Of a stretch of 64,000 bases of DNA, positions 1 through 64,000 are shown one piece after another. The position numbers were made by a program, and so were the translations under genes. The notes beneath the pieces are model-generated. The model was not told the origin of the DNA. It was given only the letters and a program-made list of their open reading frames with translations, and did not search any database. How positions within the stretch are numbered: position 1 is the stretch's first letter; every line of letters begins with the position of its first letter. The stretch is from Roseibium sp. Sym1 (lineage in GTDB: Bacteria; Pseudomonadota; Alphaproteobacteria; Rhizobiales; Stappiaceae). The DNA lies in contig NZ_CP114786.1 in the NCBI RefSeq assembly GCF_027359675.1, positions 1,864,501 to 1,928,500 on the forward strand, given 5' to 3'.

Positions 1-1581
1 GCCCGTCAGGAACAGGTTTTGGAAAGCATTCGCAACTCCTGGCAGAAGGAGCCGTGGCAGATCCGGCGCATGCTCACCGAAACCACGGTGCCGGCATCCG
101 ATAAGCGCGCCCGTTTCATCGGCCTTGAAGCTTATGAGGCGGCGGGCGGCGCAATCCTGCGCGATCTCTTCTCCCACGACAATGACGGCTGGCTGCAGGA
201 CGTCTCCCTGCTCGATAGCCTGGTTGACCAGAAGCTAAAAGGTATGGCGGACGAGATTGCCGACCAGGGCTGGAAATGGATCGACGCTTCGGTCGAACTC
301 CCCTACGGCCACGCCAACGGTCTGCGCAAACTGACCGGTGCGATGCAGGACCTTACCGAAGAGGAACGGGCGGTCCGAGAAGCACTCCGCAAGGAGCATG
401 ACGACCTCGAGGCGGAATACACGGAGGCCAGCGATCTGCCCGACGAGGTCGATCTGCGTCTGGCGGAGATCGAGGCCGCGCTTGAGGCCTTCGAAAACCG
501 TCCCGTCAGCTTCGATCCGGAAGAGATTGCCCGCGCCGGTGTCTTCCTCAGCATCGGCCGGGATGGCGAATTCGTCGTCGATCATGGCTATGTCCGTCCC
601 GAGGATGAGCTTGACGCCGCCGTCGAGGGCAGTGGCTCTGGAAACGGAGGTGACGCCAGCATCGATCACGATGATGCTGGTGTCGGTTCTTCGGCGCGGC
701 GCGCTGTCATCACCATCGGCAGCCAGCCGATGGATGCAGATGACGACGAAGGCGACGTCATCAAGCCGCTTCCGGAACGCCTTGTTACAGAGCTGACGGC
801 CGAACGGACGTTGGCGCTGCGCGACAGGCTGGCGAACAATCCGTCCGTCGCGTTCCTGGCTGTGTTGCACAAGTTCTGCCGGGACGTCTTCTCTCGCTAC
901 ATGACCTATAGCCCGGCCATGGAAGTCTCGGTGCGCAACACCGGCTTCTCCCTGCAAGCGCCCGGCCTGAAGGAAATTCCGGCGGCACAGGCCATCGAGG
1001 AACGCCACAAGGCCTGGGAGGCGCGTATGCCGGACGACGAGGCCGCCCTCTGGGATTGGCTCGCCTCGCTCGAAGGCACCGAGCAGGCGGAGCTCTTCGC
1101 TCATTGCGCGGCGTTCGGCGTCAACGCTCTCTACGAGAAGGCCGATCGCTACGGCGGCGGCACCGTCACCGTGCACGGCATCCAGCAGCGTCTCGCCGAG
1201 GCCGATCGTCTCGCCCGCGCTGTCGGTCTCGACATGGTGGAAGCAGGCTGGCGGCCAACGGCCGAAAACTACCTCGGCCGCGTCACCAAGCCTCGCATCC
1301 TCGAAGCCGTACGCGAAGGGGCGGGCGAGCGCGCCGCCGAGTTGATCAACCATCTCAAGAAGGGCGATATGGCCAAGGAGGCCGAACGGCTGCTGGCTGA
1401 CACAAGCTGGCTGCCGGAGCCGCTGCGCATGACGGACGCTGGCGATGCCTCGCCGGTCGAGGCGGAAAACGAGGAGGGCGGAGCAGATGAGACTCTTCCG
1501 GCGTTCCTCACCGATGATGACGGCGACGATGAGAACGCGGAAGCTAACGAGGATGACGCCGCCCTTGTAGCTGCCGAGTAA
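1..1581 (+). CDS. ParB-like partition/nuclease-family protein, 3' part
   Basis: The reading frame is open from the first base, so the 5' end lies outside the window and 526 residues are visible. The visible part matches the C-terminal region of the long ParB-like proteins that rhizobial plasmids carry just upstream of a strawberry-notch helicase. It is acidic and ends in an Asp/Glu-rich tail from about residue 480. The ParB N-terminal nuclease/CTPase-like domain would lie in the missing part, so function is judged from context and overall similarity. A strong hairpin terminator follows directly. A long antisense frame over the same DNA is a shadow. I am fairly sure of the family and unsure whether it partitions DNA or is an accessory DNA-binding protein. 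Confidence 0.7.
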   Translation, partial: ARQEQVLESIRNSWQKEPWQIRRMLTETTVPASDKRARFIGLEAYEAAGGAILRDLFSHDNDGWLQDVSLLDSLVDQKLKGMADEIADQGWKWIDASVELPYGHANGLRKLTGAMQDLTEEERAVREALRKEHDDLEAEYTEASDLPDEVDLRLAEIEAALEAFENRPVSFDPEEIARAGVFLSIGRDGEFVVDHGYVRPEDELDAAVEGSGSGNGGDASIDHDDAGVGSSARRAVITIGSQPMDADDDEGDVIKPLPERLVTELTAERTLALRDRLANNPSVAFLAVLHKFCRDVFSRYMTYSPAMEVSVRNTGFSLQAPGLKEIPAAQAIEERHKAWEARMPDDEAALWDWLASLEGTEQAELFAHCAAFGVNALYEKADRYGGGTVTVHGIQQRLAEADRLARAVGLDMVEAGWRPTAENYLGRVTKPRILEAVREGAGERAAELINHLKKGDMAKEAERLLADTSWLPEPLRMTDAGDASPVEAENEEGGADETLPAFLTDDDGDDENAEANEDDAALVAAE

Positions 1582-1592
1582 CGCGATCCCGC

Positions 1593-1621
1593 CCCGGAGC
1601 TGCAAGGCTCCGGGCTTTTTT
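1593..1621 (+). terminator. Rho-independent terminator after the ParB-like gene
   Basis: An 8-bp stem (CCCGGAGC at 1593-1600, GCTCCGGG at 1607-1614) with a 6-nt loop is followed by C and six T. It begins 12 nt after the stop codon. Confidence 0.85.
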
Positions 1622-2033
1622 CATGGTGGCCTTGGTCGGGCAGCAATTACAGGGCTGTTCAAAGGACCCAACACCATCAAGTCAATTGTGCTCCGATGGA
1701 GATCCGCCGGTTGCCTGACCTATGGCTTCGCTTCTGCCCATCGTTGCATTCCCTCTCGATCGGCTGGCAGAGGACAGAGGTGGTCGTGCAAACGCATTTC
1801 CGGGTTTCCGGCTTCTGACGGACACGGAAACCATCCCCCGCTTCCATTCGCTGACCTTGGTCTGAACGAGGCTTTGTCATTCAACCCGCATGGGGTCGGC
1901 TTACGCGCGCGTGCCGCCTCGCGGATTCGGGACGAGCCCGAACGCGCGCGGTGATTGCCGTTCTCGATCAGACACTACGGGCGCCTGTCGCGCGGGGGAT
2001 GGTCCCCTGCCTCCAACGACAGGAGCCGGAACA
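1622..2033. other. Intergenic segment, no gene supported
   Basis: About 410 bases lie between the terminator and the next small gene. Only short overlapping frames are present, with no good ribosome site. A short hairpin (GGGGA, TGG, TCCCC) at about 1995-2007 precedes the small gene. A promoter is expected here, but I cannot point to one with confidence. Confidence 0.4.
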
Positions 2034-2198
2034 ATGACCCTTCAAGACGCCACCGCCTTCGCTTCCAGCCTCGCCGCCACACTGATGGTTTCCATCGTCG
2101 TTTTCCGGGCTGGCGACGGATCCTTCGGTGCTGTAACCGCCGACGAAATCGACGGCGACGAGGTGGCTGTGATGTTTGAGATCGATCCTTTCTCGTGA
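2034..2198 (+). CDS. Small hypothetical protein, 54 aa
   Basis: ATG at 2034 is preceded by AGGAG at 2021-2025, a usable ribosome site. The 54-residue product has a hydrophobic N-terminal half, then a polar acidic second half starting around FRAGDG. It sits between a terminator and the large helicase gene on the same strand. I do not recognise a family. The coding call rests on the ribosome site, backbone context and normal amino-acid composition. Confidence 0.5.
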   Translation: MTLQDATAFASSLAATLMVSIVVFRAGDGSFGAVTADEIDGDEVAVMFEIDPFS

Positions 2199-2424
2199 GG
2201 CGATCGCCTCACGGTCGGCCGAGGTCGTTGAGCCCCGGTTCCCGAAATCACTTGCCGCATTTGACCGTGGCGGGCTCAAGGGCGCTCGAGGAGCCAAGCT
2301 CGCTTCCTGCTTCCCACCGACCTTTGACCTTCTTCCAGCTTGATCGCGCCCGCCTTCCTGCGTGGCGCGATTTCTTTTGCCCTGAGAGGGAGAGGGCTGC
2401 CGGGACGTGGTGAGCCCGGGCGGT

Positions 2425-2467
2425 CGAGAGAGCGCTGGCCGGGCTTTCCCGTTGCTGCTCTCGAGGA
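2425..2467 (+). promoter_or_regulatory. Structured leader hairpin before the helicase/methylase gene
   Basis: CGAGAGAGC (2425-2433) can pair with GCTGCTCTCG (2454-2463) with one bulged base, around an inner CCGGGC/CCCG stem. The GAGGA ribosome site (2463-2467) starts at the base of the stem, nine bases before ATG 2477. Control of ribosome access is an inference from this placement. Confidence 0.4.
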
Positions 2468-2476
2468 TCTCCTCTC

Positions 2477-5400
2477 ATGAACATGACCGCACCCGTGACC
2501 GCCCCGGCCACGCCGATCGCTCCTGCGCCCGCCATCCTGGCCGTCGCCCATGATCTTCTTGAGCATCTTGAACAAGGCCGGCGCGTGGACGCTGCCATGT
2601 TGCGCGCCGCAATGGAAATTGCGTTCGGCGCGTCTGATACATCCGGCGCCTGGAACTGGAAGGACGCCTATGACGCTTGCGAGGTGGCAACAGTTCTGTT
2701 CCTGCGCAAATACGGCAAGGCGGTTTTCCGTAAAGCCGCCATTCCAGCTGCACGGCTTTCCGTGCTGGAGAAGATCGTGGCGCTGCTACCAACGCAGACG
2801 CGCCGGTCCGAAGAGAGCCAGACGCTCCAGCAGTTCAGCACGCCTGTTCCCCTTGGCCTTGCCGCGCTGACGGCGGCTCATGTTGCCGAAAACGATCGTG
2901 TGCTGGAACCCTCGGCCGGTACCGGCCTGATGGCGGTTCTGGCCGAGATCGCCCGTGGATCGCTGATCCTAAACGAGCTTGCGGAAACTCGCGCCGACCT
3001 GCTCGCTTCTCTCTTTCCGGCAAAAGACGTTACCCGGTTCGACGCCGCGCAGATCGACGATCACCTCGATCCGGGGCTGGTGCCTTCCGTCGTCATCATG
3101 AACCCGCCCTTCACGGCGCTCGCGAATGTTTCTGGGCGCATTGCCGATGCCGGTTTCCGGCACATCGCCTCGGCGCTGAACCGCCTCGCCCCGGGCGGGC
3201 GGCTGGTGACGATCACCGGGGCAAATGTCGGTCCGGAACTACCGGGCTGGCGCGAAGCCTTTGTCCGCCTGCAGGAGCGCGGCACCGTCGTGTTCTCCGC
3301 AGCGATCACCGGATCGGCTTACGCGAAACACGGAACGACCTTCCCGACGCGGCTCACCGTGATCGACAAGGTACCCGCAGTGGAACCGACCCTGTTCCCG
3401 TCCTCGCCTGGTATGGCACCGGACGTCGCCACGCTTCTCGGTTGGATCGAAAACGCGGTTCCACCTCGGCTGCCGGTTTCGCTTCCCGAGGGTCCGCGAT
3501 CACCGGTCCCCTCTGCTGGCCGAGCGGCGCGAGGCGGTCCGGCGTGCCCGGCAAAATCTCGTCCGGCCAGGCCCGCCGTTGCCGATCCCGAGGCCGTTGA
3601 GCTATCCTACGAAACCGTCGATTGGACACCGCCTGAGGGCGCCGGGTTTACCGACGCAATCTATGAGGCTTACGGATTGCAGTCGATCCGTATTCCCGGA
3701 TGTCAGGATCATCCCACAAAACTGGTGCAGTCGGCGGCGATGGCGTCGGTCGCCCCGCCCAAGCCAGGCTACCGACCGTTTCTGCCGGCGAACGTCGTCA
3801 CCGAGGGAGTGCTGTCGGACGCGCAGCTCGAGACGGTGATCTACGCGGGCGAGGCTCATTCTGGTCATCTTGCCGGCAGTTGGACAGTCGACGAGACCTT
3901 CGATCTCGTCCAGGCAGCGCCCGAAGGGGTTGCCGGCGCTTTCCGCTTCCGCCGGGGCTTCATGCTCGGCGACGGCACCGGTGCGGGCAAGGGCCGCCAG
4001 TCGGCCGCGATCATCCTTGAAAATTGGCTGCGCGGCCGCCGCAAAGCGGTCTGGATCTCCAAATCCGGCAAGCTGATCGAGGACGCGCAGCGCGACTGGT
4101 CTGCCCTCGGTATGGAGCGGCTGCTGGTCACGCCTCTGTCGCGCTTTCCTCAAGGCAAGCCGATCACGCTCATCGAAGGCATCCTTTTTACCACCTACGC
4201 CACGCTGCGCTCCGACGACCGTGGCGACAAGGTTTCCAGGGTGAAGCAGATCGTCGAATGGTTGAAGTCCGGTCCCGGCGCCGAGGCCGAGAAGGATTTC
4301 AATGGAGTGATCATTTTCGACGAAAGCCATGCCATGCAGAACGCCGGTGGCGGCAAGGGCGAGCGCGGGGATGTTGCGCCGTCGCAGCAGGGTCGCGCGG
4401 GACTGCGCCTTCAGCACGCGCTGCCCGATGCCCGCGTCGTCTATGTCTCGGCGACCGGTGCCACCAGTGTGCACAATCTTGCCTATGCGCAGCGGCTCGG
4501 TCTCTGGGGAAGCGACGATTTTCCGTTTGTGACAAGGGCCGAGTTTGTCGAGGCGATCGAGGAGGGCGGCGTCGCGGCGATGGAGGTGCTGGCCCGCGAC
4601 CTCAGGTCACTCGGGCTCTACACCGCCCGTTCGCTCTCCTATGACGGCGTCGAATACGAACTTGTCGAACATCAGCTGACGGCCGAGCAGCGCCGCATCT
4701 ACGACGCGTATGCCGGGGCCTTCACTGTCATTCACAACCATCTCGACGCGGCGATGGAGGCTGCAAACATCACCGGAAGTGAGGGTACGCTCAACCGGCA
4801 GGCCAAATCCGCTGCGCGATCCGCTTTCGAGAGCGCCAAGCAACGCTTCTTCGGTCATCTGCTGACATCGATGAAGACACCGACGCTGATCCGGTCGATC
4901 GAGCGCGATCTGGAGGCGGGGCATGCTGCTGTCATTCAGATCGTCTCGACGGGCGAGGCGCTGATGGAGCGCCGGCTCGCCGAGATCCCCACAGAGGAGT
5001 GGAATGACGTCCGGGTGGACATCACCCCACGCGAATATGTTCTCGACTATCTCGCCCATTCCTTCCCGGTGCAGCTCTATGAGCCCTTCACCGACAGCGA
5101 GGGCAATCTTTCCTCGCGCCCGGTAACCCGGGACGGTCAACCGGTGGAATGCCGCGAGGCGGTCGCCCGGCGGGACGAGTTGATCGAGCGGCTCGCTGCG
5201 CTGCCGCCGGTTCCCGGTGCGCTCGATCAGATCGTCCAACGCTTCGGCACAGACACGGTTGCCGAGGTGACGGGCCGTTCGCGGCGCATCGTGAGAAAGG
5301 GTGATCGTCTCTCTGTCGAGAGCCGCGCGGCCTCTGCCAATCTCTCCGAGACGTCCGCCTTCATGGATGACCTCAAACGCATCCTCATCTTCTCCGATGC

Positions 5401-6817
5401 CGGCGGCACCGGGCGCAGCTATCATGCGGATCTCTCGGCAAAGAACCAACGCTTGCGGGTCCACTACCTGCTCGAGCCCGGCTGGAAGGCGGATGCCGCG
5501 ATCCAGGGCCTCGGGCGGACGAATCGCACCAATCAGGCGCAGCCGCCGCTCTTCCGGCCCATCTCCACGGATGTGAAGGCGGAAAAGCGGTTCCTGTCGA
5601 CCATCGCCCGCCGCCTCGACACGCTCGGCGCTATCACTCGCGGCCAGCGCCAGACCGGCGGGCAGGGGCTCTTTCGCCCCGAGGACAATCTGGAAAGTTT
5701 TTATGCCCGCGATGCGCTGCGCCAGCTCTATCTTATGATCGTGCGCGGCAAGGTCGAGGGCTGCCCGCTCGAACGGTTCGAGACCGCCACCGGCCTGAAG
5801 CTGACAGATGCGAACGGCATCAGGGACGATCTGCCGCCGATTACCACCTTCCTCAACCGGCTTCTGGCGCTGACGATCGAGCTTCAAGCCATCCTCTTTG
5901 CCGCCTTCGAGCGACTGCTGGACGCCAGGATCGAGGGGGCGATCGCCAGCGGCACTTATGATCTCGGGTTGGAGACACTGACGGCCGAGAGCTTTGTGGT
6001 CACCGATCGCCGGACGATCCACACCCATCCGGCGACCGGTGCGGGGACCCGGCTGCTCACCATCTCCGAGAAGCGTCGCAACAGGCCCATGCCGCTTGAG
6101 GATGCAATTGCCCGTGCTGAAACGGAGCCCGGTGCCAGGCTGCTGGTCAACGGCAAGTCGGGGCGGGCGGCCGTTCAGGTGCAGGCGCCGTCGATGATGA
6201 TCGACGATGGCGAGATTGAGCGCCGTGTCCGGCTGATCCGGCCGATGGAGCACAGCCACCTCTCGCTCAAGGTGCTGGCCGACAGCCATTGGCAAGTGGC
6301 GGATCGAGATGCGTTCGCTTCGGCCTGGGACCACGAACGGTCCGAGATTCCGGAATTCACCGAGAGCACGTTGCAAATGGTCTGCGGTCTGCTCCTGCCG
6401 GTCTGGAAGCGTCTGCCGAACGAGTCAACACGGGTCTATCGGCTGCAGACCGACGAGGGTGAGCGCATCATCGGCCGCCGCGTCTCGCCCGCCTGGGCGG
6501 CCAATGCAACCGCGACGGGATCGGTGACGCTGTCTCCCGATGAAGCCTATGCTGCACTGATCGATGGCCAGACGATCCTGGATCTGGCCGAAGGTCTGCT
6601 GCTCCGGCGGGGCCGCGTCATGGGGGCAAACCGGATCGAGCTCACCGGGTTCTCGGAAGGTATGCGCGATCGGCTCAAGGCCTTCGGGCTCTTTTCGGAG
6701 ATCATCTCCTGGAAGCTGCGCTTCTTCGTGCCCGCCGATGAACGTGGGGCGGAGGTGCTCGGCAGAGTGATGGAAGCCTGGCCGATCGAGCGCGTCCTGG
6801 ACCGTGGGGCGGCCTGA
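2477..6817 (+). CDS. Strawberry-notch-like helicase with N-terminal DNA methylase domain
   Basis: This 1446-residue protein has an N-terminal methyltransferase-like domain with an SAM-site motif (EPSAGTG, about residue 137) and the N6-adenine-type catalytic motif NPPF near residue 209. A superfamily 2 helicase core follows: Walker A-like GDGTGAGKG near 497, a DESH box near 614, and the strawberry-notch C-terminal domain with GGTGRSY near 975 and the arginine-finger motif LGRTNRTNQ near 1011-1019. It is probably a cytoplasmic DNA-modifying and remodelling enzyme. Such proteins are standard in alphaproteobacterial plasmids and may protect incoming DNA, although that role is not proven. ATG 2477 has GAGGA upstream. 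Its TGA overlaps the next ATG (TGATG), so translation of the two is coupled. Confidence 0.9.
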   Translation: MNMTAPVTAPATPIAPAPAILAVAHDLLEHLEQGRRVDAAMLRAAMEIAFGASDTSGAWNWKDAYDACEVATVLFLRKYGKAVFRKAAIPAARLSVLEKIVALLPTQTRRSEESQTLQQFSTPVPLGLAALTAAHVAENDRVLEPSAGTGLMAVLAEIARGSLILNELAETRADLLASLFPAKDVTRFDAAQIDDHLDPGLVPSVVIMNPPFTALANVSGRIADAGFRHIASALNRLAPGGRLVTITGANVGPELPGWREAFVRLQERGTVVFSAAITGSAYAKHGTTFPTRLTVIDKVPAVEPTLFPSSPGMAPDVATLLGWIENAVPPRLPVSLPEGPRSPVPSAGRAARGGPACPAKSRPARPAVADPEAVELSYETVDWTPPEGAGFTDAIYEAYGLQSIRIPGCQDHPTKLVQSAAMASVAPPKPGYRPFLPANVVTEGVLSDAQLETVIYAGEAHSGHLAGSWTVDETFDLVQAAPEGVAGAFRFRRGFMLGDGTGAGKGRQSAAIILENWLRGRRKAVWISKSGKLIEDAQRDWSALGMERLLVTPLSRFPQGKPITLIEGILFTTYATLRSDDRGDKVSRVKQIVEWLKSGPGAEAEKDFNGVIIFDESHAMQNAGGGKGERGDVAPSQQGRAGLRLQHALPDARVVYVSATGATSVHNLAYAQRLGLWGSDDFPFVTRAEFVEAIEEGGVAAMEVLARDLRSLGLYTARSLSYDGVEYELVEHQLTAEQRRIYDAYAGAFTVIHNHLDAAMEAANITGSEGTLNRQAKSAARSAFESAKQRFFGHLLTSMKTPTLIRSIERDLEAGHAAVIQIVSTGEALMERRLAEIPTEEWNDVRVDITPREYVLDYLAHSFPVQLYEPFTDSEGNLSSRPVTRDGQPVECREAVARRDELIERLAALPPVPGALDQIVQRFGTDTVAEVTGRSRRIVRKGDRLSVESRAASANLSETSAFMDDLKRILIFSDAGGTGRSYHADLSAKNQRLRVHYLLEPGWKADAAIQGLGRTNRTNQAQPPLFRPISTDVKAEKRFLSTIARRLDTLGAITRGQRQTGGQGLFRPEDNLESFYARDALRQLYLMIVRGKVEGCPLERFETATGLKLTDANGIRDDLPPITTFLNRLLALTIELQAILFAAFERLLDARIEGAIASGTYDLGLETLTAESFVVTDRRTIHTHPATGAGTRLLTISEKRRNRPMPLEDAIARAETEPGARLLVNGKSGRAAVQVQAPSMMIDDGEIERRVRLIRPMEHSHLSLKVLADSHWQVADRDAFASAWDHERSEIPEFTESTLQMVCGLLLPVWKRLPNESTRVYRLQTDEGERIIGRRVSPAWAANATATGSVTLSPDEAYAALIDGQTILDLAEGLLLRRGRVMGANRIELTGFSEGMRDRLKAFGLFSEIISWKLRFFVPADERGAEVLGRVMEAWPIERVLDRGAA

Positions 6818-7851
6818 TGTCCCGTGTTGAGGCTTCCGATCTGGCGGTGCGTCTTGCGAGAGCGGCCGAAGCGGTGTGCCGCCACTACCTGCCAGCCGGC
6901 CAAAAATCCGGCCGCTACTGGCTGGTGGGGGATGTACACGGTTCGCCGGGCCGGTCGATGTTTGTCCGGCTCAAGGGACCGGATCGTGGCAAGGGCGCTA
7001 CTGGAAAATGGACAGATGCCGCGACGGGCGAACATGGCGATCTGCTCGATGTCATCCGCGAAAGCTGTGGGTTCTCCGACTTTCGCGATGTCGCCGAGGA
7101 AGCGCGGCGGTTTCTGAGCCTGCCTCGTCCTGAGCCCGAGAAACGGTCCAGACAACTGTCGTCGGTTCCATCCGGTTCTGCCGCGGCCGCAAGGCGGCTC
7201 TTTGCCATGTCGCAGCCGATCGCCGGAACACTCGTGGAAACGTATCTCCGTAATCGCGGCATTACGGCTTTGCACGCAACCGCAAGCCTGCGCTTCCATC
7301 CAACATGCTACTACCGGCTGGAAGGCGGCGGCTCGACCAGACAGCTTCCGGCGATGGTTGCCACCGTCACCGATCTCGGCGGGCGTCAGACCGGCGCGCA
7401 TCGCACCTGGCTCGCGGCGGACGGCTCTTGCAAGGCGGACATCGAGACACCGAGGCGGGCGATGGGAGACTTGCTCGGTCACGGGGTGCGGTTTGGAGTG
7501 GCGCAAGATGTTCTCGCCGCCGGCGAGGGGATCGAGACTGTGCTGTCGGCTCGCTCCGCCGGTGTCGAACTGCCGGTGCTGGCGGCGCTCTCGGCGGCCC
7601 ATCTCGCCGCCATCCTGTTCCCCAAGAGTCTCCGGCGGCTCTATGTCCTGCGTGACCGCGATCCGGCAGGTGAGGGCGCGCGGAAGGTTCTTTTGGCCAG
7701 AGCCGCCGAGGCCGGGATCGAGGCACTGGCGCTGACGCCGCGGCTAGGCGACTTCAATGACGATTTGAGGCGCGACGGCATTGACACCCTCCGGGAACGG
7801 TTGCGGCTTCAGCTCCATCCCGAGGACGTGGCACGCTTTCTGGCGGCGTGA
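6817..7851 (+). CDS. Toprim-domain (primase-like) protein
   Basis: This 344-residue protein begins inside the stop codon of the helicase gene. The N-terminal half resembles the zinc-free primase/helicase N-domain common to plasmid Toprim proteins (DUF7146 type). The C-terminal half has Toprim signatures: the acidic residue in AAGEGIETVLSA around residue 232 and the DxD motif in LRDRDPAGEG near 275. Toprim domains bind metal and catalyse nucleotidyl transfer or strand cleavage, so a role in plasmid primer synthesis or repair is likely. The 1-nt overlap suggests an operon with the upstream helicase. The family is secure; the precise reaction is not. Confidence 0.85.
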   Translation: MSRVEASDLAVRLARAAEAVCRHYLPAGQKSGRYWLVGDVHGSPGRSMFVRLKGPDRGKGATGKWTDAATGEHGDLLDVIRESCGFSDFRDVAEEARRFLSLPRPEPEKRSRQLSSVPSGSAAAARRLFAMSQPIAGTLVETYLRNRGITALHATASLRFHPTCYYRLEGGGSTRQLPAMVATVTDLGGRQTGAHRTWLAADGSCKADIETPRRAMGDLLGHGVRFGVAQDVLAAGEGIETVLSARSAGVELPVLAALSAAHLAAILFPKSLRRLYVLRDRDPAGEGARKVLLARAAEAGIEALALTPRLGDFNDDLRRDGIDTLRERLRLQLHPEDVARFLAA

Positions 7852-8174
7852 GGGAGCGGCAGATGAGGACTGTGGCACACCGGTTGCCGTCCTCCTGTCA
7901 TATCCGGTCCTCCCGGTCTTCCTCGTCGGACACGTCGCCGCCCACGGCCTTCTTGAGAGGGCAGGCGGCCCACAAACGGGACGGCCGGGCAATGGCCACG
8001 CCCGGCTATTTTCCGCCGCGCCTCCAGGGAGGCGCTTTGCATCGCGAGGCAAAATAGCCGGACTTGGCCATCGGGACCCTCGCTTCTCTCGGGCTGCCCG
8101 GCCGTCCCGTCCGTGGGCTGGTCGCTGCCACGAAGGCCGCGATGGGCGCGGCTCACCCGACGAGGAACCCCGAA
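7852..8174. promoter_or_regulatory. Structured intergenic region with nested inverted repeats
   Basis: CCGGCTATTTT (8002-8012) pairs perfectly with AAAATAGCCGG (8051-8061). TGGCCA copies flank it at 7993-7998 and 8065-8070. Inside lies GCGCCTCC/GGAGGCGC (8018-8025, 8028-8035) and an alternative TTTGC/GCAAA stem (8036-8040, 8049-8053). The structure lies about 100 bases before the DUF2493 start and has no T run, so it looks more like a leader or operator than a terminator. No gene is supported here. Confidence 0.45.
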
Positions 8175-9110
8175 ATGACCTTTTCAAACGATACGGCAGC
8201 CAATGAGCCGGTCCACAGCTCCTCTCAGACCGGTCACGCCCTCACCGAACTCCAGCTTTACGGCTGGCGTCCGTTCGAAGACGAACCCGATCCGAGGCCG
8301 CTTCCTGAGGACAGTATGGTCTCCAGCGCGGTCACCGACATCTTCGACGCCCTGATCGCGACACTCGGCGATACACGTCTTGAACCCGAACTCGACGAAT
8401 TGCTCTGGGGCACGGTCAATCTCTTCCACCGCGCCACGACGCGCACCGAACGGGCACTCGATGACAACGAGCAGGCGCAGCGCCGGCTGCAGCGGGAACA
8501 GGACGGCTCGGAGGTGAAGTCCGTCGAGCTGGAGCGCCTGACGGCCGAGGGGCAGAGCCTGATCGAGCGCAGGAACGCGTTGGAGCTCTTCCGGGACCTC
8601 GCCGTCGAAGGCTTCGAGCGCCATCAGGGCAAGCCCTGGCAGCCCCGCAATGGTTCGCGTGTCAGTCATCGCAACCTCACCTCGGCGATGATCGACAGCC
8701 GGGATTTCCTGGCCGCGAAACGCCGGGCCGAAGCCGAGATGCTCCTGCCGCAGGGGCCGAAGGTCGCCATCACCGGCGGTGTTGACTTCAACGACCACCG
8801 CCTGATCTGGGCAAGGCTCGATCAGGTCCACGCCAAGCACCCTGACATGGTGCTGCTGCATGGCGGATCGCCGAAAGGCGCTGAGCTCATTGCCTCCTGT
8901 TGGGCGGACCATCGCAAGGTGCCGCAGGTGGCCTTCCGCCCCGACTGGGCCAAACATGCTAAGGCAGCACCCTTCAAGCGCAACGACGCAATGCTGGACG
9001 CGCTTCCGATCGGAGTCCTGGTCTTCCCCGGCACGGGCATCCAGGAAAACCTCGCCGACAAGGCCCGCAAGCTCGGTATCCCGGTCCTGAAATACGAGGG
9101 TGGCGCGTAA
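8175..9110 (+). CDS. DUF2493 domain protein (SLOG/Rossmann-like)
   Basis: The 311-residue reading starts at ATG 8175, chosen because GAGGA at 8162-8166 sits correctly before it; an upstream GTG/TTG start would lack such a site. The N-terminal two thirds is charged and helical. The C-terminal third, starting with VAITGGVDFND, has the Rossmann-like nucleotide-binding fold of DUF2493, with the LLHGGSPKGAE loop and the ending GIPVLKYEG. Relatives are found beside plasmid ssb and helicase genes. Ligand and role are unknown; nucleotide or nucleic-acid binding is inferred from the SLOG superfamily. Confidence 0.82.
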   Translation: MTFSNDTAANEPVHSSSQTGHALTELQLYGWRPFEDEPDPRPLPEDSMVSSAVTDIFDALIATLGDTRLEPELDELLWGTVNLFHRATTRTERALDDNEQAQRRLQREQDGSEVKSVELERLTAEGQSLIERRNALELFRDLAVEGFERHQGKPWQPRNGSRVSHRNLTSAMIDSRDFLAAKRRAEAEMLLPQGPKVAITGGVDFNDHRLIWARLDQVHAKHPDMVLLHGGSPKGAELIASCWADHRKVPQVAFRPDWAKHAKAAPFKRNDAMLDALPIGVLVFPGTGIQENLADKARKLGIPVLKYEGGA

Positions 9111-9137
9111 GCGCCTCCTTTTCTTGCATGACAGACT

Positions 9138-9164
9138 TGACCCAGGAAGTCGTCTCGGGGTCAA
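9138..9164. promoter_or_regulatory. Inverted repeat after DUF2493 gene
   Basis: TTGACCC (9138-9144) and GGGTCAA (9158-9164) form perfect 7-bp arms around a 13-nt spacer, 27 nt after the DUF2493 stop. There is no T tract, so it is a weak terminator at best. Its symmetry would suit an operator for the downstream membrane-protein gene. Confidence 0.3.
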
Positions 9165-9268
9165 ATATCCAGACTTGCAGAACCGGCGAAGCTATATAGT
9201 CGCAGGCGGAGCGTATCCATCGGCAGCCTGTCGTGATCCCTTAATAATCACCGACGCCGGAGGCTGTC

Positions 9269-9685
9269 ATGACGCTCATTCTGCTCGCCATCTCCCTTTC
9301 CGTTACGCTCTGCGTGCTCGCCTTCAACTTTGCGATCTATGCGCTGCCGGTCATGGCCGGGATCTCGGCGTTCCAATTTGTCCACGCCGCTGGCGCTGGT
9401 TTCGGCCCGTCGGCGCTCGCGGCGCTTGGTGGCGCGGCATTCTCTGTCGGTCTGGTGATCGCGATCCTGGGGTTTGCGAGGAACCCGTTTCTGCGTCTCG
9501 TGGCGCTGGGGGTGTTCGCGGCACCGGCGGCGGTTGCCGGTTATGCGCTTGCTCATGGGCTCGCGAAAAACGCTCTCGAGTCCGAGATTGCGCTCAACCT
9601 TCTCTGCGGCACTTGCGGGTTGATCGTGGCGGTCGCTGCAATGACCAATCTCAGCGCGCTCGGCGAGGATGTGTTGTCACGGTGA
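9269..9685 (+). CDS. Small multi-pass membrane protein, hypothetical
   Basis: This 138-residue protein has about four hydrophobic segments: near residues 3-25 (starting at the N-terminus), 40-65, 70-95 and 105-125. It has no charged catalytic motif. A GGAGG-like site precedes ATG 9269. Small four-helix membrane proteins of this kind are often found near ssb on alphaproteobacterial plasmids, but I know no assigned role. Entry exclusion or an accessory transfer function is possible but not supported by any motif. Confidence 0.65.
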   Translation: MTLILLAISLSVTLCVLAFNFAIYALPVMAGISAFQFVHAAGAGFGPSALAALGGAAFSVGLVIAILGFARNPFLRLVALGVFAAPAAVAGYALAHGLAKNALESEIALNLLCGTCGLIVAVAAMTNLSALGEDVLSR

Positions 9686-9747
9686 ACGGGCACAGGGAGA
9701 GGCCTGGTCAGGCATCTGCTGCTTCGCACGGCAGAGACGTCGGACAC

Positions 9748-10035
9748 CTAGCCGGAACCTTTGGACCTGCCGTTCCAATACGGCTTCAACCGGTCTGTGT
9801 CCCACCACCTTGTTCTGGCGGGTCCTGGTCGACTGTGGAATTCGATGAGGCGATAGTCGCTGCGGCGACCCGCGGGTGTCGCGCACAGGAACGGGTTGGT
9901 GGGTACTGCCTCAGCGCCGGACCGAACCTTCACGCATACCCCCGACCCGTTTTCCGACCGTTTCCGCAACATGAGCAGAGCCTGGTACCCAAGTCCGAAA
10001 CCGTCCTCGCCATAGCTCCTGACCGCGGATGTCAT
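9748..10035 (-). CDS. Possible small hypothetical protein, 95 aa
   Basis: A 95-codon frame opens with ATG at 10035 on the minus strand inside an otherwise gene-free stretch (9686-10381). The product is basic and has a plausible composition, but no ribosome site is visible and no family is recognised. It would run opposite to its neighbours. I list it only so that the stretch is not read as empty; chance occurrence is quite possible. Confidence 0.22.
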   Translation of the reverse strand: MTSAVRSYGEDGFGLGYQALLMLRKRSENGSGVCVKVRSGAEAVPTNPFLCATPAGRRSDYRLIEFHSRPGPARTRWWDTDRLKPYWNGRSKGSG

Positions 10036-10340
10036 GGCGCGGGTGGCAGATAATGAAGTCGTCCGTCAGTGCAATTGGCACTGGGGTGGCCGAGGCTGCC
10101 GATGATTTTCTGCCCGCCAGAATGATGTTTCCGCACCGCGTCTCCGAAGACGCTTTCCCGAAAAACCTGTCCCTCCTCTTCTGTGATCCCCTAAGCCCGT
10201 TCGGTCTCGGCCGGCAACCCCCGCGGCCGGACCCGTGTTGGCGCCTGCCGCGCCTGCCCGCACCACGTCCCGCCTTGGGGGTCGGGCGGATGCCGAAGCA
10301 TCCGTGCAGGCCGCTCCCGACGGTCTTGGCCGGGCATCAT

Positions 10341-10359
10341 CGGAGGGACGGTCCCTCCG
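10341..10359. promoter_or_regulatory. Palindrome directly upstream of ssb
   Basis: Nine-base arms CGGAGGGAC and GTCCCTCCG are separated by one base. The position between any promoter and the GGAG site (10371-10374) suits an operator or a leader hairpin. It does not resemble the alphaproteobacterial LexA box (GAAC-N7-GTTC or GTTC direct repeats). Confidence 0.35.
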
Positions 10360-10381
10360 GTTGAAGCAACGGAGACTAAAC

Positions 10382-10783
10382 ATGCAGAACATCGTCATCC
10401 TCGCCGGCAACATCGGTCAGGCCCCGGAAACCCGCACCACCCAGAGCGGCACCTCCATCACCCATTTCACCCTTGCCACCTCGCGCCCGCGCTACTCCGA
10501 AGGCAAGGTGATCCGCGACGCAGAAGGGCATCGCGTCCAGGACACCGAATGGCACCGCATCACCTGCTTCAACGGCCTCGGCAAGACGGTTCAGGAGTAT
10601 TGCGAGAAGGGCATGAAGGTCCTGGTTCGGGGCCGCATCCACTACACCAAGTGGACCGATCAGGCGGGTGTCGACCGCTACGGCTGCGAGATCATCGCCG
10701 AGACGGTCGATTTCCTGAGCCGCGCCAAGCAGACCGAGACCGAGGACGGCACACCTGATGACCAGGACGAGATCCCGTTTTGA
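10382..10783 (+). CDS. ssb: Single-stranded DNA-binding protein
   Basis: This 133-residue protein has the OB-fold of bacterial SSB: N-terminal MQNIVILAGNIGQAPETR, the DTEWHRITCFNGLGKTV strand and the KVLVRGRIHYTKW strand. It ends in the acidic tip DEIPF, which recruits partner proteins. It is shorter than chromosomal SSB (about 170) because the flexible linker is reduced, as is usual for plasmid SSBs. It probably coats single-stranded DNA during replication and after conjugative entry. GGAG at 10371-10374 supports ATG 10382. A hairpin follows the stop. Confidence 0.95.
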   Translation: MQNIVILAGNIGQAPETRTTQSGTSITHFTLATSRPRYSEGKVIRDAEGHRVQDTEWHRITCFNGLGKTVQEYCEKGMKVLVRGRIHYTKWTDQAGVDRYGCEIIAETVDFLSRAKQTETEDGTPDDQDEIPF

Positions 10784-10797
10784 GGCGGGTATCTTCG

Positions 10798-10821
10798 GCC
10801 CGGCGGAGCAATCCGCCGGGC
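10798..10821 (+). terminator. Hairpin terminator after ssb
   Basis: A perfect 10-bp stem (GCCCGGCGGA at 10798-10807, TCCGCCGGGC at 10812-10821) closes a GCAA tetraloop. Only a weak ATCTCTT tract follows, so termination may be partial. It also marks the edge of the backbone next to an AT-richer cargo patch. Confidence 0.6.
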
Positions 10822-10998
10822 ATCTCTTGAACTCCGGAGTTCAGTCAGAAAACGACCGCTAATTCCCTCTTCTTTGTGCATCCACAGTGGCGCGTCGTCG
10901 TCCAACTCAATGTGCAAATAAGTGAAAGAGTCACCTTTCGCAGTTCCCACAAAGAACGACAAGAAAGGGGCCGACTGTTGATTGGCGCCTTCTGACAT
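10822..10998 (-). pseudogene. Possible truncated cargo gene next to ssb
   Basis: A minus-strand frame from ATG 10998 gives about 60 residues of normal-looking protein (LSFFVGTAKGDSFTYLHIE) and then runs through the ssb terminator into antisense of ssb. It lies downstream of the nuclease gene on the same strand. One reading is that a second cargo gene was cut at the cargo/backbone junction near 10822. No family is recognised and no ribosome site is visible, so this is tentative. Confidence 0.25.
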
Positions 10999-11091
10999 TC
11001 GGAATAGCAATAGCGGTCATGATGAAAGACTTGCTGAGCGACGCTTGGGCGCTCGACGAGAGAGCGTATTTATGAATATACCAGCTCTTCA

Positions 11092-12132
11092 TCAGAGCTT
11101 AGAACAAACGATGTCTGCAGCTGCCTTCAGGTCGTTAATTATCTGAGTCCCAGATATGCGTAGAGAAGTTATGTCGAGAGCTGCAAGCTGCTCGTCGATT
11201 TTCTTATCTTTCTCGCGTTGCCTTCTTCGAGAATGATGCGTCCCGTCACAAAATACAGCGAGACGCTGATCGGGAAAAAAGATATCTATTTCGGTAACCA
11301 ACTGAAGATCATGTCGAAGCTCGATATCCGCATACGCGTCGTAGAGAGACGGGTATGTTCGCCCATCAGGAAATACAAGCCGCTGCAATTCTGGTCGAAG
11401 CCCGCGGTAGAGGAGTTCCTGATACAGGAATAGTTCAATTGGAGTTTGAGCGCCCCAAATTCTTCGCGTTTCAACCTTTTTGAATGGTTGATAAATTGTC
11501 TTTAATCTATTTCGAAGAAACCGAATCCGCGAGCGCTCATCAGGCAGAAATCCGTCGAACTCAGATACTTCACTTCGATCAAAGTCTGTATGGAGGTAGT
11601 ACATTCCGACTACCAGTCCAAGTTCGTCAACGTATCCCTTGCCGCCTTTCAGACCGAGGATGGTGGAAATCTCTGAAAAGGCTTCCCATTGTCCAACGAA
11701 CGGATCAAAACCTGCATAGGCCCAATCTGTCTCTTGAAAAGCAGCCCCACCCCGATGCGCTTTGATCGAATGAATGTTGACAGTGGTGACTGTTCCACGC
11801 TTTGACATCGGAAGATTTGAGATCGCGTAAGGCACCCCGGTTGAAGTGCCATCATCATCCGAGAACAGCGCTAAACTCAGTACGAGTAGAATTGGCTGAA
11901 ATGTAGCATTGAGAGTAGAGAAATATTCGACCTCAGCGTCCGACGGCTCATCATGCAATATGCCATTAGTTAAATCAGCCATTTTACCTGTGATTGGCTG
12001 AATACCCCCAAGTGGCATTAGCGATACATTTATCGGTTCTGGTACCCATTCCCAAGAGACAGCGAAAGGAGATTTTGGGAGCAAAAAGTATTCAGGACGA
12101 TCTTGCAATGCCTTAGGTCTATCATTTATCAT
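11092..12132 (-). CDS. PD-(D/E)XK / Vsr-like (DUF559-type) endonuclease domain protein
   Basis: This 346-residue protein has an unrecognised N-terminal region of about 200 residues and a C-terminal nuclease-like module. The module has a helix with an acidic residue (IELFLYQELLYRG), then LVTEIDIFFPDQRLAVFCDG (about 278-297, acidic residues in beta strands), a basic RRRQREKDKKIDEQL helix and a final SLRISGTQIINDL strand. This order is that of the very-short-patch-repair/DUF559 nucleases. Base composition is clearly lower in GC than the backbone, suggesting recent acquisition. Its place between ssb and repA and its unknown sensor-like N-terminus would fit a defence or anti-plasmid cargo gene, which is an inference. 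Confidence 0.6.
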   Translation of the reverse strand: MINDRPKALQDRPEYFLLPKSPFAVSWEWVPEPINVSLMPLGGIQPITGKMADLTNGILHDEPSDAEVEYFSTLNATFQPILLVLSLALFSDDDGTSTGVPYAISNLPMSKRGTVTTVNIHSIKAHRGGAAFQETDWAYAGFDPFVGQWEAFSEISTILGLKGGKGYVDELGLVVGMYYLHTDFDRSEVSEFDGFLPDERSRIRFLRNRLKTIYQPFKKVETRRIWGAQTPIELFLYQELLYRGLRPELQRLVFPDGRTYPSLYDAYADIELRHDLQLVTEIDIFFPDQRLAVFCDGTHHSRRRQREKDKKIDEQLAALDITSLRISGTQIINDLKAAADIVCSKL

Positions 12133-12241
12133 CGGATTTTACCTTCTAATTCCCAATACTTTTGCTTCATTAATTTTCCGCGAGCTAAATATGATGGTGT
12201 GACAAGGCGATTATTAAAAAAAATACTCAAAAGGTGAACCA

Positions 12242-12709
12242 ATGGGCGATGGATATAACTTTGCACAATTGAAAAAAGCGATCTTAGCTATGAGCCGTGC
12301 GACCGATTGGGAAGTCGCCAAAAAAGAATGGAAGTTGGTAGGCATTTCGGAGGCAAGTGAACCCGAAACATGTCTATGCGGCCATTTTCCTATCGTTGAG
12401 CTTTGCACAATTTCAAATAACACCACTGAAAGAACTGTGGATGTTGGAAACGTTTGTGTGAAAAGGTTCCTCGGTTTTCGTTCTGATCTTATCTTTGCTT
12501 CTTTGAAGCGCATACGAAAAGATATTACAAAGAGCGTTGGAAGTGATGCGACGGCATTCTTTTATCAAAGCGGTATTATTAATGATTGGGAATATGGCTT
12601 TCAGCAAAATACGATGCGGAAACGAAACCTAAGCCCTGCGCAGTTAGCCACTAGACGGAAAATCAACGAGAAGATTATCGCATCGATTGGTCGACGTGGT
12701 ATTAGCTGA
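12242..12709 (+). CDS. Cys-rich orphan protein with CxCGH motif
   Basis: A 155-residue protein with a possible metal site: C44, C46, H48 (CLCGHFP), C55 and C72 (GNVCVKRFLG). The second half is basic and helical. The pattern is like small phage- and plasmid-borne orphans with a CxCGH...ELC...VGNVCV core, for which I know no function. GGTGAA-type sequence near 12231-12236 may serve as ribosome site for ATG 12242. It is divergent from the nuclease gene, with 109 bp between them and low GC, so the two may be one cargo pair sharing a promoter region. Confidence 0.6.
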   Translation: MGDGYNFAQLKKAILAMSRATDWEVAKKEWKLVGISEASEPETCLCGHFPIVELCTISNNTTERTVDVGNVCVKRFLGFRSDLIFASLKRIRKDITKSVGSDATAFFYQSGIINDWEYGFQQNTMRKRNLSPAQLATRRKINEKIIASIGRRGIS

Positions 12710-13045
12710 CATGCTCCCAGTAAAACCTCCGATTTGATACAAACTTGTTCTGGTAATGTCTGGTCCTAAGAAGCGCGTCCGACGACGCGACCGACTGAAA
12801 TGGGGACGCTTTGCTGCCCTGTCTGAGGTTGGTTGGTCCCCGTCAACTGCCCGCATCAATTCCAGGTGGCATACGCCCATCGCCAGAGCTAGTTCGTAAA
12901 TCGTAATGGCCGTCGGATTAGGTTTTCCGCGTTCGATGCCGCTTAAAAATTGCTGAAAAAGTCCCGAACGCGCTTCAAGCCGCTCCTATGTCCGGCTTTA
13001 TTTCCAACGCAGGCAGGCAAGGTTCCGGCCGACGAGCTGGTGCAT
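12644..13045 (-). pseudogene. Broken XRE-family regulator (two in-frame stops)
   Basis: Reading from ATG 13045 on the minus strand gives MHQLVGRNLACLRWK, stop, SRT, stop, then ERLEARSGLFQQFLSGIERG and NPTAITIYELALAMGV. This is an almost complete XRE helix-turn-helix. The TAA and TAG fall inside the helix 1-2 region; the TAG sits where relatives have the Gln of a TQE motif, consistent with CAG to TAG. The open frame after the stops continues to 12644. It lies just downstream of the intact XRE gene on the same strand. The gene is clearly dead as a single reading frame unless the stops are suppressed. Confidence 0.75.
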
Positions 13046-13081
13046 ACCAATGCGCCGATCAATCACAGTTTGCGTACTTCT

Positions 13082-13330
13082 CTAGATATCAAAGTCGGGT
13101 TTCGATTCTTCCAGGTCGGCAGAGGGTCGTTTCAGCAATTGCGCGGCTTCTACACCGAGCACTTGCGCCAATCTGTCAACGACATCAATGCTGGCGTTAT
13201 ACACGTTGCGTTCCAAGGCGCTGATGTAGGTCCGATCAATTCCTGCTTCATGCGCAAGTTCCTCCTGTGACAGGCCTCTAGCCTGCCGCAATGCTCTCAG
13301 GTTTTGCGCGAACACCTCTCGGATTTCCAT
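13082..13330 (-). CDS. XRE-family helix-turn-helix regulator
   Basis: This 82-residue protein is almost entirely one HTH_3 domain: LRALRQARGLSQEELAHEAG, then the recognition helix RTYISALERN and DVVDRLAQVLGV. It has a short acidic C-tail and no dimerisation or ligand domain, typical of plasmid and ICE repressors of about 80 residues. It is likely a cytoplasmic DNA-binding repressor. Possible targets are its own promoter and the divergent operon starting at 13611. A remnant of a second XRE gene lies immediately downstream. Confidence 0.88.
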   Translation of the reverse strand: MEIREVFAQNLRALRQARGLSQEELAHEAGIDRTYISALERNVYNASIDVVDRLAQVLGVEAAQLLKRPSADLEESKPDFDI

Positions 13331-13610
13331 AAAATCGAGAGCAACGCCTTGAAGAGTATTTCACCACGGAGTATTCTCTACAAACGAGCTGTGCCGGGAC
13401 TGATCCTCGGGTTGCACTCGTACGCCTGCGCAGAAAACTCTGTGTAATCGGTGGTTATCGCGGGCCGAATTTGTTGTTTTTCACCCGTTCCAATGCGCTG
13501 CATGCATCACGCGATGCGTTGGGCGAACCTTACAACCGATCTCAATAATTGTTAAAAAGACTTGGGCACCACTGCTTTCACGGCGGCACGAATTTAAGAG
13601 GGGACGCGCG
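13331..13610. promoter_or_regulatory. Divergent promoter region between XRE gene and the DUF2285/rep operon
   Basis: About 280 bases separate the XRE start (13330) from the divergent ATG 13611, which has AAGAGGGG upstream. AT-rich elements near 13540-13560 could hold a -10 box. Control by the XRE protein is expected from the arrangement, but no operator is certain. Confidence 0.4.
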
Positions 13611-13877
13611 ATGACTGAGCCGGGATTTCTCGATCAGGCGCCGGACAAAAATCAACTCACCGACTACGATCGAAAGCACTTCAAGCTTTATATGCGTCTT
13701 CTGGACGCCAAGGCGGACGGCGCGGATTGGACAGAAGCCGTCCAGGTCTTGTTCGGTCTCGATCCGGATAGGGACCCCGAGCGGGCACGGCGTATGCACG
13801 ACAGCCATCTGGCGCGCGCGCAATGGATGACAGAACACGGCTACCGGCTCATGCTGGCGGAAGGCGAGAGGAAATGA
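13611..13877 (+). CDS. Small DUF2285-type protein
   Basis: An 88-residue protein matching the short, highly conserved proteins that precede the replication genes of many alphaproteobacterial integrative elements and plasmids. Signatures are LTDYDRKHFKLYMRLLDA, GADWTEAVQVLFGLDP and ARRMHDSHLARAQWMTE. I associate this with DUF2285-containing proteins; the molecular role is unknown. A strong ribosome site (AAGAGGGG) precedes ATG 13611. It is first in the strand-consistent block leading to repA and parA. Confidence 0.75.
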   Translation: MTEPGFLDQAPDKNQLTDYDRKHFKLYMRLLDAKADGADWTEAVQVLFGLDPDRDPERARRMHDSHLARAQWMTEHGYRLMLAEGERK

Positions 13878-13999
13878 CCGTGTTTGGCGATGCGTTCCGC
13901 GCATCATGTTCTCCCAACCCAAGGGGTTCCCATACTCACTACAACTTATGATGGTTCCGGCCTCCAATTGCATTTTTCCTGCATTTCAGGAGGTTGCCG

Positions 14000-14227
14000 A
14001 TGGTGCCGGATGTCTCGCAGTGGCGATCAGACGCTGCGTACGATTACTTTGACGATTCGAGTGTCCCCGATCTTTGCTGGGAAGGCCTAAGACGAAGTCC
14101 CAACTATCAGCGAGAGTACGCAGACCTGAAAGCCGAAGGGAGGTCTCCTGACGAGATGGACGCATTGCTCCGCGCTCGCTGGGGGATTTCGTTTCGCAAC
14201 AAGTCCGGAATTGACGGCTCTGGATGA
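14000..14227 (+). CDS. DUF6499-type N-terminal domain protein
   Basis: A 75-residue product from ATG 14000, with AGGAGG at 13988-13993. The motif SQWRSDAAYDYFDD...DLCWEGLRRSPNYQREY is the DUF6499 domain, often named a transcriptional-regulator domain. In many relatives this domain is fused in one chain to a DUF2285 domain. Here it ends at 14227 while the DUF2285 frame is already open at 14211 in another frame. It may be a natural overlapping pair or one gene split by a frameshift. Confidence 0.75.
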   Translation: MVPDVSQWRSDAAYDYFDDSSVPDLCWEGLRRSPNYQREYADLKAEGRSPDEMDALLRARWGISFRNKSGIDGSG

Positions 14228-14768
14228 ACCCATTCACTGGGAGCCGGCTGCCGATAAGTCGAAGGTCATCCTGAGAAAAGCGGAATCCGGCTTTGGATCG
14301 GACGAACCCAGCCTTCTCACAATTCAAACCCTCCGCAGCGGGATCACCCGCCAGGGCCCTGATGGGATGCATGCCATCCTCGGAAAAGGGCTGAAATCCG
14401 TCCATCTTCTGCTTCAGGACGCTCGCTTTACCGAATATCCGCTCTGTATTATATCCCGATTGGACGATGGTGCTCGCGCCCGTCACAGGGCAATTGGGAG
14501 GTTGTTGGATTTCCTCGAAGGCAAAGAGATTGGCGCGGACAGCCGGCTCACCCCACAGAAACGCCTTCGGTTCAAATCCATGCTGCGGGCGGTCGATGGC
14601 CGCACAAACGGTGCGTCCTACAGGGAGATTGCCGAAAGTCTCTTCGGGGCCAGGCGGGTGGCGTCAGAGCCATGGAAAACCTCTCCCCTTCGCGACACGA
14701 CCATAAGGCTTGTGCGGGACGGCCTCGCTATGGTTGCCGGCGGCTATCTGGACCTGCTCCGCCGCTAG
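14211..14768 (+). CDS. DUF2285 domain protein (overlaps the DUF6499 gene)
   Basis: A 185-residue frame whose first in-frame start is TTG 14211, overlapping the previous gene by 17 nt. The C-terminal part is the DUF2285 domain: LTPQKRLRFKSMLRAVDGR, YREIAESLFGA, and PWKTSPLRDTTIRLVRDG ending GGYLDLLRR. The first residues (LTALDEPIHWEPAADKSKV) are what one expects in the middle of a fused DUF6499-DUF2285 protein, so the start codon may be an artefact of a split gene. The function is probably DNA binding or regulation of element replication, known only by context. Confidence 0.75.
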   Translation: MTALDEPIHWEPAADKSKVILRKAESGFGSDEPSLLTIQTLRSGITRQGPDGMHAILGKGLKSVHLLLQDARFTEYPLCIISRLDDGARARHRAIGRLLDFLEGKEIGADSRLTPQKRLRFKSMLRAVDGRTNGASYREIAESLFGARRVASEPWKTSPLRDTTIRLVRDGLAMVAGGYLDLLRR

Positions 14769-14904
14769 AAAGCCCGAAAGTTCGAAGGGGTGCGATTTTC
14801 GTCTCCTCATCTTCGCACTCCCTCTTCGCCGCGCCACTCCGCCATCGTGACCTCCATCGGCCGCTGCTGACCAGCGGTGCTCACTACTTCCTGGAGGTTC
14901 GACC

Positions 14905-15186
14905 ATGCCCGATCCGCTCGCCGGAATGCCGCCGCGCTATCTGCGCACCCCCGAAGCTGCCCGTTTTCTCGGCCTTTCCGGGCGCACGCTCGAAAAGCAT
15001 CGCACCTATGGAACGGGACCTGCATACCGCAAGCTTGGTGGCCGCGTCGTCTATTCGCTCGAGGACCTGCAGGCCTGGGCCAACCGGGGTGCTGTTACCT
15101 CCACGTCTGATCCGAGCGGGCAGGTGCTTCCGGCAAAGCGTCATAATGCGCAGCAGGCAAGCGGTTCGGGCCGCGCTGTGCGATGA
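14905..15186 (+). CDS. AlpA/excisionase-like helix-turn-helix protein
   Basis: A 93-residue protein with a MerR/AlpA-like winged helix: RYLRTPEAARFLGLSGRTLEKHR, then GPAYRKLGGRVVYSLEDLQAW, the usual DNA-contact wing. The last 30 residues are low complexity. TGGAGG lies 8-13 nt before ATG 14905. Its TGA overlaps the repA ATG (ATGA at 15183-15186), so it is coupled to replication initiation. Its likely role is a small regulator of the rep operon; excision is unlikely to be its job, as no integrase is present. Confidence 0.85.
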   Translation: MPDPLAGMPPRYLRTPEAARFLGLSGRTLEKHRTYGTGPAYRKLGGRVVYSLEDLQAWANRGAVTSTSDPSGQVLPAKRHNAQQASGSGRAVR

Positions 15187-16079
15187 GGAGTGCTTTGGTG
15201 AACCACAAGGCGCATTCGCCTCACGATCAGCTCGACTTTTTTCGGGCACTGCCCGGAGATCTTGCTCCGCGCGACGCGCAGGATCTGATGGCCTACCCCT
15301 TCTTTTCGCTCGCCAAGTCCAGGCGCTTGAAACCGATAGATTTCAAGGCGGGGCCGATCGTCATCTGCGTCGAGGCCGTCGCCGAGCATGGCATGGCGAC
15401 AATTTGGGATGCGGATATCCTGATCTGGGCCGCCTCACAGATCGTCGAGGCACGAGACGCCGGTCTTCGGACCTCACGTCTGATGTCGGCCACTCCTTAC
15501 GAGATCCTGACCTTCATCGGCCGGGGTGTCAGCCGGAGGGATTACGACCGGCTCAAGTCCGCTCTCGACCGGCTGCAATCCACCACCGTTGCGACTTCCA
15601 TCCGTCAGCCGACCGAACGGCGCATGCATCGATTTTCGTGGATCAACGAGTGGAAGGAGAGGGCCGACCATCGCGGGCGCCCTCTTGGCCTCGAACTGAT
15701 CCTGCCAGACTGGTTCTACTCCACGGTCCTCGAAGATGCGCTCGTGCTGACCATCGACCGCGCCTATTTCAGCCTGACCGGCGGTCTTGAGCGCTGGCTT
15801 TACCGGCTCGTGCGCAAACATGGCGGCCGCCAGGAGCATGGCTGGAGTTTCTCGCTCAAGCACCTCCACGCCAAGTCAGGCAGCCTCTCGCCGCTCAAGC
15901 ATTTCACCTACGACCTGCGCGACATTGTCCACCGCCAGCCCTTGCCTGGCTATCGCCTGGAACTGGACAGATCGCCCGATGCGCCACCGCGCCTGTCTTT
16001 CGCTCCGACCGGTGAGGCGTCTGTCTCCCGCGCGCCCCATCAACGCCGCGCCAACACTCGCTCTGGGGGAAAGCTGTGA
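15183..16079 (+). CDS. repA: Replication initiator protein A
   Basis: A 298-residue plasmid replication initiator of the RPA family. Visible family features are HDQLDFFRALPGDLAPRDAQD at the N-terminus, MAYPFFSLAKSRR, the YEILTFIGRGVSRRDYDRLK helix-turn-helix region and GGLERWLYRLVRKHGG in the second winged helix. It should bind iterons and open the origin. Three iteron-like repeats begin 6 nt after its stop codon, then parA follows, giving a compact rep-ori-par unit. The start overlaps the upstream gene by 4 nt. This gene argues for autonomous or plasmid-like replication. Confidence 0.92.
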   Translation: MRSALVNHKAHSPHDQLDFFRALPGDLAPRDAQDLMAYPFFSLAKSRRLKPIDFKAGPIVICVEAVAEHGMATIWDADILIWAASQIVEARDAGLRTSRLMSATPYEILTFIGRGVSRRDYDRLKSALDRLQSTTVATSIRQPTERRMHRFSWINEWKERADHRGRPLGLELILPDWFYSTVLEDALVLTIDRAYFSLTGGLERWLYRLVRKHGGRQEHGWSFSLKHLHAKSGSLSPLKHFTYDLRDIVHRQPLPGYRLELDRSPDAPPRLSFAPTGEASVSRAPHQRRANTRSGGKL

Positions 16080-16085
16080 ATTCAC

Positions 16086-16153
16086 TCGTGCTATCAGGGA
16101 CCCGAACTATCGTGCCATCGGGGACCCGAACCTCGTGCTATCGGGGACCGAAA
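16086..16153 (+). repeat. Three iteron-like direct repeats, candidate oriV
   Basis: Three copies of about 21 bp start at 16086, 16110 and 16133, with the core TCGTGCTATC..GGGACCCGAA; copy 2 has GCCATCG and copy 3 lacks one C. The 24- and 23-bp spacing is about two helical turns. An EcoRI-type inverted repeat, AGAATTCC (16209-16216) and GGAATTCT (16220-16227), and an AT-rich stretch follow before parA. Position, spacing and sequence identity make this a good candidate initiator-binding origin. Confidence 0.75.
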
Positions 16154-16208
16154 ACGCTTAATTTCGATGCCAGGCCAACAGCTTACGCGTCCCGTAACTT
16201 TCCTAACC

Positions 16209-16227
16209 AGAATTCCTTCGGAATTCT
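16209..16227. repeat. Inverted repeat between repA iterons and parA
   Basis: Perfect 8-bp arms AGAATTCC and GGAATTCT around TTC. The site is 64-82 nt before parA, so it could be a parA operator, part of a centromere, or the unwinding side of the origin. Confidence 0.4.
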
Positions 16228-16290
16228 TCTAACGCCTGCGCGATTTTCAAGCCCTGCGGATAAGTTCCTGTACCGCCGTGGAGTCGCGTC

Positions 16291-16944
16291 ATGATCGTCG
16301 CGCTGCTCAACCAGAAGGGCGGTGTCGGCAAGACGACGTTGGCGCTTAATCTCGCGGGAGAATGGGCGCGGTGCGGCAAGCGTGTGACGCTCATTGACGC
16401 CGATCCGCAAGGTTCGGCTTTGGACTGGTCGGAAGCCCGCAGCCGGGAAGGCCTGCCGAGATTGTTCGGAGTGGTCGGGCTTGCCCGCGACACCCTTCAC
16501 CGGGAAGCACCGGATCTCGCCAAGAACGCCGACCATATCGTCATCGACGGACCGCCCCGCGTTGCCGGGTTGATGCGCTCGGCGCTGCTGGCTGCCGATC
16601 TGGTTCTGATCCCCGTGCAGCCATCGCCGCTCGACGGTTGGGCGTCGGCGGAGATGCTTGCCCTCGTCAACGAAGCGCGCATCTACCGGCCACAGCTGAT
16701 GGCGCGCTTCGTTCTCAATCGTTGCGCTGCCCGTACTCTGATCGCCCGGGATACGGCTGAAGCTCTTTCGGACAACGATCCTCCAGTTCTTTTCCAAACC
16801 GTCGGTCAGCGTGTTGCCTTTGCGAGCGCTGCGCAGTCCGGACGCCTCGTCAGCGAACTGGACAAGGAGACGCCGGGTGCCAGGGAAATCGCAGCCTTGG
16901 TCTCAGAGATTGACAGGCTCGGGATTGAAAGGTCCGGCTCATGA
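16291..16944 (+). CDS. parA: ParA-family partition ATPase
   Basis: This 217-residue ParA has the deviant Walker A NQKGGVGKTTLALNLA (residues 7-22), switch I DADPQGSALDWS near 37-48 and Walker B VIDGPPR near 85. It lacks an N-terminal HTH, as in the short ParA/ParF (type Ib) group, where the partner protein regulates the operon. It moves plasmid copies over the nucleoid by ATP-driven gradients. The partner is probably the 83-residue protein whose ATG overlaps its stop (ATGA). Confidence 0.93.
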   Translation: MIVALLNQKGGVGKTTLALNLAGEWARCGKRVTLIDADPQGSALDWSEARSREGLPRLFGVVGLARDTLHREAPDLAKNADHIVIDGPPRVAGLMRSALLAADLVLIPVQPSPLDGWASAEMLALVNEARIYRPQLMARFVLNRCAARTLIARDTAEALSDNDPPVLFQTVGQRVAFASAAQSGRLVSELDKETPGAREIAALVSEIDRLGIERSGS

Positions 16945-17192
16945 GCAAACAGTCCACCCGCAAAGGCTTTGCATCACGGCCAGCCGATCCGGAGCGTTGG
17001 GTAAAGGCTGCTGAACGGAAAACAGACGCCGCCGATGCGAGCGTATTTACCGCGCGCCTCACCATCGACGTGACACCCGATCAGCGCGCGCGGATCAAGA
17101 TCGTGGCCTTCCAGCGCGGGGTCACAGTTGCCGACATGCTGCGCGAGTTGCTCTCGCGTGAATTTCCAATCACCGACGGAGATATGCCATGA
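16941..17192 (+). CDS. Probable ParG-like centromere-binding protein
   Basis: An 83-residue protein that overlaps parA by 4 nt. A flexible basic N-terminus precedes a ribbon-helix-helix-like C-terminus: FTARLTIDVTPDQRARIKIVAF, then GVTVADMLRELLSREF. Size, layout and coupling to a short ParA fit the ParF/ParG type of system, in which the RHH protein binds the centromere and represses the operon. Its stop overlaps the next ATG as well. The assignment is from fold-like pattern and context. Confidence 0.7.
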   Translation: MSKQSTRKGFASRPADPERWVKAAERKTDAADASVFTARLTIDVTPDQRARIKIVAFQRGVTVADMLRELLSREFPITDGDMP

Positions 17193-17704
17193 GCGAGAAA
17201 CCGCGCTGTAGTTGGATGGGCCATCCGCTCCCCGACGAGGTCACCGCGGAGATGACCTTGGTCGAACTCACCTGGAAAAAAGGCAAGATCGAGCACTGGA
17301 TCCGTTTCGGCTGCCAGTCCTATGAGCACATTCTCAACGGCAGCTCCCGCATCGTCGGTTTCTCGCCCGGGTCGATATTCTGTTTTGTCCGGTGGGCGGC
17401 GAACGGCTACGGCACGGTGGTCTCCCGCATCGATATCCTGAGTGCAGTCGGACGCGGCGCCCCTTACCAGACATTGCCCTTCGTGCGCCCCGGTGGGGAA
17501 TTGCTTTTGAAGATCCATGGCTGGCCGAAGGTCGAGCGGGTGCTGCAGGCGATCGATGCGATCGAGGCGCTCGCCATCGATCCCGCGGATGCCTCACCGG
17601 ACTATTGGCGTCATCTTCACAACCGCCTGACCGTCGGCGAGGAAGCCCATCCCTATACGCGGCCCGAGCATCATGCCTGGCTCAAACGGCGGCGGGTACA
17701 GTGA
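17189..17704 (+). CDS. DUF2840 domain protein
   Basis: A 171-residue protein found in rhizobial conjugative elements between parA and the traF-type peptidase. Signatures include LVELTWKKGKIEHWIRFG, ILNGSSRIVGFSPGSIFCFVRW and YTRPEHHAWLKRRRVQ at the C-terminus. It shows no catalytic motif or membrane segment. It overlaps its neighbours on both sides (ATGA and TGATG), so it is tightly co-translated with partition and transfer genes. Function is unknown. Confidence 0.8.
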   Translation: MSEKPRCSWMGHPLPDEVTAEMTLVELTWKKGKIEHWIRFGCQSYEHILNGSSRIVGFSPGSIFCFVRWAANGYGTVVSRIDILSAVGRGAPYQTLPFVRPGGELLLKIHGWPKVERVLQAIDAIEALAIDPADASPDYWRHLHNRLTVGEEAHPYTRPEHHAWLKRRRVQ

Positions 17705-18267
17705 TGCGCAGACGCTGGCTCATCTTCGCGGCGACTGCCCTGTCCGCGGCACTCCCCCTGGCACCGGTGGTCTTCGATTGGCAACCACGCCTGATCTGGA
17801 ATGCGTCGGCCAGTGTGCCGGTCGGGCTCTATTTTGCGCAACCCGTAGGTCAGTTGAAGGTCGGCGACCTGGTTGCCGTTACGCCGCCCACGGCACTCAC
17901 CGACTTCCTCGCTGAGCGGGAATACCTTCCGCGCGGTATCCCTTTGATCAAGTACGTGCTCGTGCTGCCCGGAACCGGTGTCTGTCGCAACGGGGCGACG
18001 ATCTTCGTCGGGGGCAAGCCGTATGGGCAGGCGCGGGAACGTGACCGGTTGGGCCGTTCTCTGCCGCGCTGGCAGGGCTGCCGCGGGCTGGGTGAGGGCG
18101 AAATCTTTCTCATGAACCCGGACGCGCCGGACAGTTTTGACGGCCGATATTTCGGGCCGCTTCCGGTCACCGTGATTTCCGCAAAGCTCACGCCGGTCTG
18201 GACTGAGGAGTCTGCTCGCCTCACGCAATTCCAGAACCGTCGCAGTACTTCTCGATCGAGCGGGTAG
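17704..18267 (+). CDS. traF: TraF-like S26 signal peptidase
   Basis: A 187-residue membrane-anchored serine peptidase from ATG 17704. A single N-terminal hydrophobic segment (about residues 5-23) is followed by the catalytic Ser37 in NASASVPVGLY and the general-base Lys83 in LIKYVLVLPG, then the extracytoplasmic domain with MNPDAPDSFDGRYFGPL. RP4 TraF has the same layout, with Ser37 and Lys89, and cyclises and matures the TrbC pilin. It is therefore the likely processing enzyme for the pilin encoded at 25988. A GTG three bases earlier is an alternative start. Confidence 0.9.
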   Translation: MRRRWLIFAATALSAALPLAPVVFDWQPRLIWNASASVPVGLYFAQPVGQLKVGDLVAVTPPTALTDFLAEREYLPRGIPLIKYVLVLPGTGVCRNGATIFVGGKPYGQARERDRLGRSLPRWQGCRGLGEGEIFLMNPDAPDSFDGRYFGPLPVTVISAKLTPVWTEESARLTQFQNRRSTSRSSG

Positions 18268-18277
18268 GAGTAATGCC

Positions 18278-18997
18278 ATGCGTCACGCTGCCTTCCTTCT
18301 CCTTACCGGCCTGTTCTTCGATTGCATTTCGGCAGATGTGGTGTCGGCGGGAACCGCAACGTCCGGGCAACCGATACCAGGCGATCCATATACCGCTCAC
18401 TTCGCAGAAGCTTCGCAGCGTTTTGGCGTTCCGGCGCATTGGATCCGAGCGGTCCTGGACATGGAAAGCGACGGCAATCCGAATGCCGTCTCCGCCGCCG
18501 GCGCCATGGGACTGATGCAGCTGATGCACGGAACCTGGGAGGAGATGCGCGGTCGATACGGTCTTGGCGCCGATCCGTATGAACCGCGCGACAACATCCT
18601 CGCGGGCACGGCGTATCTCCACGAGATGTTCGATAGGTACGGCGATATCACTGGCATGCTGGCTGCTTACAATGCCGGCCCAACGCGCTACGACGCCTAT
18701 CTGAAAGCCTGTCGAGCGTTGCCATCCGAAACGCGGACCTATGTCGCGCTGCTCGCCCCGACACTCGGCGACCAACCCCTCCCGGACGCTGACGGAGCAT
18801 CCGTGTGTTCCCAGGATTGGCGTGACGCACCGCTCTTTGCGGGTCTCAAGATCGCCAACACATCTGCAAATCGGCAGCAACTCGATGGCAGGTCCAGTGC
18901 TGCGCCGAATGCAGCTGAAACAGGCCGCAGGTACCCGCGCTCCGGGACGGCTGGAACGCTGTTTGTCTCCAGATCTTCCAGAGAGGGTCTTCGATGA
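18278..18997 (+). CDS. Lytic transglycosylase, VirB1-like
   Basis: A 239-residue secreted SLT-domain protein. An N-terminal signal peptide (about residues 1-24) is followed by the Slt fold: catalytic Glu63 in LDMESDGNPNAVS, AAGAMGLMQLMHGTW, NILAGTAYLHEM and MLAAYNAGPTRYDAYL. It should cut peptidoglycan strands in the periplasm to let the type IV secretion channel assemble. It starts 10 nt after the traF-type gene. The last 70 residues are low complexity. In similar clusters a DUF736 gene often comes next, but none is seen here. Confidence 0.92.
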   Translation: MRHAAFLLLTGLFFDCISADVVSAGTATSGQPIPGDPYTAHFAEASQRFGVPAHWIRAVLDMESDGNPNAVSAAGAMGLMQLMHGTWEEMRGRYGLGADPYEPRDNILAGTAYLHEMFDRYGDITGMLAAYNAGPTRYDAYLKACRALPSETRTYVALLAPTLGDQPLPDADGASVCSQDWRDAPLFAGLKIANTSANRQQLDGRSSAAPNAAETGRRYPRSGTAGTLFVSRSSREGLR

Positions 18998-19240
18998 GCG
19001 CAGTCGACGGAGCCCGCACTCTGGAGTGCTCCCGCGCAGGACAGAGCGGATTAGGGCCGGCGGCGTGTGACGCGGCCGGTGGATGGCGAGATAAAAGGGC
19101 GCAAGGTGCGCTTGGGCCGGTCGGTTGTTTTTGCTGGTCTTTTTGCTTCGTGGCGCAATGTGCCGTGAAAATCCGCAATGTGTGCCAACTGCTTATCTCC
19201 CTGACTTTGCTTGGATCTTTACACATTGCGGAGATGTCAC
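18998..19240. other. Candidate oriT region upstream of the relaxase
   Basis: This 243-base gap separates the transglycosylase and relaxase genes. It contains AAAAGGGCGCAAGGTGCGCTTGGG (in two parts: AAAAGGGCGCA at about 19092-19102 and AGGTGCGCTTGGG after it), in which GCGCA and TGCGC form a short inverted repeat. The bottom strand reads TTGCGCCCTTTT, close in style to the RSF1010/pTi-type nic core (GTGCGCCCTT). Relaxase genes usually sit beside their oriT. A promoter for the relaxase may also lie here. Confidence 0.45.
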
Positions 19241-20980
19241 ATGTCCGATGAGCACGATTTCCGCATCCGGCCCGGGCGCGTCCGATCATCGCGCGCGCAG
19301 CGGGCCCGCCCGTTCATTGCCCAGGCACTGGCGGCTGCCCAGAAGGCTGGTGGACATGTGTCGCGCTCGGGCCGGATCAGCACCGGCAGGCACTCGCATT
19401 TCGGACGTGGCCGGAGGGCAAGTGTTCTGGCCAATCGCTTGCTGACCGGAAGATCCCGTGTCGTCGTCATCAAAACCCGGGTGGTTCGCCATTCGGCACG
19501 ATCCGCACCGCTTGCCGCACACCTCAAATATCTCGGCCGGGAAGGGGTGACGCGGGACGGGGAAAAGGCTCGGGTGTTCGGTCCCGGCGACGATGCTGTC
19601 GATCCGAAGGAGTTTGCCGAGCGTTGCCAGGATGACCGGCATCATTTCCGTTTCATTGTCTCGCCGGAAGACGCCTCAGACCTCGCCGATCTGAAATCCT
19701 TCAGCCGGGACTTGATGCGACAGATGGAAAAGGACCTCGGCATAGACCTCGACTGGGTCGGCGTCGATCACTGGAATACGGACAATCCCCATGTCCATAT
19801 CATCCTGCGCGGAAAGCTTGATGACGGCCAGGACCTGGTGATTTCCCGCGACTATATCAAGGAAGGCATGCGCGCCCGCGCCCAGGATCTGGCGACACTG
19901 GAGCTTGGACCGCGCACCGACCTCGAAATCCGAAACCATCTGCAGTGCCAGGTCGAGGCCGAGCGCTGGACCCAGCTTGACCGTCAGCTTCTTCGAGACG
20001 GCCGCAGGACCGGTATCATTGATATGGCGCCCGACCCGGACCGGGCGCCGGATGAATACCACGCCCTGAAGGGCGGACGTTTGCGCAAGCTGGAAACGCT
20101 TGGCCTGGCCGATCAGGTTGGTCCCGGTCAATGGGTGATTGGCGAGGGCGCAGAGGCGACGTTGCGTGAACTCGGCGAACGTGGAGACGTCATCAAGCGG
20201 ATGCACCGGGCCCTGACTGGTCGGGGTATCGAGCGTGGATCAGCAGGCTACGTTCTCGCCGCCGAAAATCTGGACACGCCCGTCATCGGCCGCCTGGTCG
20301 AGCGCGGTCTCGACGATGAACTGAAAGGGTCCGCTTATGCCGTCGTCGACGGTGTCGACGGGCGGACCCACCACATCAGACTTCTCGACATTGACGCTGC
20401 CGGCGACAGCGCGCCGGGGTCTATCGCTGAACTCCGACAATTCACCGATGCGCGCGGGCAGCGGCGCGTTGCACTTGCGGTCCGCTCCGATCTCGACATC
20501 GAGCGGCAGGTCACCGCCTCGGGAGCCACTTGGCTCGATCGTCAGAACATTGCCCGCGAACCTGTTGCGCTCTCGGAGGGTGGTTTCGGTGCCGAGGTCA
20601 GAGACGCTCTCGAGCGCCGGGCAGAGAATCTGATCGAGGAGGGCCTTGCTGAGCGCAAGGGACAGCGTGTCACCTATGCGCAAAATCTTATCGAGACGCT
20701 ACGTCGCCGCGAGCTTGATGCCCTTGGGACGAAACTCGCAAGTAATGCCGGACTGCCGATTACTCGTGTGAGCACCGGCGAGTATGTCGCCGGCACTTAT
20801 CGTCAACGCTTTGACCTCGCCTCGGGACGTTTCGCAATGATCGATGACGGTCTTGGTTTCCAGCTCGTGCCGTGGACGCCTTCGCTCGAAAAACAACGCG
20901 GCCTTCATGTCTCGGGTGTTGCCCGCTCGGATGGTGGTGTGGACTGGGGCTTCGGGCGCAAGCGAGGGCTTGGGCTCTAA
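19241..20980 (+). CDS. Relaxase/mobilisation nuclease with DUF3363 domain
   Basis: A 579-residue relaxase starting at ATG 19241 with GGAG nearby. A basic N-terminus of about 80 residues precedes the HUH nuclease: candidate catalytic Tyr97 in HLKYLGREG, then H177, H184 and H186 in DHWNTDNPHVHIILRG, the metal-binding triad. The C-terminal DUF3363 region ends QRFDLASGRFAMIDDGLGF. The enzyme nicks oriT, stays bound to the 5' end and leads the strand through the channel. This is the RlxS-like type of rhizobial integrative elements. The traG coupling gene follows after 25 nt. Confidence 0.92.
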   Translation: MSDEHDFRIRPGRVRSSRAQRARPFIAQALAAAQKAGGHVSRSGRISTGRHSHFGRGRRASVLANRLLTGRSRVVVIKTRVVRHSARSAPLAAHLKYLGREGVTRDGEKARVFGPGDDAVDPKEFAERCQDDRHHFRFIVSPEDASDLADLKSFSRDLMRQMEKDLGIDLDWVGVDHWNTDNPHVHIILRGKLDDGQDLVISRDYIKEGMRARAQDLATLELGPRTDLEIRNHLQCQVEAERWTQLDRQLLRDGRRTGIIDMAPDPDRAPDEYHALKGGRLRKLETLGLADQVGPGQWVIGEGAEATLRELGERGDVIKRMHRALTGRGIERGSAGYVLAAENLDTPVIGRLVERGLDDELKGSAYAVVDGVDGRTHHIRLLDIDAAGDSAPGSIAELRQFTDARGQRRVALAVRSDLDIERQVTASGATWLDRQNIAREPVALSEGGFGAEVRDALERRAENLIEEGLAERKGQRVTYAQNLIETLRRRELDALGTKLASNAGLPITRVSTGEYVAGTYRQRFDLASGRFAMIDDGLGFQLVPWTPSLEKQRGLHVSGVARSDGGVDWGFGRKRGLGL

Positions 20981-21005
20981 AAACCAATCAATCAGGACGG
21001 CCACA

Positions 21006-22991
21006 ATGTCTGCGACAAAAATCCTCTGGGGCCAACTTTTGGCGGTCTCTCTCATTGTGGTGTTCACCACCTGGGGCGCAACGCAATACGTTGCCTGGAA
21101 ACTGGGCTTTCAGGGGCAGCTCGGAACTCCCTGGTTCGAAGTGGCCGGTTGGCCAATCTACTATCCTCCGGCCTTCTTCTGGTGGTGGTACTTCTATGAT
21201 GCGTATGCGCCGAACGTCTTTCTGCACGGCGCCGTCATCGCTGCTTCCGGCGGATTTCTGTCTATTGCCGTTGCCATAGGCATGTCGGTCTGGCGGGCGC
21301 GCGAAGCAAAACGCGTTGAGACCTACGGGTCTGCTCGTTGGGCCGAAAGGCAAGAGGTGCGAGCGGCAAACCTTTTCAACCCTGACGGCGTCATTCTAGG
21401 CTGCTACGAAGAGAACTATCTCCGTCATGATGGTCCGGAACATGTGCTCTGCTTCGCCCCTACCCGATCCGGCAAGGGCGTCGGACTGGTTGTGCCTTCG
21501 CTGCTGACATGGCCGGGCTCGGCCATCGTCCACGATATCAAGGGAGAAAACTGGCAGCTCACCGCCGGTTTCCGCGCGAAGCACGGTCGGGTGCTGCTGT
21601 TCGACCCCACCAACTCGAAATCGGCCGCCTACAATCCGTTGCTCGAAGTCCGCCGCGGCGAATGGGAAGTGCGGGACGTTCAGAACATCGCGGACATCCT
21701 GGTGGATCCGGAAGGGTCGCTCGAAAAGCGGAACCACTGGGAGAAGACGTCCCATGCGCTTCTCGTCGGCGCGATCCTGCATGTCCTCTATGCCGAGAAG
21801 GACAAGACACTGGCGGGTGTCGCGGCTTTCCTGTCCGACCCTAAACGTCCGATCGAGTCGACCTTGTCCGCGATGATGAAGACCGCCCATCTGGGGGAAG
21901 CCGGACCGCATCCGGTGATTGCCAGTGCGGCGCGCGAGTTGCTGAATAAATCTGAGAACGAGCGCTCCGGGGTATTGTCAACAGCCATGTCGTTCCTTGG
22001 ACTTTATCGGGATCCCGTTGTGGCTGAGGTGACACGCTGTTGCGACTGGCGGATCAAGGACTTGGTGAATGGCAATCTGCCCACAACGCTCTACCTTGTG
22101 GTGCCGCCATCGGACATCAATCGCACCAAGCCGCTGATCCGTCTGATCCTCAATCAGATCGGCCGCCGTCTGACGGAAGACCTGCGGGCAAACTCCGACC
22201 GTCACCGTCTGCTTTTGATGCTCGATGAGTTTCCGGCTCTGGGCCGACTGGATTTCTTCGAGTCGGCCCTTGCCTTCATGGCCGGCTATGGCCTCAAGAG
22301 CTTCCTGATCGCGCAATCTCTGAATCAGATCGAGAAGGCTTACGGACCCAACAATTCGATCCTCGACAATTGCCACGTTCGCGTCAGCTTCGCCACGAAT
22401 GACGAGCGGACGGCCAAACGCGTTTCGGATGCTTTGGGCACTGCTACAGAGATGAAGGCGATGAAGAACTATGCCGGTCACAGGCTGAGCCCCTGGCTCG
22501 GTCATCTCATGGTCTCCCGGTCCGAGACCGCACGCCAGTTGTTGACCCCAGGCGAAATCATGCAGCTTCCGCCAACTGATGAGATTGTCATGGTTGCGGG
22601 CACGCTGCCGATCCGGGCGAAAAAGGCGCGCTATTACGAAGACAAGCGGCTCATCGAACGTATCCTGCCGCCGCCTGAACCGGCTTCGCCTGTCCAACGA
22701 CAGACCGATGATTGGAGCGACCTGCCGGTTTCTGCCAGCTCCGAAGCCAGCCAACAAACGTCGGAAAAGATGGGAGAGGACGAGGATCCAACCGGATCCG
22801 AACGCCGACACCAACCGGAACTTAACAGAGCTGAGGCTGTCGAACAGAAGGAGCCGGTCAAAAATGAATTCGAGGTCGATCTGACTGACGACTATGAGGA
22901 TGACACCGCCCGGACCAGCCGGATGATCCGGGTCATGCAAGGTGTGGCACGGCAAGTCTCGCTTGATCCCGGCGATGGCATGGAGCTTTGA
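21006..22991 (+). CDS. traG: Type IV coupling protein TraG/VirD4
   Basis: This 661-residue inner-membrane ATPase has N-terminal membrane helices (about residues 8-28 and 70-95), then Walker A APTRSGKGVGLVVPSLL near residue 150 and Walker B LLMLDEFPALGRLDF near 402. The C-terminal tail after residue 560 is acidic and variable. It docks the relaxase-DNA complex to the secretion channel and drives DNA export as a hexamer. ATG 21006 was chosen because it follows an AGGA-like site and matches the usual N-terminus (MSATKILWGQ); upstream starts would run into the relaxase gene. Confidence 0.95.
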   Translation: MSATKILWGQLLAVSLIVVFTTWGATQYVAWKLGFQGQLGTPWFEVAGWPIYYPPAFFWWWYFYDAYAPNVFLHGAVIAASGGFLSIAVAIGMSVWRAREAKRVETYGSARWAERQEVRAANLFNPDGVILGCYEENYLRHDGPEHVLCFAPTRSGKGVGLVVPSLLTWPGSAIVHDIKGENWQLTAGFRAKHGRVLLFDPTNSKSAAYNPLLEVRRGEWEVRDVQNIADILVDPEGSLEKRNHWEKTSHALLVGAILHVLYAEKDKTLAGVAAFLSDPKRPIESTLSAMMKTAHLGEAGPHPVIASAARELLNKSENERSGVLSTAMSFLGLYRDPVVAEVTRCCDWRIKDLVNGNLPTTLYLVVPPSDINRTKPLIRLILNQIGRRLTEDLRANSDRHRLLLMLDEFPALGRLDFFESALAFMAGYGLKSFLIAQSLNQIEKAYGPNNSILDNCHVRVSFATNDERTAKRVSDALGTATEMKAMKNYAGHRLSPWLGHLMVSRSETARQLLTPGEIMQLPPTDEIVMVAGTLPIRAKKARYYEDKRLIERILPPPEPASPVQRQTDDWSDLPVSASSEASQQTSEKMGEDEDPTGSERRHQPELNRAEAVEQKEPVKNEFEVDLTDDYEDDTARTSRMIRVMQGVARQVSLDPGDGMEL

Positions 22992-22996
22992 CGGCA

Positions 22997-23425
22997 ATGG
23001 CAGCTCGCAAGAAGAAGGCCCAGATTTCTGCCTATCTCGACCAGGACGTCATGAAGATGCTGTCCGATTACGCTGCGCGCCGGGACCTCTCGCAGTCATT
23101 GGTCGTCGAGGCTGCCATTGCGTCCTTTTTGTCGCCGGACGCAGATGAGCGACGCGAGGCGGCTATCACCAAACGCCTCGACCAGATCGACCGGCGGTTG
23201 ACCAGGTTGGAGCGCGATCTCGGGATTTCTGTCGAGACACTCGCCATATTCGTTCGCTTCTGGCTTGCGACAACACCTGCGCTACCGAAACCGACCGCAC
23301 AGGCCGCGCGCGCCAAGGCTGGAGAACGGTACGATACCTTCGTCACTGCGCTTGGGAGACGATTGGCCAAGGGGCCTAAGCTCAGGCAAGAGATTGCAGA
23401 GGATGCTCCAGGCGAGTCAGATTAG
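22997..23425 (+). CDS. CopG-type ribbon-helix-helix protein
   Basis: A 142-residue protein starting five nt after traG. Residues 6-50 hold the RHH fold: KKKAQISAYLDQDVMKMLSDYA and LSQSLVVEAAIASFL. A coiled-coil segment follows (ITKRLDQIDRRLTRLERDL), then a short helical tail. In related plasmids this gene lies between traG and trbB and was often annotated as a conjugal transfer regulator. It may repress the tra/trb promoter or help build the relaxosome. It is separated from trbB here by an insertion. Confidence 0.85.
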   Translation: MAARKKKAQISAYLDQDVMKMLSDYAARRDLSQSLVVEAAIASFLSPDADERREAAITKRLDQIDRRLTRLERDLGISVETLAIFVRFWLATTPALPKPTAQAARAKAGERYDTFVTALGRRLAKGPKLRQEIAEDAPGESD

Positions 23426-23874
23426 GGCTGTCCAACAAGGGTAGCCGCGCCCGGGTTTGAAAGGGTGTTGCGTTTCGATCTCGACGCGTCCTCGCAGCAT
23501 GCTCTTGTACCATTTGACAACGGGGAAATATGCTTAAGATGACAGGCAGAAAAGCGTCCCCGTTTCTGTCGTTCGCCTATTCTTAGCTTAGCCCTGAAAG
23601 CAGCCGTTCGTTGCGGGGTGATCGAATGGCGGGTTCGCGAAAGAGGTCCGTCCAATCGTCGCAAAAGTATCTATTTTGCGGCGTCGCAAATATCAGGCGC
23701 GCAATCGCTACAAAACTCGGGACTTTCGCGACAGAAGATCGCCGAGAGCTACTAGAGTGTGGTTCTTGACAATCTCACGTGAATTTTGCGATAGTGATAT
23801 TGCGCGCTACGTAGGGTGCACCGGCTCCGGGCCGACTGGGCAATGCCCGCCTGCGAACTTCAAAGGTAGCGCCT
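23426..23874. other. Gap left of the VOC gene, probable insertion end
   Basis: About 450 bases with no supported gene. From about 23659 the motif GTCGCAAAAGT appears, and GGACTTTCGCGAC lies at 23721-23733 in opposite orientation. The same GTCGCAAAAGT/ACTTTTGCGAC words form the long palindrome on the other side of the VOC gene (24616-24668). This fits the left end of a small mobile unit inserted between the copG-like gene and trbB. Confidence 0.4.
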
Positions 23875-24522
23875 ATGCCAAACCTCGAAAACTTTAAGAA
23901 GCAAGCCAAGCAGTATTTGCGCTGGCATCGCGAGCGATACTATCCGGTGGCGGCCCAAATCAGGGCTGCTTTGCCACGATTTCAGCACCTCAACGATACT
24001 CAGATACTTGAATCCAGCTTCAAGCTAATGGACGCGCAAGAACTTGTCGCACGTCAATTGGGATTCGAGGGATGGCAGGCGCTCAAGTCCGGAGCCCATG
24101 CCATGACCACTCAAAGCAAACAGACTGCACCTCGCCCCGTTCTGAGTTCCACCTCCGCGCAACTGTTCGTCTCCGACATCAATGCGTCGTGTGACTTTTT
24201 CGCGGACAAACTCGGCTTTGCAATCGACTTCGTTTATGGGGACCCACCGTTCTACGGACAGGTTAAACGTAACAAAGCGCAGCTCGCGCTTCGGCTGGTC
24301 TGCGAACCTGTGTTTGTTGATGATATACGAGAACGCGAACATCTGCTCTCCGCCTCAATTACGGTCGATACCGCAAGCGAGATCAAGCAACTCTTTCTGG
24401 ATTTCCAAGCCTCCGGAGTGGATTTTCACCAGACGCTTAAGAAAGAACCTTGGGGTGCTCGAAATTTCATTGTTCTGGACCCAGACGGAAATCTCATACT
24501 GTTTGCTGGTCCGGCCGACTGA
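23875..24522 (+). CDS. VOC-family (glyoxalase/bleomycin-resistance-like) protein
   Basis: A 215-residue protein with two parts. Residues 1-75 form a helical domain (LENFKKQAKQYLRWHRERYYPVA written in part here as KKQAKQYLRWH, and ELVARQLGFEGWQALK) seen in stand-alone VOC proteins of rhizobia. Residues 90-215 form a VOC domain: AQLFVSDINASCDFFADKLGF, then NFIVLDPDGNLILFAGP with the C-terminal Asp-Pro-x-Gly-Asn signature. VOC proteins bind small toxic molecules or catalyse isomerisation or dioxygenation; the substrate is unknown. It is cargo inside the conjugation block and plays no known role in transfer. Confidence 0.8.
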   Translation: MPNLENFKKQAKQYLRWHRERYYPVAAQIRAALPRFQHLNDTQILESSFKLMDAQELVARQLGFEGWQALKSGAHAMTTQSKQTAPRPVLSSTSAQLFVSDINASCDFFADKLGFAIDFVYGDPPFYGQVKRNKAQLALRLVCEPVFVDDIREREHLLSASITVDTASEIKQLFLDFQASGVDFHQTLKKEPWGARNFIVLDPDGNLILFAGPAD

Positions 24523-24998
24523 ATATCCTCGAATCTCCGCCCACCACCCTGGATTGTCGCAGAACTCCTGGTTTTTGCAGTAGAACCGGACCGATTGAAA
24601 AGCCTTCGGTATTTTTGTCGCAAAAGTCGGGCGCAAAAGTCGATATTTTGTGCCCGACTTTTGCGACAGGTTTCTGATGCAAATTCTGGAAAGCTGACTT
24701 TCATTGGTCACGTCACAAATGACAGCAATGGGCCGATTGCTACTATGCGCCTCCCAAGCGCGAATGTCCGCTTCGTTTATTGGCGAGGCCAAACCTACCT
24801 GTCGCCTCCCGGCCCCGAGACGGTCGTTTACAAGAACTCTAAAAGGACTTGTCAGCGATAGCCCCGCCGCCATTTTCCTGTCTTTGCACGCCACACTACT
24901 CCTCCGTTAAACAGCTATTGAACCTCTCCAAAATCAGGTTCTTTTAATCATCCCCGTCTGGGGGCATTCCTGCCATCCCCGGCATCAACGGGGATCCC
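24523..24998. promoter_or_regulatory. Gap before trbB with structured leader
   Basis: Besides the long palindrome, this 476-base gap ends with two G/C hairpins before trbB: CCCC-GTCT-GGGG (24952-24963) and TCCCCG-N7-CGGGGA (24976-24994). The second one contains the only likely ribosome site for ATG 24999 and could pair with the first in an alternative fold. A new promoter for trb must lie here or in the insert. Confidence 0.4.
24616..24668. repeat. Long palindrome, 23-bp arms
   Basis: The left arm (24616-24638, TGTCGCAAAAGTCGGGCG then CAAAA) matches the right arm (24646-24668) in reverse complement with one G/A difference, around the spacer GTCGATA. It would make a very stable cruciform or RNA hairpin. 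No T tract follows, so it is not a standard terminator. It is probably the end structure of the VOC-carrying insert. Confidence 0.8.
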
Positions 24999-25991
24999 AT
25001 GGCACCATCACATCAAAATCCGGAAGGCCAGGCACGCGGCGCACGTATGCTCCGCACGGCGCTCGGGTCCGCGATCACCCGTCTTCTGGAAGATCCTGCC
25101 GTAATCGAGGTGATGCTGAACCCGGACGGGCGTGTCTGGATTGACCGCCTCTCCGAAGGTCTCACCGGAACCGAAGAGTGGTTGTCACCGGCCGACGGCG
25201 AACGCATCGTGCGCCTGGTCGCGCACCATGTCGGCGTTGAGGTGCACCACGCTGCGCCGCGTGTTTCGGCCGAACTCCCCGAGACGGGAGAACGGTTCGA
25301 GGGCCTTCTTCCTCCTGTCGTTGCCGCACCCACCTTCGCCATCCGCAAGCCCGCCGTCGCTGTTTTTACCCTTGAGGACTACGTTGCCGCCAGGATCATG
25401 ACGCCGGCACAGGCCGAGACACTCCGCTCGGGCGTCGCGACACGCGCAAACATTCTCGTCGCCGGCGGAACCAGCACCGGCAAGACCACGCTGACCAACG
25501 CGCTTCTGGCCGAAGTCGCCAAAACTTCCGACCGTGTGATCCTCATCGAGGACACCTGCGAGCTTCAGTGTGCGGCCCCTAATCTCGTTGCCATGCGCAC
25601 CAAGGACGGCATCGCCTCGCTGTCCGATCTCGTCAGATCGTCCCTCCGCCTCCGCCCTGATCGCATCCCGATCGGCGAGGTGCGCGGACCTGAGGCCCTG
25701 GACCTCCTGAAGGCCTGGGGAACCGGACATCCCGGCGGCATCGGCACGATCCACGCCGGTTCCGCCATCGGGGCCCTGCTCCGGCTCGAGCAACTCATCC
25801 AGGAAGCCGTCGTCACCGTTCCACGTGCCCTGATCGCGGAGACGATCGACCTCATTGCCGTCCTAGCAGGCCGCGGTTCGCAGCGGCGTCTCGTGGAGCT
25901 CGCCCGCGTCGAGGGCTTTGGTCCCGACGGCGACTACCGCGTTTCCCCGGCCGTTCCCACAACTTCCTCCCATTCAGGAGATCATCCATGA
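24999..25991 (+). CDS. trbB: TrbB, VirB11-type conjugation ATPase
   Basis: A 330-residue cytoplasmic secretion ATPase. The N-terminal domain is followed by Walker [17 protein letters not shown] near residue 156, the Asp box [12 protein letters not shown], Walker B-like [20 protein letters not shown] near 215-230 and the His box GGIGTIHAG. It forms hexamers at the base of the mating channel and drives pilus assembly and transfer. ATG 24999 lies inside a hairpin-rich leader. The stop overlaps the trbC ATG (ATGA), starting the trbBCDEJKLFGI run. Confidence 0.95.
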
Positions 25992-26320
25992 TCCGGACCA
26001 TCCTTCGTACACGTCGTCCTATCGCGACTGCCGTCGCTGTGCTTCATATCAGCCTGCTCGCGGTTCCTGCCGCCCACGCTGCCGGATCCTCCATGCCCTG
26101 GGAAGCGCCACTGCAGTCGATCCTGGAATCCATAGAGGGCCCGGTCGCCAAGATCGTCGCGGTGATCGTCATCATCGTGACGGGCCTGTCGCTGGCCTTC
26201 GGCGATACGTCCGGCGGCTTCCGCCGCCTGATCCAGATCGTCTTCGGCCTGTCGATTGCCTTCGCCGCCAGTTCCTTCTTCCTGTCGTTCTTCTCCTTCG
26301 GTGGCGGGGCGCTTGTCTGA
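25988..26320 (+). CDS. trbC: TrbC, conjugative pilin
   Basis: A 110-residue VirB2/TrbC-type pilin. An N-terminal signal region (residues 1-36, ending AAHAAGSS) is followed by two membrane helices: AKIVAVIVIIVTGLSLAFG and LSIAFAASSFFLSFFSFGG. After signal removal the TraF-like peptidase at 17704 would probably cyclise the mature pilin, as in RP4. It is co-translated with trbB and trbD through 4-nt and 1-nt overlaps. Confidence 0.92.
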   Translation: MIRTILRTRRPIATAVAVLHISLLAVPAAHAAGSSMPWEAPLQSILESIEGPVAKIVAVIVIIVTGLSLAFGDTSGGFRRLIQIVFGLSIAFAASSFFLSFFSFGGGALV

Positions 26321-26601
26321 TGGCGGAGACCTTCGAACATCGTGATCAGGTGCCGGGTTTCACGGTGGCGGTGCACCGGTCCTTGAGCGAGCCGATCCTG
26401 CTCGGAGGCGCGCCTCGGGCAATCGCGATCCTGAACGGCACTTTGGCAGGGGCCGTCGGTCTCGGTCTGCGCCTCTGGCTCGTTGGGCTTGCCATCTGGC
26501 TGATTGGGCATCTGGCCGCGGTCTGGGCCGCAAAGCACGATCCGCTCTTCGCCGAGGTCGGTCGCCGGCATCTGCGCTTTCCCGCACATCTGAGCGTGTG
26601 A
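26320..26601 (+). CDS. trbD: TrbD, VirB3-like inner-membrane protein
   Basis: A 93-residue protein from ATG 26320, inside the trbC stop (TGATG). The N-terminal part HRSLSEPILLGGAPRAIAIL is the VirB3/TrbD signature, followed by one long membrane hairpin (residues 40-65) and the short tail DPLFAEVGRRHLRFP. It sits in the inner membrane with the TrbE ATPase and helps organise the pilus base. An upstream GTG would overlap trbC heavily and was not chosen. Confidence 0.9.
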   Translation: MAETFEHRDQVPGFTVAVHRSLSEPILLGGAPRAIAILNGTLAGAVGLGLRLWLVGLAIWLIGHLAAVWAAKHDPLFAEVGRRHLRFPAHLSV

Positions 26602-26616
26602 GCGGAGGCCCTGCCG

Positions 26617-29049
26617 ATGATGAACCTCGCCGAATACCGCACGCGTAACTGCCGCCTTGCCGACTATCTGCCCTGGACAGCGCTGGTCGAGAAGGGCGTG
26701 GTGCTTAACAAGGACGGCAGCTTCCAGCGAACAACCCGTTTCCGTGGACCGGATCTCGACAGCGCCGTTCCTGCCGAACTCGTCGCGGTTACCGGCCGTC
26801 TCAACAATGCCTTCCGCCGTCTCGGGTCCGGATGGGCCATCTTTGTCGAGGCACAGCGTCATGCTGCCAATCACTACCCTGACAGCAGCTTTCCGGATGT
26901 GGCCTCCGCACTGGTCGACGCGGAGCGCAAGGCAAGTTTTGAAGAAGCCGGTGCGCATTTCGAGTCGAGCTATTTTCTGACCTTCACCTATCTGCCGCCA
27001 GCCGAAGAGGCCGCTCGCACGGAACGTTGGTTGTTCGAAGGCAGGGAGACGAATGACATCAACCCGCAGGAGGTGCTTACCGGTTTCATCGACCGTACCG
27101 ACCGGATCCTTCAGCTGATCGACGCTTTCATGCCCGAATGCGTCTGGCTCGATGACGCCGGGACGCTGACCTATTTGCATTCGGCGGTCTCGACCAACCG
27201 GCACACTGTTCGCGTGCCGGAGACACCGGTCTATCTGGATGCACTGCTTGCGGATCAGCCGCTTGCCGGCGGCCTGGAGCCAAGGCTCGGAGACAAGCAT
27301 CTGCGGGTCCTGACGATTTCCGGGTTTCCGACGGCGACCACGCCCGGTCTGCTTGACGACCTCAACCGGCTGGCCTTTCCCTATCGCTGGTCAACCCGCG
27401 CGATTTTGTTGGACAAGACGGACGCAACAAAACTCCTGACCCGGATCCGGCGCCAGTGGTTTGCCAAGCGCAAATCCATCGCCGCGATCCTGAAGGAGGT
27501 GATGACCAACGAGCAGTCGGCACTCGTCGACACCGACGCCGCGAACAAGGCGGCTGATGCCGACCTGGCACTGCAGGAACTCGGCGCGGACCATGCCGGC
27601 ATCGCTTATGTCACGGCGACCGTCACGGTCTGGGATACGGACAGCAAAATCGCCGACGAGAAGCTGCGGCTCGTGGATAAGGTCATGCAGGGCCGAGATT
27701 TCACGTGTCTGCCGGAGACTATCAACGCAGTCGACGCTTGGCTGGGCAGCCTGCCGGGGCACGTCTATGCCAATGTCCGCCAGCCACCGATCTCAACTCT
27801 CAATCTCGCCCACATGATCCCCTCAAGTGCGGTGTGGGCGGGGCCGGAGCGGGACGAGCATCTTTCGTCTCCTCCCTTGCTCTACGGCAAGACGGAAGGC
27901 TCGACCCCGTTCCGGTTTTCCCTTCATGTCGGCGATGTCGGCCATACGCTGGTCGTCGGCCCGACAGGGGCGGGCAAGTCCGTCCTCTTGGCGCTGATGG
28001 CACTGCAGTTCCGGCGTTATAGGAACTCCCGGGTATTCGCCTTCGATTTCGGGGGATCGATCCGTGCAGCGAGCCTCGCCATGGGCGGTGACTGGCATGA
28101 TCTCGGCGGCGGCCTCACCGAAGGCCGAGACGTATCGCTGCAGCCTCTTGCCCGGATCGATGCCGCCGCCGAGCGCTCCTGGTCCGCCGACTGGATCGCT
28201 GCCATCCTCATGCGCGAAGGCGTCACCGTCAACCCGGACGTCAAGGAGCATATCTGGACGGCGCTGACGTCGCTTGCCTCCGCGCCGGTAGGCGAGCGAA
28301 CGCTCACCGGACTTTCCGTACTGCTCCAGTCCAACGATCTCAAACAGGCCATGCGTCCCTATTGCATCGGCGGGGCCCATGGCCGGCTGCTCGATGCGGA
28401 AGGCGAGAACCTGGGCTCAAGCAGCGTTCAGGCCTTCGAGACCGAGGGGCTGATCGGGACCGGTGCGGCACCCGCCGTGCTCGCCTATCTGTTCCACCGG
28501 ATCGAGGATCGGCTAGACGGATCGCCCACCCTGATCATCATCGATGAAGGCTGGCTGGCGCTCGACGACCAGGGTTTTGCGGGTCAGCTCCGGGAATGGC
28601 TGAAGACCCTTCGCAAGAAGAACGCCTCCGTCGTCTTTGCCACGCAGTCTCTGTCCGACATCGACGGCTCTGCTATTGCGCCAGCCATTATCGAGAGCTG
28701 CCCGACACGGCTCCTGCTGCCGAACGAACGCGCAATCGAGCCGCAGATTGCCGGAACCTATCGCCGTTTCGGTCTCAACGACCGCCAGATTGAGATCCTC
28801 GCGCGGGCGACACCCAAGCGCGACTATTACTGTCAGTCCCGGCGCGGCAACCGGCTCTTTGAACTGGGCTTGTCCGAAGTCGCGCTGGCCCTTTGCGCGA
28901 CCGCCTCGAAGACCGATCAGACAGTCATTGCCGGCATTCTCGCGGCTAACAGCCGTGAAGGTTTCCTCGATGCCTGGCTGCGGCACCGCGGTCTTCCGTG
29001 GGCGGCCGATCTGATCCCCGACCTCACCAACCTGGAGACCTCCTCATGA
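26617..29049 (+). CDS. trbE: TrbE, VirB4-type ATPase
   Basis: This 810-residue ATPase has the CagE/TrbE/VirB N-terminal domain starting MMNLAEYRTRNCRLADYLPW. The ATPase core has Walker A VVGPTGAGKSVLLALMAL near residue 446 and Walker B LIIIDEGWLAL near 639, then the KNASVVFATQSLSDIDGS motif. It powers pilus biogenesis and substrate transfer at the inner membrane. An AGCGGAGG-like site precedes ATG 26617. Its stop overlaps trbJ (ATGA). Length is normal for the family. Confidence 0.95.
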   Translation: MMNLAEYRTRNCRLADYLPWTALVEKGVVLNKDGSFQRTTRFRGPDLDSAVPAELVAVTGRLNNAFRRLGSGWAIFVEAQRHAANHYPDSSFPDVASALVDAERKASFEEAGAHFESSYFLTFTYLPPAEEAARTERWLFEGRETNDINPQEVLTGFIDRTDRILQLIDAFMPECVWLDDAGTLTYLHSAVSTNRHTVRVPETPVYLDALLADQPLAGGLEPRLGDKHLRVLTISGFPTATTPGLLDDLNRLAFPYRWSTRAILLDKTDATKLLTRIRRQWFAKRKSIAAILKEVMTNEQSALVDTDAANKAADADLALQELGADHAGIAYVTATVTVWDTDSKIADEKLRLVDKVMQGRDFTCLPETINAVDAWLGSLPGHVYANVRQPPISTLNLAHMIPSSAVWAGPERDEHLSSPPLLYGKTEGSTPFRFSLHVGDVGHTLVVGPTGAGKSVLLALMALQFRRYRNSRVFAFDFGGSIRAASLAMGGDWHDLGGGLTEGRDVSLQPLARIDAAAERSWSADWIAAILMREGVTVNPDVKEHIWTALTSLASAPVGERTLTGLSVLLQSNDLKQAMRPYCIGGAHGRLLDAEGENLGSSSVQAFETEGLIGTGAAPAVLAYLFHRIEDRLDGSPTLIIIDEGWLALDDQGFAGQLREWLKTLRKKNASVVFATQSLSDIDGSAIAPAIIESCPTRLLLPNERAIEPQIAGTYRRFGLNDRQIEILARATPKRDYYCQSRRGNRLFELGLSEVALALCATASKTDQTVIAGILAANSREGFLDAWLRHRGLPWAADLIPDLTNLETSS

Positions 29050-29801
29050 CGTTCCGCCGATCCCGTGCCGTTGTCGCTGCTGCCGCAATTCTGAGTGCGC
29101 CATTTCTCAGCTCTGTCACGTTCGCCCCGCCGGCTTTTGCCTGGCGTGTCGTGTTCGATCCGTCGAACTATGCCCAGAATGTGCTGACGGCGGCACGGAC
29201 GCTGGAGCAGATCAACAACCAGATCGTCCAGCTTCAGAACGAAGCGCAGATGCTGATCAACCAGGCTCGCAATCTGGCCAGCCTTCCTTATTCGGCTTTG
29301 CAGCAGCTCCAGCAATCCGTGCAGAGGACGCAGCAGCTTCTTGAGGAGGCTCAGAACATCGCTTTCGACGTCCAGCAGATCGATCAGCTGTTCCAGCAGC
29401 AATACGGCAATATCGATCTGAGCGCGAGCGAACAGCAGCTGGTCGCCGGTGCGCGTAGCCGCTGGCAGAACACGGTCGGCGGCCTTCAGGACGCCCTGCG
29501 CGTGCAGGCCGGCGTCGTCGGCAATATCGAGACCAACCGCGCGCAGATGTCCGCGCTGATCGGACAGAGCCAGGGGGCGACCGGAGCACTTCAGACAGCC
29601 CAGGCCGGCAACCAGCTCCTCGCGCTCCAGGCGCAGCAGCTTTCCGACCTCACCGCAGTCGTCGCTGCCAATGGCCGGGCGATCGCCTTGAGTGAAGCGG
29701 AACGAACGGCCGCGGCCGAACAAGGCCGCATCCAACGCCAGCGCTTCCTGTCGCCGGGCTCCGGCTACCAGCCCGGCAACGCGCGCATGTTCAATAACTG
29801 A
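29046..29801 (+). CDS. trbJ: TrbJ, VirB5-like periplasmic protein
   Basis: A 251-residue exported protein. A signal peptide (residues 1-32, ending PPAFA before WRVVFDPSNYAQN) is followed by long Gln-rich coiled-coil helices such as ARTLEQINNQIVQLQNEAQ and LQQSVQRTQQLLEEAQN. VirB5/TrbJ proteins act at the pilus tip or in pilus assembly and in recipient contact. The RVVFDPSNYAQN motif is typical for TrbJ. The start at ATG 29046 overlaps the trbE stop. Confidence 0.92.
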   Translation: MTFRRSRAVVAAAAILSAPFLSSVTFAPPAFAWRVVFDPSNYAQNVLTAARTLEQINNQIVQLQNEAQMLINQARNLASLPYSALQQLQQSVQRTQQLLEEAQNIAFDVQQIDQLFQQQYGNIDLSASEQQLVAGARSRWQNTVGGLQDALRVQAGVVGNIETNRAQMSALIGQSQGATGALQTAQAGNQLLALQAQQLSDLTAVVAANGRAIALSEAERTAAAEQGRIQRQRFLSPGSGYQPGNARMFNN

Positions 29802-29821
29802 TCTTTCGGGAGGAATTTTCC

Positions 29822-30094
29822 ATGGACGGCAGGATGCTGGCCCGGTTGGCAGCAATCGTTTTTGTTGCAATCGCCATCACCGCGAGCCTGATCGAGATGT
29901 CCCGCAAGGACGATCCGGCGCCCAAGCTGACTGCGCCGGCTACACAGCCTTCCGACGATACTGTGCGTGCCGATCTGCGCCGCTGTCAGCAGATGGGCAG
30001 AGCTGCGGTCGATGACCAAGACTGTCTGGCAACCTGGCAGCAGAGCCGGGACCGGTTTCTCGGTCGGGGTCCTCGAACCGGCGAGGGACGTTGA
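29822..30094 (+). CDS. trbK-alt: TrbK-alt, putative entry exclusion protein
   Basis: A 90-residue protein with one N-terminal membrane segment (residues 7-24) and a short extracytoplasmic domain containing DLRRCQQMGRAAVDDQDCLATWQQSRDRF in two Cys-bearing parts (RRCQQMG and DDQDCLATWQ). This Cys/Trp pattern between trbJ and trbL marks the alternative TrbK family, which is thought to block redundant entry of the same plasmid. GGAGG lies eight nt before ATG 29822. Confidence 0.85.
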   Translation: MDGRMLARLAAIVFVAIAITASLIEMSRKDDPAPKLTAPATQPSDDTVRADLRRCQQMGRAAVDDQDCLATWQQSRDRFLGRGPRTGEGR

Positions 30095-30097
30095 TCC

Positions 30098-31462
30098 ATG
30101 GGCGGCACGGGTGTCATCGACAACTTCCTCGGGGTCTTCACCAGCTACATCGACAGCGGCTTCGGTCTGCTCGGTGGTGAGGTCGCCTTTATCGCGACAA
30201 CGCTCATCGTCATCGATGTGACGCTGGCCGCGCTCTTCTGGTCCTGGGGCGCCGAGGACGACATCATTGCCCGTCTTGTGAAGAAGACGCTGTTTGTCGG
30301 CATCTTCGCTTATCTGATCGGCAACTGGAACAATCTCGCACGGATCGTCTTCGAGAGCTTTGCCGGGCTCGGCCTGATGGCCTCCGGCACCGGATTTTCC
30401 GCCGCCGATCTGGTGCGCCCGGGCAAGGTGGCGCAGGTGGGTCTCGATGCCGGAAGGCCGCTGCTGGAGTCGATTTCCGACCTGATGGGCTGGGTCGCCT
30501 TTTTCGAGAACTTCATTCAGATCGCCTGCCTGCTCTTCGCCTGGGCGCTCGTCATCCTGGCCTTCTTCATCCTTTCCATCCAGCTCTTCGTCACCCTGAT
30601 CGAGTTCAAGCTGACGACCCTGGCAGGTTTTGTGCTCATTCCCTTTGGGCTGTTCGGCAAGACAGCCTTTCTGGCCGAACGCGTGCTCGGCAATGTCATC
30701 TCTTCCGGCATCAAGGTGCTGGTGCTGGCCGTCATCATCGGCATTGGCTCGACGCTGTTCGCGCAATTCACTGCCGGTTTCGGCAGTATCACGCCGACCA
30801 TCGACGAGGCGATGGCCGTGGTGCTTGCGGCTTTGTCCCTGCTCGGCCTCGGGATCTTCGGTCCAGGCATCGCGAACGGTCTCGTCTCCGGCGGACCGCA
30901 GCTGGGTGCAGGATCCGCTGTCGGCACCGGCCTTGCGGTTGGCGGTGCTGCTGTCGCCGGAGTAGGGGCTGCTGGATTGGCAGCTCGTGGAGGCGCGCTC
31001 GCCTTGTCCAGGACCGCGGCGGCCGCACGCGGCGGTGCTGCCATCGCGGGTGGAGCGTCAACAGCCTACGGACTCGGATCGGCCGGGCAATCAGGCACAA
31101 GTGGTGTCGCCTCCGGCATCAGTGCTGTGGCAAGTGCTGGAGCGCGAGCCGCAGCATCGCCGCTCAAAAGACTGCAGTCAAAGGCAGCGGAAAGTTTTCA
31201 GGCGAGCCATCAATCCGGAGCCCGGACGGCCTTCGAGGCAACGGGCGGCACGGTTGGCAACACAGATAGTTCAGACGCCTCGTCTGCGTCTCCAGCACCC
31301 GCAGTACCTGCCGCCGCCGATGGCCCGCCGGCCTGGGCAAAACGCATGAAGCGTTCCCAGCAACTTTCCCACGGTGTTTCCGCAGCCGCTCATGCCGTCC
31401 GTTCGGGCGATAGTCACGGGGGCGGTGCTTCCATCAATCTTCAGACAGGCGACCGCTCATGA
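30098..31462 (+). CDS. trbL: TrbL, VirB6-like polytopic membrane protein
   Basis: A 454-residue inner-membrane protein with about six membrane segments between residues 25 and 265. A Gly/Ala/Ser-rich cytoplasmic tail from about 275 onward (SGISAVASAGARAAASPLKR and neighbours) is typical for TrbL. It forms part of the translocation channel. It starts four nt after the trbK-alt stop, and its own stop overlaps trbF (ATGA). Confidence 0.93.
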   Translation: MGGTGVIDNFLGVFTSYIDSGFGLLGGEVAFIATTLIVIDVTLAALFWSWGAEDDIIARLVKKTLFVGIFAYLIGNWNNLARIVFESFAGLGLMASGTGFSAADLVRPGKVAQVGLDAGRPLLESISDLMGWVAFFENFIQIACLLFAWALVILAFFILSIQLFVTLIEFKLTTLAGFVLIPFGLFGKTAFLAERVLGNVISSGIKVLVLAVIIGIGSTLFAQFTAGFGSITPTIDEAMAVVLAALSLLGLGIFGPGIANGLVSGGPQLGAGSAVGTGLAVGGAAVAGVGAAGLAARGGALALSRTAAAARGGAAIAGGASTAYGLGSAGQSGTSGVASGISAVASAGARAAASPLKRLQSKAAESFQASHQSGARTAFEATGGTVGNTDSSDASSASPAPAVPAAADGPPAWAKRMKRSQQLSHGVSAAAHAVRSGDSHGGGASINLQTGDRS

Positions 31463-32148
31463 GCCTCTTCAAACGATCTACCGTTCACTACGGCAAATCC
31501 CCAGAGCCCGTAACGCCCTACCAGAAGGCCGCCCAGGTCTGGGACGAGCGCATCGGCTCGGCTCGCGTTCAGGCAAAGAACTGGCGGCTGATGGCCTTCG
31601 GCTCTCTCATCCTCTCCGGTGGTTTTGCCGCGGCACTCATCTGGCAGACCGTCGACGGCTCCGTCGTGCCCTGGGTGGTGCAGGTGGACAAGCTTGGTGA
31701 GGCGCAAGTTGTAGCGGCCGCCACCGCCGATTATGAACCGTCCGATCCACAGATCGCGTTTCATCTGGCGCGGTTCATCGAGAAGGTCCGCAGCATTCCG
31801 GCCGATGCCATCATCGTCCGGCAGAACTGGCTCCGGGCCTATGAGTTCACCACCGACCGCGGGGCGCTCGCGCTCAACGACTATGCGCGGTCAAACGATC
31901 CCTTCGCCCGGGTCGGCAGGCAGCAGATCGCGGTCGAGGTTTCCAGTGTCATCCGGGCCTCGCCGGGAAGCTTCCGCGTCGCCTGGACAGAGCGGCACTA
32001 TGAGAACGGACAGTTATCCGCGACAGAGCGCTGGACCGCGATCCTGACCATCGTCATCCAGCCGCCCCGCGATGCAGCACGGCTGCGGGCCAATCCGCTC
32101 GGCATCTATGTCAACGCCATCAACTGGTCGCGGGAGATGGGGCAATGA
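31459..32148 (+). CDS. trbF: TrbF, VirB8-like scaffold protein
   Basis: A 229-residue bitopic protein. A short cytoplasmic N-terminus (PYQKAAQVWDERIGSARVQ) precedes one membrane helix (about residues 45-67) and a periplasmic VirB8 domain with DYARSNDPFARVGRQQIAVEV and LGIYVNAINWSREM at the end. VirB8 proteins nucleate the assembly of the inner-membrane channel. It overlaps trbL and trbG by 4 nt each. Confidence 0.93.
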   Translation: MSLFKRSTVHYGKSPEPVTPYQKAAQVWDERIGSARVQAKNWRLMAFGSLILSGGFAAALIWQTVDGSVVPWVVQVDKLGEAQVVAAATADYEPSDPQIAFHLARFIEKVRSIPADAIIVRQNWLRAYEFTTDRGALALNDYARSNDPFARVGRQQIAVEVSSVIRASPGSFRVAWTERHYENGQLSATERWTAILTIVIQPPRDAARLRANPLGIYVNAINWSREMGQ

Positions 32149-33194
32149 AGACGGCTTTGCGTAAACCCGCGCTTCCGGCATTCCGGTTCTCCGCAAGTGC
32201 GGCAGTCCTTCTTTGTGCAACCGCGTTGGCGAGCTGTGCCACCTACAAGCCTCCGCAGATCAGCTACGATGCCAGCGTGCCGCCCCTGCCGGCGGTACCA
32301 AAAACTGCGAGCGACGATCGGCCCAAGCCTCTTCATGTGCCTCCGGCCTGGACCCCGGCAAAAGGAGGCGACGCGGCAACAACGTCAGCCGGCAGGATCG
32401 AGAATGCCAATGCGGCTGCGCGCATCGAGCCGCGCCGCGAAGGCTACTACAATGCCATCCAGATCTATCCCTGGTCGGAAGGGGCGCTCTATCAGGTCTA
32501 TACGACTCCCGGAAAGATCACTGACATTGCGCTGGAACCGGGCGAAGCCCTGACTGGCGCCGGCCCGGTCGCGGCCGGCGATACGGCCCGCTGGATCATC
32601 GGCGATACCACCAGCGGCTCCGGCGAAGAGCCGCAGGTCCACATCCTCGTCAAACCGGCGCGCCCGGACATAGAGACCAATCTAGTCGTCACCACCGACC
32701 GGCGGGTTTACAGGATCGAGCTGCGCTCAGGCGAGGGTTTCTATATGCCCGCGGTCGCCTGGAACTATCCGCAGTCTTCGTTTTCACAGCGTCCCGTCGT
32801 CCCGACAACGCCTCGCATTCCGGCGCTCGCGGCACGGAACTATCGATATGCGCTCACCGGCGACACTCCGCCCTGGCGCCCGGTCTCCATCTATGACGAT
32901 GGCAGGCGGGTCTATGTCGAATTTCCGGGTGGAATCGTCCAGGGGGAGATGCCGCCGGTCTTCGTTCTCGGGCCCGACGGAAACCCGGAAATCGTCAACA
33001 GCCGCGTTTACAGGAATATCCTGATCGTCGACCGGATATTTGGGGCTGCGGAACTCCGGTTTGGCAGCGGCAAGCACCAGCAGACGGTCAGGATTGTTCG
33101 GACCGATGGAAAACGCCATGACCTGACAAAGGGACATGGTGCTGGTGAGCCTTCAGAGCAACCAACGATCGGCGATGGAGGTGAGGGGGCATGA
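32145..33194 (+). CDS. trbG: TrbG, VirB9-like outer-membrane channel protein
   Basis: A 349-residue lipoprotein. The signal peptide ends in a lipobox LASC (residues 28-31). The N-terminal VirB9 domain carries YYNAIQIYPWSEGALYQVY and LEPGEAL, and the C-terminal CagX domain ends NRVY-like SRVYRNILIVDRIFGAAELRFG. It forms the outer-membrane core ring with TrbI. The lipid anchor may replace a separate VirB7 subunit, which is not seen. Overlaps on both sides are ATGA. Confidence 0.93.
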   Translation: MKTALRKPALPAFRFSASAAVLLCATALASCATYKPPQISYDASVPPLPAVPKTASDDRPKPLHVPPAWTPAKGGDAATTSAGRIENANAAARIEPRREGYYNAIQIYPWSEGALYQVYTTPGKITDIALEPGEALTGAGPVAAGDTARWIIGDTTSGSGEEPQVHILVKPARPDIETNLVVTTDRRVYRIELRSGEGFYMPAVAWNYPQSSFSQRPVVPTTPRIPALAARNYRYALTGDTPPWRPVSIYDDGRRVYVEFPGGIVQGEMPPVFVLGPDGNPEIVNSRVYRNILIVDRIFGAAELRFGSGKHQQTVRIVRTDGKRHDLTKGHGAGEPSEQPTIGDGGEGA

Positions 33195-34357
33195 GCAGTC
33201 CGCAGCAGAATAGGGAAGACGACGATCCTCACCCGAACGCTGACGTCAGGGCGGCAATGCGTTTGCGAGTGGATCCGCCGCGGGTGACGCGTCTCTCGCG
33301 CAAGGTGCTGGCAGGGGTCGGGTTCGTTGCCTTGCTCGGCATCGGAGGGGCTTTGATCTACGCGCTCCAGGCACCGGACAGGAGGGGCGGCAGCGAGGAA
33401 CTGTTTTCGACGGAAAACCGCAACACCGCTGACGGATTGAGTACCCTGCCGAGCGACTATGCCGGCCCGGTTCTAGGACCGCCCTTGCCGGGAGATCTAG
33501 GCCGGCCGATCCTCAAGGCGCAGGAACGCGGTCAGCCGGTCGTGCCTCCAGCGATCCAAACGCCCACGCTCGATGAACAGGAACAGCGCCGTCTTGCCGA
33601 GGTAGAGGCTGCCCGCACCAGCCGGGTCTTCTTCCAGACGGGACAGGCGGCATCGGGCGGAGCAAGGCTGGGTACAGTGCCGTCGATCGGCGGCAGTGTT
33701 TCAGGTGGAGTTTCGGCACAAGACAGCAATCTTGCGTTTTTGAATGCGTCCGTGGACCGACGGACCACGGCATCCGATCGCGTTACGGCACCGGCATCGC
33801 CCTATGTGCTGCAGGCCGGGTCCGTCATTCCCGCTGCACTCATCACCGGGATCCGCTCCGACCTGCCCGGGCAGATCACCGCCCAAGTCACGCAGCATGT
33901 CTATGACAGTCCAACCGGAAGACTGCTCCTGGTCCCTCAAGGCACGCGCATCGTCGGCGAATATTCCAACGATGTCGGGTTCGGTCAGCGCCGTGTGCTG
34001 CTCGTCTGGAACCGGCTGATCCTCCCGAACGGCCGCTCCATCGTGCTCGAACGCCAGCCGGGAGCGGACCCAAGTGGCTATGCCGGTCTGGAAGACGGTG
34101 TGGATTACCACTGGTGGGATCTCGCCAAGGCGGCCGGGCTGTCGACGCTGCTTAGCGTCGGTGCGGAACTCGCAGCAAGTGACGACGACCGCCTGGTTCA
34201 GGCGGTCCGTGAAGGTGCCCAGGACACGATCGATGATGCCGGGCAGCAGATCGTTCAGCGCCAGTTGCAGGTCGCGCCCACGCTGACGATCCGGCCGGGG
34301 TTCCCGGTGAGGGTGATCGTCACCCGTGATTTGGTGCTCGAACCTTACGGAGGATGA
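33191..34357 (+). CDS. trbI: TrbI, VirB10-like core channel protein
   Basis: A 388-residue bitopic protein with a cytoplasmic N-terminus, one membrane helix (VLAGVGFVALLGIGGALIYAL, about residues 38-58; given as VLAGVGFVALLGIG), a proline-rich linker with PPLPGDLGRPIL, and the C-terminal TrbI domain with AGSVIPAALITGIRSDLPG and LLLVPQGTRIVGEY. It links inner and outer membranes and gates the channel in response to ATPase activity. It overlaps trbG and the DUF2274 gene by 4 nt. Confidence 0.94.
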   Translation: MSSPQQNREDDDPHPNADVRAAMRLRVDPPRVTRLSRKVLAGVGFVALLGIGGALIYALQAPDRRGGSEELFSTENRNTADGLSTLPSDYAGPVLGPPLPGDLGRPILKAQERGQPVVPPAIQTPTLDEQEQRRLAEVEAARTSRVFFQTGQAASGGARLGTVPSIGGSVSGGVSAQDSNLAFLNASVDRRTTASDRVTAPASPYVLQAGSVIPAALITGIRSDLPGQITAQVTQHVYDSPTGRLLLVPQGTRIVGEYSNDVGFGQRRVLLVWNRLILPNGRSIVLERQPGADPSGYAGLEDGVDYHWWDLAKAAGLSTLLSVGAELAASDDDRLVQAVREGAQDTIDDAGQQIVQRQLQVAPTLTIRPGFPVRVIVTRDLVLEPYGG

Positions 34358-34623
34358 CCATGGTGAGACTGAAGCTGGGGCCGTTACCGGACGACAAGCC
34401 GGTCAAGGTGAGTGTGGAACTGCCGGCGAAGCTGCATCGGGATCTGGTGGACTATGCCGAGATTCTCGGTCGGCAGAGCGGGCAGACCGTCGAGGATCCT
34501 TCTAGGCTGATCGTTCCGATGCTGGAACGGTTTATTGCGACGGATCGTGGGTTTGCGAAGGCGCGTCGGATTCTTAGTCACGGCCGGCAGGTGAGGGATA
34601 GCGTTCTTCCAGGAGAGCAATGA
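34354..34623 (+). CDS. DUF2274 protein at the end of the trb operon
   Basis: An 89-residue protein whose ATG overlaps the trbI stop. The motif VKVSVELPAKLHRDLVDYAEIL is that of DUF2274, a small RHH-like family found only at the ends of trb operons. The role is unknown; a DNA-binding regulator of transfer genes is plausible. An internal ATG at 34360 is a possible alternative start. Its last 50 bases overlap, tail to tail, the end of a LysR gene on the other strand. Confidence 0.85.
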   Translation: MTMVRLKLGPLPDDKPVKVSVELPAKLHRDLVDYAEILGRQSGQTVEDPSRLIVPMLERFIATDRGFAKARRILSHGRQVRDSVLPGEQ

Positions 34624-35527
34624 AGTTGCTCAAAGCCGGATTGTTGTTGTCGCTACGCCAACGCGCGGAAAAGCTGATGCGGTTTGCGCCAGTCCCGTCA
34701 CGGACTTCGAGAAACGAAACGCCGGGAAAACTGGACCCCAGGCTTGCTTCGAGAATGAGGCTTATGCCGAAACCGGCTGAGACCAGACCTTTGATATTTT
34801 CCTGGCTGACATTGTGGGCAACCAACTTTGGTTGTCCGCCGAGCAGCGCAAGCTTGGAAACAAGGACATCTCGCAATTCAGGACCTGGATCATGATCGCT
34901 AATAAGGAAAGTTTCGTCTTTCAGGTCGGTCCAATGGAGGACTTTGTTTTGAGCTAGCGGATGCGTGCTGGGCATGAGGACCATAATACGTTCTGTCCAA
35001 AGAGACTTTGCGCCAACTTCTCCAGGAGAAGGATCGCCAGTGACTATGGCTATATCCAGGAAACCGCCAGCAAGATCAGACAAAAGACGCGAGCGCGAAG
35101 CTTCAATCGTGAGGATCTCCATATTGGGGAACCTTGTTGCAAATTCTGTGAGCCTTGCGCGTAATTTGCCCATCGAGAGGGACGTATAAAATCCAAGACG
35201 AAACTGTCCCGTATTGCCTCGGCTTAGCTCCTGGGCGTTTAGTGTCATTTGGTCCAATGACTGGATGAGATAGCGGGAAGTCTTCACGATCTCGGCACCC
35301 GCCTCTGTTAAGCGCGCACCGCCACTCGTTCGTTCGAAAAGGATCAGACCCAGACGAGCTTCCATCTGAGAAATGGTCCGACTGAGTGTCGATTGCTTCA
35401 CTCTGAGCGCGAGTGCGGCTTTTCTGAAACTTCCATGACTTTCGACCGCCACAGCGTGGCGCAGGTGTCTTATTTCTATCGGCCCTGCGAGGCGTCTTTT
35501 GTGTTTCAAAGAATCAACCGACTTCAA
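34574..35527 (-). CDS. LysR-family regulator downstream of trb
   Basis: A 317-residue LysR protein. The N-terminal winged helix reads HLRHAVAVESHGSFRKAALAL, then KQSTLSRTISQMEARLGLILFERT. The effector domain follows from about residue 100 and is complete in length. It is convergent with the DUF2274 gene and overlaps its end by 50 nt. The upstream side faces a decayed IS3 copy, so its natural target operon may be lost; regulating its own promoter or the trb/catabolic region is possible. The inducer is unknown. Confidence 0.9.
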   Translation of the reverse strand: MKSVDSLKHKRRLAGPIEIRHLRHAVAVESHGSFRKAALALRVKQSTLSRTISQMEARLGLILFERTSGGARLTEAGAEIVKTSRYLIQSLDQMTLNAQELSRGNTGQFRLGFYTSLSMGKLRARLTEFATRFPNMEILTIEASRSRLLSDLAGGFLDIAIVTGDPSPGEVGAKSLWTERIMVLMPSTHPLAQNKVLHWTDLKDETFLISDHDPGPELRDVLVSKLALLGGQPKLVAHNVSQENIKGLVSAGFGISLILEASLGSSFPGVSFLEVRDGTGANRISFSARWRSDNNNPALSNFIALLEERYPSPAGRD

Positions 35528-35627
35528 TTTCTTGCCCAGTTTTCCATGTCGCTCCTGTTAATTGTGAATGCTCTGGAACATCGTTAGCTCAATCGGGGAT
35601 TTGGAAGATTAGAGTCGGCGACTGCGT

Positions 35628-36064
35628 GAAATCGAGAACACACCCTGCTCAGGGTTCTCGCAACATCCTCTCCCCGATCACTTGGCCGTGGATCAAGCCC
35701 CGGCACATAGCGAGAGAACGTATCGAACACGGTCAAAACGCGGATTTTCGATCAGTTGCGTGCTGGTCATGCATGAAGTCCATAGCCCAACGTCATTCGG
35801 CCCGACGGCCGATTGGCGATCTTCCTGAAGCGTTGCTTTCATCCGGCGCTCCAGAAACTTGTTCCTCATTGGAGGCCCAACTCGTTGTAGATCTGACGGG
35901 TTTTCTTCTGACTGATCATCCAGCACTCTCGGCACAGCAATACATCCAAGCATTGCTATCCGAACCGGATATGCCTCTGACAAATCTCTCTGATCCGCTG
36001 TTCCAAAGCGGCCTGACCGGGCCGACGGGATCTGTAACGTTTGTTCGTTGGGTCAAGCCGGTTC
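35628..36064 (-). pseudogene. Decayed IS3-family transposase (OrfB) fragment
   Basis: Joining minus-strand frames gives a recognisable IS3 OrfB: RRPGQAALEQRIREICQRHI, then KKTRQIYNELGLQ, MRNKFLERRMKATLQEDR, GPNDV, AMDFMHDQHATDRK (first DDE Asp) and FDTFSRYVPGLDPRPSDRGED. The frame is broken by one stop codon and by three apparent single-base losses, each in a short homopolymer (AAA before TGAGG, TTT before GGGCT, AAAAA before TCC). The 5' OrfA and the remaining DDE residues are absent. It lies at the border between transfer and catabolic genes. Confidence 0.75.
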
Positions 36065-36466
36065 ACCGCGTAAGTTCGGCAAACGGAAACCTACCACCCG
36101 AACGCAACTCATCGACTACGTTCTCTTCCGAGTAGGTCTATGATGCTCAAAAAGCCATGTTGATGTCCCTTTCATGTGACCTCCTCTCAGGCTCAATTGT
36201 TTTGGCGGACCGGCACATGATGCCGATGCAATTCGAGAGCTGAGTATAGTCTTGGGTGCTTTTCCAAAACATACCTCATGTGCCCCATCGCCGACGTAAA
36301 TAAACTTTCTCCATATGCCTCCAGAAATGATAGATGTAGTGGAAAAGGTCAAAAATATACCTGCACCTTTCAATATGATATCAGATCGACCTTGGATCAA
36401 TTTTAATAAATCCATCATCTAGTCTTGGTTCGTGTTTTGAAAGACGTGCAGCTCAGGTTCACGAAA
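36065..36466. other. Intergenic segment between IS3 remnant and pcaF end
   Basis: About 400 AT-richer bases with no frame I can support and no clear terminator for pcaF. It may include the lost end of the insertion sequence. Confidence 0.35.
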
Positions 36467-37675
36467 CTAGTTGCAAGCTCCCAGTGCAATTGCAATTCCT
36501 TGGCCAACTCCGATGCACATGGTCGAGAGGGCATAACGGCCGTTTTTCTCCGACAGTTCCAGAGCCGCCGTGCCGGTGATCCGGGCGCCGGACATGCCGA
36601 GCGGGTGGCCGAGGGCGATGGCGCCGCCATTGGGGTTCACCCGCGGATCGTCGTCGGCGATGCCGAGATCGCGCAAGGTGGCAAGCCCTTGGGAAGCGAA
36701 AGCCTCGTTCAGTTCGATCACGTCGAAGTCCGCCTGCGCCAGGCCGAGCCGCGCCATGAGCTTTTTGGAGGCGATCGCCGGACCGAAGCCCATGATCCGG
36801 GGCGCCACGCCGGCGGTCGCGCCGCCGAGCACCTGGACAATCGGCTTGAGGCCGTATTTTGCTGCCGCTTCGCCGGAGGCCACGATCAGGGCCGCCGCGC
36901 CGTCATTGACGCCGGAGGCATTGCCGGCCGTAACCGAGCCGCCGTCCCGGAAGGGTGCGCGCAGCTTGGCGAAACCTTCGAGCGTCGTTTCCGGGCGCGG
37001 GTGCTCGTCGATATCGATGATGACGGGGTCGCCCTTGCGCCTCGGGATCGAGACGGGCGTGATTTCGCGGGCGAGCCTGCCATTGTCCATCGCGGCCTTG
37101 GCTTTCTGCTGGGAGCGAAAGGCGAAGGCGTCCTGATCGGTCCGGGAAACGTTGAAATCCTCGGCGACGTTTTCGCCGGTTTCCGGCATGCTGTCGACGC
37201 CGTATTGGGCTTTCATCAGCGGGTTGACGAAGCGCCAGCCGATGGTGGTGTCGTGGATTTCGCTGGTGCGGGAAAAGGCACTTTCGGCCTTGGGCATGAC
37301 AAACGGCGCGCGCGACATGCTCTCGACGCCTCCGGCGACGATCAGTTCGGCCTCGCCGGCCTTGATCGCACGGGCGGCGGTGATGACGGCATCCATGCCC
37401 GAGCCGCACAGGCGGTTCATCGTGGTGCCCGGCACCGTTTCCGGGTAGCCGGCGAGCAGAAGAGACATGCGCGCCACGTTGCGGTTGTCTTCGCCCGCCT
37501 GGTTGGCACAGCCGAAGATCACCTCGTCGATCGCCGCGAGATCCAGGCCCGGGTTGCGGGCCGCGAGCGCCTTGAGGGGGATCGCGCCGAGGTCGTCGGT
37601 GCGCACCGGGGCGAGGGCACCGCCGAAGCGGCCGATGGGTGTGCGGATGTAGTCGCAGATAAATACGTCTTGCAC
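36467..37675 (-). CDS. pcaF: 3-oxoadipyl-CoA thiolase
   Basis: A 402-residue thiolase, full length. The acylated Cys90 is in NRLCGSGMDA, His357 in GHPLGMSGAR and the second Cys387 in CIGVGQG. The N-terminus MQDVFICDYIRTPIGRFGGAL (first part MQDVFICDYIRTP) and the SMSRAPFVMPKAESAF segment are typical of PcaF rather than acetoacetyl-CoA thiolases. It splits 3-oxoadipyl-CoA with CoA into succinyl-CoA and acetyl-CoA, the last step of the beta-ketoadipate pathway. It is the last gene of pcaIJF, 10 nt after pcaJ. Confidence 0.94.
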   Translation of the reverse strand: MQDVFICDYIRTPIGRFGGALAPVRTDDLGAIPLKALAARNPGLDLAAIDEVIFGCANQAGEDNRNVARMSLLLAGYPETVPGTTMNRLCGSGMDAVITAARAIKAGEAELIVAGGVESMSRAPFVMPKAESAFSRTSEIHDTTIGWRFVNPLMKAQYGVDSMPETGENVAEDFNVSRTDQDAFAFRSQQKAKAAMDNGRLAREITPVSIPRRKGDPVIIDIDEHPRPETTLEGFAKLRAPFRDGGSVTAGNASGVNDGAAALIVASGEAAAKYGLKPIVQVLGGATAGVAPRIMGFGPAIASKKLMARLGLAQADFDVIELNEAFASQGLATLRDLGIADDDPRVNPNGGAIALGHPLGMSGARITGTAALELSEKNGRYALSTMCIGVGQGIAIALGACN

Positions 37676-37685
37676 AGGTCTTTCC

Positions 37686-38363
37686 TCAGTCCAGAGCGGG
37701 TACGGTCAGGTCGGCGGGGTCGCCCTCGAGATGCAGCGGTGCTCCGGTCACGTCCTGCAATTCCTCCAGTGTCATTCCGGGAAGCTTTTCGCGCAGGACG
37801 AAATGACCGTCGACGATGTCGACCACGGCAAGGGAGGTGTAGACGCGGGTGACGCAGCCGACGCCGGTGAGCGGGAAGGTGCAGGTTTCGACCAGCTTCG
37901 GCTTGCCGTCCTTGGTGACGTGGTCGGTGACGACCGCGACCCGCTTGGCGCCGTGGACGAGGTCCATCGCGCCGCCGACGGCGGGCACGCCCTTCGAGCC
38001 GACACGCCAGTTCGCCAGATCGCCGTTCTGGGCCACCTGGTAAGCGCCGAGGACCGCAAGGTCGAGATGGCCGCCGCGCACCATGGAGAAGCTGTCGGCA
38101 TGGTGAAAGAAGGAGGCACCCGGTTTCAGCGTGATCGCCTTCTTGCCGGCATTGATCAGGTCCCAGTCCTCTTCGCCCTCTTTCGGAGCTCCGCCGAACC
38201 CGAGCACGCCGTTTTCGGTGTGATAGATCACGTCCCGGCCTTCGGGCTGGAACTTGGCGATCATTTCGGGAAAGCCGATGCCGAGGTTGACATAGGCGCC
38301 GTCCTCGATGTCCTGGGCGGCGCGCCAGGCGATCTGGGCGTTGGTGAGTTTCGTATAGGCCAT
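37686..38363 (-). CDS. pcaJ: 3-oxoadipate:succinyl-CoA transferase beta subunit
   Basis: A 225-residue CoA-transferase B subunit. The catalytic glutamate is Glu50 in the HTENGVLGFGG motif. The N-terminal VNLGIGFPEMI and GAMDLVHGAKRVAVVTDH segments fit the family. With PcaI it transfers CoA from succinyl-CoA to 3-oxoadipate. Its ATG overlaps the pcaI stop by one base (TGATG), so subunits are made in balance. Length is normal. Confidence 0.93.
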   Translation of the reverse strand: MAYTKLTNAQIAWRAAQDIEDGAYVNLGIGFPEMIAKFQPEGRDVIYHTENGVLGFGGAPKEGEEDWDLINAGKKAITLKPGASFFHHADSFSMVRGGHLDLAVLGAYQVAQNGDLANWRVGSKGVPAVGGAMDLVHGAKRVAVVTDHVTKDGKPKLVETCTFPLTGVGCVTRVYTSLAVVDIVDGHFVLREKLPGMTLEELQDVTGAPLHLEGDPADLTVPALD

Positions 38364-39082
38364 CAGTAAACCACTCCCGCGCGGACGAGCACTTCTTCCT
38401 GTTCAGGTTCCGGAACTGCGACCAGTCCGTCGACGAAGATGCCGGGCGTGACGACGGTTTCGGGGTCGATGCCGCCGGGTGCGACCAGATGGCTGACCTG
38501 GACGATGGTGCGGTCCGCGGCCATGGCCATCAAAGGGCTGAAGTTGCGGCCCGCACACCGGTAGGTGAGGTTGCCGAGCGTGTCGCCGACCTGCGCCTTG
38601 ATGATCGCAAAGTCGGCTTTCAGCCAGCGTTCGCGCACATACATCTTGCCGTCGAATTCTTCCGTGGGCTTGCCTTCCGCCAGCTCGGTGCCGAAGGAGC
38701 TCGGCGTGTAGAAGGCGGGGATGCCGGCACCGGCTGCGCGGATGCGTTCCGCGAGTGTGCCTTGGGGAACGAGCTCCAGCTCGATTTCACCGGCCAGATA
38801 TTTTTCGTTGAAGGCTTCCGCATTCGACGAGCGCGGGAAGGAGCAGATCATCTTGCGGACCATGCCGGCCTTGATCATCGCGGCGATGCCGATGCCGCCG
38901 TTGCCCGCATTGTTATTGATCACCGTCAGGTCCCTGGGGCTGCCGGTTTCGCGGAAACGGTCGATCAGGGCGTGGATCAACTCGATCGGCGCGCCGGAGC
39001 CGCCGAAGCCGCCGATCATCAGTCGGGAACCGTCCTTTATGTCCGCGACCGCAGCCGTAAGGGACGTTATTGTCTTATCCAT
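38363..39082 (-). CDS. pcaI: 3-oxoadipate:succinyl-CoA transferase alpha subunit
   Basis: A 239-residue CoA-transferase A subunit. It starts at ATG 39082 (MDKTITSL), chosen because GAGGAGG lies just before it; a longer frame would run into the regulatory region. The glycine-rich LMIGGFGGSGAPIELI loop and YTPSSFGTELAEGK segment are family signatures. It is the first gene of pcaIJF and is divergent from pcaR across a 104-bp region rich in repeats. Confidence 0.93.
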   Translation of the reverse strand: MDKTITSLTAAVADIKDGSRLMIGGFGGSGAPIELIHALIDRFRETGSPRDLTVINNNAGNGGIGIAAMIKAGMVRKMICSFPRSSNAEAFNEKYLAGEIELELVPQGTLAERIRAAGAGIPAFYTPSSFGTELAEGKPTEEFDGKMYVRERWLKADFAIIKAQVGDTLGNLTYRCAGRNFSPLMAMAADRTIVQVSHLVAPGGIDPETVVTPGIFVDGLVAVPEPEQEEVLVRAGVVY

Positions 39083-39195
39083 GGAAACCTCCTCGGTTGA
39101 GGATTGTCTAGGCCCGCTGCTTCGGTTCGGCCAGTCAATTTGTTCGCATGTTGACATTTGTTCAAATAGAACTGAATTTTGTGCGCATGTTGAAC
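39083..39195. promoter_or_regulatory. pcaR-pcaI divergent operator region
   Basis: Two direct repeats GTTCGCATGTTGA (39142-39154) and GTGCGCATGTTGAAC (39181-39195) lie 39 bp apart, with an inverted repeat GTTC-AAATA-GAAC (39160-39172) between them. The second repeat covers the pcaR start codon. IclR-type PcaR regulators bind such sites near pca promoters, so activation of pcaIJF and autoregulation of pcaR are likely. Confidence 0.6.
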
Positions 39196-39948
39196 AAACC
39201 GACGGATCACATCGCTTCGCTCGCCAAGGGACTGAGGGTGATCGAGTGTTTCGGGGCCGACACCCCCCGTCTGTCGATATCCGATGTCGCCGACGCCACG
39301 GGGCTGGACCGGGCGACCGCGCGCCGCTGCCTGCTCACCCTTCATCACGAGGGGTATGCGGACTACGACGGCAAGTTCTTCACGTTGACGCCACGCGCGC
39401 TCCGGCTGGGTCTCGGGGCGCTCGCCTCGCTGCCGCTGCCGCAGGTGGTGCAGCCGTGGCTCGACCAGCTTACCGAGCAGATCTGCCAGTCCTGCTCGGT
39501 ATCGATCCTCGACGGCACGGAAATCGTCTATCTGGCGCGGGCCGCGCAGAAACGGGTGATGTCCATCGGACTGACGCCCGGCTCACGGCTGCCCGCGCAT
39601 TGCACGTCGATGGGCCGCGTGCTGCTGGCGGCGCTGCCGGAAGAAGAGGCCCGGGCACTCGTGGAGCGCTCGGACCTGACCCCGCGCACGGCGCTGAGCC
39701 TGACCGATCCGGACGAGATCATGAACCGTATCGGTGAAACGCGCACGCAAGGCTTTGCCGTCATCGATCAGGAAGTGGAGATCGGCCTCAGGTCGCTCGC
39801 CGTGCCGGTCTACGATAGCCGCGACCGGGTGGTGGCGGCGCTCAACACGGGCATGGCCGCCGCGCAGGCGAGCCTGGACGACCTCGTCGCCATCTACCTG
39901 CCGGCGCTCCTCAAGGTGCAGTCGGGCGTGCGGCGGGTGCTGCACTAG
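39187..39948 (+). CDS. pcaR: IclR-family regulator PcaR
   Basis: A 253-residue IclR protein, divergent from pcaIJF. The N-terminal winged HTH reads HIASLAKGLRVIECFGAD, LSISDVADATGLDRATARR. The effector domain has SCSVSILDGTEIVYLARA, RLPAHCTSMGRVLLAAL and GFAVIDQEVEIGLRSLAVPV, the PcaR/PcaU/PobR subgroup signatures. It probably senses 3-oxoadipate. ATG 39187 matches the usual N-terminus; an in-frame ATG at 39148 would add 13 residues inside the operator repeats. Neither start has a strong ribosome site. Confidence 0.9.
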   Translation: MLNKPTDHIASLAKGLRVIECFGADTPRLSISDVADATGLDRATARRCLLTLHHEGYADYDGKFFTLTPRALRLGLGALASLPLPQVVQPWLDQLTEQICQSCSVSILDGTEIVYLARAAQKRVMSIGLTPGSRLPAHCTSMGRVLLAALPEEEARALVERSDLTPRTALSLTDPDEIMNRIGETRTQGFAVIDQEVEIGLRSLAVPVYDSRDRVVAALNTGMAAAQASLDDLVAIYLPALLKVQSGVRRVLH

Positions 39949-39985
39949 GTCTTTCAGTCCTTGTCGTCCGGTTCCTGTTTGAGCA

Positions 39986-40258
39986 TTACGCTTTCCGGCG
40001 AGAGTTCGGGGCGGGCCGGCCAGCGAGTTCGACAGCAGCGTTGATGCGGATGCCCGTTATGCACAGCAGTTCGGCGATGATCTGCTGCTTGCTACTTTCA
40101 GGAAAGCCACCGCTGGTAATATCCATATTGGCTCCGATTAGCGCATGAGTGTTGATCAGAGCTCGGAGTTCAACCCACTGAAGCTGGATTTTTGATCCTA
40201 CCAAGGGGATCGCACTGGACTTCTCTAGACCTGAGAAACCGATGGATAATGCCTGCAT
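39986..40258 (-). CDS. Possible small hypothetical protein, 90 aa
   Basis: A 90-codon minus-strand frame with an ATG start and protein-like composition (amphipathic WVELRALINTHALIGAN). No family is recognised and the ribosome site is weak. It is divergent from the next weak frame at 40270. The segment has lower GC than the pca genes and may be a leftover of transferred DNA. Confidence 0.3.
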   Translation of the reverse strand: MQALSIGFSGLEKSSAIPLVGSKIQLQWVELRALINTHALIGANMDITSGGFPESSKQQIIAELLCITGIRINAAVELAGRPAPNSRRKA

Positions 40259-40269
40259 ATAGGCGGTAA

Positions 40270-40548
40270 ATGGATGGTTCGAACAGAGTTCCTGGACTTG
40301 TATTGGTTCTGACCCTTGCGGACTCCCGCGAAAATTTGGAGGTTTGGCGTAGACATTACTATGAGGATCAGCCTCGCTTTGCGATCAGAATCAATGTTCC
40401 GAATGCGCTGTATTATCCCAGTCATCTCCAGCCCGGAACCGTGATACTAGATGGAGAACTCCATGATCCTGTGGTTCCTACTTGGGGATTGGAGCACTGG
40501 TCAGGTAAGAACCTATTCATCGCGTCTCTAGTTGAGTGCTTCCGTTAA
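40270..40548 (+). CDS. Possible small hypothetical protein, 92 aa
   Basis: A 92-codon frame with ATG 40270 preceded by AGGCGG, a fair ribosome site. The product has aromatic and acidic residues (EVWRRHYYEDQPRF) and no known motif. It could be an orphan gene or chance. The rest of the interval 39949-40902 holds no other frame that I can support. Confidence 0.33.
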   Translation: MDGSNRVPGLVLVLTLADSRENLEVWRRHYYEDQPRFAIRINVPNALYYPSHLQPGTVILDGELHDPVVPTWGLEHWSGKNLFIASLVECFR

Positions 40549-40902
40549 TTCAATTCTATCTTAAGCGTAATGCACAAACTTCCCTCTCACCTCCCAGTTG
40601 ATCGTAGCTTATTGCTAAAAACATCTCATTCCAGAGAGCGAAGAATAGATGGAGAGATTTTTTTAAATTTGGTGCAGCAAGTTAGGCTAACCATACCACG
40701 TCCCGTAATTCCAGAAGGAAACGCTTATGGTGGCGTCCTTACGGCTTACACTGTGAACGTCGTCACAACTGCTTCAGATTCCAGTTAAGTTGATGGTTCG
40801 GCGCTGGAGCCGGTTGCTGAGTGCGTGCTCAGGGGCACTATAGATTTAGTTAGTTCTCTGATCGTTGACGACGCTAATATCTTTGAAAGGCTCTATGTGG
40901 CT

Positions 40903-41592
40903 ATGATTCCAGGTAAGAGACATATTGCGGTGCAGCATCCAGATCGCATTCCGCAGCTTATTATATTTGATTGCGATGGTGTGCTTGTGGATTCCGAAAC
41001 GATCTCCAATCGGCATCTTCATAGATTTCTGCTTTCACGCGGCGCTGACATATCCTTTTCCGAATGTTGCGACAGGTTCATAGGAAAAAGCAGGCATGAT
41101 GTCGAAAGGTATTTATCGGAACAAGGCTTGAAAGTGCCCGAAAATTGGTTGGTTCCGTTCTCGAAGGAATTGATAGCTTCGTTGAAGAGCGAAATAAAGC
41201 CAATTAAAGGTGCAAAAAAGGCGCTGAAAGTACTAAAGAATCATGAAGTAAAATTTTGCGTTGCTTCAAATGGATTGATGGAAAAGATGTGCGCAACGTT
41301 GGAGACAACGGGTATGCTTCCTTGGTTTGAAGGCAATATGTTCTCGGCGCATGAAGTTGGAGCAAGCAAGCCTGCCCCGGACGTGTTTCTCCACGCTGCG
41401 CAAGCAAATCGTATCCTGCCTGAGCATTGCCTGGTTGTAGAAGACAGCTCCAGTGGTTTTGAAGCCGCCGCAAGAGCGGGCATGTCGTGTCTCGCTTATG
41501 TGCCGAAAGAAACGAAGTCGACCCCAGATCTTTTCGGTGCACGGCAATTTGGCGACATGGCACTGTTGCCGTCCGAATTAGGGATCGCCTAA
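40903..41592 (+). CDS. HAD-superfamily subfamily IA hydrolase
   Basis: A 229-residue protein read from ATG 40903, so that motif I lies close to the N-terminus, as usual. Motif I is IIFDCDGVLVDSE with the nucleophilic Asp, motif II is FCVASNG, motif III is KPAPDVF and motif IV is CLVVEDSSSGFEAA. It is a phosphatase or phosphoglucomutase-like enzyme of the GmhB/PGP/beta-PGM type with a helical cap. Base composition is markedly AT-richer than its neighbours, suggesting separate acquisition. Substrate and link to the pca genes are unknown. The start choice is moderately sure. Confidence 0.85.
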   Translation: MIPGKRHIAVQHPDRIPQLIIFDCDGVLVDSETISNRHLHRFLLSRGADISFSECCDRFIGKSRHDVERYLSEQGLKVPENWLVPFSKELIASLKSEIKPIKGAKKALKVLKNHEVKFCVASNGLMEKMCATLETTGMLPWFEGNMFSAHEVGASKPAPDVFLHAAQANRILPEHCLVVEDSSSGFEAAARAGMSCLAYVPKETKSTPDLFGARQFGDMALLPSELGIA

Positions 41593-42301
41593 GTAATAAA
41601 TTAGATTTGTTCATAATTTTATTTCTTTGTCGCCAGTAAGCCTTTTTTTGATAAAGTATTAATGTCCTGCTTGTGAGATCGTCTTGCGGTTGAGAAAATT
41701 CGACATCAGTGGAAAAGCAAAAAGAGATATCGCCATCTTCATCTGAAGGGTCGGCATCCTCCTCAATCCGCTTGCCTCCAAGCCCGGTGCGCACGGCGCG
41801 TGCCACTGGCTCCGGATGGCCGAATTCCACTACGCTTCGTGTCTGAACGAAACCGGGAGATGTCAAGCTTGTGCCCTGTCAGACTTCTTAGGCGAAGGTA
41901 CCTGTCGGATAATTCATTCAACAAAGTCCCGGTGTCGTAATTACGCTTTTCAGTTATGATTCTGGCTGTTTCCCGCGAACGGGTTGGCATCGACCCACCA
42001 TCGAGTGGAGTTTTCGTCCGATGCTCCAATTTCCGGAAAATCCCTAAAATCTCCGTGCAAACCCAGGAAATCCGGGGGTCCGGACATAATTTAATACCGG
42101 CCTACACACCGGCCGCCTGCTCTTTTCATAAGGATAAGGTTATATATTTCTCGTTTCTCAATATTGGACAAACGCAGATCGCTTCGCCAGCGTGAGGCTG
42201 CCTTCAGTGCATAATGGAACACGCACCAGGCGGCGGGCCTGTGTCGGATCGCTGGGACCAACCCCGGGGAATTCGGCTTGGGTCATGGGGAGGAAAATAC
42301 A
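41593..42301. other. Intergenic region before the ABC operon
   Basis: About 700 bases with no supported gene; the minus-strand frame at 41763-42029 lacks any recognised family. An AT-rich stretch at about 42130-42160 (GGTTATATATT) could hold the operon promoter. GGGGAGGA at about 42286-42294 is the ribosome site for the TTG start at 42302. Confidence 0.4.
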
Positions 42302-43288
42302 TTGAAGTTTGACCGGAATGCCGTTCTGTCGCTGAATCAGGAACAGATGGTTATGGCCATCTCGGCGGTTCTGTTCGTCCTGTTTTCGATTTTTCTCGAT
42401 GGGTTTTTCCGGATATCGAACTTGCTCTCTCTTTTGCAGAGCGTCTCGATCCTGGGAATTCTGGCGATCGGAATGGCGGTCGTCGTGATCGGTCGCGGCA
42501 TCGACCTTACGATGGTCGCGGTGATGGTGTTCTCGACTGGCTGGAGCTTCACGCTTTTCTCCGGAGGAATGCAGGTGGAGACGGCCCTTCTTTTGGGTCT
42601 GCTGCTGGCGGTGGCCTTCGGCGCGGTCAACGGATTCCTGATCGCCTATGTCGAGATTCCGGCCATCTTCGCCACGCTTGCGATGGCGACCGTGATTTCC
42701 GGGCTGGGACGCTTTGCCCTTGTGTCGAGCGAGAACATCTTCATCAGCGGCGATGTGGGCTGGTTTGCGTCTCTCGGAACCGGTGCGCTCGCGGCGGTTC
42801 CCATGCCGGTTCTGCTGTTCCTCATCATCTCCTGTCTCGCGTTCGTGGCCTTGCGCCTGACGCGTTATGGCGCCTTCGTCTACGCGATCGGTGACAATCC
42901 GCTCGCTTCGCGCAACAGCGGAATGTCTATCCGGCCCATGACGGTCCTGATGTACAGCTTCGCATCCCTCGTCGCTTTCTGCGCGGGCCTGATCATGGCG
43001 ATGACCGTGTCATCGGTAAACACCAAGCTGGCCAGCTCGACGATGATCTACGACATCATCCTGGTCGTGGTGATCGGAGGGATCGGTCTGGCGGGCGGCA
43101 AGGGCAGTATCCGGAATGTCATTTCGGGCACGGTTCTCATCGGACTGCTGTTGAACGGTCTGACGATCATGAACGTGGATTATTCGGCTCAAAATATCAT
43201 CAAGAGTCTGATCTTGCTGCTGGCCATCATCGTGGACTCGCTGCTCAACCCCCGCGACGAACAGACATCGCAGCAAGGCGACATCTAG
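42302..43288 (+). CDS. ABC transporter permease, sugar (RbsC) type
   Basis: A 328-residue permease starting at TTG 42302, which is placed 8-9 nt after a GGGGAGGA ribosome site. It has about nine to ten membrane helices. The ILAIGMAVVVIGRGIDLTMV segment and the GDNPLASRNSGMS cytoplasmic loop, which contacts the ATPase, are typical of the ribose/xylose/autoinducer-2 family. It would form the membrane channel together with the permease domain at 44443. It is first in a six-gene operon ending at 50137. Confidence 0.9.
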   Translation: MKFDRNAVLSLNQEQMVMAISAVLFVLFSIFLDGFFRISNLLSLLQSVSILGILAIGMAVVVIGRGIDLTMVAVMVFSTGWSFTLFSGGMQVETALLLGLLLAVAFGAVNGFLIAYVEIPAIFATLAMATVISGLGRFALVSSENIFISGDVGWFASLGTGALAAVPMPVLLFLIISCLAFVALRLTRYGAFVYAIGDNPLASRNSGMSIRPMTVLMYSFASLVAFCAGLIMAMTVSSVNTKLASSTMIYDIILVVVIGGIGLAGGKGSIRNVISGTVLIGLLLNGLTIMNVDYSAQNIIKSLILLLAIIVDSLLNPRDEQTSQQGDI

Positions 43289-43348
43289 AATTCCGGGTGG
43301 TCCAGACGGGCGATCCGGAAAAAGAACCACATTTCTAGGGAGGAAGAC

Positions 43349-44374
43349 ATGAAACTTTCTATGTTCAAGAGGATAGGTGCGGTCGCAGCCGTAATGCTGG
43401 GTGTCCTAGGTCAGGTCGCGCCGGCCTCGGCGGAGCGCCCGGATGACGGCCTGATCCTGAAGTACCAGAAGGCGTTTGAGGGCAAGACCGTCGCTTTCGT
43501 TCCGGTCACGATGGGATGGGACCTGACACAAGGCTGGATGGCCGCAGTGCAGCGGGATGCCGATAGGCTTGGCTACGAGCTGACGATCAGGGATGCCAAC
43601 TATAGCGTCGATGCAGGCGCACAGGCTATCTCGCAACTTATCAACGAGAAGCCGGACATAATAATAATTCAGAACGCAGACATGCAGGCCTACGTCAAGC
43701 TTATCCGACGCGCAATGGACGCCGGCATCAACGTCATCCAGATGAACATGAAGACACCGGTCAACTCGGATGCTTTCGTCGGAGGAGACTGGTATGGCGT
43801 GGGCGTGGAAACCGCGAAAGAAGCGGCCCGTCTTTGTGGTTCTGGAACATCCGGAAAAATTGCCCTGATTCAGGGCCCGGTGACCGCACCGCCCAACCAG
43901 CTCGGCGTTGCCGGGGTCGAAGATACCTTGGTGGATTACCCGGATGCGACACTTGTGGCCACTCAGGCCGCGGATTGGGATGCCTCGAAAGCGCATTCCA
44001 TCGCCTCCACGATCATCAAGCAGCACGACGATTTGTGCGGCTTTATCGGGCTGTGGGACAACATGGACGTGGGAATTGCCGCGGCCATCCGGGAATCCGG
44101 CAAGCAGGACCAAATCAAACTTGTCTCGACTGGCGGCGGAAACAAGGATCTCGGCTGCACCAATGTCGAAAGCGGGGCGTTCTCGTCGTATGTGAAGGTC
44201 GATACGCGCGATCAGGCCAAGGTGCTTGCCTCCGCGATCCAGATGTTGTTGCAGACGCAGCCGGAACCCGGCACGCAGCCCTTTGCCGTCTATACAGAGA
44301 ACCAGATCCTGACACCGGATACGGTAGCTCCGACGTCCTGCTGGACCGTTGACCAGATCAAACTCGGCAACTGA
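43349..44374 (+). CDS. ABC transporter substrate-binding protein (periplasmic)
   Basis: A 341-residue type I periplasmic binding protein. The signal peptide ends at about residue 28 (VAPASA before ERPDDG). The mature part has KTVAFVPVTMGWDLTQGW, then QLINEKPDIIIIQNADMQA and GFIGLWDNMDVGIAAAIRESG, the pattern of Peripla_BP_4 proteins. The ligand is likely a sugar, polyol or related small molecule; the sequence does not fix it. GGGAGGA precedes ATG 43349. Confidence 0.9.
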   Translation: MKLSMFKRIGAVAAVMLGVLGQVAPASAERPDDGLILKYQKAFEGKTVAFVPVTMGWDLTQGWMAAVQRDADRLGYELTIRDANYSVDAGAQAISQLINEKPDIIIIQNADMQAYVKLIRRAMDAGINVIQMNMKTPVNSDAFVGGDWYGVGVETAKEAARLCGSGTSGKIALIQGPVTAPPNQLGVAGVEDTLVDYPDATLVATQAADWDASKAHSIASTIIKQHDDLCGFIGLWDNMDVGIAAAIRESGKQDQIKLVSTGGGNKDLGCTNVESGAFSSYVKVDTRDQAKVLASAIQMLLQTQPEPGTQPFAVYTENQILTPDTVAPTSCWTVDQIKLGN

Positions 44375-44442
44375 TCTCCAGGCACGGGCGATCGACCTAT
44401 CTGGCGACGATCGTCCGAAGCCAAAACCCCCGGAGTATACGT

Positions 44443-46572
44443 ATGAGTGCGCGCGAAGCCTATTTGCGCTGGCGATATCGCTTGTTTCCCGACCACGTCA
44501 TGGGCGAGATCCTGTCGAAGAACTGGATCGACAATGCGATCCCGTTCATGTTCCTTGCCATCGCCGTCGCCGTCTTTTCCTTCATCATCCCGAACTTCCT
44601 GGCGATAGGAAGCCTCGGCACGATGGGCGAACTCCTGGCGGAATATCTGTTCGTCGCCATCGGTATGACGCTGGTTCTGAAAGCCGGCGGCATCGATCTC
44701 AGCGTCGGATCGGTCTTCGCCCTGTGCAATTTCTGCGCGCTTTATCTGGTCAATGCCCTGGGAATGCCGCTGATCGTCGTCATCCCGGCCGTTCTGGCAC
44801 TTGGCGGTCTCGTCGGGGCGTTGAACGGAGTCCTCGTCGGATTCCTCGGGCTTCGCGCGTTTCTGACCACCTTGGTCACGCTCATCCTCGTACGCGCCAT
44901 AGTGGAGCTGCTGTCCCTGAACTACGGTGTCGATGCCTCTTACTCGGAAACGCCGGTGCCAATGTGGGACTATCTGGGCTCAGCCCGGATCCTGGGAATG
45001 CCGCTCTCGCTGTTCGTTGCCGTCATTGTGGCGATCCTGACCCATATATTGATGACTCGCATGCGGTTCGGCTGGCATCTGAGCGCTGTCGGCGGGTCGC
45101 GCCGTTCCGCCTACAATATCGGCCTGCCGGTCAAGTGGATCGTGGCCCAGACCTACATCCTGTCGGGGGTCTTCACAGCGGCAGCCGCCTTGTTCTATGC
45201 CTCGCGACTCGGCAGCATAGGCGGCTCCGTCGGCGTCGGGCTGGAGATTGTTATCCTGACTGCCGCGGTCCTCGGAGGTAACAGTCTGGGCGGCGGGCGC
45301 GGGTCGGTCGCGAAGGCGATTATCGGAACCGTCATAGTGGTCATGGTCACCAATGCCTTGGTGCGCATGGGCTTGCGCACCGGCGCCGGCGACCTCGTGT
45401 TGGGTCTCATTCTGCTCGTGGCCGTGGCCATAGACGTGAAGTGGATGAAGAACCGCCTCAAGATCCTCAATCGCGCTTATGTCTCACCCACCTATTTTGC
45501 CCTGCCGCCGTGCCCGCCCACCGCCGAAGGGTCCGGTTCGCCCTATGAGGTCAACAACAAGCTCGCCTCTGCGCAACCGATCGGCAAGGGGGAGCTCGAC
45601 GGGCCCGAGGACATCATCCTCGACGAGGACGACAATCTTTACTGCGGCAGCCGGCATGGCGACATCATCCGGTTCTTTGCGCCCGACTACCAACGACATG
45701 AGGTCTACGTACATATCGGCGGCCATCCGTTGGGAATGGCGTTCAACCGGGACCGGGAACTTGTCGTCTGTGTCGGCGGGATGGGGCTCTACAAGGTTAC
45801 GAAGGATCGCAAGCCCGTAAAGCTCTCGGACGAGACGAACCGGTCCATGTTTTCGATCATCGACGACTCGCGCATGCGGCTCGCCGACGATCTCGACATC
45901 GCGCCGGACGGCCGGATCTTCTTTTCGGAAGCCACGATCCGCTACGAGATTCACGACTGGGTGCTCGACGCACTGGAATCGCGGGGCAATGGCCGCATCA
46001 TTTGCTACGACCCGCGTGACGGGTCATCGCGCACTATTTTGCCCAAGCTGCAGTTTCCAAACGGAATCACGATGGCGGGTGACGGCGAATCCTTCCTCTT
46101 CGCGGAGACCTGGGGCTGTCGGATCAGCCGATACTGGTTCGACGGCCCCCGCAAGGGACAAAGAGAAGTCGTGATACCGGATCTTCCAGGTTACCCCGAC
46201 AATATCAACAAGGCCTCCGACGGCACCTTCTGGTGCGCCATCATCGGCATGAGATCGCCCACCTTCGACCTCGCCCAGCGAATGCCGCAGCTCCGCCGGC
46301 GCATGGTCTACCGCGTGGCAAGCGACGAATGGATGTATCCGAACATGAATTCAGGATGCGTCTTCAAATTCGATCTGACCGGTCAGGTGCTCGACGTGCT
46401 CTGGGATCGCGACGGCATCAAGCATCCTTCGATCACGTCGATCCGGGAGCACAAGGGACGTCTGTTCCTGGGAGGGCTCTTCAACGACCGGATCGGTGTC
46501 TACGACATTCCCGGAGCCGACATGGAATGGACAGGCATCAGCCATTACTGGGGAGGCAAGTCCGGTGAGTAA
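44443..46572 (+). CDS. ABC permease fused to strictosidine-synthase-like beta-propeller
   Basis: A single 709-residue frame with two domains. Residues 1 to about 345 are an RbsC-type permease with around ten helices, the loop VLKAGGIDLSVGSVFALC and the ATPase-contact loop GGSRRSAYNIGLPV. After a short Pro-rich linker, residues about 365-709 form a six-bladed propeller of the strictosidine synthase/SMP-30 type: ADDLDIAPDGRIFFSEAT, FPNGITMAGDG, RISRYWFDGPRKGQ and LPGYPDNINKASDGTFWCAI. Such propellers are lactonases or related calcium-dependent hydrolases. In RbsC-like permeases the C-terminus is cytoplasmic, so the propeller would face the cytoplasm (inference). No stop or frameshift separates the domains, so I read it as a real fusion. 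Confidence 0.88.
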   Translation: MSAREAYLRWRYRLFPDHVMGEILSKNWIDNAIPFMFLAIAVAVFSFIIPNFLAIGSLGTMGELLAEYLFVAIGMTLVLKAGGIDLSVGSVFALCNFCALYLVNALGMPLIVVIPAVLALGGLVGALNGVLVGFLGLRAFLTTLVTLILVRAIVELLSLNYGVDASYSETPVPMWDYLGSARILGMPLSLFVAVIVAILTHILMTRMRFGWHLSAVGGSRRSAYNIGLPVKWIVAQTYILSGVFTAAAALFYASRLGSIGGSVGVGLEIVILTAAVLGGNSLGGGRGSVAKAIIGTVIVVMVTNALVRMGLRTGAGDLVLGLILLVAVAIDVKWMKNRLKILNRAYVSPTYFALPPCPPTAEGSGSPYEVNNKLASAQPIGKGELDGPEDIILDEDDNLYCGSRHGDIIRFFAPDYQRHEVYVHIGGHPLGMAFNRDRELVVCVGGMGLYKVTKDRKPVKLSDETNRSMFSIIDDSRMRLADDLDIAPDGRIFFSEATIRYEIHDWVLDALESRGNGRIICYDPRDGSSRTILPKLQFPNGITMAGDGESFLFAETWGCRISRYWFDGPRKGQREVVIPDLPGYPDNINKASDGTFWCAIIGMRSPTFDLAQRMPQLRRRMVYRVASDEWMYPNMNSGCVFKFDLTGQVLDVLWDRDGIKHPSITSIREHKGRLFLGGLFNDRIGVYDIPGADMEWTGISHYWGGKSGE

Positions 46573-47644
46573 CCTCTTTGCCCGTATGTTCGACCGCTTC
46601 CGCGGCAGCGGCAGCGCCGCCATCACCCTGCCACCGATGGACGGGGCATTGCGTCCCAACACCCGCATCGATGAAGCCGAGGAAATGGCCGCCGTGACGG
46701 CTCCGGACAATATCGCGTTAGGAACGGATGGCATCCTGCTGTCGTCCGGCGCCCGGTTGCTGGGCCTGAGCCCATCGAAAACCATCGATACTCTCTGGAC
46801 GGCGTCAAGCGACATCGTGTGTCTGGCGGCTCATCCGTCGGGCATGCTGGCCCTGGGGCTTGACGAGGGGCGTCTCGTCATCCGGGGCGGAGCGCATGAC
46901 GGACGCGAGTTCACCAAACTGGGAGATCTGCCCATCGTGTCCCCTTCCGCCCTTGCCTTTGCCGATGACAATACCCTGTTCGTCTGTCTGGGCAGCCAGG
47001 ATCACGGAATGAGCGACTGGAAGGTCGATCTGATGACACACAGCGCCAGCGGGTCTGTCTGGAAAATCGACCTTGGCAGTGGCGCAGCGGCCTGTATGGC
47101 GCAAGAACTCGCTTTCCCATATGGCGTCCACGTGACCGAAAACGGCAATATCGTCGTTTCGGAAAGCTGGCGTCATCGCCTGCTGCGGATCTCGCCGGAT
47201 GGGAAAATCGGGGTCGTTGTCGATGAACTGCCGGGGTATCCGGCACGCATGGCACACGAGCGCGAGGGCGGAGACTTTTGGCTTTCAATCTTTGCTCCGC
47301 GCACGCAACTTATCGAATTCGTCCTGCGCGAAGACGAATACCGTCGTCGCATGGTGGATACGATCGACCCTGAATACTGGATCGCGCCCTCCCTGCATCA
47401 CCCGCAGTCCTATCTCGAGCCCATGCAGGGCGGCAGCCTCAAGCAGCTCGGGGAACTCAAGCCCTGGGCGCCATCGCGATCGCTGGGGATTGCGGTGCGT
47501 CTGGATGGCAACGGGCATCCCGTCGAGAGCCTGCACTCCCGAGCGGACGGAGTGCGTCACGGCGTCACCAGTTGCCTCCCCACCGGCGATGGCCTGCTGA
47601 TGACGTGCAGGGGTGGCGATATCGTCGTGCGAGCGAAGATATAG
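46565..47644 (+). CDS. Second strictosidine-synthase/SMP-30-like propeller protein
   Basis: A 359-residue protein starting at GTG 46565, with GGGGAGG ten nt before it; it overlaps the fusion gene by 8 nt. Propeller motifs are ELAFPYGVHVTENGNIVVSE, RLLRISPDGKIGVVVDELPGYPARMA and GGDFWLSIFAP. There is no signal peptide, so it is probably cytoplasmic. It is a diverged paralogue of the propeller fused to the upstream permease and may act with it or form a hetero-pair. Catalysis is inferred; metal-binding residues were not verified. Confidence 0.82.
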   Translation: MSNLFARMFDRFRGSGSAAITLPPMDGALRPNTRIDEAEEMAAVTAPDNIALGTDGILLSSGARLLGLSPSKTIDTLWTASSDIVCLAAHPSGMLALGLDEGRLVIRGGAHDGREFTKLGDLPIVSPSALAFADDNTLFVCLGSQDHGMSDWKVDLMTHSASGSVWKIDLGSGAAACMAQELAFPYGVHVTENGNIVVSESWRHRLLRISPDGKIGVVVDELPGYPARMAHEREGGDFWLSIFAPRTQLIEFVLREDEYRRRMVDTIDPEYWIAPSLHHPQSYLEPMQGGSLKQLGELKPWAPSRSLGIAVRLDGNGHPVESLHSRADGVRHGVTSCLPTGDGLLMTCRGGDIVVRAKI

Positions 47645-47654
47645 GGAGAGGATC

Positions 47655-49157
47655 ATGGAGACATCCAAACTGATCGAAATGCGGTCCGTGACCAAGGAGT
47701 ATCGCGGGGTTGCAGCGGTCCGAAACGTCGATTTCACGCTCATGCCCGGTGAGGTTCACGCCCTCTTGGGCGAGAACGGGGCGGGCAAGTCCACATTGAC
47801 GAAGATGATGGCGGGGGTCACCCAACTGACCGAGGGCATGATGCTGCTCGACGGCCGGCCGGTTACCTTTATGACGCCCGGCGAAGCCTTGTCGCATGGT
47901 GTGGCCATGGTGTTTCAGGAAACCAGCCTCGTTCCCAGCATGACGGTCGCCCAGAACCTCTTCCTGGGCGAGGAGAAACTCTTCAACCGTCTTCGCGGCA
48001 TCTACATCAGCGCCCAGCAGTTCATGCAATCGCTGAACTTCCAGGTGAACCCCTGGGCCGATGTCGGGACGCTCGGCGCCGCCCAGAAGCAGATGGTGGA
48101 GATCGCAAGGGCGGTGCGGCAGAACGCCCGGGTGATCATTTTCGACGAGCCCACGGCCACGCTCACGCCCGAGGAAAAGCGGCATTTCTTTGCGCTGGTC
48201 AAGGACCTCAGGCAGCGGGGTGTCGCGGTGATCTTTATCAGTCACGCCCTCGAGGAGGCGCTGAGCATCGCCGATCGGATCACCGTTCTCAGGGATGGTG
48301 AACTGGTGGTGAGCGATACCGTCGACAAGTTCGACCGGGAAAAGATCGTTCAGGCCATGGTGGGCCGCACCTTGTCGGACGATCTTTATCACAGCCACGG
48401 GGAAGACAAGATCCGCCGGCCGGGCCGGAAAATCCTGTCGGTGCAGAACCTCTCCATGTCGCGGGTCGTCAAGAACACGTCGTTTTCGATCTATGGCGGC
48501 CAGGTGACCGGCATATTCGGCCTGATCGGCTCCGGGCGCACCGAAGCCGCCAAGGTGATCTCCGGCATCTACAAGCGCGACTTCTTTCATGGCGGCGAGG
48601 TCAGGCTCGAGAACAAGCCCATTCGCTACCGGACCCCGCGCCCGGCCGTACAGGATGGAATCGTCTATGTGACCGAAGATCGAAAGGTCGAGGGGTTCTA
48701 TGAAAGCATGTCGATCGCCGACAACATTCATCGTGCTGCACAGGCTGCCAATGTCAGTTCGAGCCTCTTCCTCAACTATTCCGAGATCAAGGAGATGGCC
48801 GCCGAATGGACGCGGAAACTCAACATCAGGGCCATCAATTCCAATGCGCGCGTCATCGAGCTGTCTGGGGGTAATCAGCAGAAGGTCGTGATCGCGCGGT
48901 CGCTGGTTCAGAAGCCGAAGGTGATCTTCTTCGATGAGCCGACGCGCGGCGTCGACGTGGGGGCGATCTCGGAAATCCACCATCTGATCAATACGCTGGC
49001 AGAAGAAGGAATCGCCGTCGTGGTAATCTCGTCTTACCTACCTGAAATCATGAATATATCCGACCGCATCCTCGTTTGCCGGGCCGGGCGTATCGTCGAA
49101 GAATTCACACCCGAAGATGCCACAGAGGAACGCATCATGTATGCGGCGGTGCACTGA
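47655..49157 (+). CDS. Sugar-type ABC transporter ATP-binding protein (two NBDs)
   Basis: A 500-residue duplicated ATPase starting at ATG 47655 after GGAGAGG. Domain 1 has Walker A GENGAGKST (39-47), a non-standard signature LGAAQKQMVEIARAV and Walker B VIIFDEPTATLT. Domain 2 has the degenerate Walker A GLIGSGRTEAAKV, a standard signature LSGGNQQKVVIAR and Walker B VIFFDEPTRGVD. This asymmetry is normal for RbsA/MglA-type ATPases. It energises the permease pair encoded upstream. Confidence 0.93.
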   Translation: METSKLIEMRSVTKEYRGVAAVRNVDFTLMPGEVHALLGENGAGKSTLTKMMAGVTQLTEGMMLLDGRPVTFMTPGEALSHGVAMVFQETSLVPSMTVAQNLFLGEEKLFNRLRGIYISAQQFMQSLNFQVNPWADVGTLGAAQKQMVEIARAVRQNARVIIFDEPTATLTPEEKRHFFALVKDLRQRGVAVIFISHALEEALSIADRITVLRDGELVVSDTVDKFDREKIVQAMVGRTLSDDLYHSHGEDKIRRPGRKILSVQNLSMSRVVKNTSFSIYGGQVTGIFGLIGSGRTEAAKVISGIYKRDFFHGGEVRLENKPIRYRTPRPAVQDGIVYVTEDRKVEGFYESMSIADNIHRAAQAANVSSSLFLNYSEIKEMAAEWTRKLNIRAINSNARVIELSGGNQQKVVIARSLVQKPKVIFFDEPTRGVDVGAISEIHHLINTLAEEGIAVVVISSYLPEIMNISDRILVCRAGRIVEEFTPEDATEERIMYAAVH

Positions 49158-50137
49158 TGGCCGGGAGGATTGCTTCTGCGCCGCCTTCGGGTGGTCGCGT
49201 CTGCGTTGTCGGTGCGGGTTTCATGGGGTGCGTGATCGCAACGCTTTATGCGCGCCACGGCTATGACGTGGTCATCTGCGACAGTCAGGCAGCCATGCTC
49301 GAAAGTTATGCCGAACGTGCGCGGCCCATCGCTGCAAGCTTTTCCGATGACAGCACCGAAGTCGAGGCGATGGTGAACCGCGTCGCCACCGTGTCGTCCC
49401 TGAAGGATGCGGTTGCCGGCGCCTTCATGGTGCATGAGGCGGTGCAGGAGGTGCTTGAGACGAAGCAGGCTGTCTTCGAGGAACTGGATCGGCTGTGTCC
49501 GCCGGATGTTGTCCTGGCCTCGAACACCTCCTCGTTTCTCATTTCCGACATCGCCGAAGGTGTCTCCAGTCGTGAGCGTGTTCTCGGAATTCACTATATC
49601 ACGCCGGGCCACATCATCCCGGTGATTGAGATCATCCACAGCAGCTTCACTCCGCCCGAGCTGATCGACTGGGCGCGCGCGTTTATCCATTCCATCGATC
49701 ATGTGGGGGTGGCCTGTCCCGAACGGCCCGGCTTTCTGATTAACAAGATCCAGTTCGCGATGCTGACCGAAGTCTACCGGCTAGTCGACGAGGGTCTTGC
49801 CAGCCGCGATGATATCGACGCTGCCGTGCGCCTGAGCCTCGGGCCCCGGCTTGCCCTTTGGGGACCGCTATTGACGGAGGATCTGATCGTTTCGAAGAAA
49901 ACCGCCCTGGCGGTGACGGATTCTCTTTACGAGCAGACGGGTGACGAAAACTACAAGGGGCGAAAGGCGCTTCGGGACTTGGTGGAGCGGGGCGATCTCG
50001 GCCTCATGACGGGGCAGGGTTGGTATGCATTCGAGGGTGATCGGAGCGAGACCATCATGGAACGCGACCGGCAGCTTACGGCACTTTTCGACTGGCTGCG
50101 CGAAGCCAACGCCGTCGACCGCCTCAAGGTAGAGTAG
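49157..50137 (+). CDS. 3-hydroxyacyl-CoA dehydrogenase-family enzyme (L-gulonate/carnitine dehydrogenase-like)
   Basis: A 326-residue NAD-dependent dehydrogenase; its ATG lies in the stop of the ATPase gene (TGATG). The Rossmann motif is GAGFMG (residues 19-24). ASNTSSFLISDIA and ERPGFLINKIQFAMLTE are family signatures. The active-site region reads GIHYITPGHIIPVIEII instead of the HFFNP motif common in hydroxybutyryl-CoA enzymes. That change, the single-domain length and the transporter context fit the lambda-crystallin/L-gulonate or carnitine dehydrogenase branch. With lactonase-like propellers upstream, oxidation of a sugar acid is a reasonable guess. Confidence 0.82.
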   Translation: MAGRIASAPPSGGRVCVVGAGFMGCVIATLYARHGYDVVICDSQAAMLESYAERARPIAASFSDDSTEVEAMVNRVATVSSLKDAVAGAFMVHEAVQEVLETKQAVFEELDRLCPPDVVLASNTSSFLISDIAEGVSSRERVLGIHYITPGHIIPVIEIIHSSFTPPELIDWARAFIHSIDHVGVACPERPGFLINKIQFAMLTEVYRLVDEGLASRDDIDAAVRLSLGPRLALWGPLLTEDLIVSKKTALAVTDSLYEQTGDENYKGRKALRDLVERGDLGLMTGQGWYAFEGDRSETIMERDRQLTALFDWLREANAVDRLKVE

Positions 50138-50329
50138 CGCATGTTTCCTGCTCCTCCCATGAGCTGGAGACGCAGATCATGGTGCAGATAACTCTGCACC
50201 ATTTGACCGGATCTCCTTTTGTCCGCCGACGAGGCGGATTGCGCTTGTCGGGGTGGTGTATCGGGCAAGCGGCGCAACGTTGCCGAAGGGCTGCCTGCCA
50301 ACATCAAATGATTAATTCCTGACCGAGAC

Positions 50330-51820
50330 CTAGCGCATGACGAATGGATTGCTAATCTCAGTACTATAGGAAAGCCAAACCGATTTGGTTTCAAGATAGG
50401 GATCGATGGCCTCAATCCCGTTCTCGCGGCCAAGACCCGACGTTTTTAAGCCGCCAAACGGCATGAGGAAACTGGCGGCACGATATGTATTTACCCAAAC
50501 AGTTCCCGCCTGCAGACGTTTGGGCGCAACGGTCGCGCGTTTAATACTGCTTGTCCAAACGCCGGCTGCCAGACCATAGGCGGTGTCATTTGCCAATTGA
50601 TAAGCTTCGTCGTCATTCTTGAATGGGATGACCGACACCACAGGACCAAATACTTCCTCCTGTGCAATACGCATCTTGTTGTCCACATCGGCGAAAACCG
50701 TCGGCTCGACGAACCAACCGTTCCCGCATTCCGGACGCTCGGCTGGAGCACCGCCCAAGGCGCATCTCGCACCTTCGGATTTGGCAATATCGATATAAGA
50801 GAGAATCCGTTCGTATTGTGGCCTTGTCGTCACCGGACCGACTTGGGTTGTCAGGTCCATTGGATCACCCATCCTCGTTTTTTTTGCGAGCCCTACAAAT
50901 CTTTCCAGATAATCGTCATAGATGCTTTCATGTACGAGCAGGCGAGAACCCGCGATGCAGGTTTGTCCCGTGGCCGCGAAAATTCCCGCGATTCCACCCG
51001 CGACAGCCGCCTCCAGATCCGTATCGGGAAAGACAATCTGCGCTGATTTTCCGCCCAGTTCCAACGTTAATCTTTTGAAGGTCGGAGCGGCATTCTGCAT
51101 TATCTTCTGGCCTGCCAGTTCGCCACCCGTGAACGCGACCTTTGAAATTTTCGGATGCGAGGTCAACGGATCTCCGACATCCTGCCCAAACCCCGTAATG
51201 ATATTGATCACCCCCTCCGGGAATCCCGCCTCTTTAACCAGGGCGGCGAATTCAAGCGCTGAAGCCGACGTGTGCTCTGATGGTTTGATCACTAGCGTGC
51301 AGCCTGCGGCCAAAGCCGGAGCCAGCTTCCACATCATCAGCATGAGCGGCGAATTCCACGGTACGATTGCCGCAACGACGCCCACCGGCTCGCGAAGCGT
51401 GTATGCAAACATATCCGGCTTATCGATCGGAACCACCGCCCCGTTGATCTTGTCGGCCAGCCCGCCATAAAAATACAGCCACTGGGGAATATAGCGGATC
51501 TGACCACCTACCTCTGCCAAAAGCTTTCCGTTGTCGCGAACTTCCACCGCTGAAAGATGATCGGCGTCGCGTTCAACAAGACCGGCGAGTTTTCTCATCA
51601 ATGCTCCGCGCTCGGTCGGAGACATCTTACCCCAGACCCCGGCGTAAAGTGCACAATGCGCAGCTTCGATGGCATCGTTGACATCGCGTTCGTCACAACG
51701 CGGAATTTCCGCCCACGGTTCTCCGGAATACGGATTATAGCTCAGAAAGGTTTCCTTTGACGCGCTGTCACGCCAGCTGTTACCAATAAACATTCGATAT
51801 TTCTTGAGTTCATCTTTCAT
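50330..51820 (-). CDS. NAD(P)-dependent aldehyde dehydrogenase
   Basis: A 496-residue ALDH, full length. Catalytic Cys288 is in ATGQTCIAGSR, general base Glu254 in LELGGKSAQIVF and oxyanion Asn156 in PWNSPLM. It oxidises an aldehyde to an acid; the substrate is not predictable. It is the last gene of a minus-strand operon adh-dctPQM-aldh, so it probably oxidises the aldehyde that the upstream alcohol dehydrogenase produces from the compound imported by the TRAP system. It is convergent with the ABC operon across 190 bp. Confidence 0.93.
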   Translation of the reverse strand: MKDELKKYRMFIGNSWRDSASKETFLSYNPYSGEPWAEIPRCDERDVNDAIEAAHCALYAGVWGKMSPTERGALMRKLAGLVERDADHLSAVEVRDNGKLLAEVGGQIRYIPQWLYFYGGLADKINGAVVPIDKPDMFAYTLREPVGVVAAIVPWNSPLMLMMWKLAPALAAGCTLVIKPSEHTSASALEFAALVKEAGFPEGVINIITGFGQDVGDPLTSHPKISKVAFTGGELAGQKIMQNAAPTFKRLTLELGGKSAQIVFPDTDLEAAVAGGIAGIFAATGQTCIAGSRLLVHESIYDDYLERFVGLAKKTRMGDPMDLTTQVGPVTTRPQYERILSYIDIAKSEGARCALGGAPAERPECGNGWFVEPTVFADVDNKMRIAQEEVFGPVVSVIPFKNDDEAYQLANDTAYGLAAGVWTSSIKRATVAPKRLQAGTVWVNTYRAASFLMPFGGLKTSGLGRENGIEAIDPYLETKSVWLSYSTEISNPFVMR

Positions 51821-51943
51821 TTCTGTCTCCCGGCATACCCGTCATGTTTCGCAAGAAAGCTCAAACCGGGCGTGACGATTTCACCGTCATCTCAACCGGT
51901 TGTCATGCCGTGGTTTAAATCTCGGCATTCGTTCCGGATCGGA

Positions 51944-53254
51944 TCAGAGCATTGATGGCAAAAAAGTCGTCAACCCTGGAACCAACGCAAGAATCACCAT
52001 GCCAATCACGAACAACCCGACAAAAGGCCAGGCCGCAGCAAACACCGATGACAGGGATCCTTCGTTCCAGGCGCTCTTTAGGGCGAAAAGGGTGTAACCG
52101 AATGGCGGGGTTATGCCGCCGACGGTGATGTTCACCAAAAACAGGAGCCAGAACCAGATCGGATCATATTCGAACCTGTCGATGATCGGCAGGTAGATCG
52201 GGATCACGATAAGCATCAGCGCGATCTGGTCGATAAACATGCACAGTATAAATGGCAGGAGCATCAGCATGAAGAGCATGAACCATGACGATACCTGCAA
52301 TTCGACGATCCACTGCGTCAGGGCCGAAGCCCCTCCCGAAAATGCAAGCAGTTGGCTGAACAGCTTGGAACTTGCCATGATGATGAGGATCATGGCCGAG
52401 ATCTTGGCTGACTCTCCTACCGCCTCCACGACCATTCGAATGCTGAGGTTCCGGTAAATGGCAGCGGTCATCAGCGAGCCCAACACCCCCATTGCTCCCG
52501 CTTCGGTCGGTGTGGCGACGCCCATCAGGATCAGCCCCATCACCAGTGCGATAATAATTGTGAACGGCAGAAGTTTTATAAGCGCCGTCGCCGCCTCAAG
52601 GAGACTGGGTCGGCTTTTAGCATCCTCATCCACAGGGGCGAGTGCCGGATTGCGCCAAATTCTGATGAACACGTAGGCCGCAAATAGCAAAGAGAAAACC
52701 AGCCCCGGAATAATCCCGGCAATAAGGAGACCTGCGATGGACACACCGGCCAGGGTGCCGATTATGATGACCAGCACACTGGGCGGTATCAGCGGCGCGA
52801 GGCTGGCTCCCGCGAGGATCGTGCCGATAGAAAGACGCGCGTCATACCCCCTGGAAACCATGCCCGGCAACAAAGAACGACCGAGCATTGCCGCAACGCC
52901 CATGGCGGCCCCTGACAATGTGCTGAAGACTGTGGCGAGCACTATGGACAAAATAAACTGCCGGCCGCGGACGCGCCCAACCAGCGTATCGATCGACTGG
53001 AAAAGAACCTCGACGGCTCTGCTCCTGAAAAGCAACTCGCCCATAAGAATGAATAACGGGATCGTCACCAGGGAGGAACTGGTCGCCGTTTCGAAGAAAC
53101 TACCCGAGAACATGCCGAAACCTGCCGGTCCCAACAGCAGCATCGAAGCCCCGAGATTGACAACGAGAAAAGCCACGAAGACCGGCATGCCGCTGCCCAT
53201 CGCCAGCAATAGCAGTCCCACGCCAACCAGAACAGCTGGAATTCCCTCGATCAT
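51944..53254 (-). CDS. dctM: TRAP transporter large permease DctM
   Basis: A 436-residue membrane protein of about 12 helices, starting at ATG 53254 inside the dctQ end (ATGA-type overlap). Signatures are SLVTIPLFILMGELLF, GASLAPLIPPSVLVIIIG and VGGITPPFGYTLFALKS. It carries the sodium-coupled transport cycle. A longer frame with upstream starts overlaps dctQ and was rejected. DctM plus DctQ plus DctP make a complete tripartite importer. Confidence 0.93.
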   Translation of the reverse strand: MIEGIPAVLVGVGLLLLAMGSGMPVFVAFLVVNLGASMLLLGPAGFGMFSGSFFETATSSSLVTIPLFILMGELLFRSRAVEVLFQSIDTLVGRVRGRQFILSIVLATVFSTLSGAAMGVAAMLGRSLLPGMVSRGYDARLSIGTILAGASLAPLIPPSVLVIIIGTLAGVSIAGLLIAGIIPGLVFSLLFAAYVFIRIWRNPALAPVDEDAKSRPSLLEAATALIKLLPFTIIIALVMGLILMGVATPTEAGAMGVLGSLMTAAIYRNLSIRMVVEAVGESAKISAMILIIMASSKLFSQLLAFSGGASALTQWIVELQVSSWFMLFMLMLLPFILCMFIDQIALMLIVIPIYLPIIDRFEYDPIWFWLLFLVNITVGGITPPFGYTLFALKSAWNEGSLSSVFAAAWPFVGLFVIGMVILALVPGLTTFLPSML

Positions 53255-53775
53255 TGGAACTGCCCCTTTGAGCCTTGAAAGCTTTGCCCGAACGCCATGC
53301 GCAGAAAACTCAGGCCGGTATTCAACATGCCCAGGAAAACAAATGAGAATAAGATCCATTTTGGAAACTGGATTGTTGTGAGCGTGACGGTCCCCCGCAT
53401 GTACAATCGTTGGGTTTCACCAAAGAAAATATACGCTGTCCAAAGACAAACCCCGGCACCGACGAGAAAACCGAACCTTCGCAATATCCTGGCTTTGCGT
53501 TCGTCGAGCACGTCAAGAAATATAGAAACCGAAACGTTCCCATGGATTCGGGTGACATGGGGAATGACAAGAAAAACGGAAATCAGCAGAAGAAAAGAGA
53601 CTGAATCGCTTGCCCATTTTGTCGGTGCGCCCAGGAAATATCGCATCACGACTTCATAGGCAAAAATCGCAACGATAACAGCGAGTGCCATAGATCCGAG
53701 TTGGTAGCCGATACTGATAGTAACGTCGTGAAGGCGCAAAAGCGTCCTGAACGAACGGTGGAACAAAGCCCTCAT
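53251..53775 (-). CDS. dctQ: TRAP transporter small permease DctQ
   Basis: A 174-residue four-helix membrane protein from ATG 53775. The motif YEVVMRYFLGAPTKWASDSVSF is the conserved DctQ segment (given here in part as RYFLGAPTKWASD). It overlaps dctM by 4 nt. It forms the scaffold of the TRAP importer. Confidence 0.9.
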   Translation of the reverse strand: MRALFHRSFRTLLRLHDVTISIGYQLGSMALAVIVAIFAYEVVMRYFLGAPTKWASDSVSFLLLISVFLVIPHVTRIHGNVSVSIFLDVLDERKARILRRFGFLVGAGVCLWTAYIFFGETQRLYMRGTVTLTTIQFPKWILFSFVFLGMLNTGLSFLRMAFGQSFQGSKGQFQ

Positions 53776-53838
53776 CCCTGACTCCGTTGTTAGCGTGAAA
53801 GATGGTTGCCCCAGAGGGGCAACCATCTGCATCTGCGG

Positions 53839-54816
53839 TCAGTCTGAGATATTGGCTTTGTTTGCCATGGTCCGAATTTCGGCAATCGCTTCGGGGTTGA
53901 CGGTACTCGCCAACTCCGTCACGCCGTTGAACCAGGCGCTTTTGAGCGTGGCCGCAAATTCGGGCTGGAAATCGGTGGCTTCCATTCCTTCGGCGATCAG
54001 CATCTCCATTTCGGTCGTCGCAAGACCATCGAAAATTGTCGAGCTTTCTTTCTCATAAGCCAGTGCCGCAGCCTCGATCTCAGCTTTGGTTGTTTCATCG
54101 AGGCTGTTCCATGTATCGAGATTCATCAAAAGCATATGGCTGACTTGGCCAAAGGTCGGCCGCACGAAGTAATCGGCAACCTCGAACCAGCGATAGTTCA
54201 CCGCGCCGACGGTCGGCCATGCGGCACCATCGACTACCCCACGTTCGAGTGCGGGGTAGATTTCCGGCCCAGGCAGAACAACCGGAGAGCCGCCGAGTTT
54301 CTCGATCACGGGATGATAAAGTGGAGTTCCCCGGATGCGACGGCCATTCAGTGCGTCTTCACCCAGAGGCTCTTTCAGGAGCATGTGGAAGCCGTTGCGA
54401 TCATAGAACACGGCGATCAGTTTCAGTCCGACTTTCTGGTATTCTTGGTCGGCGAAATCCCAAATGCCGGAGTCATGAAGTTCTTCGCTGGAACCGCTTA
54501 ATGCGTCTAAAGACATACCAACGGCAATATCGTTGTAGTGATATCCTCCATTTGTATAGAGCATATTGAATACGCCTTGCGCGACCGGATTGAACTGTTC
54601 GAAAGGCGGTACCGTTTCGGGACCAAACCTGGATAAGTTCAGATTTTCGGTGGTCTCGTTTTCGAGATACTCCATAAATGGCATCAAAACCTCACCGACG
54701 GCGGCATAGCTCTGATCCCAGCTTGAAAGGATTTTCAAATCGGCCGCCATCGCATGGTTCGTCGCGACATGTGGCAGTACAATTGACGCGACAAGGCCGT
54801 ATATTATGTTTTTCAT
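53839..54816 (-). CDS. dctP: TRAP transporter substrate-binding protein DctP
   Basis: A 325-residue periplasmic protein. The signal peptide ends at about residue 24 (NHAMA before ADLKILSSW). The DctP fold is seen in LNGRRIRGTPLYHPVIEKLGGSPVVL, with the conserved Arg that binds the carboxylate of the ligand, and in ALERGVVDGAAWPTVG (both quoted in short form: RRIRGTPLYHPVIEKLGG, ALERGVVDGAAW). An organic acid ligand is likely. It is the second gene of the operon after the alcohol dehydrogenase. Confidence 0.92.
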   Translation of the reverse strand: MKNIIYGLVASIVLPHVATNHAMAADLKILSSWDQSYAAVGEVLMPFMEYLENETTENLNLSRFGPETVPPFEQFNPVAQGVFNMLYTNGGYHYNDIAVGMSLDALSGSSEELHDSGIWDFADQEYQKVGLKLIAVFYDRNGFHMLLKEPLGEDALNGRRIRGTPLYHPVIEKLGGSPVVLPGPEIYPALERGVVDGAAWPTVGAVNYRWFEVADYFVRPTFGQVSHMLLMNLDTWNSLDETTKAEIEAAALAYEKESSTIFDGLATTEMEMLIAEGMEATDFQPEFAATLKSAWFNGVTELASTVNPEAIAEIRTMANKANISD

Positions 54817-54932
54817 CTGCGTTCCTCCTGTTTTATTTTAAGCACATGGCTGATGGATACTTTGCCCCCAAAGAACCGACCGAATACAACTCCCGAATTC
54901 GGTTTGGTTCTCGTCTCGATCCATTCGGTTCC

Positions 54933-56006
54933 CTAGAAAACGATCACTCCTTTTCCAGACGCTTGTTTGTCCAAAAGCTCATAAGCTTTTCCGGCCTGAT
55001 CGAGCGTCCAGCGATTGGAGAAAATTGCCTCGACGTCGACGCCGCGATCCACCGAGAACGTTCCGCATTCCTCCATGATGTTCGTTGAGAAGGTGAAAGA
55101 CCCGACCACATTGATCTGCCTGAAAATCACGTCGGCGGAAAAATCGACTGACGCCGGCCTGCCCAGTCCGACAAACACAGCGGTTCCCCACAGCCGAAGG
55201 CACTTTATTGCATCGGTTATCGCCTGCTGCGCCCCCGATGTTTCGATCGAGAAATGTGCGCCTTTGCCGTGTGTCAGATCCCTGATCGCCTCGACCGCAT
55301 TTGTATCCGCAGGGTTAATCGTTTCGGCGGCGCCGAAGCGATTGGCCATCTCGAGACGTTCTGCGTTAACGTCGAGTGCGATAACCCGTGCGCCCATTGC
55401 GGCAGCGAACTGGGTGCCGGATAACCCGACCGGACCCTGGCCGAATATTGCAACCGTATGGCTCGAATTCGGCTGGACCTTGCGAAGAGCTGAGTAAGAA
55501 GTGCCTGAGCCGCATGCGATCGCCGCACCGGCTTCGAACGAAAGGCTGTCCGGGAGCGTAACCAGCGTATGAGCTGCGCATTTCATGTATTTGGCATGCG
55601 CGCCATGTGCGGTCCAACCATAGATATCGGGAACCATGGTCTCGCAAATTTGAGGCCATCCCGTCCGGCATTGGTCGCATATGTGACAGCCGGAATAGTG
55701 ATGTATCATGACGCGTTGGCCGATGCGGGCGACACGCTCGCTCACTCCCGGACCGACCGCAACCACAACACCGGAAGGTTCATGGCCTCCGATCATTGGC
55801 CCGTTGTCGCGCATGGTCTCGTAAGGTTTTCCCTTGGCCAGCTCACGAAATGCCTGATCGTCTGACGGTGCCCGATAGGCGTGCAGATCGCTCCCGCACA
55901 GACCTGACGCCTTAACTTCGATCACGACCTCTCCCGGCCCTGGAGTCGGATCATCGAATGTCATGATTTCAACCTTGCGATCCCCGGGAAACGTTACGCC
56001 TCGCAT
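54933..56006 (-). CDS. Zinc-dependent alcohol dehydrogenase
   Basis: A 357-residue MDR-family dehydrogenase starting at ATG 56006, preceded by AAGGGGAG. Catalytic zinc ligands are Cys37 (GLCGSDLH) and His75-Glu76 (GGHEPSG). Structural zinc Cys residues are 107, 110, 113 and 121. The NAD-binding motif is FGQGPVGLSG. It oxidises an alcohol or polyol in the cytoplasm. As first gene of the TRAP/ALDH operon, divergent from a LysR gene, it probably acts on the imported compound. Confidence 0.92.
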   Translation of the reverse strand: MRGVTFPGDRKVEIMTFDDPTPGPGEVVIEVKASGLCGSDLHAYRAPSDDQAFRELAKGKPYETMRDNGPMIGGHEPSGVVVAVGPGVSERVARIGQRVMIHHYSGCHICDQCRTGWPQICETMVPDIYGWTAHGAHAKYMKCAAHTLVTLPDSLSFEAGAAIACGSGTSYSALRKVQPNSSHTVAIFGQGPVGLSGTQFAAAMGARVIALDVNAERLEMANRFGAAETINPADTNAVEAIRDLTHGKGAHFSIETSGAQQAITDAIKCLRLWGTAVFVGLGRPASVDFSADVIFRQINVVGSFTFSTNIMEECGTFSVDRGVDVEAIFSNRWTLDQAGKAYELLDKQASGKGVIVF

Positions 56007-56520
56007 GTAATTCTCCCCTTTGCGCCATGCTTGAATTGGCAATTCCGCAGACGTGCGCATCCACTTGGCGCGTCGTTTTCCTGCATTTTCTAGCGAGTAT
56101 TCATTTGGCCGGTCGGCCTGGTCTCCGCGAGCCAGTCACACAGCTCTTGAAGTCACGCCAGCTGCGCAAATGCTTCAGCCTGCCGGGAATTTTCTTCCAA
56201 AGCCATGCATGGTCACCTTGGGTCTCTCCTCCATGTCCAACCCCTTTAACTGGTAAGGCTCAAAGTCAGTCGCCTGAGCCGAAAAGCGGATCTCTTTGCT
56301 TTTTTTCTCGATATGACGTGCCTGGCGGCGCGCCTTGATCTGCGAAATCGTGGTGTACTGCGACGATGATTGTCCAATATGAATTTGGCGATGATTTATA
56401 TTGTTCAGGTTATGTATTGAGTGATAAGAATAAGCTGTTGTCCGGCGTCGGCCTGCTTTCAGATAAAGCGTTTTCGAAGCGTCGATTTCGATAGCGTGCA
56501 GGTTGAGGGGAAGAGCAGGT
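56007..56520. promoter_or_regulatory. Divergent promoter region adh operon / LysR
   Basis: About 510 bases between the two starts. The AT-rich part (about 56390-56430, GATGATTTATATTGTTCAGGTTATG) is a good place for a LysR-controlled promoter, but no unique T-N11-A operator can be picked. No gene is supported; the minus-strand frame here has no family. Confidence 0.4.
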
Positions 56521-57531
56521 ATGTCTAAGTCGCTTTTGCAAAACGTAGATTTGCAGCTGCCAAACAGCTTTCTGCGTTCAAGGAATTTGACACTCCACAA
56601 ACTCAATGTTTTCTGCAAGGTCGCTCAACTCAACAGTGTAACGCGCGCAGCGGAGCAACTTAATATTGCTCAACCTGCGGTGACGGCGCATCTGCGCGGT
56701 CTGGAGGAAAGTGTTGGCGCTCAGTTGGTGCAGAAAGTCGGTCGTAACATAGAGCTGACCCATGCCGGAAAACGGATATATACTTGGGCATCCGAGATCT
56801 TGCATCGCAGTTCTGAGATGTTTCTCGACCTTGTGGACATCAACAATGGCGGTCTGGAGAGAACGAAGATCGCAGCGTCGATGGTCGTGGGGACTTATAA
56901 GCTACCGGATATAATACTCGAAAATCATAGATCAAACCCATCGCACAAGGTTTCTGTGTCGGTCCTGACACCCTATTTGGCGACTGAGGCGGTCTTGAAC
57001 GGCGAATGCGATTTTGGGGTGACGCTGATCAACCCAAACAAGGACACGTCCAAGCTTGAAATTGAATTGCTTTGGAGAGAGCCTCTCTACCTGGTCGCGG
57101 CTATCGAAAGCGACCTGGTCCAAGACGTGGCCGGGCTTCAAGAGCTTTCGTCCTTACCTCTCGTAACACCTCCCCGAGGTCAGATTGCCCGAGAACTAAT
57201 CGATGAAGCGCTTCGGACAGTGGGATTGTTCAGAACGAATAGCGTAATGGCATTCGGTCATCCGGAACCGATTCTGAAGGCTATCCGAGCTGACGTAGGA
57301 GTGGGTTTCGTTTTCGAGAGCGCGCTCCCGCCTGACATGAACCAATACGGGCTGCGTTTCGTGAAAACTCCCGAAATCAGTTTATCAATGCCACTCTATC
57401 TCGTTTACAACAGCCAGGCCGTATTCACTGAAGCGCAAAAACAATTGATGGAGCGGATCAGAGCTGCGTTTGCCAGGAACTCGAGCGCCGCGTTGCAAAA
57501 TCCCGCTGAGGCAACCAGCCCGTCATCGTGA
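56521..57531 (+). CDS. LysR-family regulator of the adh/TRAP operon
   Basis: A 336-residue LysR protein read from ATG 56521, with GAGGGG about 12 nt upstream; a GTG at 56503 is an alternative. The HTH reads LHKLNVFCKVAQLNSVTRAAEQL and NIAQPAVTAHLRGLEESVGAQL (shortened: FCKVAQLNSVTRAAEQL, AQPAVTAHLRGLEE). An N-terminal extension of about 28 residues before the HTH is unusual. It is divergent from adh-dctPQM-aldh and most likely controls it. Confidence 0.88.
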   Translation: MSKSLLQNVDLQLPNSFLRSRNLTLHKLNVFCKVAQLNSVTRAAEQLNIAQPAVTAHLRGLEESVGAQLVQKVGRNIELTHAGKRIYTWASEILHRSSEMFLDLVDINNGGLERTKIAASMVVGTYKLPDIILENHRSNPSHKVSVSVLTPYLATEAVLNGECDFGVTLINPNKDTSKLEIELLWREPLYLVAAIESDLVQDVAGLQELSSLPLVTPPRGQIARELIDEALRTVGLFRTNSVMAFGHPEPILKAIRADVGVGFVFESALPPDMNQYGLRFVKTPEISLSMPLYLVYNSQAVFTEAQKQLMERIRAAFARNSSAALQNPAEATSPSS

Positions 57532-57706
57532 TCGAAGTCGGAAAAACGCCGGCTTCCAGCGCTCCAGACTTCGGTCTCAGCGCATCGACCAAAGGACTCC
57601 GCGCTAATGCGGAGGAAAAGGGATCTCAGATCAACTTGTCTGACAGTCCCGATGCTGGCTGAGCCGTAAACGTCTCATTCAATCGAGAAAACCTCGGAAA
57701 CTCAAC

Positions 57707-58765
57707 TTAGCTTTGCATGGATCCAATATGCTCAATACTTTTGCAGATGGTATGGGCAACAGCAATGGCCCTTGCGGTTGCCATCAGCATCTGCGGCAAC
57801 ACCATCCACTCAAGCGTCCAGGCCTTGCCCGATCGTTCCTGCTCATGCACCACCGAATGGTGCATGGCTGAGACCTGCACAGCGTTGAACTGAGCCAACG
57901 TCACCAGCAACTCTGCGCCGATAGGGTTTTTCTTATGCGGCATTGCCGAGGAGCCTCCTCCTCCAGACAGCGTTATTTCTTCGATGCCCTGCTGCTTCAT
58001 CAATGCCACGTCCTGGCCGAATTTACCGAGCGTACCGGAGACAAGCGACAGGTAGCCTGCATATTCCGCCACTCCGTCGCGTGTCGCGTGCCATGCTTTA
58101 TCAGTCGGGGCTAGCCTGAGTGCGGCGGCAATCTCCACAACTACTCTATCGGCTTTTTGACCCAGTGCTTTCCGATCGCCGGAAGCGCCTCCGATCTGAA
58201 CCTTTTCCACGCGGGGCCGCAATTCGGACAGCCGCGCCAAGTGGTCGTTCAACGGCAATCTCCACGTTTGAACCCGATCGCGTACCTTGATCTTGGTGGC
58301 CGACTGCATCCTGGTACGTCCCATAAGAGGCTCATCGCCAAAACGTTTCTCTACGTCCTCGAAACTGCGATAAAGCGCTACCAGGCGCTGAGATAATAGG
58401 TCGGATGCTTCGCGCAACGTCAGTGCCAGCGCGGTGTCCATCACATCTTGTGAGGTTGCACCCTTGTGCACCACGTTATCCGGGGAAACGGCTTTCAACT
58501 GATCTACAAGCCGCGGAACCGGAACCCCGTCTTGACTCATGCCCCTGGCAATGTCGTCCAGGTCAATTTCCGCTGTTTCGATTGCCTCCGCCGCTGTCTC
58601 GGCCGTATCCGCATCAAACAACCCGACCTTTGCGCAAGCGCGCGACCACGCTGCCTCGAAGGCCAGCATATGTCTAATCTGGCGTTCCGGCGACAATATC
58701 CTGGCCATCTCCGCATCGCCAAAAAGACCGGAGAGCCAAGGGTGGTCGAAAACAGATAAGCTCAC
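57707..58765 (-). CDS. pcaB: 3-carboxy-cis,cis-muconate cycloisomerase
   Basis: A 352-residue enzyme of the fumarase/aspartase superfamily. The signature loop GGGGSSAMPHKKNPIGAE is complete and the HKGATSQDVMDTALAL segment matches PcaB. It cyclises 3-carboxymuconate to 4-carboxymuconolactone. Bacterial PcaB can be longer (about 450), but rhizobial PcaB of about 350 residues is normal. It is last in pcaDCHGB, 75 nt after pcaG. Confidence 0.93.
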   Translation of the reverse strand: MSLSVFDHPWLSGLFGDAEMARILSPERQIRHMLAFEAAWSRACAKVGLFDADTAETAAEAIETAEIDLDDIARGMSQDGVPVPRLVDQLKAVSPDNVVHKGATSQDVMDTALALTLREASDLLSQRLVALYRSFEDVEKRFGDEPLMGRTRMQSATKIKVRDRVQTWRLPLNDHLARLSELRPRVEKVQIGGASGDRKALGQKADRVVVEIAAALRLAPTDKAWHATRDGVAEYAGYLSLVSGTLGKFGQDVALMKQQGIEEITLSGGGGSSAMPHKKNPIGAELLVTLAQFNAVQVSAMHHSVVHEQERSGKAWTLEWMVLPQMLMATARAIAVAHTICKSIEHIGSMQS

Positions 58766-58840
58766 AAAAAAGGCCCTGAATTAAAGGGGCGACCCATGCC
58801 GCCCCCTTGGCAAAACAAACCGGAAATATCGCACGATGCT

Positions 58841-59440
58841 CTAGATATCGAGAAAGACGGTTTCTCCCTCGCCCTGGAGACGAATGTCGAAGCGGTATTT
58901 GCCCTCGCCGGTTTTCTTTGCGACGAGCGTTTCCACGCGATGGCGCTGTTCTATCCGGTTTAGCAGCGGGTCTTTCGAATTGTCCTCATCCTCGAAGTAA
59001 AGCCGAGTGTTGAGGCCGATGTTGATCCCGCGGGACACCACCCAAAGAGAGATATGCGGCGCACTTTCGACACCGCCACGGCCTTTGTAACGGCCGGGTT
59101 TGACCGTGCGCAGCGTGAACTCACCAGAGTCCGCATCCGCGGCAAAACGACAATGGCCGGTAAAGGCGGGATCGGCTCCTTCGGTGCCCGGGAAAATACC
59201 TCCCGCGTCACACTGCCAGCTTTCGATCAGTGCGTCCCGCATTGCCCAACCCGTGCCGTCGTAGACCGAGCCTACGATCTCAATGATATCGCCCTTCACG
59301 TCGCCCTGTATGGGGGTGGTGCCGATCTCTTCGTGATAATAGCCGGCATTGCCCGCATAGGTCGGCATCAAGCCGATATGAACATAAGGTCCAGCCGTTT
59401 GGGACGGAGTTTCGATCAAGTTGTCGAGTTTCTGTACCAT
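58841..59440 (-). CDS. pcaG: Protocatechuate 3,4-dioxygenase alpha subunit
   Basis: A 199-residue intradiol dioxygenase subunit from ATG 59440, two nt after the pcaH stop; a GTG at 59446 would overlap pcaH. It has TPSQTAGPYVHIG at the N-terminus and DALIESWQCDAGG, the shared intradiol core, but lacks the iron ligands, as expected for alpha chains. With PcaH it forms the iron enzyme that opens protocatechuate between the hydroxyls. Confidence 0.94.
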   Translation of the reverse strand: MVQKLDNLIETPSQTAGPYVHIGLMPTYAGNAGYYHEEIGTTPIQGDVKGDIIEIVGSVYDGTGWAMRDALIESWQCDAGGIFPGTEGADPAFTGHCRFAADADSGEFTLRTVKPGRYKGRGGVESAPHISLWVVSRGINIGLNTRLYFEDEDNSKDPLLNRIEQRHRVETLVAKKTGEGKYRFDIRLQGEGETVFLDI

Positions 59441-59442
59441 TA

Positions 59443-60186
59443 TCACATGCCCTCCAGTTTATTCTCAAACATGGTTTGGCGGCGACCGCGCAACACGATG
59501 TCAAATTTATAGGCGAGGAAATCGAGCGGCCGGGATTTCGAGAAGTCGAGCGGTGCGACGAGACGGTCAAGCTGACTGCGATCCTTGATCGTAGCGGCAA
59601 TCGGACAATGATTGATGAGCGGATCGCCCTCGAAATACATCTGGGTGATCAGGCGTTGGCCGAAGCTGTTGCCATAAATAGATATGTGGATATGCATCGG
59701 ACGCCAGTCATTGCCGCCGTTCGGCCAAGGGTAAGCTCCTGGACGCACAGTGAGGAATTCGTAATAGCCGTTTTCGTCTGTGATGGTCCGGCCGCAGCCA
59801 CCGAAATTTGGATCGAGCGGAGCAAAGTAAGTGTCTTTCTTGTGGCGGTAACGCCCGCCCGCGTTGGCCTGCCAAATCTCGATTAGCGTATTGCGTACGG
59901 GTCGGCCCATCTCGTCCAGCACGCGACCATGCATCAGAATACGTTCCCCCACAGCCGGAGCTGCGCCCTTGGTCCAGTTTAGAACCAGATTGTTGTCCAA
60001 CGGACCGAGCTTGCTGTGACCGAAGGTCGGGCCCGTCTCTTCCGACGGGGAACTTTCCATCGACAGAAGCGGCAGGTTGGGCGAGCGTGTTACGCTCGTT
60101 TTGTAACCGACATCGTAAGGGTTGGGATGGATTGCACGATTGCGCGGGATTAGTGGTCCTTGATCCCGGTTCGATAGGCCAGTCAT
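59443..60186 (-). CDS. pcaH: Protocatechuate 3,4-dioxygenase beta subunit
   Basis: A 247-residue catalytic subunit. All four ferric iron ligands can be seen: Tyr113 (NAGGRYRHKKD), Tyr152 (PGAYPWPNGG), His165 and His167 (WRPMHIHISIYG), matching Tyr408, Tyr447, His460 and His462 of the Pseudomonas enzyme. It turns protocatechuate plus oxygen into 3-carboxy-cis,cis-muconate. Its ATG overlaps the pcaC stop by 4 nt. Confidence 0.96.
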   Translation of the reverse strand: MTGLSNRDQGPLIPRNRAIHPNPYDVGYKTSVTRSPNLPLLSMESSPSEETGPTFGHSKLGPLDNNLVLNWTKGAAPAVGERILMHGRVLDEMGRPVRNTLIEIWQANAGGRYRHKKDTYFAPLDPNFGGCGRTITDENGYYEFLTVRPGAYPWPNGGNDWRPMHIHISIYGNSFGQRLITQMYFEGDPLINHCPIAATIKDRSQLDRLVAPLDFSKSRPLDFLAYKFDIVLRGRRQTMFENKLEGM

Positions 60187-60563
60187 TCTCTCTCCTCCAT
60201 TTCAGCAAAGGTTTCCTTGGCAAGTTTCAGGGCATGGTTTGCTTTTGGAACTCCCGCATAGATAGCCACATGCTGCAGCGCTTCCGCGACATCGTCTTTT
60301 GACGCGCCCGTGCGCGCGGTGGCCCGGATATGCATCGGAATTTCATCGAAATTGCCTGTCGCCGCCAGAAGCGCGATGGTCAGCATGGACCGCTCTCTGC
60401 GCGAGATTTTGTCCGAGGACCACACTACACCCCAAGCCCCCTCGGTGATGAGGGTTTGAAACGGCAGGTCGAATTCAGTCTTCTTTGCCTCGGCACGATC
60501 CACGTGGGCATCGCCCAAAACCTCGCGCCGGGTCTTCATGCCCTGATCGAATCTGTTGTTCAT
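60183..60563 (-). CDS. pcaC: 4-carboxymuconolactone decarboxylase
   Basis: A 126-residue AhpD-like helical protein with the segment FQTLITEGAWGVVWSSDKISRRERSMLTIA (in part EGAWGVVW and RRERSMLTIALL) and AIYAGVPKANHALKLA, the PcaC pattern. It is the stand-alone form, not fused to PcaD. It removes CO2 from 4-carboxymuconolactone to give the enol-lactone. It overlaps pcaD and pcaH by 4 nt. Confidence 0.94.
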   Translation of the reverse strand: MNNRFDQGMKTRREVLGDAHVDRAEAKKTEFDLPFQTLITEGAWGVVWSSDKISRRERSMLTIALLAATGNFDEIPMHIRATARTGASKDDVAEALQHVAIYAGVPKANHALKLAKETFAEMEERE

Positions 60564-61342
60564 TCGCTAATCCTTTCTACAAACTGCGTCAGCGCTTCGG
60601 TAAAAGCATCAGGCGCTTCAATCGCAGGCAAATGCCCGGTGTCTCCGAACATCACCAAACAGGCGAATGGAAGGTTGACGGCAAGCGCTTCGATCACTTC
60701 AGGTGGGGTTGCCAGATCGTACTTGCCGCCGAGTACCAGCGTGGGCTGTGTGATTTCACCCAGACGATCAGAAATGTCCGTGCCGGCAATCGCGGCACAG
60801 GTGGCGATGTACCCTTCTTGACATGTGCGTGCCAAAAGTGTGTGCCACAAAAACGCTTTGTTGTCCGCGAGCATCTTTGGTCCAAACCACCGTGGCAGAA
60901 TTCCCTCGGCCATCGCTGCCATGCCGTGTTCGCGCACATCCGCGATACGCGTGTGCCAGCCCTCGGCGGCACCCAGCGTCGATGCGGTGTTGGACAAGAC
61001 CAGGCCGTCAACGCGTTCTGGAGCCATTAAAGCGATGTGTTGCGCGATCAGCCCCCCGACAGAGCAACCGACGATGACTGCGCGATCCATGGCCGCCTGA
61101 TCCATCGCGGCCAAAACATCGCTGGCCAGTTCCGGAATGCCATAGCCGGGAGGGGCGGTTTCGGACAGGCCGTGACCGCGCTTGTCCATGCGCAAACAGG
61201 CCCAGTCGGTCGGCAGGGCTGCTACCACCGCGTCCCACATCCGCAGATCCGTACCGAGTGAATTGACGAAAACCAGCTGGCTGCCCTCACCGGAACGGTG
61301 ATTGGTGTGCATTATTCCCCAGTCGCGTGTTAGTGCTTGCAT
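60560..61342 (-). CDS. pcaD: 3-oxoadipate enol-lactonase
   Basis: A 260-residue alpha/beta hydrolase with the triad Ser94 (VGCSVGGLIA), Asp209 (GGKYDLATP) and His237 (DTGHLPAIE). It opens the enol-lactone to 3-oxoadipate, the substrate of PcaIJ. It is first in pcaDCHGB, starting at ATG 61342 with GGGAGGG upstream, and is divergent from pcaQ across 75 bp. Confidence 0.94.
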   Translation of the reverse strand: MQALTRDWGIMHTNHRSGEGSQLVFVNSLGTDLRMWDAVVAALPTDWACLRMDKRGHGLSETAPPGYGIPELASDVLAAMDQAAMDRAVIVGCSVGGLIAQHIALMAPERVDGLVLSNTASTLGAAEGWHTRIADVREHGMAAMAEGILPRWFGPKMLADNKAFLWHTLLARTCQEGYIATCAAIAGTDISDRLGEITQPTLVLGGKYDLATPPEVIEALAVNLPFACLVMFGDTGHLPAIEAPDAFTEALTQFVERISE

Positions 61343-61417
61343 CGGTCCCTCCCGAGCAATCCTTCACATAATTTTTAGGTTTCGAAAAATACAAAAACGT
61401 GCCAAAAATATAACCAA
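61343..61417. promoter_or_regulatory. pcaQ-pcaD divergent operator/promoter
   Basis: The 75-bp gap holds an inverted repeat ATTTTT (61371-61376) and AAAAAT (61385-61390) around AGGTTTCG, and ATAACC at 61410-61415 close to the pcaQ start. PcaQ in rhizobia binds a site with ATAAC and GGTTAA halves; only half of that pattern is clear here. Activation of pcaDCHGB by PcaQ with a pathway intermediate is expected. Confidence 0.5.
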
Positions 61418-62329
61418 ATGAATATACCACCTGGTTTGAAACTGCGCCATATCGAGGCGTTTCTAGCGGTCGCGCGGAGTGGCACGATTTCAGCTGCTGC
61501 GCGGGTGCGCAATGTCTCGCAGCCCGCATTGTCCAAAACGGTCAATGAGCTCGAAACCATTTTAGGGACAGCGCTATTCGAACGGACCGGAAGGCGCGCA
61601 ATCCTTACGCCGGCAGGAGAGGGCTTTCGCGCGCATGCATTGGCCGCGCTACAGAGTCTTGAGGCGGGGGTGCGCGATCTTTCGGGAAAAGTTCCGGTCG
61701 GATTGGTCAAAGTCGGGGTGTTGCCCACGGTTGCGGGGGGATTTTTTCCAACGGTTGCACTGGATTATCATCGCACGCATCGGGATGCGCGGGTTGGAAT
61801 CATCACCGGGCCTAACCGCTATTTGTTGGAGATGCTGCGATCGGGGGGGATTGACTTCATGGTTGGGCGAATGCCGTCAGCCAAGAACATGCCGGGCCTG
61901 ACCTTCGAACATCTTTATGACGAGCCGGTACTCCTCGTGGCGCGGGCCGATCATCCCGCGCTGGCAATGCCCGCGCCAAAGGCGCTGACCACTTTTCCGC
62001 TGATAGCCCCGAACCCCGGAGCGATCATCCGACAGATCGTGGATCAGTATCTGGTCGCGCAGGGACTGAGCGGGCTTGTTCCGGCCTTCGAGACGGTGGC
62101 CCTTCCCTTGGCGCTGTCTCTGGTCGAACAATCCGACATGCTGTGGTTTATCTCGCGCGGGGTCGTTGAGCGCGAATTGCGGCGGGGCACGCTAGCGGCA
62201 ATCGAACTCAGGTCGGACTATATGGCTGGTTCGGTAGGGATTACGCGCAGGTTCACCTTCAACGAAGACAGCCCCGCCGATTTATTGGCGAGGCTGTTGC
62301 ACAAGCGTGCGGAGGAAATGGTCGGCTGA
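61418..62329 (+). CDS. pcaQ: LysR-family activator PcaQ
   Basis: A 303-residue LysR protein divergent from pcaD. The HTH is KLRHIEAFLAVARSGTISAAA, then SQPALSKTVNELETILGTALFERT. The effector domain includes VKVGVLPTVAGGFFPTVAL and DFMVGRMPSAKNMPGL, which fit PcaQ. It should activate pcaDCHGB when beta-carboxy-muconate-type intermediates are present. No strong ribosome site precedes ATG 61418. Confidence 0.9.
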   Translation: MNIPPGLKLRHIEAFLAVARSGTISAAARVRNVSQPALSKTVNELETILGTALFERTGRRAILTPAGEGFRAHALAALQSLEAGVRDLSGKVPVGLVKVGVLPTVAGGFFPTVALDYHRTHRDARVGIITGPNRYLLEMLRSGGIDFMVGRMPSAKNMPGLTFEHLYDEPVLLVARADHPALAMPAPKALTTFPLIAPNPGAIIRQIVDQYLVAQGLSGLVPAFETVALPLALSLVEQSDMLWFISRGVVERELRRGTLAAIELRSDYMAGSVGITRRFTFNEDSPADLLARLLHKRAEEMVG

Positions 62330-62723
62330 GGGGTCTCGGGCCACTTTGGGAGCGATTTCGTTCCCTGGTCAAATCGGGTGCCAATTTCGAGGGGTCCTTC
62401 TCTCCGAGTTTCAGGTCGAACATGGTGCTGCTCGTGGCGCGCGCCGGACATTTCCGGCAAATGCCCCGGAGCGATGGCGCCGCCATGCCTGGCCCTTGGA
62501 AACAGAACTCGGCCAGGATCGGCTGCGTCCAGCTGATCGGTCGGTGCGGTACCGCCGGTGCGGTGTTCGGCATCGGATTGGCAGCGGCAGACGAGCCCCA
62601 GACGCAAAGGCCATGGAACATTTGTCCCATCTGCGGCGCCTCCGGTTGGCGACGGATGCGTTCTCCGATTGACAGTAATTAGAACTCTAAGATAACAGGT
62701 GTGCATGCAGGAGGACAAATCTG
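62330..62723. other. Intergenic region before the second aldehyde dehydrogenase
   Basis: About 390 GC-rich bases with overlapping frames on both strands and no recognised family. A short frame ending near 62682 has a CPICG motif, but no ribosome site supports it. AGGAGG at 62709-62714 is the ribosome site for ATG 62724. Confidence 0.35.
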
Positions 62724-64000
62724 ATGGACACCTTGAACCTTGACGCGAACCTGAAGCTCTCGAAACAGGCCGATCTTTATTACGGTGGCGCATGGGTTCC
62801 ACCGGTCGAAGGCAGCTACGAACAAACGCTGAATCCGGGAACCGGCCAGCCGATTGGCATGGTCGCCACCGCGAGTCGTGCCGATGTCGATAGAGCGGTG
62901 GCGGAAGCGCTCAAAGGGTTCCATGAATGGCGTGATGTTTTGCCCCTGGAGCGGGCACGGATCCTGAAGGAAATTGCTACCCTTCTCCGTAAGCATGGAG
63001 ACGAACTCGCACTGATCGACGCCGCGAATTGCGGGAATCCCTATACGGAAATGCGCGGGGATGCCGCGATTGCGGCGGCTCAAATGGACTTTTTTGCAGG
63101 CCTCGTGACCGAGATGAAAGGCGACACGATTCCGATGGGGCCGGACCGCGTCAACATGACATCGCGCCAGCCGCTCGGCGTGGTCGCACGTATCCTTGCC
63201 TTCAATCATCCTTTCATGTTCTGCGGCGGTAAGATGGCTGCGCCCCTTGCGGCGGGCAATGCCGTTATCATCAAGCCGCCGGTGCAAGCGCCTCTCTCGG
63301 CTCTTCGCCTCGCCGAAATCGTTGAAGGGTTGTTGCCGAAGGGCACCTTCAGCGTTTTGCCTGGCGGTGTTGAAGCCGGTGCGGGTTTGGCCGAGCATCC
63401 AGGCGTGGCCAAGGTAACGCTGATTGGTTCGGTGCCGGCCGGGCGCGCGGTGATGCGCAGTGCGAGCGCCACAGTTAAACCTGTCCTGCTGGAATTGGGC
63501 GGCAAGAATGCCTTGATCGCCTATCCGGACAGCGATCCCAAGAAGATCGCCGATGCGATCGTTGCCGGAATGAACTTTGGCTGGTGCGGACAGTCATGCG
63601 GTTCGACCAGCAGAGCCTTTGTTCATGAAGACATTCACGACGAGGTCGTTTCTCTCCTGGCTAAAGCAGTCGAGCGTTACAAGCCGGGCGTCCCGACCGA
63701 TCCGACGACAACCATGGGAGCTATTGTCAGCCGAACTCAATTCGATCGCGTGCTGAGCTTCATCGAGTCGGCCGTGAACGAGGGCGCGCGTACGGTGACG
63801 GGCGGGCACGCGGTGACCGATGGCGCTTTGGCCGAGGGTTGTTTCATCGCGCCGACGATCTTCGCCGATGTGACACCGGACATGAGGATCGCTCGCGAAG
63901 AAATATTTGGTCCTGTACTGGCTATTCGGAAGTGGAGCGACGAAGTCGAAATGCTGAGAGAGGTCAATGCGCTCGAGCTTGGCCTGACCTGCGCAATATG
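62724..64000 (+). CDS. Aldehyde dehydrogenase, 3' end outside window
   Basis: The frame starts at ATG 62724 with a perfect AGGAGG ten nt upstream and is open to the window end, giving 425 residues of an expected roughly 490. Catalytic Cys292 is in GWCGQSCGSTSRAF, Glu257 in LELGGKNALIAY and Asn161 in AFNHPFMF. The NAD fold loop IIKPPVQAPLSALRLAE is intact. It differs clearly from the ALDH at 50330. It probably oxidises an aromatic or aliphatic aldehyde feeding the pca route, judged from its place after pcaQ only. Confidence 0.88.
   Translation, partial: MDTLNLDANLKLSKQADLYYGGAWVPPVEGSYEQTLNPGTGQPIGMVATASRADVDRAVAEALKGFHEWRDVLPLERARILKEIATLLRKHGDELALIDAANCGNPYTEMRGDAAIAAAQMDFFAGLVTEMKGDTIPMGPDRVNMTSRQPLGVVARILAFNHPFMFCGGKMAAPLAAGNAVIIKPPVQAPLSALRLAEIVEGLLPKGTFSVLPGGVEAGAGLAEHPGVAKVTLIGSVPAGRAVMRSASATVKPVLLELGGKNALIAYPDSDPKKIADAIVAGMNFGWCGQSCGSTSRAFVHEDIHDEVVSLLAKAVERYKPGVPTDPTTTMGAIVSRTQFDRVLSFIESAVNEGARTVTGGHAVTDGALAEGCFIAPTIFADVTPDMRIAREEIFGPVLAIRKWSDEVEMLREVNALELGLTCAI

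Follow-up and report, generated by a model that had tools for sequence, protein, structure and literature searches.

In a 64,000-nucleotide stretch of Roseibium sp. Sym1 DNA (hereafter the window; contig NZ_CP114786.1), a permease subunit of an ABC importer continues without a stop into a strictosidine-synthase-like beta-propeller. Is this frame a genuine fusion, and what might a propeller do on a transporter? The joined gene, FUS, lies in a five-gene module whose usual order is permease, binding protein, fusion, second propeller and double-cassette ATPase:

42278..43288, + strand: PERM, first permease subunit, CUT2/RbsC type, 336 aa (PF02653, 5.8e-24); TTG start as listed, provisional
43349..44374, + strand: SBP, periplasmic substrate-binding protein, 341 aa (PF13407, 1.3e-39)
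44443..46572, + strand: FUS, permease plus strictosidine-synthase-like propeller, 709 aa (ORF, Pfam, structure prediction)
44521..45468, + strand: FUS residues 27-342, the permease part, with ten membrane segments predicted (charge pattern N-in/C-in; structure prediction)
45469..45537, + strand: FUS linker, residues 343-365, predicted cytoplasmic (structure prediction, charge pattern)
45538..46569, + strand: FUS propeller, residues 366-709 (Pfam, structure prediction, fold searches)
46565..47644, + strand: PROP2, 359 aa, a propeller in unfused form that has lost the metal site; GTG start, overlapping the FUS end by 8 nt
47655..49157, + strand: ATPase, tandem ATP-binding cassettes (PF00005, two stretches)

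The joined frame and its module

All 709 codons at 44443-46572 are open without a break in the ORF list. Residues 68-327 matched BPD_transp_2 above its cut-off, and in the C-terminal half SSL_N (367-411), Str_synth (482-568) and SGL (396-602) all exceeded theirs. The predicted model of the whole chain contained a propeller fold (mean pLDDT 82.3, pTM 0.66), and the domain has the six-bladed beta-propeller of the N6P hydrolases. ORF, Pfam and model thus bear out the sequence-only reading of one frame joining an RbsC-type permease to a six-bladed propeller. That reading also placed the start of a paralogous propeller 8 nt before the FUS stop, which is exact: PROP2 starts at GTG 46565 and the FUS stop is at 46572.

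The joined frame was carried by 82 ORFs from 80 loci, the window's own locus included. Within the order, 51 of 397 genomes carried FUS relatives, at 56 places in all (E <= 1e-150; two FUS candidates scored per genome); 55 of these places extended to the end region of the query, and one (G632) ended at residue 580. Fused relatives were also present in 11 of 398 genomes across the phylum (E <= 1e-60), so the fusion is not limited to its source genome. Since the joined frame recurs across loci and genomes, an assembly or frameshift accident and a single-genome artefact were excluded, and FUS is confirmed as a genuine permease-propeller fusion.

Because the threshold of 1e-150 would hide unfused genes, the question of unfused forms rests on two scans at E <= 1e-60, in which at most 13 (first scan) and 2 (phylum scan) candidates were scored per genome. 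Fused proteins were found at 7/7 places in the first scan and at 15/18 in the phylum scan; the other three were two stand-alone propellers (39-40% identity) and one permease-ATPase fusion (37%). No close relative in unfused form occurred among the places at this threshold in the two scans. At one of the 15 fused phylum places (G470:C59), a TGA lies within the frame. A permease-only search returned 859 matches, of which 120 were examined as a list and 15 were inspected at their C-terminal ends. Most of these ends were ragged or entered the linker, and represent fragments or frameshifts; four proteins (P0243, P0244, P0245 and P0257) stop at or just past the last helix and could, from their sequences, be true split genes. 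No description of a permease-propeller fusion was found among the papers listed; one paper on ABC permeases and a gluconolactonase is unrelated to the fusion.

In the rest of the module, the PERM cluster was found in 75 of 81 loci, and PROP2 followed FUS in 83 of 86 copies, the remaining three lying at contig ends. A longer PROP2 ORF from 46496 was rejected as a mechanical upstream start, most of the 12 N-termini compared beginning at the position of 46565. The ATPase ORF is listed from GTG 47613; the likelier start appears to be ATG 47655, which follows a ribosome-binding-like sequence. By Pfam, the module has the parts of a CUT2/RbsC-type importer, namely BPD_transp_2 permeases, a Peripla_BP_4 binding protein and a double ABC_tran ATPase. 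The CUT2 equivalog models, which bear on a possible sugar substrate, all scored below cut-off among those listed (for the ATPase, the best 25 of 190 models). As in RbsABC/AraFGH-type CUT2 importers, there are two BPD_transp_2 permeases, a periplasmic binding protein and a tandem-cassette ATPase; the module differs from them in its propeller-extended permease, its additional propeller subunit and its nearby CoA-acid enzymes. Neither propeller had a match (tblastn, E <= 1e-10) in 20 control CUT2 loci of 14.5-19 kb, drawn from 13 FUS-bearing genomes. Among permease-only matches of the phylum scan, the best (L091, 37% identity) has the same gene order of PERM, SBP and then a permease fusion (846 aa), but there the permease is joined directly to the ATPase, and no propeller was matched at the locus.

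Positive charge at the FUS N-terminus, in loops 133-140 and 205-231 and in the C-terminal linker points to a C-in arrangement over ten segments, and the C-terminus, whose topology the sequence-only reading wished to see mapped, is accordingly predicted to be cytoplasmic. The charge pattern stood out clearly over the permease's first two thirds and was weak in its final third: Lys+Arg values were 1.10 (255-268) and 1.01 (307-316) in predicted outer loops, and 1.04 (276-290) and 0.05 (79-89) in predicted inner loops. The same reading had set the hydrolase at the inner mouth of the channel. This was not borne out, as the model leaves the placement of permease and propeller unfixed (pTM 0.66).

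Metal sites of the two propellers

The N6P superfamily (strictosidine-synthase-like proteins, SMP30/gluconolactonase, DFPase, PON1, RPA3624 lactonase, XylC) shares with the FUS propeller its six-bladed fold and metal-ligand set. These proteins are not transporter parts, whereas the FUS domain is attached to a subunit of an importer and has a dead-site paralogue as its neighbour. The positions concerned are:

45607..45609, + strand: FUS E389, metal ligand 1, matching PON1 E53 by alignment and motif (82/82, 121/121)
45886..45888, + strand: FUS D482, metal ligand 2, PON1 N168 equivalent, Asp here (82/82, 121/121)
46060..46062, + strand: FUS N540, metal ligand 3, PON1 N224 equivalent (82/82, 121/121)
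46198..46203, + strand: FUS D586-N587, metal ligands 4/5, PON1 D269-N270 equivalent (D586 81/82, N587 82/82; both 121/121)
46423..46425, + strand: FUS H661, near-invariant histidine of blade 6 (81/82, 121/121)
47246..47248, + strand: PROP2 R228, invariant, occupying the position of metal ligand N587 (71/71)

The N6P/PON1-type ligand set was complete in 121 of 121 aligned FUS sequences, the equivalence to PON1 being set by sequence alignment and not by coordinates. Four conserved metal ligands define the N6P hydrolases (PMC4215206), and the FUS domain has them by sequence alignment. Plant strictosidine synthases have a metal-free active site, whereas FUS retains the ligands. Many propeller motifs were near-invariant across FUS loci despite varied catabolic neighbours, which fits a common chemical group and equally fits a common non-catalytic role. 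Residue 428 followed context: all 17 sequences of the acyl-CoA-synthetase group have R, all 11 of the ADH group S or A, and all 4 of the HMGR group H (with L012, L026, L043, L055 and L074 labelled by clade and not by their own neighbours); this is suggestive only of a context-dependent position. Structure searches against the PDB with FUS were filled by propeller matches. The closest solved relative by sequence was TGW6 (8kg3), which has IAA-glucose hydrolase activity; it was tied at the top by fold, where Foldseek instead put a strictosidine synthase first.

PROP2 is homologous to the FUS propeller (hhalign probability 99.8 over 308 columns) and is itself predicted as a propeller (mean pLDDT 85.5), with marginal Pfam detection (Str_synth, 23.7 bits against a cut-off of 25). 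In the alignment of 71 PROP2 sequences, the four metal ligands are not retained: the first place is D48 in all 71, the second is Ser/Thr in 67, the third is Y in 43 and N in 16, and the fourth is A in 50, S in 15 and G in 6, never Asp. The expectation of a metal site in both propellers thus held for FUS and failed for PROP2. Because its site is lost, PROP2 is not a second lactonase of this metal-dependent type, and it was rejected as an N6P hydrolase; an unrelated activity may remain. No signal peptide was seen, and of the 71 sequences one has a 19-aa stretch that scores above 1.6 close to its N-terminus. PROP2 is probably a pseudoenzyme, and we infer that it probably pairs with the fused propeller, either as a lid without catalysis or as a product/anion-binding subunit.

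Neighbouring genes and co-variation

Downstream of the module the window carries:

49157..50137, + strand: 3-hydroxyacyl-CoA-dehydrogenase-like enzyme, next gene of the operon, not core (PF02737/PF00725; best NCBIfam 191 bits, below cut-off)
50330..51820, - strand: aldehyde dehydrogenase, divergent here (PF00171)
51944..54816, - strand: TRAP transporter genes, with large permease 51944-53359 (DctM), small ORF 53251-53832 and binding protein 53839-54816 (DctP)

The dehydrogenase-like gene is also first after the module in L011 and L057, and the aldehyde dehydrogenase of L011 lies on the same strand as the module; both enzymes are probable catabolic partners. TRAP genes lie near the module in the window's sub-clade, with relatives in L011, L012 and L013.

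CoA-ester enzymes were found near 41 of 52 FUS loci (19-kb windows) versus 4 of the 20 control CUT2 transporters. This count left out 29 of 81 loci with too short a contig or a gene not clustered as required, and its enzyme reference set was drawn from FUS loci, which are related by descent and not independent. With 5-kb flanks, the figure was 42 of 56. A first control set (L100-L127; 0/28 with a CoA-ester enzyme) was discarded, its loci of only ~3.9 kb not being comparable. Acid-activating enzymes (acyl-CoA ligases, CoA transferases) were frequent neighbours, and most neighbourhoods require only acids, not lactones. One Pantoea module locus had a polyol-like context.

Lactone-compatible neighbours comprised one HMG-CoA reductase (mevalonate/mevalonolactone) branch and two Baeyer-Villiger-fingerprint branches. 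Among the order's 43 HMGR-positive genomes, HMG-CoA reductase sat beside a listed FUS in only 2 (at two scored FUS candidates per genome), and a BVMO neighbour occurred in 3 of 80 loci. As a general partner of the module, HMG-CoA reductase was rejected; it is confined to one clade of the tree. These few branches would suit the lactone substrate of the sequence-only reading; the window's own operon holds no gene naming a lactone pathway.

In pairwise comparison, FUS propeller distances tracked SBP more closely than the permease half of the same chain, and PROP2 distances tracked the permease over the binding protein (partial 0.35 vs 0.23). The comparison left out 21 of 81 loci with too short a contig or a gene not clustered as required.

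Possible roles of the fused propeller

We give roughly an even chance to a CUT2/RbsC-type importer in which one permease carries a cytoplasmic, C-terminal, metal-dependent N6P hydrolase, by which an entering lactone or ester is opened. SBP would hand its ligand, either a hydroxy acid arriving partly lactonised or a small ester or lactone, to a channel that PERM and FUS form and the double-cassette ATPase powers. On emerging, the compound would reach the tethered metal site (E389, D482, N540, D586/N587) and be hydrolysed to a hydroxy acid unable to leak back, which would pass to the CoA-forming or dehydrogenase enzymes encoded alongside. PROP2, with its invariant Arg/His set, would pair with the FUS propeller. 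We infer, then, a lactone or ester that is channelled, hydrolysed and trapped as the acid.

The metal site could also serve another substrate. It is rather unlikely that the enzyme cuts an imported ester conjugate (acyl-sugar, aryl or alkyl ester) whose freed acid is activated by neighbouring ligases or CoA transferases; the closeness of TGW6 and the frequency of acid-activating enzymes speak for this, and CUT2 binding proteins, which normally take sugars, would suit a sugar ester. Against it, three branches have neighbours that indicate lactones (HMG-CoA reductase or BVMO), and no glycoside or sugar-ester enzyme occurred among 40 annotated neighbour proteins. We regard it as unlikely that the propellers turn nothing over and serve together as a regulatory lid on the cytoplasmic side, where they would detect the imported compound or its product and gate the transporter, much as C-terminal regulatory domains do in other ABC importers. 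Such a lid would accord with the nearly constant pairing of two propellers, one with a dead site, with many motifs invariant across contexts and with PROP2 tracking the permease; yet a full ligand set in every aligned FUS sequence is hard to explain without catalysis, and the FUS propeller tracks SBP.

An ordinary hydrolase, tethered for one-to-one synthesis with the transporter and equally good as a free enzyme, is improbable. The superfamily does offer fusions without obvious coupling (SOD-lactonase, PMC12362111), and the four permease-length proteins could be true split genes, but the linker is short (343-365), 7/7 and 15/18 places were fused at E <= 1e-60, and the three exceptions are only 37-40% identical. 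Least of all, with a very small probability, might the propeller be periplasmic and process the substrate ahead of uptake. The nearest stand-alone propeller (L092) has, by eye, an N-terminal membrane anchor-like segment, so relatives may work outside the cytoplasm, and the charge pattern weakens in the last third of the permease; the positive N-terminus, inner loops and linker argue for C-in, and the PROP2 partner has no signal peptide.

The proposed hydrolysis on entry has a parallel in mycobacterial IrtAB, which is not known to have a binding protein. In IrtAB, as in this reading of FUS, a subunit of an ABC importer bears an enzyme that alters the cargo on entry, there a siderophore-interaction reductase domain (PMC10246721); it differs in its exporter fold, reductive FAD chemistry and lack of a propeller. 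FUS combines BPD_transp_2 with a propeller instead of an exporter-fold TMD with a reductase domain, and the likeness is one of principle only. DrSOD, a Cu/Zn-SOD with a calcium beta-propeller lactonase, is like FUS a natural fusion; its N6P-type lactonase domain is joined to a dismutase, where the FUS propeller is joined to a transporter (PMC12362111).

More tentatively, hydrolysis on entry may be vectorial: a metallo-hydrolase permease would couple import to ring-opening or ester cleavage, and the pseudo-hydrolase propeller would bind the anionic product by its invariant Arg/His cluster and control release or gating, a scheme that resembles group translocation by the PTS in logic. The five-gene cassette would then serve as a platform that can be re-targeted to many lactone or ester carbon sources and has passed between bacterial classes; its binding protein and propeller would co-change, with the permeases, PROP2 and the ATPase as background.

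If the hydrolase reading is true, many entries named 'ribose transport system permease protein' or 'SMP-30/gluconolactonase/LRE family protein' would be one lactone/ester uptake-and-cleavage machine, and the sugar labels on those proteins would therefore mislead. The module would then plainly exemplify an importer that is powered by ATP, depends on a binding protein and carries its own enzyme for the cargo, and would allow a test of whether trapping drives uptake when a first enzyme is tethered to the channel. Propeller and SBP co-vary, which provides a handle for inferring substrate from sequence.

Fusion gene, module and distribution

The ORF coordinates and Pfam matches bore out the sequence-only reading, which had claimed a single 709-codon permease-propeller frame overlapping a neighbouring propeller gene by 8 nt.

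Layout of the module
42278-43288: PERM, a second CUT2-type permease, upstream of FUS
43349-44374: SBP, the periplasmic binding protein, upstream of FUS
44443-46572 (+): FUS, the fusion gene, an uninterrupted frame of 709 codons
FUS residues 68-327: permease domain, Pfam BPD_transp_2, above the curated cut-off
FUS residues 367-602: propeller matches, Pfam SSL_N, Str_synth and SGL, all above curated cut-offs
46565-47644 (+): PROP2, the unfused propeller, with a GTG start and 8 nt in common with the end of FUS
Downstream of PROP2: ATP, a tandem-cassette ATPase

Whether other genomes carry the same fusion had been raised as a check, and it was found in family, order and phylum scans as well as in named-genome loci. 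Of the 8000 candidates scored in a FUS protein search, 4098 were kept; the best 120 had 97-100% query coverage, 61-94% identity and identical Pfam architecture. By whole-genome scan, with the own genome counted, FUS was present in 7/86 genomes of the family, 51/397 genomes of the order (19/141 genera) and 11/398 genomes across the phylum. The 80 loci kept from the named-genome scan came chiefly from alpha- and betaproteobacteria, plus one MAG labelled Terriglobia; plasmid records carrying FUS added the gammaproteobacterium Pantoea. This patchy spread is consistent with horizontal transfer. In genome G080, which bears the label of a different genus within the family, locus L095 matched window 37218-57196 at 99.5% DNA identity across 13 kb and at 96.9% across another 6.9 kb, while locus L011 reached 87.9% over 7.9 kb; the likeness of L095 reflects either recent transfer or a nearly identical strain that is labelled differently. 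One FUS copy (G470:C59:84415-86526) has a TGA in frame.

The 80 loci, counting the window, hold 82 FUS ORFs; for 66 of these, as judged by clustering, PERM and SBP lay upstream and ATP downstream, and the remaining ORFs include contig ends and clustering misses. Out of 86 FUS copies, 83 are followed by PROP2, and each of the remaining three lies no more than 152 nt from a contig end. Across the phylum sample, only the 11 FUS-bearing genomes gave PROP2 matches below 1e-50; six further genomes gave weak ones (1e-11 to 1e-14). Neither propeller matched in any of 20 loci that encode other CUT2 transporters, chosen as controls from 13 FUS-bearing genomes.

The best permease-only match of the phylum scan was the L091 transporter, with the order PERM-SBP-permease-ATPase. 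At L091:2433-4973 (-), one 846-aa frame runs from a CUT2 permease straight into a tandem-cassette ATPase, and PERM and SBP belong to the same operon. Set against this order, which may bear on how the module arose, the propeller pair of the module fills the position that separates the second permease from the ATPase. Among stand-alone propellers in the scan, the nearest had 39-40% identity, and one of them (L092) has, by eye, an N-terminal membrane anchor-like stretch.

Topology and divergence of the propellers

Among the predicted inner segments of FUS, mean Lys+Arg reached 5.33 in loop 205-231 and 4.41 at the N-terminus; the C-linker had 2.59 and loop 133-140 had 1.95. Values for the first three loops predicted to lie outside were 0.05-0.28, and inner loop 79-89 also had 0.05. 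This pattern, together with ten predicted segments, places both termini of FUS inside. Thus the C-terminus, whose topology had been in question, is predicted to be cytoplasmic, although the charge signal blurs in the last third of the permease (outer loops 1.10 and 1.01, inner loop 1.04). No signal peptide was seen in PROP2, and both propellers are therefore predicted to be cytoplasmic; their placement relative to the channel is not fixed by the FUS model (pTM 0.66). In PROP2, R228, H324, R326 and H332 are invariant, and the N-terminal helix is conserved and amphipathic-looking.

Co-divergence was computed for the 60 out of 81 loci in which all five genes were clustered. Across these, mean pairwise identity was 0.665 for the FUS propeller and 0.557 for the FUS permease half. 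The propeller distance matrix correlated best with that of SBP (0.82), above its correlation with the permease half of its own chain (0.72), and the partial correlation was 0.63 with the PERM/ATP background removed (partial Mantel p 0.001). In 1000 bootstraps, SBP-propeller exceeded SBP-permease in 99.6%, and SBP-PROP2 and SBP-ATP in all. PROP2 distances correlated at 0.76 with the permease half versus 0.62 with SBP. These values fit a FUS propeller that handles cargo and a structural PROP2, but co-divergence is no proof of catalysis.

Gene neighbourhoods and proposed role

CoA-ester enzymes lay within a 19-kb stretch at 41/52 FUS loci versus 4/20 control CUT2 loci, a contrast of approximate size because the reference set was drawn from FUS loci and the loci are related by descent. 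The class takes in acyl-CoA ligases, CoA transferases, hydratases, thiolases and acyl-CoA dehydrogenases, among others; representatives were annotated, some of them by eye from the first part of the sequence. Contexts were clade-bound on a quick FUS tree (16 changes against a shuffled mean of 43.2) and extend across bacterial families, so the cassettes seem to travel together with their pathways.

One clade (L030, L033, L047, L048) has HMG-CoA reductase and HMG-CoA-lyase-like genes nearby. In Shinella sp. HZN7 a degradative HMG-CoA reductase abuts PERM, and in G140 and G672 an HMG-CoA reductase gene precedes FUS by a few kb, sharing its contig and strand. At L023 and L077, a protein with the Baeyer-Villiger fingerprint is encoded just upstream of PERM, with a relative in L024. 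Both contexts would suit lactones. However, no FUS adjoined the gene in 41/43 HMG-CoA reductase-positive genomes of the order, among the matches listed, which counts against generality. The window's own neighbours (a 3-hydroxyacyl-CoA-dehydrogenase-like enzyme, an aldehyde dehydrogenase and a TRAP transporter) point to no particular substrate. Serial genes at 37686-38363 and 38363-39157 (-) look by eye like CoA-transferase subunits, and divergent from them is a PcaR/PcaU/PobR-family regulator (39148-39948; TIGR02431, above cut-off). On Pantoea sp. At-9b plasmid pPAT9B04 (L096), the module stands behind a dihydroxyacetone-kinase and triose-phosphate-isomerase-family cluster resembling polyol catabolism; beyond it comes a D-arabinono-1,4-lactone oxidase.

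Database labels on the module proteins include 'ribose transport system permease protein' and 'SMP-30/gluconolactonase/LRE family protein', and no paper on a permease-propeller fusion was found among the literature matches listed. A precedent for importer-enzyme coupling is IrtAB, in which, according to PMC10246721, a fused domain reduces the siderophore upon import, but its fold and chemistry differ from those of FUS. PMC12362111 describes a natural fusion in which a dismutase carries an N6P-type lactonase, but this is not the FUS system either. Most likely, the module is an ABC importer in which a cytoplasmic metal hydrolase, tethered through FUS, would cleave a lactone or ester during its entry, with PROP2 as the putative pseudoenzyme propeller partner of that hydrolase.
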